This document shows, piece by piece, positions 1 to 20,137 of a stretch of DNA of 20,137 bases. Each line of letters opens with the position of its first letter. Position 1 is the first letter of the stretch. The stretch is from positions 1 to 20,137 of the IMG/VR virus record IMGVR_UViG_3300027747_000800; one strand, written 5' to 3'. The notes under the pieces were generated by a model. It saw nothing but the letters and a program-made list of their open reading frames with translations, ran no database searches and was not told the DNA's origin. This DNA is from a virus. The position numbers and the translations under genes were made by a program.

Positions 1-68
1 TTCCTCCTAACCCTAATCCGTCTGTGCTGGCGATTTTTGCCACTATGGGCAAGCTGGTAAGCAAATGA
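1..68 (+). CDS. 3' end of an unidentified late-operon gene (partial)
   Basis: The frame read from base 3 is open from the window edge to a TGA at 66-68 and encodes PPNPNPSVLAIFATMGKLVSK. The stop overlaps the ATG of the next gene in an ATGA arrangement (65-68), the junction used repeatedly in this genome, which is the main reason to believe the frame is coding. The visible tail is too short to identify. Its position, directly before a series of virion-like proteins, suggests another virion gene. The GKLV segment is encoded by a 13-base string (48-60) that recurs at 533-545 inside the next gene. Confidence 0.6.
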   Translation, partial: PPNPNPSVLAIFATMGKLVSK

Positions 69-1054
69 GTTTCAGAAGCGTCTTCAGAAAACTCGCTCCA
101 ATTGTTCTGGCAGTGGCAGCTATTGTTCAGCCGGAACTGATGCCGTTGATCGGCAACTTTGTGCTGACTGCTGGCGGGGTGACTGCCACGGTAAGCACAG
201 CCACGGCTGCTGCTATCGGATCTGCGACGGTAGGCGCTACTGTGTCGCTGATAGAAGGCGGTTCACCTCAGGAAATTGCTACAAACCTAGCCAAAAACAC
301 CGCTATCGGGATTACGTCGGGGGCGGTGGGCGGTGCAGTAGGCGCTGAGGCAGGTTCGGTTGCCGGGGCTGCTGCACGCTCTGCTACCGGCACTGCGCTA
401 CAGGGTGGTGATCTCAACACCATTATCAGAAACTCGATAGCCAGTGCAGCAGGTACAGGTATTGCGGAATTGAGCGGCAGTCAGTCTCTGGGACGGTTGG
501 CGGGCCAGGAGATTGCCACGCCGGGTAACGTTGGCAAGCTGGTAACTTCAACCTTGCAGGGCGCAGGGCAAGATTACAGAAATGATCAAAACGCTCAGAA
601 CTATGCTAACCAACCCGACTTGCCGGGCGGCAGTCCTGAGAAAGCTGCGCTGTATTCTAACGAAGGGTATGGCGGGGAACCGGCACCAGCGCCTACCAGC
701 CCGGTAACGTTTACTGCTAGAGCGCCCAAGCCTCGGGCAACACCTGAGCGCACGACTGCACCTGCACAGCAGCCCGCAGGCGCTGACAACGTTACTTCTG
801 CTCCTACTGACACTGGCACTGACACTAGCACTGGAACTCAGACCCAGACTGTTGGCACAATAGATGTCGGCGCAGCAGGCAATCTGGCTGACGGATTAGG
901 CACAAGTACGTCCACAATTCCGGGCGTCTCAACAACTCTTGGCGGGTCTCTGAGTACGGCCCGCGCTCCTGGTGATGTTTCTACAGATCCGACAGGAGGC
1001 CCGCAGAAAGCCGGGTGGAACGAGAAATCCCTGCGTTACCTTTTAGGACTTTGA
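65..1054 (+). CDS. Ala/Gly/Thr-rich hydrophobic virion-associated protein, probable ejection protein
   Basis: This 329-residue protein has no domain I recognise. The N-terminus is basic (RKL) and then strongly hydrophobic, and residues ~10-110 are almost entirely Ala, Gly, Val, Thr and Ser with glycine-zipper spacing, as in proteins that insert into or cross membranes. Residues ~200-320 are a low-complexity Pro/Thr/Ser/Gly tail ending in SLRYLLGL. The ATG overlaps the upstream stop by four bases and the stop lies one base before the next ATG, so it is an integral operon member. Placed before three more long low-complexity or coiled-coil genes and the fibre gene, it fits the internal/ejection protein slot of podovirus genomes. 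That role is inferred from composition and order, not homology. Confidence 0.7.
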   Translation: MSFRSVFRKLAPIVLAVAAIVQPELMPLIGNFVLTAGGVTATVSTATAAAIGSATVGATVSLIEGGSPQEIATNLAKNTAIGITSGAVGGAVGAEAGSVAGAAARSATGTALQGGDLNTIIRNSIASAAGTGIAELSGSQSLGRLAGQEIATPGNVGKLVTSTLQGAGQDYRNDQNAQNYANQPDLPGGSPEKAALYSNEGYGGEPAPAPTSPVTFTARAPKPRATPERTTAPAQQPAGADNVTSAPTDTGTDTSTGTQTQTVGTIDVGAAGNLADGLGTSTSTIPGVSTTLGGSLSTARAPGDVSTDPTGGPQKAGWNEKSLRYLLGL

Positions 1055-1055
1055 T

Positions 1056-2153
1056 ATGTCTGCAACTAAGAAACTTACCGGCATGGGCGGCGACCTGCAA
1101 AGGCTCGCAGCACTGTTGCAGTCCAAGGGGCGTAAGGGCGACACCATCCTTGCTCACATCAACCCGCGTGAGGCAGCACTTCTAAAAGCCCGTGGTGGCT
1201 CGGGTACGCGCAATCCTGCGACCGGGCTTCCTGAGTTTTTTGATGAATTCAGTGACCCTGTAGACATGGGTTATTCGTTTGGGCAATTGGAAACTCCCGG
1301 CTATATAGAACCCCCGCCAACGTCTTTTACCGTTGATCCCAATCAGCCTGCCCCTACTCCGGTTAACGCAGACCTCGGAACTCAAGCCGGTATGATCGGC
1401 GGTGGTAATCAAGGGCAGGACAGCGTGACCATGGCAAACGCACCTGCCGGGTATAACTTTCCCAGTCTTGGGATGGGCACAGGTCAAGGTAGTCTTGGTT
1501 CATTTGCAAGCCCGCTTTTAAACATCCCGTCTGCCGCACAGCAGGCTAGGAATCTCACGCCCAGCACCCCGTCATTTAACTTGCAGCAGGCATTGAGAAC
1601 TGCCGCACCGTTGGTCGGAGCAGGAGCCGCTGCCGCTGTAACGCGCAACCAAGCCGCTAGGGCCGGGCAACAAGGCCAGCAATACAAGCAGGACTACCAA
1701 AACTTAGCAGCCCCGTACAAATCGTCTGCACAGGCGCTGATGAGCGGACAACTCACGCCCGCCAACCAACAGGCTTTGGATGCAGCTCGCGCACAACTGG
1801 CGCAAGGAGCGTCTGCAAGAGGCGGTGTAGGCGCAGAACAAGCGGAAGCGCAGATTGCTAGACTGGAACAACAGTTGATCGAAAACCAGATGAACATGGG
1901 TTTGAAGATCGCTGCAATTGGCGATGCTTTTGCTGCAAAAGGCATTTCCGCTGGTATGCAAGCAGATCAGCAAATAACAAGCCTGTTGTCGGATGTGATG
2001 AAAATTATTGCTAGGGCTACGGGCGGTAGTTCAGAAATTTTGGGTAACGAGAACAAGCCGCAGACTGGCAGCAACACCCAGAACACCGGCACGACAGACG
2101 TTGCTACAGAAGATACCGCCACAACTGACGGCACTGTTCCGACTGTAGGCTAA
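1056..2153 (+). CDS. Putative internal virion protein with helical Gln/Ala-rich core
   Basis: This is a 365-residue protein without a recognised domain. Residues ~1-170 are Gly/Pro-rich and probably extended. Residues ~185-205 form a hydrophobic Ala-rich stretch. Residues ~205-320 are helical with coiled-coil character, rich in Gln and Ala, followed by a Thr/Asn/Asp low-complexity tail. A TAGGA ribosome-binding sequence lies inside the end of the upstream gene, and the ATG follows that stop by one base. The hydrophobic patch followed by a long Gln/Ala coiled coil is typical of internal core proteins that are expelled with the DNA. Function is inferred from composition and neighbours. Confidence 0.7.
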   Translation: MSATKKLTGMGGDLQRLAALLQSKGRKGDTILAHINPREAALLKARGGSGTRNPATGLPEFFDEFSDPVDMGYSFGQLETPGYIEPPPTSFTVDPNQPAPTPVNADLGTQAGMIGGGNQGQDSVTMANAPAGYNFPSLGMGTGQGSLGSFASPLLNIPSAAQQARNLTPSTPSFNLQQALRTAAPLVGAGAAAAVTRNQAARAGQQGQQYKQDYQNLAAPYKSSAQALMSGQLTPANQQALDAARAQLAQGASARGGVGAEQAEAQIARLEQQLIENQMNMGLKIAAIGDAFAAKGISAGMQADQQITSLLSDVMKIIARATGGSSEILGNENKPQTGSNTQNTGTTDVATEDTATTDGTVPTVG

Positions 2154-2155
2154 AC

Positions 2156-3778
2156 ATGGCAGATATCAACGCACAAGCAGGTCAAGTACTAGGCGTTGCA
2201 CAACCGCCTGTGGCTAACAATCAGACTAAAGATTTTAGTGATATTAAATTACTTGCAAATCAATTAGACCAATTAAATAAGAAACAAGAAGCGTTGGTAA
2301 GTGGTCTTGGTTCTATGAATGTAGGCTTGGCAAAAGAGCAAGGTGCAATTGCAGAAGGCAAACAGAAGCAAGCAGAGCGCGAAGCACAAGGTCAAACTCA
2401 AGCACTGGATCAACAATACCAGCAACAGCAGGCCGCACAGCAAGAATACAAACAGTTGCTGGATCAGAACCCGCTACCAGCGTTTGTTCCTACCAAAGAC
2501 TCTGGGATGGATCTAGCCAAGCTGATGTCGTCTATGGCCGTTATGGGCACCCTGATGGGCCGCAGCGGTGGTGGACAATCCGCTATCAACGCTATGGCTT
2601 CCATGAAAGGCATGATGGAAGGATGGCAAGAAGGCCGCCAAGATCTGTACAAGAAAGAATCGGATGAGTTCACCAAAAACTACAACCGGATGCTGAAGAT
2701 CCACGGTGAGTTCCGTCAGGAGATGGAAGACGCAATCAAGCTGGCATCAACAGACAAAGAGCGTGCAATCGCACAGGCACACGAAGCTGCCGTCAAACTT
2801 CATAGCCCTATTGTGATGCACCAAGTCAACGAAGGTAACTTTAAAGCTGCAATTGAGTCCGTAAAAGCTATGGACAAACTTGTAGCAGATATGAAAAAGA
2901 CTGTTGGCAAACAATTGGCAGATGCTCTGAAAAGAGAAAATGATTTGGAAGTGGCTCGGATTAAAGCGCAAGGAGCAGTAAACGTTGCTCAACAACGTGC
3001 TGCTGGATCTGCTTCAAATAAAGGATGGAAAGCATATCAAACAAAATCAGGGCAAATTATTAGATACAACTCCGCAACCGGAGAAGTTGAAGGTGGAGAT
3101 GTTGAAGATTTGGTTGGTGCTACAACTCTTGGCACAGTACCAAAAGGTGTTACTCAACAAACCGCAATTGCACAAAGAGCAGTTAATGCTTTGGGTGGCG
3201 TAGCTTCAGCAGTAGAAACTATTGTTGAACTTCCAGAAGGAGCTACAACCGGATGGCTGCCAAACCTTCAAACCAAAGACGGAATGATTAACGCAGTCAG
3301 AAACTCCTTAGGAAGAAAAATATCAAAAGTTGACGCTGAATTTATGAACACTCTATTCAAAGGTCTTGGAAGAAACTTGGCAACAATTGAATCATCAGGT
3401 CTTGCAACAGGGCTTGCCACTCTTGCCAATCAATTAGAAAGTGGTGTTTACATTAATGCTGGCGTTGATGATCCGTATAAAGTTGCTATGAAACTTGCCG
3501 ACATTAGGCGAGTTGCTGTTGAGAACATTCAGCCTGCAATTGATTCCGGTTTGATGCCAGAGCAACAAGCAGAAACCGCAAGAAAACTTGTAAAACGAAT
3601 TGAAGAAGTAATTCCTTATTCAACTATTGATGTAGCAAAAGCATATAACCAATCAAGAAGCCCCAAACCAACTATTGGACAATCAACTACAAAAGTAGTG
3701 TCTCCTTCTGCCCCGGCATGGACTGAATCTGACGAAAGCAGATTACAAGAATTGGAGAAAAAACTTGGCGCTAAGTGA
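2156..3778 (+). CDS. Putative internal virion protein with N-terminal coiled coil
   Basis: This is a 540-residue protein. Residues ~25-105 form a Gln/Lys/Glu-rich coiled coil (QQYQQQQAAQQEYKQ). Residues ~110-165 are Met/Gly-rich (LMSSMAVMGTLMG) and may be amphipathic or membrane-active. Residues ~165-270 are again helical. The C-terminal ~270 residues look folded, mixed alpha/beta. It lies two bases after the previous stop, and its 3' end overlaps the next gene by 14 bases. Base use changes inside the gene: from about 2830 onward it is visibly richer in A/T (AAA, GAA, ATT, TTT codons) than the preceding ~400 bases. A virion-internal role is inferred from gene order and coiled coils. No enzymatic motif was seen. 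Confidence 0.7.
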   Translation: MADINAQAGQVLGVAQPPVANNQTKDFSDIKLLANQLDQLNKKQEALVSGLGSMNVGLAKEQGAIAEGKQKQAEREAQGQTQALDQQYQQQQAAQQEYKQLLDQNPLPAFVPTKDSGMDLAKLMSSMAVMGTLMGRSGGGQSAINAMASMKGMMEGWQEGRQDLYKKESDEFTKNYNRMLKIHGEFRQEMEDAIKLASTDKERAIAQAHEAAVKLHSPIVMHQVNEGNFKAAIESVKAMDKLVADMKKTVGKQLADALKRENDLEVARIKAQGAVNVAQQRAAGSASNKGWKAYQTKSGQIIRYNSATGEVEGGDVEDLVGATTLGTVPKGVTQQTAIAQRAVNALGGVASAVETIVELPEGATTGWLPNLQTKDGMINAVRNSLGRKISKVDAEFMNTLFKGLGRNLATIESSGLATGLATLANQLESGVYINAGVDDPYKVAMKLADIRRVAVENIQPAIDSGLMPEQQAETARKLVKRIEEVIPYSTIDVAKAYNQSRSPKPTIGQSTTKVVSPSAPAWTESDESRLQELEKKLGAK

Positions 3779-5255
3779 CCAAGAAGAACTTGAGCTTCTT
3801 CGACTTCGAAAGTCAAAAGCCAAGGCTCAAGGTGGAGATGCGGCTATCGATGGCTCGGTTCCTCCTAAAGCCGCTACAGAAGGATTGGCTCCCGGCTTGA
3901 CGCCTCCCCCTGTTGCTACTCCAACAGAACGACGCAAACCTGCCCCGCCTCCTCAAGATCCTACTTTTGGTGAAAAGGTTGGTGCGGGATTGTATGGTGC
4001 TGCTACTGGTTTGGTTGGAAGCGCCGGGGAGTTAGAGCAGCTTGGCGCAAATGTTCTTCCTGAATTTCTTGGCTTAAAAGAAAAAGACAAAAGAGAAAAG
4101 CTGTTTGGCCGAGAAACTGTTTTCCCGACTATTGAAGAAACACAAAAAGTTCTTGGCAAGGTTGGCATTAAAAAGCCTAGAGAAGAAGTTAGCGGTTATC
4201 AGACTGCCGGTGAAATTATTGGCGGGTTTGGCACTGCAATTCCAGGGTTATTGCGAGGAGGCGTGAGAACGCTTCTTGGTACACCCACCGCAACAAGTTC
4301 TAAATTTGCAGAAGCAGCAGAAAAAATAGGCTTTAAATTATCTCCTTCCCAAGTTCGTGGAGATGTCCCAACCCCCGGAAAAGGTGCTACTGGCTGGTCA
4401 GAACAAAACCAAACACTTGCAAACCAACTTGCAAGCAAAGGCACCGGAAAAGAAGTTAAAGAAATTGATCCTAATTTTATTGGCCGCAGGTTAGAAGACC
4501 TTGGATCTGAATACGACAAGTTGTACAAAGGCCAAATTTTTAAAGTAGACCAAAGTGTTGTTGGCGTTCTTGGCACTATTTTGCAAAGAGAACAAGAATT
4601 AGGCGTTGCAGGTGTTTCTACTGTCAAACAAGCCGCACAGACAATCCTAGAAAAAATTCAACGTACTGGATTGAGAGTTTATGGCGAAGATTTGCAAAGA
4701 CTTCGTAATGCGTTGACGCAACGCGCCAGAAGCACATCAAGCCGTGGTGACTCACACGAAATATACAATTTGGTTGACACAATTGACTATTCTGTTGGAG
4801 TAAACAATTCTGCTTTTAAAGAAACCCTAGATGTGTTAAGGCCGCAATACCGCAATACTATTATTCTTGAAGATTTGTACCGTCAGGGTGGAATTAAACA
4901 AGGAAATATTAGCCTTGAAAGACTTGGCAACCTTACTGAAGGTAAGCGGGATGCTTTGCGGCGTACTGGGCAAGACATCGACACGCTTGGAGAAATGGGC
5001 CGTGAACTTGGATTGCGGGCAAGGTGGGAAACGTCTGGACGTGCGGCGACAGCAGGCGAAGATGCTCTTGGAAAACTGTTAGGTACTCCAATTGATTTTG
5101 CATCAACGTTGACTGGAACCAGAACCAGACCTGCAAGAGCATTGCAGCGTGCGTATGGTGTTAACGACCCGCCAGTATTGACTAAGGCGTTAGAAAAAGC
5201 AGGCATGGCGGCTGGTGCCGGTACTGCCGCTGGACAATTTCAAAAGGAAGAATGA
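3765..5255 (+). CDS. Putative large virion-internal/structural protein, TTG start
   Basis: This 496-residue protein starts at TTG (3765), supported by GGAG at 3754-3757 seven bases upstream. No ATG gives a comparable start. The beginning overlaps the upstream gene by 14 bases. Residues 1-20 are acidic/basic helical (QEELELLRLRKSK), ~25-70 Pro/Ala-rich, and ~70-110 Gly/Ala-rich with an amphipathic look (GLYGAATGLVGSAGELEQLG). The region ~170-480 looks folded and is rich in Arg and Glu. I see no peptidase or transglycosylase motif. Base composition is A/T-rich to about 4930 and then returns to the local norm, continuing the block that begins in the previous gene. It is most likely a DNA-ejection or internal head/tail protein, judged only from position and composition. 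Confidence 0.7.
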   Translation: MALSDQEELELLRLRKSKAKAQGGDAAIDGSVPPKAATEGLAPGLTPPPVATPTERRKPAPPPQDPTFGEKVGAGLYGAATGLVGSAGELEQLGANVLPEFLGLKEKDKREKLFGRETVFPTIEETQKVLGKVGIKKPREEVSGYQTAGEIIGGFGTAIPGLLRGGVRTLLGTPTATSSKFAEAAEKIGFKLSPSQVRGDVPTPGKGATGWSEQNQTLANQLASKGTGKEVKEIDPNFIGRRLEDLGSEYDKLYKGQIFKVDQSVVGVLGTILQREQELGVAGVSTVKQAAQTILEKIQRTGLRVYGEDLQRLRNALTQRARSTSSRGDSHEIYNLVDTIDYSVGVNNSAFKETLDVLRPQYRNTIILEDLYRQGGIKQGNISLERLGNLTEGKRDALRRTGQDIDTLGEMGRELGLRARWETSGRAATAGEDALGKLLGTPIDFASTLTGTRTRPARALQRAYGVNDPPVLTKALEKAGMAAGAGTAAGQFQKEE

Positions 5256-5404
5256 TGAAAACTCAACGTGAATCACTAGAGCAAAAGTCCACCCGTGAAG
5301 GTGGTCAAAACGAACTGCGCGGAAGCATGGACGCTATGAAGGCGCTGGGTCGCAAGCCTATGCGTACCAAGACGCGGGTCACCAGGAAACCGACCCGTGG
5401 TTAA
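5252..5404 (+). CDS. Small basic protein, unknown
   Basis: A 50-codon gene begins at ATG 5252 (or the adjacent ATG at 5255), overlapping the upstream stop as ATGA. AAGGA and AAG sequences at 5244-5250 provide a Shine-Dalgarno. The product starts MMKTQRESLEQKST and ends with a strongly basic tail (RTKTRVTRKPTRG), suggesting nucleic-acid contact or packing inside the virion. Its stop overlaps the next start by eight bases. I do not recognise the family. The coding call rests on the conserved overlap architecture on both sides and a clean Shine-Dalgarno. Confidence 0.6.
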   Translation: MMKTQRESLEQKSTREGGQNELRGSMDAMKALGRKPMRTKTRVTRKPTRG

Positions 5405-5603
5405 GAAAAAAGACAAGGGCATCAACCCGGATCTGGAAGAAGCGATCAGCGACCTTCTGAAGCAGGTGATGACCGACTCGACTGCGACGATCACAGACAA
5501 GACGCGGGTGATTGACCGTGCGCTCAAGCTGGAAGCCTTGAAAGCGAAGATGTCTGATGATGAGTGGGGCAGTGGTTTTATGAACACGGATGATGATGAG
5601 TAG
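5397..5603 (+). CDS. Small acidic protein, possible small terminase/DNA-maturation subunit
   Basis: A GTG-started 68-residue protein that overlaps its neighbour by eight bases. The visible pattern is a helical segment (DLEEAISDLLKQVM), a second helix with TDKTRVIDRALKLEALKAK, then DDEWGSGF and a run of Asp/Glu at the end. A short two-helix protein with an acidic tail beside the membrane and lysis genes resembles, to my recollection, small DNA-packaging proteins of T7-like phages, which sit next to the lysis cassette. Against this, the large terminase gene here is far away at 19982, so they would not be adjacent in this window. Treat the packaging function as a hypothesis; the gene itself looks real. 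Confidence 0.65.
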   Translation: MVKKKDKGINPDLEEAISDLLKQVMTDSTATITDKTRVIDRALKLEALKAKMSDDEWGSGFMNTDDDE

Positions 5604-5638
5604 TACTGTTACCATGACGATCCCCTTTAGGAGAAATC

Positions 5639-5845
5639 ATGGACGCAGTAAAAGTTATCCGTCTGGCGCTGGATGTGTTGTCTGAGAAAGTAGTGTCTGT
5701 ACTGGCCTTGCTGACCGGGTTTACGTTAGCTGCGTGGGTCATGCACGCGCCTGAAATGTATAGACTTTTAGCACTTGTTGTTTACACTATCTTCAGTTTT
5801 GTTATCACTATAAGATTCCGACCTAAAGAGGTTAACGATGCCTGA
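5639..5845 (+). CDS. Two-helix membrane protein, holin-like candidate
   Basis: A 68-residue protein with a strong Shine-Dalgarno (AGGAG at 5629-5633). Two hydrophobic segments are clear, ~18-35 (VVSVLALLTGFTLAAWVM) and ~43-61 (LLALVVYTIFSFVITI), linked by a short HAPEMYR turn and followed by a charged tail (RFRPKEVNDA). This hairpin topology and size fit class II holins or other small phage membrane proteins. The endolysin gene nearby also carries membrane helices at its C-terminus, so this could be a holin, antiholin or pinholin partner, or an unrelated virion membrane protein. The 3' end overlaps the fibre gene by eight bases. Confidence 0.7.
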   Translation: MDAVKVIRLALDVLSEKVVSVLALLTGFTLAAWVMHAPEMYRLLALVVYTIFSFVITIRFRPKEVNDA

Positions 5846-8396
5846 TCTTGTAAGAACCATTCCCACAGAGGAATACTTTGATGCGGTAAACAAGGCTCGG
5901 GTATCTACGCCTCAGTCGCTTATCGACACTGACTTTGAGTATGGCCTGCAACCCACTAAGTGGGAGTTCCTGAACATAGTGAACAACAGGCCGACTTGCT
6001 TCTACACCCCGGCTGTCAGCGTGGCAGTCAGCAACATTGCGGGTAACGGCACCAGCTTTATCACGGTGACTGCCAACCCGACCCCGGCTATCGGCACCCC
6101 GGTTTACTTGCAAGACACCACCAACCAAGCTATCAACGGCTGGTGGATTGTGGATACAACCAGCTACAGCACGAACGTCAGCTTCACGGTATATGTAAGC
6201 CAAGTTGTGGGAACAGGCGGCATCTACGACGCCAACAAAACTTACGTCTTCGCCGGTAGTTTTTACAGCGGTGCAGGTATCCCGGTTGCGACAGGCTCGG
6301 GTGCTGCGTTCACCACCGGATCAACCACCGTTACTGTCACCACGGTCTACGCACACGGTCTGGCGGTAGGCGACTGGGTGTACGTGGTAGGCACTACAGC
6401 GGCCACCAGCGGCCCGCCTAACGGCACATGGCAGGTTGTGACCACCCCGACTGCCAACACCGCCACGATCACGATTGCGACCGCCTCTGTAGGCGCTATT
6501 ACTGCTGCTGGTGGCGCTACTGCCACGCTCTATATTCGTCCTACGGGCATCAGCAACCATCGTTCGTTTGACGGTGGCGTGCAGTTCAGCAATGGTGGCT
6601 CACCTAACAGCTCGCTGGTTCGCCAGACCCGCCGGTACTTCCGGTATCAGTCGGGTAAGGGCATCCAGTTCTCAACAGGCACGACGTTCAAGCCTGCGCT
6701 GATGATTGACACGCTGACCGCGACTGGTCAGACGGTCACGCTCACCACCAAGTACCCGCACTATGCGGCGGTAGGTTCAAACATCACGGTTTCGGGTGCC
6801 ACGCAAGCCAACTACAACGGCACTTATGCTGTTGCGACGGTTGCCAACCCCACAACCCTGACCTACAACGTGCCTGGTAATCCTACATGGGTCAGTCCTG
6901 CTACCGGCTTCCCGATTATCGTCAGCCCGCAGAATTGGTATGGCACCAGCAACCGTGTCGGCTTGTTTGATAATCAAAACGGTACGTTTTATGAGTTTGA
7001 CGGCCAGACAACTTCTGTTGTGCGCCGTAATAGCACCACGCAGATCTCTGGCACGCTGGCTATCGCTAACGGCAACAATACCGTTACCGGAACCAATACC
7101 CAGTTTGTAGATCAACTGTCAATTGGCGATTATGTGGTCATTCGCGGTATGTCGTATCGCGTGTGGTCAATTCTTAGCCAGACCTCGATGCTGGTTTATC
7201 CCGAATACCGTGGTGGTACTGTTGCTGCGGCTATCGGATCTAAAACCATTGATTCCAAAATCCCGCAATCGCAGTGGAATTTGGACAAGATGGATGGCAC
7301 GGGTGCAAGTGGCTACAACCTTGATCTGACCAAGATGCAGATGGTGGTCATGGACTACACTTGGTACGGCGCTGGTTTTATCCGCTGGGGTTTCAGGGAT
7401 GTGCAGGGCAACATCAAGTATGCCAACAAGAGCGTTAACAATAACGTTAACACGCTGGCGTATATGCGCTCGGGCAACCTGCCTGCACGCTACGAAACCA
7501 TCAACATCCCGCCGCAGACTACGATTACCGCAAGTATTGCAAGCGGTGATTTGTCAATTGCTGTTGTAGATACCACCGCATTCCCGCCTACCGGAACGAT
7601 TCGGGTGCGTGCAACGGGCCAGAACGGCACCATCGAGTACATCACCTATACCAGCAAGACCGCGACCAGCTTTACCGGCTTGACTCGCGGTGCTACTGGT
7701 GGATCTGCTGCGACTGCATTCACGTACTCAGCGACTGCGCCCATCTCGGTGGAGTACGCAAGCAATATGTCTGCTCCCGCTCTTATGCACTGGGGTAGCG
7801 CAGTCACGATGGACGGACGTTACGACAACGATTTGTCTTTCCAGTTTACGGCTGCTCACGCTGCGCCTATTGCTAACGTGGCCTCCAACGTCACCGTTGC
7901 GCTGATTGCAATTCGTCTTGCTCCTTCTGTGGACTCTGGTTTTACAGGGGTGCTGGGAGCAAAAGAAATTATCAACAGGATGCAGTTGAAGATGCTGAAC
8001 TTGTCGATTTTGTCGACCGGCATCTTCCGGGTAAACGGGTATCTGAATTCGACGGTGGCAAGCGGTACGTTTGCAGCGGCAGGCGGTTCTAGCCTTGCAC
8101 AAACGTCTGTGTATACCTCAAACCTTACCCCGACTCTTGCAGGCGGTGAGTCGATCTGGTCTGACTTCACGAATACGGCAGGCGGTACTAACTACACGTT
8201 GACTACGTATGACCTGACGACTGTGCGCGATATGGGTACGTCAATTCTGTCTGGTGGAACTAACAATAACGTTCCTACCAGCACCGTTAACCTTTACCCG
8301 GACGGCCCGGACGTATTCATCATCACCGCTACCAACATCAGCGGCGTTAACGCAAACATTGCAGCGAAACTTTCCTGGACGGAGGCGCAAGCATAA
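5838..8396 (+). CDS. Large beta-rich virion structural protein, probable fibre/tail protein
   Basis: This is an 852-residue Thr/Ser/Gly/Asn/Val-rich protein with AAAGAGG upstream (5825-5831). Residues 1-55 are a distinct N-terminal anchor-like region (ARVSTPQSLIDTDFEYGLQP). Three beta modules follow at about 63-121, 161-215 and 293-345. They share the pattern G-x-x-V-x-V-x-(G/D)-x-T, then NGTW/NGWW/NGTY-x-V, then T-x-T-(I/Y). Between the second and third lies RQTRRYFRYQSGKGI (~262-276), a segment I associate with virion structural proteins of large and small marine or freshwater phages. Residues ~400-465 hold another beta module and ~555-640 a TxF..TG..RGxxGG module. The C-terminal ~200 residues are also beta-rich. 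The role as exposed fibre or tail protein is inferred from these repeats and its place before the lysis gene. Confidence 0.75.
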   Translation: MPDLVRTIPTEEYFDAVNKARVSTPQSLIDTDFEYGLQPTKWEFLNIVNNRPTCFYTPAVSVAVSNIAGNGTSFITVTANPTPAIGTPVYLQDTTNQAINGWWIVDTTSYSTNVSFTVYVSQVVGTGGIYDANKTYVFAGSFYSGAGIPVATGSGAAFTTGSTTVTVTTVYAHGLAVGDWVYVVGTTAATSGPPNGTWQVVTTPTANTATITIATASVGAITAAGGATATLYIRPTGISNHRSFDGGVQFSNGGSPNSSLVRQTRRYFRYQSGKGIQFSTGTTFKPALMIDTLTATGQTVTLTTKYPHYAAVGSNITVSGATQANYNGTYAVATVANPTTLTYNVPGNPTWVSPATGFPIIVSPQNWYGTSNRVGLFDNQNGTFYEFDGQTTSVVRRNSTTQISGTLAIANGNNTVTGTNTQFVDQLSIGDYVVIRGMSYRVWSILSQTSMLVYPEYRGGTVAAAIGSKTIDSKIPQSQWNLDKMDGTGASGYNLDLTKMQMVVMDYTWYGAGFIRWGFRDVQGNIKYANKSVNNNVNTLAYMRSGNLPARYETINIPPQTTITASIASGDLSIAVVDTTAFPPTGTIRVRATGQNGTIEYITYTSKTATSFTGLTRGATGGSAATAFTYSATAPISVEYASNMSAPALMHWGSAVTMDGRYDNDLSFQFTAAHAAPIANVASNVTVALIAIRLAPSVDSGFTGVLGAKEIINRMQLKMLNLSILSTGIFRVNGYLNSTVASGTFAAAGGSSLAQTSVYTSNLTPTLAGGESIWSDFTNTAGGTNYTLTTYDLTTVRDMGTSILSGGTNNNVPTSTVNLYPDGPDVFIITATNISGVNANIAAKLSWTEAQA

Positions 8397-8635
8397 TGGC
8401 TATCAAAAAGTTCCAATGGGATGTAGAAAACACCCATCAAAAAGCGACTGTTGTTCGCCCGGCGCTTCCGCAAGATCGGACTCGGGATGGCAGACCTACA
8501 TGGTCGCCGGGTGAGCTTCCGCAAGGCGGGTACCAGCCGATCTGGACGTTCCAAGGTGGCAACAGCAAGGACGCCCCGACCACTGCCAACACTACGAAGA
8601 ACAAAGTTCGTAAGTTCAACGGCGGGAAGATGTGA
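8396..8635 (+). CDS. Small protein between fibre and endolysin genes, unknown
   Basis: A 79-residue protein whose ATG shares one base with the fibre stop (TAATG); GGAGG lies in the end of the fibre gene at 8381-8385. The composition is Pro/Gly/Trp/Thr/Lys-rich with little predicted core (FQWDVENTHQKATVVRPALP, PTWSPGELPQGGYQPIWTF). It has no transmembrane segment. A location between fibre and endolysin would suit a fibre-associated chaperone or a small virion decoration protein, but nothing in the sequence proves either. Confidence 0.65.
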   Translation: MAIKKFQWDVENTHQKATVVRPALPQDRTRDGRPTWSPGELPQGGYQPIWTFQGGNSKDAPTTANTTKNKVRKFNGGKM

Positions 8636-9678
8636 TGCAAGTCTCTTCTGTCGGCAGGAAGGCGATAGAAGGGTACGAAGGGTGCAGACTTACTGCATAC
8701 CAGGATTCAGTAGGCGTCTGGACTATCGGGTACGGTCACACCGGGCCTGATGTCCACGCAGGACTGACTATCACACAGGCACAAGCAGATCAACTTCTGT
8801 TGGCTGACCTATACAAGTTTGAACAAGGCGTAAGCCAGCTTGTGCGTGTGCCTATAAACCAGAACCAGTTCGATGCTCTGGTTTCGTTCGCATTTAATCT
8901 TGGTTTGGGATCTCTTGGTAGATCCACCCTGCTGAAACTGTTAAACAGCCGCGACTACAAGGGTGCGGCAGATCAGTTTCTGAAGTGGACATACGCCGGG
9001 CATGAACAGTTACCGGGACTGGTGATAAGACGCAGGGCTGAACGCGCCATGTTTCTTACGCCCGTTGCCACCACCCAAGAAAAACCTATTGCTGCACCGC
9101 AACATAAACTTGCAGAGATGTCTGTAGAGGAGAAACCCGTGCTTCCAGTATTGACCGCTTTGCTGCCGACGATTGTCGGGATGATCCCGTCACTTGCAAA
9201 AGTGTTTACAGACGGAACCAGCGTGCAAGACCGCAATATCGCGGTGGCACAAAAGGTGGGAGACCTGCTGGTGCAGGTTACACAGGCTCCGAACCTGCAA
9301 GGCGCTGTAGAGTCCATGCAAGCTGATCCGAGCGTTCTAGAGGCCGCTAAGAAGGCCGTAGAGACAGAGTTCTACAGCCTTATAGAAGCCGGTGGTGGTG
9401 GTATTACGGGTGCCAGGCAGTACAACATCGAAGCCAGCACGAACGCCTTCTGGAAGATGCCTGCATTCTGGATGTCGTTAATCCTGATGCCGCTCTTGTA
9501 CGGCACGGTGTATCTGGTGCTGACAAACCCGGAAGATTTCTCAGGTGAACTACGCGCCTCCGTCGTTAGCAGTGTCGTTACTGCAATTCTGGGTGGCGTG
9601 ATTGGCTTCTGGCTCGGATCTTCTTTCACAACCAGCAAGAGCCGAGGCCTCGGCGCTGAGCCTGCCAGCAACCCCTAA
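8635..9678 (+). CDS. GH24 endolysin (phage lysozyme) fused to a holin-like membrane domain
   Basis: A 347-residue protein starting at ATG 8635 (a GTG at 8632 is also possible). Residues ~5-140 are a T4/P21-type muramidase. The family's E-D-T triad is visible as E15 (YEGCRL), D24 (AYQDSVG) and T30 (WTIGYGH), and the downstream NQNQFDALVSFAFNLG block is also typical. The substrate is the peptidoglycan glycan strand. The N-terminus has no signal or SAR helix, so export must come from a holin. After a Pro/Glu/Lys linker (~142-168) comes a second half: a hydrophobic start, a charged helix region (QDRNIAVAQKVGDLL), and two membrane segments at ~277-297 and ~309-329. That half resembles stand-alone holin-like proteins. 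The last 129 bases overlap a convergent minus-strand gene. Confidence 0.88.
   Translation: MQVSSVGRKAIEGYEGCRLTAYQDSVGVWTIGYGHTGPDVHAGLTITQAQADQLLLADLYKFEQGVSQLVRVPINQNQFDALVSFAFNLGLGSLGRSTLLKLLNSRDYKGAADQFLKWTYAGHEQLPGLVIRRRAERAMFLTPVATTQEKPIAAPQHKLAEMSVEEKPVLPVLTALLPTIVGMIPSLAKVFTDGTSVQDRNIAVAQKVGDLLVQVTQAPNLQGAVESMQADPSVLEAAKKAVETEFYSLIEAGGGGITGARQYNIEASTNAFWKMPAFWMSLILMPLLYGTVYLVLTNPEDFSGELRASVVSSVVTAILGGVIGFWLGSSFTTSKSRGLGAEPASNP
9139..9678 (+). CDS. Possible separate holin from an in-frame internal start inside the endolysin gene
   Basis: Inside the endolysin gene, AGAGGAGA (9126-9133) precedes a GTG at 9139 by five to eight bases. This is better than the ribosome site of the parent gene and is in the same frame. 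Translation from here would give a 179-residue protein beginning VLPVLTALLPTIVGMIPSLA, which looks like a natural N-terminus: hydrophobic segment, charged middle, two transmembrane helices, short polar tail. In-frame nested starts are known in phage lysis cassettes. The Shine-Dalgarno also encodes VEEKP, so coincidence is possible. The sequence shows the start signal; separate expression and the holin role are inferred. Confidence 0.5.
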   Translation: MLPVLTALLPTIVGMIPSLAKVFTDGTSVQDRNIAVAQKVGDLLVQVTQAPNLQGAVESMQADPSVLEAAKKAVETEFYSLIEAGGGGITGARQYNIEASTNAFWKMPAFWMSLILMPLLYGTVYLVLTNPEDFSGELRASVVSSVVTAILGGVIGFWLGSSFTTSKSRGLGAEPASNP

Positions 9679-10272
9679 TTCCCACACCGGCTCGGCCTGC
9701 TGCGGATGCCGCAACACTCGACGCCATCGGATGGCTTGTGCAAGATCAAAAGCAAGATCGGCACGTTGCGAATCGTGGTGCCGACCAACTTCCTCGCACA
9801 GTTGAGCACACGCCTCACGCTCTGCCAGCACCGCATCCAGCCCCGACTCGGCCTGCTCTTTGTCAACTTGCGGCTCGGCATTTGTCAACGCTTTGTCAAC
9901 CGGCTCGGCCTGTTGTCCTCTTGCTCGGATGGCATCAGCGCATTCTTCTGCGCTCATCATTCGATTTGCAAACCTATCGCATAACTGAGCGCACGCCTCA
10001 CGTTCTGCCAGCACAAATGCTTGCGTCCGCGTCTGCCCCGGCGTCCTAACCGCCACCGGCTCGGCCTGCTTATCCCATGTGACAACCCCCGTGCGAACGG
10101 TCTTCATGGGCACGGCTTTGTAAGTTTCTTCCGGCTCAACCACCGGCTCGTCCTGCTGCTCCAGCGCGGCGCGGAGTGCGGTGATTGCTTCGTCACACTT
10201 ACGCTCAGATGTGTGCTTGCCTAAGTTTTCAAGCGCATCCAGTGCCTGCTGCATAACTTCTCTGTCGCTCAT
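9550..10272 (-). CDS. Modular protein with duplicated AEREACAQLC unit and QAEPV linkers, unknown
   Basis: A 240-residue protein with GGAGGGAAA before its ATG and a four-base overlap with the upstream gene. The N-terminal ~35 residues (MQQALDALENLG...AITALRAALEQQ) form a helical unit common in small phage/prophage proteins. Two copies of LAEREACAQLC then occur, each followed by a variable helical segment ending in an Arg-rich Ala-Ile-Arg-(A/W) motif. The units are separated by (Q/K)QAEPV linkers. Underlying DNA copies of the duplicated unit (9802-9831 and 9985-10014) match at 27 of 30 bases. The C-terminal ~45 residues, rich in Ala/Glu/Asn, run antisense to the endolysin end. The function is unknown. 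Pairs of Cys in each unit may bind metal, but this is speculation. Confidence 0.7.
   Translation of the reverse strand: MSDREVMQQALDALENLGKHTSERKCDEAITALRAALEQQDEPVVEPEETYKAVPMKTVRTGVVTWDKQAEPVAVRTPGQTRTQAFVLAEREACAQLCDRFANRMMSAEECADAIRARGQQAEPVDKALTNAEPQVDKEQAESGLDAVLAEREACAQLCEEVGRHHDSQRADLAFDLAQAIRWRRVLRHPQQAEPVWELGVAGRLSAEASALAGCERRSEPEANHATQNCSNDTANDGGA
9641..9654. other. 14-base perfect palindrome near the convergent gene ends
   Basis: GCCGAGGCCTCGGC is a perfect palindrome lying in the overlap of the endolysin gene and the opposing minus-strand gene. As RNA it could form a five-pair stem with a GGCC loop on either strand. No T-tract follows, so it is not a classical terminator, but no other candidate for separating the two convergent operons was found. 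Confidence 0.35.
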
Positions 10273-10468
10273 TTTCCCTCCGTTTTAATCGGTTTGATTT
10301 CGAGATCCAATTTCGCCGGCTGATCAGCAGACTGCTGCGGATGTTCTTCCAGCAACCAATCAGCAACCCACGCCGCGCCGGGATATCTGCCTTGTCGTTC
10401 TGCGGCAACAGCGGTGGCCGCTGTGTTAATCAGTAAGTCTCGCAACCACCCCACCGGCTCGGCCTGTT
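9686..10468. repeat. Interspersed 16-base repeat encoding QAEPV linkers
   Basis: The plus-strand string ACCGGCTCGGCCTGCT or a one- to two-base variant occurs at 9686-9701, 9899-9914, 10055-10070, 10142-10157 and 10453-10468, with a more diverged copy at 9843-9858. On the coding minus strand each reads (Q/K)(Q/D)(A/E)EPV in the same frame, across two adjacent genes. Spacing is irregular (about 55-310 bases) and the sequences between copies differ, so this is a linker repeat, not a CRISPR array. A short duplication with three TTTGTCAAC strings lies at 9859-9898. Confidence 0.75.
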
Positions 10469-10556
10469 TTTCCAGCCTGTTCCTTAGTTCATCCCTTTGT
10501 GCAAGCACGCACTCGGGGCGGGTGCAGTAATAACTGCATGAATGGATGTCGCTCAT
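10269..10556 (-). CDS. Small Cys-containing protein with QAEPV linker, unknown
   Basis: A 95-residue protein overlapping both neighbours by four bases (ATGA). The N-terminus contains a compact Cys cluster (HSCSYYCTRPECVLAQRDELR), compatible with a small zinc-binding turn, leading into a helix and a KQAEPVGWL linker identical in kind to the next gene. The remainder is helical (LINTAATAVAAERQGRY) with a HPQQ segment also found in the next gene. The shared linker and HPQQ strings suggest that the two genes exchange modules or arose by duplication. No function can be assigned. Confidence 0.7.
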   Translation of the reverse strand: MSDIHSCSYYCTRPECVLAQRDELRNRLEKQAEPVGWLRDLLINTAATAVAAERQGRYPGAAWVADWLLEEHPQQSADQPAKLDLEIKPIKTEGK

Positions 10557-10771
10557 TCTGTATCCCCCGCTACCCAGATCGCCATTCCTCCAGTGCGCTC
10601 AAAGTCTTCCGTCTTGAGTCGGATGTACTGCTGACCCGACACGCCTGCCGACTGGACGTAGCCTTGAATACCCCAATCCTTGACCTCGGTGACAGTGACC
10701 ATGCAGGCACCAAACATCTCCTTCTCTGGTCTGACTTGAACAATCTCGCCAACAATAATGTCGTCAGTCAT
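10553..10771 (-). CDS. Conserved small phage protein with beta-barrel look, unknown
   Basis: I chose ATG 10771 because it overlaps the upstream stop as ATGA; a TTG at 10786 is the alternative. The 72-residue product (MTDDIIVGEIVQVRPEKEMF...) is mostly beta, with VTVTEVKDWGIQGYV and QYIRLKTEDFE strands, and looks like a small barrel. I recognise the RPEKEMFGACMVTVTEV...GIQGYV pattern from many unrelated phage genomes, where it stays uncharacterised. No catalytic or binding motif is visible. It overlaps the downstream gene by four bases. Confidence 0.75.
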   Translation of the reverse strand: MTDDIIVGEIVQVRPEKEMFGACMVTVTEVKDWGIQGYVQSAGVSGQQYIRLKTEDFERTGGMAIWVAGDTE

Positions 10772-10950
10772 ATCGAATTGATCCAATTTGTTAATGACTC
10801 ATCAATATCGGCTTGAAGACGCGCATCTGCGTATTTGAATCCTGAGTCCGATATCTGTTTTATCACCGCCACGATTCTTTCTTTGTCGGGAGATACGACC
10901 AGCAGCGCCTTCACGACGACTGCAAGTGCTACCTGCTGGCCGAGGGTCAT
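10768..10950 (-). CDS. Small helical protein, unknown
   Basis: The real gene begins at ATG 10950, supported by GGAGGGG at 10953-10959, although the same frame stays open much further upstream. The 60-residue product has a hydrophobic N-terminal helix (LGQQVALAVVVKALLVVS) followed by charged helices (PDKERIVAVIKQIS, ARLQADIDESLTNWI). It could be membrane-tethered or a small helical adaptor. It overlaps the next gene by four bases. The family was not recognised. Confidence 0.65.
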   Translation of the reverse strand: MTLGQQVALAVVVKALLVVSPDKERIVAVIKQISDSGFKYADARLQADIDESLTNWINSI

Positions 10951-10985
10951 TTCCCCTCCGCTTTGTTTATGTTGTGAGTGAATAC

Positions 10986-11078
10986 TTACTTCTTGTCTGA
11001 TCCCAGCACGTAGACAGCCCACAATATGACTAGGCAGCTGACTACGTTCAGGATCGCATCTAGTAGTTCGCCCATCAT
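10986..11078 (-). CDS. 30-residue single-span membrane peptide
   Basis: ATG 11078 overlaps the glycosyltransferase stop as ATGA. The product, MMGELLDAILNVVSCLVILW followed by AVYVLGSDKK, has one hydrophobic span (~9-25) and a basic end, the typical form of a small phage inner-membrane peptide. It may be inserted in the host membrane to modulate a transporter or lysis, but that is only an inference. The coding call rests on the exact four-base overlap and the clear membrane pattern. The 35 bases downstream contain only the next gene's leader. Confidence 0.55.
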   Translation of the reverse strand: MMGELLDAILNVVSCLVILWAVYVLGSDKK

Positions 11079-11842
11079 TTAGCAGGCAGCAGCCCGCCTT
11101 CAAAGAGATAGCTGCCCATATGCCCCAGATGAACCCACGGAGCGGCATATACCTTGAATCCGTGCTTCCTGGCGACCATGCAGAAGTGGTAATCCTCAGA
11201 TAGCAGGCGGTTCGTACCTTCCTCGATGCTGCAAGCGAAGTATTCGGTGATCTTGTCGCCTGCTGCCATCTGACCTGACAAGTCCACCACATCGTTGTTG
11301 TAGACGGGTACCAACTCTGCGAGTTTTTCCATCACATCGCGTTTGATGCACATAAAGCCTGTGCCACCGTTCCAGATCTCGACAGGTACATCTCTGGCTA
11401 CCGTAGTAGTGCCCTTGTAGTCCACCAAATTGACAACCAGTGCGCCGCTGTAGCCTCGCAGGTTCTGAGTCTCAACGCCATCTTTCGCAGCCCTGCTGAC
11501 GCCTTCCCAGTTGATTTCTTTCTTGGGATAGATACCGCAGATGATGTCTTTGTCGGCTTCAATCATTGTGCGGACATCATCAAAGTTCCAGCGGATGTCT
11601 GCGTCAACAAAGAACAGGTGAGTCGCGTCTGACTGCATGAATTGGCGTGCAAGTGCGTTTCTGCCGCGCTGGATCAAACTCTCATTAAACATGGCGGCAA
11701 ACGACATCTTGATGCCCTTGTTAGCGCACATCATTGCCGTTTGAATCAAGGATTGCGTGTAGTAGCCGCTGCACATACCGCCGTACATAGGCGTTGCAAT
11801 CATTACGTGAGCCTGTTTTTTCAAAGCAAATCCACCTTTCAC
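11075..11842 (-). CDS. GT-A-type glycosyltransferase
   Basis: A 255-residue protein from GTG 11842 (GAGGA seven bases upstream; GTGA overlap with the upstream gene). A TTG at 11824 is an alternative. The fold pattern is that of a nucleotide-sugar glycosyltransferase: a beta strand HVMIATPMYGG (~12-22), an RGRN motif (59-62) that usually lies next to the donor site, and a DxD-type motif DAD (80-82, FFVDADIRW) for metal and the sugar-nucleotide. Further on are GGTGFMCIKRDVM (~170-183), typical of the acceptor-side region, and EDYHFC (~220), a plausible catalytic acid position. The substrate is unknown: virion protein, modified DNA base, or host envelope are all possible. It sits within early/recombination genes, not the virion operon. 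Confidence 0.85.
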   Translation of the reverse strand: MKGGFALKKQAHVMIATPMYGGMCSGYYTQSLIQTAMMCANKGIKMSFAAMFNESLIQRGRNALARQFMQSDATHLFFVDADIRWNFDDVRTMIEADKDIICGIYPKKEINWEGVSRAAKDGVETQNLRGYSGALVVNLVDYKGTTTVARDVPVEIWNGGTGFMCIKRDVMEKLAELVPVYNNDVVDLSGQMAAGDKITEYFACSIEEGTNRLLSEDYHFCMVARKHGFKVYAAPWVHLGHMGSYLFEGGLLPAK

Positions 11843-12171
11843 GATAAATCCTCGATTCGGAGTTTGTAGGTGACCTTTTTACGGGTCTTGTTTATAGGCT
11901 GACGTATCCAGCCGTGTACGTGGATCTTGATCCCGGCTTCCCGTACTGAATTCAAGTTAGGAGCCGCCAAAATCTTGTTTACGCGAGCAGAGACGGCGCT
12001 GGAAGTAGTTTGTACCGCCAGCACCTCATCCCGACGCAAAGCAAGAATGTCGCACCATCCCCAGAGATCCTTACGCTGGGCCGTAAAGCTGTTCCAGTGT
12101 TCGACTACCTCGCAGTAGTAGCCCAGCTCGCGCAGGTATGCGAGGGATCTCTGAGTAGGCGACGTTGCCAT
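11839..12171 (-). CDS. PDDEXK-like nuclease-fold protein with degenerate active site
   Basis: A 110-residue protein that starts at ATG 12171, sharing one base with the H-NS-like stop (TAATG). The arrangement of an N-terminal helix (RSLAYLRELGYYCEVVEHW), a basic KDLWGWCDILAL strand containing D41, and a following strand LAVQTTS (51-57) matches small restriction-endonuclease-like nucleases of phages. In those, Asp is followed by an E-x-K strand. Here the E-x-K position reads Q54-T-T, so either it belongs to a Gln-bearing subgroup or activity is reduced. Proximity to RecT and a YqaJ-type exonuclease suggests a role in recombination, junction processing or host DNA degradation. Confidence 0.65.
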   Translation of the reverse strand: MATSPTQRSLAYLRELGYYCEVVEHWNSFTAQRKDLWGWCDILALRRDEVLAVQTTSSAVSARVNKILAAPNLNSVREAGIKIHVHGWIRQPINKTRKKVTYKLRIEDLS

Positions 12172-12458
12172 TAGTAGCTGGCGTTACCGTTAGACAGAGC
12201 CTGCATATCGTTGGTCTTGAACCAATTCGGCTGACGGCCACGGCCCGTCCAGGTCTTGCCGGTAGCCGGGTCAGTGTATTTCGGAATACCAGCAGGTTTT
12301 TCCTGTTTGACTTTCTTGCCAAAAATCTGGTCAGCAGTCAGATCGTGTGCAGCGATAAGATCTTTCACCTGCTTGATAGCGTCAGCCTGGTGTTCTTTTT
12401 TGAGTGCTTCGATTTGTGCTTCCAGATCGGCTTTTTGTTTCAGAAGGTCTTGAATCAT
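12171..12458 (-). CDS. H-NS family nucleoid-associated protein, phage-encoded
   Basis: The open frame extends upstream, but the real start is ATG 12458 with AAGGA upstream (about nine bases). The 95-residue product has residues 1-35 as a coiled-coil oligomerisation helix (LLKQKADLEAQIEALKKEHQ), a linker rich in Lys, and a C-terminal DNA-binding module KYTDPATGKTWTGRGRQPNW (60-79). The TWTGRGR core matches the family's TWTGQGR loop that inserts into the minor groove of AT-rich DNA. The version with DPATGKTWTGRGR is typical of betaproteobacterial members. A phage copy may silence phage or host genes, or compete with host H-NS. Its start lies inside the end of the upstream gene (77-base overlap). 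Confidence 0.9.
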   Translation of the reverse strand: MIQDLLKQKADLEAQIEALKKEHQADAIKQVKDLIAAHDLTADQIFGKKVKQEKPAGIPKYTDPATGKTWTGRGRQPNWFKTNDMQALSNGNASY

Positions 12459-12696
12459 GAGGTTGTTCCTTGTAGGTAAATTTACGGCCTCGGCAGACTT
12501 CTCTGGCCAATGTTGCGAGCCAGATAACGCCTTGGTTGTACTTGAGCGCGGATTCGTGTGAGCAGCATCCAGCGTAGGGACTTTTTTGCAGGAAGTCCGG
12601 TCGCCACCACAGATGCCACACACACTTTTCGCATTCGGGTTTGTCGTCAATCGTAAAGTGAAGACGGGGGGATTTCTCTTTCTTTTTTCTCGGCAC
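12382..12696 (-). CDS. Small Cys/His-rich protein, possible zinc-binding
   Basis: A 104-residue frame from GTG 12696. Residues ~20-80 look folded with C-x-x-C (CEKCVWHLWW), then CC-x-H (GCCSHESALKYNQG), then VCRGRKF, a Cys/His set fit for one zinc ion and of a form seen in short phage proteins. Residues after ~80 are read in a different frame from the start of the H-NS-like gene and are low-complexity Ser/Thr/Arg, so the functional part may end at about residue 80. It overlaps the upstream gene by 50 bases and the downstream one by 77, unusually long for this operon. Confidence 0.6.
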   Translation of the reverse strand: MPRKKKEKSPRLHFTIDDKPECEKCVWHLWWRPDFLQKSPYAGCCSHESALKYNQGVIWLATLAREVCRGRKFTYKEQPHDSRPSETKSRSGSTNRSTQKRTPG

Positions 12697-12844
12697 GGTC
12701 TAATTCATGCCTTACATTTAAAAGCACTTGCTCCTTAAAAATGTCTAACGCACGCTCAAATGCTGCAATACAGCGCATACGCTCGACGGTTTTAGTAAAA
12801 TCTGAAATGCGTTGATCAAACAGATTATCTGTCGGAATCGGCAC
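12647..12844 (-). CDS. Small helical protein, unknown
   Basis: The frame is open further upstream, but that part is antiphase to a better gene. The likely start is GTG 12844, immediately after the upstream stop (TGAGGTG). An ATG at 12778 is the alternative. The 65-residue product is helical and charged: NLFDQRISDFTKTVERMRC, FERALDIFKEQVLLNVRHEL, then a Lys/Glu-rich tail. No domain was recognised. The overlap with the next gene contains runs of six A and six C on the coding strand, so a sequencing or assembly slip there cannot be excluded. Confidence 0.5.
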   Translation of the reverse strand: MPIPTDNLFDQRISDFTKTVERMRCIAAFERALDIFKEQVLLNVRHELDRAEKKEREIPPSSLYD

Positions 12845-12845
12845 C

Positions 12846-13031
12846 TCAGTTATCTTGAGGCTCCCACTTGAAACACCAGTGCTTGGCGGTGACGTAGGGG
12901 AAGACGGCACAAAGGAAGGATTGCTCGACCTGAGGAGGGCCGTAGCGGCAGCTTCCAATCTTTTCTTCATCATCTGTCTGCTCATCTATAACCTCCATTA
13001 CACAGTATTTGCATTCCCAGCAAGACTTCAT
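12846..13031 (-). CDS. Small Cys-rich zinc-finger-like protein
   Basis: A 61-residue protein from ATG 13031, with AGGTG in the preceding eight-base gap. The pattern C-x-x-C-x-x-C near the N-terminus (SCWECKYCVM), SCRYGPP in the middle and HWCFKWEP at the end is a frequent signature in short bacterial and phage proteins, with FP-x-V before the last Cys. The Cys residues are likely to hold one zinc. Possible roles include binding nucleic acid or a host protein. It lies just after the SSB-like gene and is probably translated with it. Confidence 0.7.
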   Translation of the reverse strand: MKSCWECKYCVMEVIDEQTDDEEKIGSCRYGPPQVEQSFLCAVFPYVTAKHWCFKWEPQDN

Positions 13032-13039
13032 ATTTCACC

Positions 13040-13369
13040 TCAAAAAGGTATGTCATCATCCAGATCAGGGCGAGTAGACGCTGCCCTCGCATACTTAGGC
13101 GTGACTTCCCGCACAACATGGCGCTCCGCTTCCTTCTCCTGCGCTGCACCTTCCCGCTTCTCTTTTGAATATGTGTCCTCAGACAGAGACACCAAGTCTC
13201 CGTATGGGGTTTGTTTACGCCAGCCGCTAATTTGCAGCTTCTCGCCCGCCTTATAGTCCATCTTTAGAATCAAAAAGCCTTTCCAGTCGGGAGCCTTTTC
13301 ACTCTTCCGCTTCTCGGGGCTTTCCCAGAACAGGACGCCCTTGCCGGGCTGTTCAATATGCGTTGCCAT
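13040..13369 (-). CDS. SSB-like single-strand DNA-binding/replication accessory protein with DDDIPF tail
   Basis: A 109-residue protein from ATG 13369 with AGGA seven bases upstream. Residues ~1-65 are beta-rich (GVLFWESPEKRK, WKGFLILKMDY, EKLQISGWRK), compatible with an OB-like or related small beta fold seen in short phage proteins. A charged linker follows, and the last six residues are DDDIPF (104-109). That tip equals the C-terminus of E. coli SSB, which docks onto repair and replication proteins through its acidic residues and terminal Pro-Phe. It lies directly downstream of recT-like and yqaJ-like genes. I infer a DNA-binding or partner-recruiting role. Whether the body binds single-stranded DNA cannot be read from sequence. 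Confidence 0.75.
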   Translation of the reverse strand: MATHIEQPGKGVLFWESPEKRKSEKAPDWKGFLILKMDYKAGEKLQISGWRKQTPYGDLVSLSEDTYSKEKREGAAQEKEAERHVVREVTPKYARAASTRPDLDDDIPF

Positions 13370-13395
13370 TTCATTTCCTAAGTTTAGGGATTAGA

Positions 13396-13435
13396 CCCCC
13401 GATATGCTGCAATCCGTAGACTGACATACCGGGGG
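13396..13435 (-). promoter_or_regulatory. Stem-loop between the recT-like and SSB-like genes
   Basis: In the 72-base gap between the two genes, 13396-13406 pairs with 13425-13435 over 11 positions. In the minus-strand RNA every position pairs, one as G-U, around an 18-base loop, whereas the plus-strand reading has a mismatch. This favours a function in the leftward transcript. No T-tract follows, so it is more likely an RNA processing, stability or partial attenuation element than a terminator. The Shine-Dalgarno of the SSB-like gene lies about 15 bases downstream. Confidence 0.55.
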
Positions 13436-13441
13436 CAGATG

Positions 13442-14362
13442 TTACTCTTCGTCGCGGTGCCTGGTGTTGTTTTGCTGCTCCATCAGTTGGAATTCCATTT
13501 CCTCGAATTCCTCCTTGCTTTGCTTTGGGAACCGCTCAGGCGTTCCTCCTGCTGCTGAAATCGCAGCATTCAACTTCAGCCGATCCATGCTGGACATGAT
13601 GGCAAGCTGGTCAGCATTACAGGCACGCAGGTGGCCCAACTTGTCCACCTTCTGATCGTCGCTGTATTTTTTGCTGGCCTGAATCCTGACTACCAACGCC
13701 GCATAATTTTCGATCCAGTCATGCTCGGTCGGGTGCGTCGAGAACGGTTCTTCCATGCCCGGCACGTAGATCGGAATGCCTGGAATGTCTTCGTCAACAG
13801 GCGCAGGAGCATCCAGAACCTCGTTGAACGGGCTGTTAGTAGCTGGAATGACCTTACCCATGTCTTTAGTCTGCGGCGGCTTCTGAGGCTCAAAATCCTG
13901 TACCTCCTCGGGGGTGTATACACCGGCCACGCAGGCCGGGTAGACAGTGCGGATGCCCTCTGAGATGCACCGGGCACGCAACATGGCTCTGGGGTAATTC
14001 TTCCAGTTGTCCTTGCCGCCCAGACCGATACTGCGAGCCTGCTTCATCGTCCACTCGATCTTCACGCTGCCACCTTGCGGGTGGCTGAAGACTCCGGTGA
14101 CCGCTTCGTCTGTGTATGCCTCCCAGTTGACCTTTCCTCCTGCCGTCTGGAATCGCGCCAACATGGCGTCCGCCTTGAGGGCGGGCCTGCCTTGTATTAC
14201 GTGATAGTCCCTTGCTGCGATAGCCGGGTGCATCCCTTCCGCTTGTGCAATCAGCATGAGCGCCACAGCCTGCTCGGCGGTCTTCATCCCGAATAGCCCG
14301 GACTTGGCAATGGCGGTTGCCATCCTTTCAATATCCCCGATAGGGACTAATTCATTGCTCAT
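13442..14362 (-). CDS. recT: RecT-family single-strand annealing recombinase
   Basis: A 306-residue protein from ATG 14362 with AGAGG upstream. Residues ~30-155 show the RecT core: ALMLIAQAEGMHPAIAARDY (34-53), the VIQGRPALKADAML segment (55-68), and KDNWKNYPRAMLRARCISEG (117-136) followed by IRTVYPACVAGVYTPEEV. The second half is a variable acidic/Pro-rich tail, as is usual for the family. The protein anneals complementary single strands and partners an exonuclease that makes 3' overhangs. The gene is 11 bases downstream of the YqaJ-type exonuclease and precedes the SSB-like gene, the typical order of such recombination sets. The C-terminus (QQNNTRHRDEE) is polar and probably disordered. Confidence 0.92.
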   Translation of the reverse strand: MSNELVPIGDIERMATAIAKSGLFGMKTAEQAVALMLIAQAEGMHPAIAARDYHVIQGRPALKADAMLARFQTAGGKVNWEAYTDEAVTGVFSHPQGGSVKIEWTMKQARSIGLGGKDNWKNYPRAMLRARCISEGIRTVYPACVAGVYTPEEVQDFEPQKPPQTKDMGKVIPATNSPFNEVLDAPAPVDEDIPGIPIYVPGMEEPFSTHPTEHDWIENYAALVVRIQASKKYSDDQKVDKLGHLRACNADQLAIMSSMDRLKLNAAISAAGGTPERFPKQSKEEFEEMEFQLMEQQNNTRHRDEE

Positions 14363-14373
14363 TAGAAACCTCT

Positions 14374-15258
14374 TTATTTGATTAGAAAACGACGTGAGCC
14401 GGGTTGTTCAACAACAAACTGCGCGTGAATGTCTGGCATAGACACTTGAAACAGCTTGGCATCAAACTTCTTGCTAGGCTTGGATGACTTCCAGGTTGCC
14501 AGCACTTCATCCCCGACGGTAATCAGGGCTTCGTGCCGCCCCATCCATGCAAGAATCTGGGCTTGCAGGTCAGCTTCGGCAGACTCAAGCCGCTTAATGT
14601 CGTCCTTGATGGTCTTGAGCGACTGCACGGCCCTCTCGACGGCCTGAGTGGCGATTGCGACGGACGGATTGCTCACCGCGTAGGCCAGTTTGCAATCCTC
14701 AACGCTGCGAGGCTCGGGGATCGTGCCTGCGACGACATGGCCCCAGATAACTGCCATCTGCTTGCAGTGGGCGTCAATCTCTTCCTGCGTGAATCTGAGA
14801 TCGAACATCTCGAAAGTCTGACCGCCAAACAACACGGCCAGAACCACGCGGTCAACCTGCCAGCAGGCAGCCTCATGAATGCACTGTGCCCGCAAGTAAT
14901 GCGGAACAATGTTCTGATCCTTATCGAACAGCTTTGCGCTGAATGCCGAGAAATTCTTGCATTCAACTAACAGGCCATCACCGCGAAAGTCGGTATGCGA
15001 CTTCATGTAAGGCAGGGTCGGGTGAACCGCGATACCGTCTTCAGGCTCCAGCTCCATGCCCAGAGCCCTAGCGGCCAACTGACCGATAACGGGCTGCATG
15101 GTGTGCCCCATCTGAACAGCCTCAATCCCTGACAAGTCAGGCGGTGCCAGTTTGCCCTGGCGCTCTAACACCACGCTAACAGCCTCGCCCTTGCTGATGC
15201 GGGCTGCATCCGTGGCCCACAGGCCGGTATTGCGGATCTCGGGATCGAAGTCGCTCAT
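14374..15258 (-). CDS. YqaJ-like phage exonuclease (PDDEXK fold)
   Basis: A 294-residue protein from ATG 15258, preceded by GGAGGG. The YqaJ-type layout is visible: an N-terminal TDAARI segment (16-21) in place of the usual GGSDAA, then GHTMQPVIGQLAARALG (51-67), where the usual Glu is Gln (Q55). Next are SHTDF (88-92) with catalytic D90 and LLVECKN (96-102) with E99 and K101 of the D-(E-x-K) core. Residues ~205-240 are a charged coiled coil. The family degrades double-stranded DNA to 3' overhangs for its annealase, here the adjacent RecT. It overlaps the upstream gene by four bases. The Q55 variant occurs, as far as I recall, in other phage members, so activity is expected. Confidence 0.88.
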   Translation of the reverse strand: MSDFDPEIRNTGLWATDAARISKGEAVSVVLERQGKLAPPDLSGIEAVQMGHTMQPVIGQLAARALGMELEPEDGIAVHPTLPYMKSHTDFRGDGLLVECKNFSAFSAKLFDKDQNIVPHYLRAQCIHEAACWQVDRVVLAVLFGGQTFEMFDLRFTQEEIDAHCKQMAVIWGHVVAGTIPEPRSVEDCKLAYAVSNPSVAIATQAVERAVQSLKTIKDDIKRLESAEADLQAQILAWMGRHEALITVGDEVLATWKSSKPSKKFDAKLFQVSMPDIHAQFVVEQPGSRRFLIK

Positions 15259-15512
15259 ACACCCTCCGCTTTTTTGATTGCTGCGCGTGCGTTATCCCAG
15301 TCGGGACTGGAGCGATACCCGTGTGAGCAAACCCGCTTCAGCGCCTCCAACAGGTCGGGTGCGGCTGCGATCAATCGTGCATTGGCTTCAGCGTCGGGCA
15401 TATGTCCGGTAACACCGCAGACAAACTCTTCAACCGACCGAGCAAATATCACAAGCTGATGATGCGGGTCTGTACATAGCGCCTCCCACGGTCCCGGTGT
15501 GTGCTTACTCAT
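15255..15512 (-). CDS. HTPGPW-type small phage protein, unknown
   Basis: An 85-residue protein that overlaps both neighbours by four to eight bases. The N-terminal KHTPGPWEA and the later DAEANARLIAAAPDLLEALK followed by NARAAIKKAEG form one of the commonest uncharacterised signatures in phages and prophages of Gram-negative bacteria. The N-terminal part is beta-like and the C-terminal part a helix pair. No function is established to my knowledge. Placement immediately before the exonuclease gene suggests co-expression with recombination functions, which may be only operon convenience. Confidence 0.85.
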   Translation of the reverse strand: MSKHTPGPWEALCTDPHHQLVIFARSVEEFVCGVTGHMPDAEANARLIAAAPDLLEALKRVCSHGYRSSPDWDNARAAIKKAEGV

Positions 15513-15750
15513 GGGTCACCCCGACAGACTTAGCAATGTATTTTTTCGGGACGTACAACAGAGCCTCGGGGCCACAGATGCCGTGATTGGCTCGATTGAG
15601 ATCGCAGAACCCCGCGATAGGTGCGCCCGTTACCAGATTGACTTTTCCGCCCGCCGCGCAGCGGCTGAACTCTTCTGGTTTCTGGAATGACTGTTCTGGA
15701 GGACTCCAGTGCGTGCAGTGAATGCACAGTTTGATGGGTGATGATGACAT
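15505..15750 (-). CDS. Cys-rich small protein, probable zinc-binding
   Basis: An 81-residue protein from ATG 15750 behind an AGGGAGTTC leader. Cys residues occur as C-x-x-C (LCIHCTHW), SRC, GFCDL and GICGPE, with NLVTGAP before the third; together these could bind one or two zinc ions. This layout recurs in short phage proteins I cannot name. It overlaps the next gene by eight bases. It is one of five small Cys-rich proteins in the leftward operon. Confidence 0.75.
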   Translation of the reverse strand: MSSSPIKLCIHCTHWSPPEQSFQKPEEFSRCAAGGKVNLVTGAPIAGFCDLNRANHGICGPEALLYVPKKYIAKSVGVTHE

Positions 15751-15756
15751 TGAAGG

Positions 15757-15787
15757 AACTCCCTATTTGCACGGCGTTATTGCCGTG
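15757..15787 (-). promoter_or_regulatory. Leader hairpin and GGGAGTTC ribosome-site element
   Basis: In the 84-base gap before the 15505-15750 gene, the minus-strand RNA has a perfect hairpin (CACGGC and GCCGTG arms, 15770-15787, six-base loop) followed by AGGGAGTTC and the ATG at 15750. The same GGGAGTTC string precedes the genes starting at 17952 and 18109, and the latter also has a hairpin. The hairpin may tune ribosome access or protect a processed 5' end. Confidence 0.5.
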
Positions 15788-15834
15788 AATGAATTAGACA
15801 ATTAGCAGATTAGATTGTGGTTGTTTTTCTGCAA

Positions 15835-16080
15835 CTAGTGGCGGTTTTGCCACAAGTAAATTGCACGTTGACGGACTGTCTCCGCATGGGCTTTGCCTGC
15901 TGACGCGGCCAGCCCTAGCAGGGCACCGGCCATCTTCGCCGGATGATCGTGCATGAGTAGATCTACCGCATCCCGCTCTATTCGGGCTTCTGGGCATAGC
16001 TCGCAGACCAGTCGGCCTGTTAGTAGCATGACGCGCCTATCGTCGGGATTACAGGTGCATTCGCGGGTGACTTCAGTCAT
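15835..16080 (-). CDS. Small Cys-containing helical protein, unknown
   Basis: An 81-residue protein whose ATG overlaps the upstream stop as ATGA. The N-terminus has ECTCNPDDRRVMLLTGRLVC followed by ELC, a pair of Cys knuckles around a beta hairpin. The rest is helical (ERDAVDLLMHDHPAKMAGAL, ASAGKAHAETVRQRAIYLWQ). This suggests a zinc-stabilised head with a helical body, possibly a regulator or host-protein binder. No family was recognised. It is the second gene of the long leftward operon. Confidence 0.65.
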   Translation of the reverse strand: MTEVTRECTCNPDDRRVMLLTGRLVCELCPEARIERDAVDLLMHDHPAKMAGALLGLAASAGKAHAETVRQRAIYLWQNRH

Positions 16081-16253
16081 ATCAAACTCATCTGGGACTT
16101 TTGCGTATCGTCTACTTTTTTTTGTTGTTTGTGCAGTTTAGGCAAAAACCCAACGAACCAAGTGTAATCACCATCTGGACGCCAGGCAGGTATCGGTATG
16201 CCTTGCATCATCAACTTGTGAATCTCGCTATTTGTATTGTTTCCGCGTCTCAT
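16077..16253 (-). CDS. First gene of the long leftward operon, small protein
   Basis: A 58-residue product from ATG 16253 (MRRGNNTNSEIHKLMMQGIP...). An in-frame TGA lies three codons upstream, so no longer protein is possible. No good Shine-Dalgarno is present, so translation may be weak or depend on the folded leader. The middle (IPIPAWRPDGDYTWFVGFLP) looks like a short beta unit and the C-terminus is Lys/Gln-rich. The four-base overlap with the next gene supports the call. Function is unknown. Confidence 0.6.
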   Translation of the reverse strand: MRRGNNTNSEIHKLMMQGIPIPAWRPDGDYTWFVGFLPKLHKQQKKVDDTQKSQMSLI

Positions 16254-16280
16254 GATAATTCAGGCGATAGATGCCCCAAG

Positions 16281-16330
16281 GGTGGTTAGCACTCCACCTC
16301 GCCCCGCAGGGGCCATAATCCCGGCCCTGC
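16281..16330 (-). promoter_or_regulatory. Hairpin cluster in the leader of the long leftward operon
   Basis: Several stems can form. GGTGG (16281-16285) pairs with CCACC (16294-16298) across an eight-base loop. GCCCC and GGGGC (16301-16313) make a five-pair stem with a three-base loop. Alternatively GCAGGGGCC (16306-16314) pairs with GGCCCTGC (16323-16330) with one bulged base. The last two share bases and exclude each other. The position 28-80 bases before the first gene, which lacks a good Shine-Dalgarno, suggests a folded 5' leader. No riboswitch class was recognised. Confidence 0.5.
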
Positions 16331-16359
16331 CTAGCGTACCCTAAGGCTACGATTCATTC

Positions 16360-16398
16360 GGTCACAGTCTTGTACCACGCTTGTACTGTGACCTGTAC
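16360..16398. promoter_or_regulatory. Inverted repeat with three phased (C/T)TGTAC iterons, candidate operator
   Basis: GGTCACAGT (16360-16368) and ACTGTGACC (16385-16393) form a perfect nine-base inverted repeat with a 16-base spacer. CTTGTAC occurs at 16369-16375 and 16380-16386 and CCTGTAC at 16392-16398, so copies begin 11 and 12 bases apart, about one helical turn. Such phasing is typical of binding sites for a repressor, activator or replication initiator. The inverted repeat could alternatively fold in RNA. The protein that would bind is unknown. Confidence 0.55.
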
Positions 16399-16497
16399 CT
16401 GGTCCCTCGTAGACAGGCCAGGCGGATCGATGGGGGTGTGACCATGACCGGTGTTTTCTCCCTGGCAGCCCATGCAAGCTCACTGCTAACGCGAGGG

Positions 16498-16600
16498 GAA
16501 CGATCAAGTAGGCATAAAAAAAGGGCTTAAGACTGACCCCGGTAGTGTCCCCTAGTTAGGGGCGGAGCCAGACTTAAACCCTTGATCGACACTACTCGAC
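16498..16600 (-). terminator. Complex leftward terminator / structured RNA with alternative pairings
   Basis: In the minus-strand RNA, 16583-16569 (AAGGGTTTAAGTCTG) pairs with 16535-16521 (CAGTCTTAAGCCCTT) over 15 positions with one G-U and one U-U mismatch. The 3' arm runs into a tract of seven U, the form of a Rho-independent terminator. Its large loop contains a CCCC-TAACTA-GGGG hairpin (16562-16549). A second pairing, GTAGTGTC (16595-16588) with GACACTAC (16549-16542), crosses the first, and CGATCAAG/CTTGATCG (16588-16581 and 16508-16501) is a further outer option. It lies 38 bases past the last gene of the upstream leftward block and would end it. The crossing pairs suggest a pseudoknot or switch. 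Confidence 0.65.
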
Positions 16601-16637
16601 GGGCTGATAGTACCAGACCCGCCGAGTGTGTCAATCC

Positions 16638-16835
16638 TCACCAGTTCCTGACCTTAACCTCCCATTGTTCGTCAGCCGGTCGATCGTCGTCATGCGTGAC
16701 GAAAGCCTCACAGGGAGAATGATCGTCGCGGGTTTTATTTTCCGCCCACGTCGCAAATTCGACAGCTTGCTTTTTTGTCGGGAAGTACTCCCATCTCACC
16801 CCGAAACAGGGGAGCATATCGCGATTGAATTGCAT
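16638..16835 (-). CDS. Small protein, unknown
   Basis: ATG 16835 is preferred over an in-frame TTG at 16847 because GGAGG (16841-16845) sits five bases before it. The 65-residue product (MQFNRDMLPCFGVRWEYFPT...) has a short beta part, a helix (KKQAVEFATWAENKTRDD), and an acidic middle (FVTHDDDRPADEQWEVKV) that reads as a second strand. This alpha/beta layout is frequent in small phage proteins of unknown function. It is the last gene of the leftward early block. Confidence 0.65.
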   Translation of the reverse strand: MQFNRDMLPCFGVRWEYFPTKKQAVEFATWAENKTRDDHSPCEAFVTHDDDRPADEQWEVKVRNW

Positions 16836-16836
16836 A

Positions 16837-17055
16837 TCAGCCTCCAATAATTGAATGAATCCAGATCAAGAAAATGACGATAAGCATGATCGCGCACAGC
16901 GCGAATATCAGGCCGTCGACTGTGATAGTGGGGAACCTGATGCCGGGCTGGCGGTCGATTCCAGGTACGAGGGCCTTCTGTACCCTCTGGGCGTCCTCGT
17001 CCAGTCGGGGACGGTTTCGGGGATCGTATGCGCTGCCGATTACGGGTCTGGTCAT
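16837..17055 (-). CDS. Small tail-anchored membrane protein
   Basis: A 72-residue protein from ATG 17055 with GGGGA upstream. Residues 1-45 are hydrophilic and Arg/Pro-rich (TRPVIGSAYDPRNRPRLDED), and residues ~47-68 are one hydrophobic span (GLIFALCAIMLIVIFLIWIH), so the protein should sit in the inner membrane with its N-terminal half in the cytoplasm. The stop lies one base before the next ATG. A role in blocking superinfection or altering host membrane functions is conceivable, but nothing in the sequence specifies it. Confidence 0.65.
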   Translation of the reverse strand: MTRPVIGSAYDPRNRPRLDEDAQRVQKALVPGIDRQPGIRFPTITVDGLIFALCAIMLIVIFLIWIHSIIGG

Positions 17056-17064
17056 GGTTGTCCC

Positions 17065-17277
17065 CTAGTGAGTAACGATAACGGCCACGGGCGATCCCTG
17101 CGTGTTCAGACGCACGGTATACCTGCCGAATGAGTGACGGGTGACAATATAACGTTTCATGCCCAAATTACCGCGTGAATTGCGGCAGGCGCGAAGATAA
17201 TGTGCAATCCAAGCACGGGATTCTGTGCCTGCGAATTGCGGCTCATCTTCAAAGTAAAACAGACCTGCGGTTTTCAT
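17065..17277 (-). CDS. Small basic protein, unknown
   Basis: A 70-residue product from ATG 17277, preceded by a perfect AGGAGG (17284-17289) whose distal end overlaps the upstream gene's stop. The N-terminal part (MKTAGLFYFEDEPQFAG) is beta/acidic, the middle helical and Arg-rich (RAWIAHYLRACRNSRG), and the C-terminal part (KRYIVTRHSF, RYTVRLNTQG, PVAVIVTH) looks like three short strands. An internal Met (MKRYIV) could be a second start. The family was not recognised. The strong Shine-Dalgarno indicates efficient translation. Confidence 0.65.
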   Translation of the reverse strand: MKTAGLFYFEDEPQFAGTESRAWIAHYLRACRNSRGNLGMKRYIVTRHSFGRYTVRLNTQGSPVAVIVTH

Positions 17278-17288
17278 GTGGAAACCTC

Positions 17289-17399
17289 CTAGAATGGTGC
17301 GGCCGGAACATCGTCCGGCATGGGCACGGGTTGCGTCGGGACAGGGTAGCGCAGCCGACCGAATGGCCAGCTTGCGTCGTCTTTGTAGGGCCAGCTCAT
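17289..17399 (-). CDS. 36-residue Pro-rich peptide
   Basis: ATG 17399 shares one base with the upstream stop (TAATG). The product (MSWPYKDDASWPFGRLRYPV followed by PTQPVPMPDDVPAAPF) has no predicted fold and is rich in Pro, Trp and Asp. It fills an otherwise empty 120-base slot between two genes, and its overlap geometry matches that of its neighbours, which is the main support. It may be a short binding peptide. A non-functional frame remains possible. Confidence 0.45.
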   Translation of the reverse strand: MSWPYKDDASWPFGRLRYPVPTQPVPMPDDVPAAPF

Positions 17400-17725
17400 T
17401 AGAAGTTAGCGTAGACGATGGAGTCGTCTAGTACCGCGACGACACTAGTTCGATCAGTCATCCAGTCAACAATCTGATCTAGTTCCGATTTGCCGGGGTC
17501 AAAATCGATTGGGATATCGTACTGCTCGATCAGTTCTGCGAATGTGCTTTCAGTATAGTCGCAGCAGATAGCGACAACATCCAGCTCGATCTCGACGCCG
17601 CTATCCGATTCCAACTGTTCCAGATAGTCGAACAGTTCAGAGAGAGCAACACGGCTGAACTGAGTACCCCGGCCTGCGTCCTTGAACGCTCGCAGGAAGT
17701 CATGACAATGAATGGTCGCCTTCAT
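17399..17725 (-). CDS. Acidic conserved phage protein, unknown
   Basis: A 108-residue strongly acidic protein from ATG 17725, overlapping the upstream gene by four bases. I recognise a pattern common to many phages: (G)xGRGxQFS-x-x-ALxxLFDYLEQLE, then ELDVVAICCDYTE, then a C-terminal VVAVLDDSIVYANF. Residues ~20-45 are helical, the ICCDY segment is a central strand and the C-terminus a second strand. The net negative charge could suggest a DNA mimic or an inhibitor of a host nuclease, but that is speculation. No function is established to my knowledge. Confidence 0.75.
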   Translation of the reverse strand: MKATIHCHDFLRAFKDAGRGTQFSRVALSELFDYLEQLESDSGVEIELDVVAICCDYTESTFAELIEQYDIPIDFDPGKSELDQIVDWMTDRTSVVAVLDDSIVYANF

Positions 17726-17952
17726 GCTGCCACCTGCATGGTGCGAGTCGGGAACTGTTTCTGTACGTCTGCGAGTACTAGAGCACGGATGCCGTGGGTG
17801 TCGAGATTGCCTTCCGGATAGCCGAGTAGGTCGAAAGCATGGTAGACAGCCTGCTCGACCGTCAGACGGGATACATGGTCGAGGACAAGCTGGATAGCCA
17901 GCACGCCGACTACGCGGCGAGTGTGCAAGCTCAGAGGGATAGTCTTAGTCAT
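17722..17952 (-). CDS. Small helical protein, unknown
   Basis: The frame is open upstream, but ATG 17952 is preferred because a GGGAG site (in AGGGAGTTCCC) precedes it at normal spacing. The 76-residue product has a basic N-terminus (MTKTIPLSLHTRR), a hydrophobic helix (VVGVLAIQLVLDHV), and further amphipathic helices (VEQAVYHAFDLLG, GIRALVLADVQKQF). It looks like a compact all-helical protein. No family was recognised. It overlaps the next gene by four bases. Confidence 0.65.
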   Translation of the reverse strand: MTKTIPLSLHTRRVVGVLAIQLVLDHVSRLTVEQAVYHAFDLLGYPEGNLDTHGIRALVLADVQKQFPTRTMQVAA

Positions 17953-17980
17953 GGTAGGGAACTCCCTGATAAATGGTGGG

Positions 17981-18109
17981 TTAGATGCGATTGCGACGAC
18001 GGGCAGCTTGTTCGCTGTTTTCGTAGATTTCAATCGCGGTGAAAAAGGCAAGTATGACCATGCCCACAATGTAGATTCCGCTGATGATGAAGGGAAGATA
18101 GTCAGCCAT
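17981..18109 (-). CDS. 42-residue membrane peptide, first gene of the leftward early block
   Basis: From ATG 18109, with GGGAG upstream (AACGGGAGTTC). The product begins MADYLPFIISGIYIVGMVIL, continues with AFFTAIEIYENSE and ends in a basic QAARRRNRI, giving one membrane span (~5-25) and a positive cytoplasmic tail. It is the promoter-proximal gene, so it should be made early and in quantity. Early phage membrane peptides often act on host membranes or block superinfection; this is an inference only. Confidence 0.65.
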   Translation of the reverse strand: MADYLPFIISGIYIVGMVILAFFTAIEIYENSEQAARRRNRI

Positions 18110-18130
18110 GGCAAGAACTCCCGTTAGATG

Positions 18131-18184
18131 CCGCAACAAGTGATGCGGTGATTAGAAGTATACAGGCTTAAGATGAGAATGCAA
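18131..18184 (-). promoter_or_regulatory. Leftward sigma70-type promoter with leader hairpin
   Basis: On the minus strand TTGCAT (18184-18179) and TATACT (18162-18157) are separated by 16 bases, matching four to five of six positions in each consensus hexamer. Transcription would start near 18150 and run into the 18109 gene. The early leader RNA can form CCGCA-TCACTTGT-TGCGG (18148-18131), a perfect five-pair hairpin. This is the best promoter in the window and probably drives the leftward early block. Confidence 0.6.
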
Positions 18185-18189
18185 CCCCT

Positions 18190-18205
18190 CTATATGTATA
18201 TATAG
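18190..18205. repeat. AT-rich near-palindrome, copy 1
   Basis: CTATATGTATATATAG is a 16-base near-palindrome (one mismatched pair), directly upstream of the leftward -35 hexamer. A closely related element lies at 18351-18370 in the opposite orientation. Placement suggests an operator or a melting/bending element at the promoter. Confidence 0.5.
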
Positions 18206-18253
18206 TAGAAAATGAAACGTAGTATTTATGATACATAGTGTGTTGTATGTATA

Positions 18254-18280
18254 GACTATCGACAGAATACCTGGACTATC
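18254..18280. repeat. Two GACTATCGA direct repeats 20 bases apart
   Basis: GACTATCGA begins at 18254 and again at 18274, a spacing of two helical turns. GACTATC is found once more at the centre of the palindrome at 18375-18393. These may be protein-binding half-sites of one regulator. Confidence 0.45.
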
Positions 18281-18350
18281 GAAGGTGACGATCCGAGAGA
18301 GATAAGCTATCGCCCGTCCGCTCGCTGCGCGTCGCTCCTTACATATGTGG

Positions 18351-18370
18351 TCTATATATATATGTATAGA
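18351..18370. repeat. AT-rich near-palindrome, copy 2
   Basis: TCTATATATATATGTATAGA has 10-base arms that match their reverse complement at nine positions. It resembles copy 1 at 18190-18205 in inverted orientation, about 150 bases away. It is immediately followed by the 19-base perfect palindrome. Confidence 0.5.
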
Positions 18371-18374
18371 GGAC

Positions 18375-18393
18375 AGTAGATAGACTATCTACT
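18375..18393. promoter_or_regulatory. 19-base perfect palindrome, candidate operator
   Basis: AGTAGATAGACTATCTACT has two perfect nine-base arms around a central base, the classic shape of a dimeric repressor or activator site. It carries the GACTATC string seen upstream. A second perfect palindrome, CCCAATTGGG, lies ten bases downstream at 18403-18412. The binding protein is unknown and no helix-turn-helix regulator is evident in the window. Confidence 0.55.
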
Positions 18394-18649
18394 AGGGGCT
18401 CACCCAATTGGGGTCTAGCTACCCTACGCTATACCTATATGTGGCAGTCGATCCTGGGCTGATCTGATGCGTCTGACAGGCATTGGCAACGGGCAGGGTA
18501 GACGGATCGGGTGGTGTGCGACGGCAGGCGGCATGGCCCTATGCGATGGGACGGAGGGGGCGTGTGTGCGAGCACCCCAACAGGCTCCCCCCCAAAGAAA
18601 AAATCATTTATGCTGTTGTTTCTCTGCCTCTCCTCCCCCTGTGTGGGTT

Positions 18650-18676
18650 GACCCGTCTGTGTACGGGTCTTTTTTT
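18650..18676 (+). terminator. Rho-independent terminator upstream of the rightward operon
   Basis: GACCCG (18650-18655) and CGGGTC (18664-18669) form a perfect six-pair GC-rich stem with an eight-base loop, followed directly by seven T (18670-18676). It functions only on the plus strand. Because the next gene starts 33 bases later, it is either the end of a short rightward RNA from the control region or an attenuator for the late operon. Confidence 0.8.
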
Positions 18677-18709
18677 GTGTGTACACTCAGATGATTTAGT
18701 GAGGTGTAG

Positions 18710-18928
18710 ATGCAAGCGTTAGAGATAGAGAAGGAAGTGCCTACCCCGAAAGAGCGGGTTGTGTACAAGTACCCGTACGACGATATGCAGATCGGGGACA
18801 GCTTCACGGTGCCGGTGTCGCACAAAGCGAATGTGATGAATGCTAACCACCGTGCTGGCAAGCGTCTGGCAAGACGGTTTATGGCCCGTACAGAGGGCGA
18901 GTACGTACGTGTGTGGAGAATCAGATGA
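18710..18928 (+). CDS. Small basic conserved phage protein, unknown
   Basis: A 72-residue product from ATG 18710 with GAGGT upstream. The pattern YPYDDMQIGDSFTVPV, then a basic helix (NANHRAGKRLARRFMAR), then EGEYVRVWRIR at the end, is one I associate with short phage proteins of unknown function. The strand-helix-strand layout with a positively charged helix would suit nucleic-acid binding. It is the first gene of the rightward operon after the terminator. Its stop overlaps the next start as ATGA. Confidence 0.75.
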   Translation: MQALEIEKEVPTPKERVVYKYPYDDMQIGDSFTVPVSHKANVMNANHRAGKRLARRFMARTEGEYVRVWRIR

Positions 18929-19269
18929 CTGACCAAGAACAGCTAGAACTTGCAGCGAAGGCAGCGGGGATTGAAGTTATTGGCGATGCTTTGTTTGATT
19001 TTGGTTATGGAATAGATGTTATTTGTCCAGAATCGGGCAACGATATGCAATGGAACCCGCTAAAAGATTACGGGGATGCGTTGCAATTAGCGGTTAAATT
19101 AAACTTAAGTATTCAAAACGGCGAGCAAGATCTTGGAGTTCGGGTTTGGTTTGTACGTAGCAAAGACGGTTTAATTAAAGTGCATGAGTTTTCTAGAAAT
19201 AATCCTGAGAGAGCAGTTTGCAGGGCCATCGTCCGCGCAGCGGCAGAGATTGGTAAGGGGATGAAATGA
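18925..19269 (+). CDS. Small protein resembling the phage ABA-sandwich (DUF2591-type) family
   Basis: ATG 18925 was chosen for its ATGA overlap and GGAGA upstream; a GTG at 18913 is in frame. The 114-residue protein shows the pattern W-N-P-L-x-D-x-G-D-A-L-x-L-A-V-K-L in the middle and AIVRAAAEIGKGMK at the end. I associate both with a common small phage family often annotated as ABA sandwich domain. Its codons are clearly more A/T-rich than both neighbours (TTAAATTAAACTTAAGT-type stretches), pointing to separate acquisition. The function of the family is not known to me. Confidence 0.75.
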   Translation: MTDQEQLELAAKAAGIEVIGDALFDFGYGIDVICPESGNDMQWNPLKDYGDALQLAVKLNLSIQNGEQDLGVRVWFVRSKDGLIKVHEFSRNNPERAVCRAIVRAAAEIGKGMK

Positions 19270-19985
19270 GCATGACCACAGCGGTGGTGATCGTCACCAG
19301 CGGGCGAGCGGAGCTTGAGAACGCTGTGCTGAGTGTTCGACAACAGACGCGGCCTGTAGACCGGACGTATATCGTCACAGACGGAATCATGTCATTCCGG
19401 CAGTATTGCGATCTCCGGGATGATTACGCTTCTGCAAGCTGCTCTGTCAGTTACTGGGATGGGAAGATCGGTGGTGCTGGCCTGGAAGGCCGACGGCTAT
19501 TTGCAGCAGCACCCGGACTTGTGAATGAAGACATCCTGTTCATGCTTCCTGACGACGATTGGTTTGGGATGAGGCACGTAGAAGACCTTGCGCGCATCAT
19601 CGAGGATGGTAACGACTGGGCGTACAGCTTGATGAAGGTGTACGACAAGGATGGCAAGTTCCTGTTTGACGACATCTGCGAGTGTCTGGGGGAAGAGCAT
19701 CCGGCGTACAACACTGGGGTGAACTTCGCCCCTACAGGCTCTATAGCCATGAAGACGCCCCTGTACGCAAACATAGCGTCTGTGTACAACAGCCGTGACT
19801 GGGGGCCGGACAGACTGTTCTACGACACTGCCAAGCGGATGTATCCCAAGTTCCGGGGAAGCAAGAATCACACGAACTGTTTCAGGCTAGGCGGTAACGA
19901 AGGATCGTCTACTGCTGACTTCTTCCTGCAAGGCAACAAACTTATGCGCGAGCATTACGGCAATAAGATGCCGTGGCAGAAATGA
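19266..19985 (+). CDS. GT2-like glycosyltransferase upstream of the terminase
   Basis: A 239-residue protein from ATG 19266 (four-base overlap with the upstream gene). The N-terminal strand TTAVVIVTSGR and AVLSVRQQT (4-29) followed by YIVTDG (35-40) match family 2 glycosyltransferases, whose S-V-x-x-Q-T helix is typical. LPDDDWF (94-100) holds the DxD metal/nucleotide-sugar motif (96-98). Later features are NTGVNFAPTGSIAMKT (~149-164) and RDWGPDRLFYDTAKR (~177-191), which include a plausible catalytic Asp. The acceptor is unknown. Its stop overlaps the terminase start, so it should be translated together with the packaging protein, an unusual partner for an enzyme of this class. Confidence 0.82.
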   Translation: MSMTTAVVIVTSGRAELENAVLSVRQQTRPVDRTYIVTDGIMSFRQYCDLRDDYASASCSVSYWDGKIGGAGLEGRRLFAAAPGLVNEDILFMLPDDDWFGMRHVEDLARIIEDGNDWAYSLMKVYDKDGKFLFDDICECLGEEHPAYNTGVNFAPTGSIAMKTPLYANIASVYNSRDWGPDRLFYDTAKRMYPKFRGSKNHTNCFRLGGNEGSSTADFFLQGNKLMREHYGNKMPWQK

Positions 19986-20137
19986 ACTTTAATCTCAAAC
20001 AGTTTTATAACTTCTGTTCTCAATTAAAGATTGAGACAAAAGAACATGGTCTGAAGAAGATGGATAATCTTCTGGGCACTCAGACATATGTGATGGATGA
20101 GATCGCAAAGGGTCTGGCAGATGATGTACATTTTTTT
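19982..20137 (+). CDS. Terminase large subunit, N-terminal part (truncated by window end)
   Basis: The ATG overlaps the glycosyltransferase stop as ATGA. The 52 visible residues include FCSQLKIETKEHGLKKMDNL then LGTQTYVMDEIAKGLADDVH followed by FF. This segment, with LGTQxYxxxEIAxGLxDDxHxF, is what commonly precedes the ATPase Walker A region in a group of podovirus and siphovirus large terminases. The ATP-binding and nuclease motifs lie beyond the window. The gene would encode the packaging motor that cuts and translocates DNA into the procapsid. The identification is from this N-terminal pattern alone. Confidence 0.75.
   Translation, partial: MNFNLKQFYNFCSQLKIETKEHGLKKMDNLLGTQTYVMDEIAKGLADDVHFF

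Follow-up and report, generated by a model that had tools for sequence, protein, structure and literature searches.

A covarying pseudoknot in a predicted small RNA of phages with its own promoter and terminator, and the structured RNA behind it

A viral DNA of 20,137 nucleotides (the window: the whole of the stretch analysed, positions 1 to 20,137 of IMG/VR record IMGVR_UViG_3300027747_000800) contains on its minus strand an intrinsic terminator whose stem is crossed by a second complementarity, which raises the question of whether the locus is a switch, an attenuator or the source of a stable, pseudoknotted small RNA, each of which had been suggested in an earlier note on this DNA. The complementary segments listed in that note were all found on the minus strand where they had been placed, including the eight-base match B/B' that crosses the terminator (16595-16588 / 16549-16542).

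Promoter, extent and fold of the small RNA

The features of the small RNA, all on the minus strand, are as follows.

16607 to 16634, minus: predicted sigma-70 promoter, TTGACA-16-TACTAT with TG before the -10 box; predicted start ~16600
16516 to 16600, minus: small RNA of ~85 nt; fold z -6.5; family model R1, 38.9 bits
16584 to 16600, minus: 5' hairpin GUCG/CGAU, its loop holding B; 94% of cells paired
16588 to 16595, minus: B, the pseudoknot strand in the hairpin loop, GTAGTGTC (also written GUAGUGUC); family covariation
16563 to 16583, minus: A, 5' side of the terminator stem; 99.2% of cells paired
16549 to 16562, minus: CCCC/GGGG hairpin stacked on the terminator stem; 88.7% paired
16542 to 16549, minus: B', the pseudoknot strand in the bulge, GACACTAC (also written GACACUAC); family covariation
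16516 to 16541, minus: A', 3' side of the terminator stem, plus the U-tract; from the fold, with the U-tract retained in relatives

The promoter, unreported in the earlier note, ends 7 nt upstream of the first hairpin base; since its end lies at 16607, transcription is predicted to begin at ~G16600, where the 5' hairpin also begins, and a start there combined with a U-tract ending at 16516 gives an RNA of ~85 nt. A promoter search over positions 9500-20137 returned two promoter-like sites, of which that of the small RNA was alone in having 10/12 matches. The RNA opens with a 5' hairpin, continues with a long terminator hairpin bearing the CCCC/GGGG hairpin (16562-16559 pairing with 16552-16549, minus strand) and a 7-nt bulge, and ends in U7. 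Read on the minus strand, arm A comprises AAGGGTTTAAG (16583-16573), a U-U mismatch and CTGGCTCCG (16571-16563), and arm A' comprises CGGGGTCAG (16541-16533), U and CTTAAGCCCTT (16531-16521). Folding of the 85-nt RNA yielded -42.1 kcal/mol (z = -6.5), none of 200 shuffles being equally stable, and a 141-nt region gave a z of -5.2 relative to shuffled sequence. With its own promoter, an intrinsic terminator and no coding content, the locus has the attributes of an sRNA gene, as judged from its sequence. The loop strand GTAGTGTC occurs four times in the window against 0.5 expected, the occurrences outside the RNA lying at 3695-3702 and 5690-5697 on the plus strand.

Relatives and the loop-bulge pairing

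Entry to the relatives was by way of the RecT protein of the window, which led to phage contigs, and a subsequent profile search traced conservation of the non-coding sequence beyond the terminator as far as ~16254, a continuation not reported in the earlier note. A core pattern drawn from the conserved part, TTACTCATGC N25-50 GCAGCAGTAA, matched at least 120 stretches when viral contigs were scanned, against an estimated ~3 expected by chance; few of the matches listed look spurious. The U-tract, although outside the search pattern, is kept in the relatives, and the spacing from promoter to RNA is the same in nearly all of them. Of 31 whole viral contigs tested, many of them picked for carrying the pattern, 26 carry the small RNA, as a rule in single copy, second and weaker matches being the opposite strand of the palindromic stem. 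One locus (L069, 4191-4397) has the small RNA in two tandem copies.

Outside these contigs the RNA was seldom met. The core pattern gave eight matches in 85,000 prokaryote genomes, all spurious by eye and devoid of the partner helix, and none in 300 genomes from the order of a Burkholderiales assembly, a search run without a positive control; a 16-mer pattern matched at chance level only. A DNA search of the window against deposited phages returned no match, and blastn with family members, which may miss diverged copies, identified an environmental genome (MW202484, 33504-33613) as the sole carrier among 50,697 phage records. The window had no match in Rfam 15 at the gathering threshold, positions 16200-16700 returned nothing at E values up to 5, and the small RNA of 36 further loci was likewise unmatched in Rfam. 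Neither the motif nor the Betaproteobacteria-1 RNA was found described in the open-access literature. To judge from these searches, the small RNA looks like a widespread and undescribed kind of phage RNA that is absent from Rfam.

Covariance model R1, built from 49 pattern matches with the window left out and B/B' omitted from the structure, detected the window copy at 38.9 bits (E 1.7e-9), thereby placing it in the family. Covariation was then counted over 71 copies in an alignment not fitted to B/B'. Paired cells made up 99.2% for the terminator stem and 94% for the 5' hairpin, the latter with both sides changed at 5/5 pairs; for the small C/G hairpin the figure was 88.7%, with both sides changed in 4/4. 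B/B' itself was paired in 88.5% of cells, with both sides changed in 6/7 pairs, and covariation over the whole structure reached 0.538, as against 0.187 for shuffled copies and 0.07-0.12 for slid partners.

An examination making no use of the alignment register led to the same result: loop and bulge could form 7 or more contiguous pairs in 69/71 copies, with 33 different 7-mers, and the mean helix length was 7.3 bp, whereas swapped partners gave 4.1 bp and never more than 4.6 over 1000 shuffles. Of the two copies that fell short, L016 proved to be misaligned, and has GUGAGAGC/GCUCUCAC; three loci that lack the 5' hairpin (L128, L171 and L180) were seen by eye to retain a longer B/B'. In the window, B/B' forms 7 contiguous pairs in register, and 8 with the next base, which gives this copy the loop-bulge pseudoknot of the R1 family. 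A crossing perfect match of at least 8 bp arose in 1.2% of shuffles, so that in a single sequence such a match would be only suggestive, and it is the relatives that settle B/B'. Compensatory changes in relatives, whose absence the earlier note had named as refuting its proposal, were thus found, and its description of a pseudoknotted small RNA fits. Its contention that the segment holds more than a simple terminator needs is likewise borne out by the covariation across the family.

The same note had taken B/B' for an alternative to the terminator, a view that did not survive. With B in a hairpin loop and B' in a bulge, both can pair while the terminator stem remains closed: freeing the loop and the bulge costs 2.1 kcal/mol, and the resulting duplex is worth -8.9 kcal/mol, values that do not include a pseudoknot penalty. 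B/B' is therefore compatible with A/A', and not an alternative to it.

Outer helix, gene context and the second RNA

A third helix, P0, involves sequence beyond the U-tract.

16503 to 16511, minus: 3' strand of P0, CUACUUGAU, pairing with the 5' end of the RNA, GUCGAGUAG (16600-16592), in read-through RNA

In the window P0 consists of GUCGAGUAG/CUACUUGAU, 9 pairs counted from the predicted first base; its 5' side is made up of the 5' strand of the hairpin plus the first half of the loop, and its partner lies just behind the U-tract. Across the family the mean duplex energy was -11.9 kcal/mol, compared with -9.7 kcal/mol for swapped partners, none of 5000 shuffles being as strong; two controls were flat. 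Pseudoknot-free folding of the read-through RNA placed P0 in 63/71 copies and the 5' hairpin in 4, whereas with swapped downstream segments P0 appeared in 51 of the 71 folds on average and in 55 at most. P0 consequently appears to be a family feature that would compete with the 5' hairpin and B/B', on evidence weaker than that for B/B' since sequence relatedness survives shuffling.

The earlier note had recorded an outer pairing of a different register, CGATCAAG (16588-16581) with CTTGATCG (16508-16501), which is present in the window. That register is not conserved, the same downstream segment being conserved instead as a partner of the 5' strand; what endures of the proposal is a competitor helix with family support, which in the window takes the form GTCGAGTAG/CTACTTGAT when read in the conserved register.

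P0 is expected only in read-through RNA, as it can form only once the polymerase is past the U-tract, and it can accordingly have no say over termination in the same round. A switch is plausible by way of the outer helix, and not for the reason originally given, as B/B' spares the terminator. The attenuator proposal fared less well: the mutually exclusive terminator and antiterminator pairings that an attenuator or riboswitch has ahead of its terminator were not found here, P0 being behind the U-tract, and no conserved downstream gene was seen.

The genes around the small RNA differ between phages. It lies behind the large terminase gene in L133, L094 and L119, before terminase genes in L170 and L086, between a T7-like scaffold gene and the capsid gene in L108, before primase/helicase in L175, before ParB-like and helicase genes in L127, behind a cytosine methylase gene in L131, and before YqaJ/RecT-type genes in the group to which the window belongs. 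In two loci, L182 (primase/helicase) and L112 (terminase), convergent genes follow the cassette, but small same-strand ORFs lie ahead of them, which goes against a reading in which no same-strand gene stands behind it. No conserved regulated gene was found behind the small RNA across the contexts of the relatives; the location at a boundary between two operons, as originally described, thus holds for the window and is not a conserved property. So varied a context makes a device serving one operon unlikely and is most simply read as that of a portable RNA locus. Seven loci (L103, L085, L108, L199, L033, L164 and L144) have a terminator hairpin just upstream whose loop contains the -35 box (TTGACA or a similar sequence), an arrangement that would insulate the RNA from upstream transcription. 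Further non-coding sequence is shared among L093, L086 and L170, for example CACCACCGGCAGTCGAAATCGGTTAAAATGG in L093 and L170, and AATCGGTTATAAAAATA upstream of the promoter in all three. The terminase large subunits of L133 (229-2541, minus) and L170 (6320-9457, plus) have intein-type domains (Pfam Intein_splicing, Vint).

The conserved stretch behind the U-tract corresponds to a further RNA.

16254 to 16502, minus: second structured non-coding RNA (class a), ~250 nt; profile E 1.3e-67

Compensatory changes were found at 22/30 predicted pairs of the class-a RNA in 23 sequences (the window and 22 relatives), and a long-range pairing of GGUGG with CCACC is conserved; no Rfam match was obtained. 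It begins within ~15 nt of the U-tract, and no promoter of its own was seen. Present in dozens of viral contigs, the class-a RNA was located by pattern in 32 further contigs, few of which have an R1-type small RNA in front and most of which have other terminator-ended RNAs upstream. Among these (L213-L244), at least four sequence-unrelated types, assigned by eye from few members each, again show the arrangement B, A, B', A', U-tract. Their B/B' differs between members, for example GGCGAUAACC/GGUUAUCGCC and GGCGAACACC/GGUGUUCGCC, or GCAAUAAAGG/CCUUUAUUGC and AAUCGGUAGU/ACUACCGAUU, a variation noted without a formal covariation count. None of these types matched Rfam. A free duplex search for the outer helix over long upstream stretches of the other types gave no signal (1762/3000 shuffles as strong), and an end-anchored test gave 1/5000 shuffles (8/5000 for the other types alone); as the anchored test was designed after the unanchored one had failed, P0 in these types is only suggestive.

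The occupants of both positions vary. In L222 the class-a RNA lies directly behind a gene with no such first module, and in other phages other sequence classes occupy the second position, among them the Betaproteobacteria-1 RNA (RF02932), found directly behind the small RNA in L138 (4919-5036, minus) and L191 (4468-4583, plus). Two loci, L099 and L188, have an extra structured module of ~80 nt, of the TGGGATTGCC...GGCAATCCC type, between the small and the second RNA.

Mode of action and known systems

Comparison of sequences establishes the 5' hairpin (hp1), A/A', CCCC/GGGG, B/B', the second RNA, the conservation of promoter and U-tract, the changing context and, on weaker evidence, P0 as a feature of the family. 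On balance the locus is probably a phage non-coding RNA locus acting in trans through its structure, with a terminated and a read-through form. Host RNA polymerase would initiate at ~16600, and most transcripts would probably end at the U-tract to give the ~85-nt RNA, a single compact pseudoknot in which the 5' hairpin would turn back to lie alongside the terminator stem, its loop paired with the bulge. On read-through, the first ~9 nt would leave the hairpin and pair behind the U-tract as P0, breaking the loop-bulge pairing, and the RNA would extend into the second structured RNA (16502-16254). The RNA may be stable and may act, for instance, by binding a protein of host or phage and so retaining or titrating it. 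No target was found, nor a conserved single-stranded seed, and the latter absence inclines us to action through structure in preference to antisense pairing. Weighing against the reading as a whole are the missing target and seed, the small same-strand ORFs in L182 and L112, the strained linker of the diverged window copy, and the second RNA, which lies close behind the U-tract with no promoter of its own seen. More tentatively, at somewhat below an even chance, the whole may be a modular two-part RNA device in which a crossed terminator gives either a stable pseudoknotted RNA or, on read-through, a re-paired 5' end plus a second effector RNA, and in which unrelated phages exchange modules, drawing on at least four more sequence-unrelated ones for the first position and on several classes for the second.

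The main rival, which we consider less likely, is a conditional terminator acting in cis: a portable promoter cassette would carry it as an attenuator or as a leader for antitermination, and the stability of the pseudoknot would set read-through into the second RNA and the genes beyond. In its favour, the RNA is always beside a promoter, and further structured RNA usually comes after it; the hairpin and B/B' face a competitor in P0; and crossed terminators of unrelated sequence occupy the equivalent position ahead of the class-a RNA, which lies close to the U-tract with no promoter of its own seen and would suit a cis leader as well as the trans reading. Against it, the downstream gene is not conserved, B/B' does not exclude A/A', and P0, forming only past the terminator, cannot decide termination in the same round.

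It is considerably less probable that B/B' forms between molecules to build dimers, rings or fibres after the manner of the phi29 pRNA loops. In its favour, almost all copies have a loop complementary to the bulge, with the two changing in concert, and the window copy, a diverged family member, has a hairpin-stem linker of just 1 nt, so short that pairing within one molecule is strained there and either slight fraying or between-molecule pairing would be needed. In most copies, however, the linker measures 5-12 nt, which leaves room for intramolecular pairing, and there is neither a matching Rfam family nor a tie to packaging genes. A primer RNA or a replication origin with an RNA-DNA hybrid is very improbable: a non-coding, predictedly transcribed locus, single in each genome and free to move, would suit it, but strong RNA covariation and a U-tract fit a released RNA better. 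An ordinary terminator with chance complementarities, to which the 1.2% frequency of the window-only 8-bp crossing match lends a little room, is refuted by the family-wide covariation of the helices, B/B' and P0.

The presence of a covarying pseudoknotted RNA in well over 100 phage contigs points to a common layer of phage biology missed by protein-based annotation, and the return of the crossed layout at an equivalent position, in RNAs of unrelated sequence, hints at a principle of wider reach.

Four known RNAs bear comparison. Lambda 6S RNA, the lambdoid late leader, is a short RNA made from a phage promoter with an intrinsic terminator close downstream; the small RNA described here is also promoter-started and ended by a nearby intrinsic terminator, but is tied to no late or Q-type gene and has a structure conserved by covariation. 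The packaging RNA of phi29 (Rfam phage_pRNA) is a phage RNA with covarying complementary loops, and its Rfam model was unmatched in the window; the small RNA shares the covarying complementary strands, and differs in having its own terminator hairpin and contexts beyond packaging genes. The Betaproteobacteria-1 RNA (RF02932) is distinct from the small RNA and absent from the window, although it takes the place of the second RNA in L138 and L191. Finally, the put RNA antiterminators of HK022 are structured RNAs at the start of phage transcripts, independent of the genes behind them and without a terminator of their own; set beside them by description, the small RNA is similarly a structured, gene-independent RNA at a transcript start, but one that carries a terminator.
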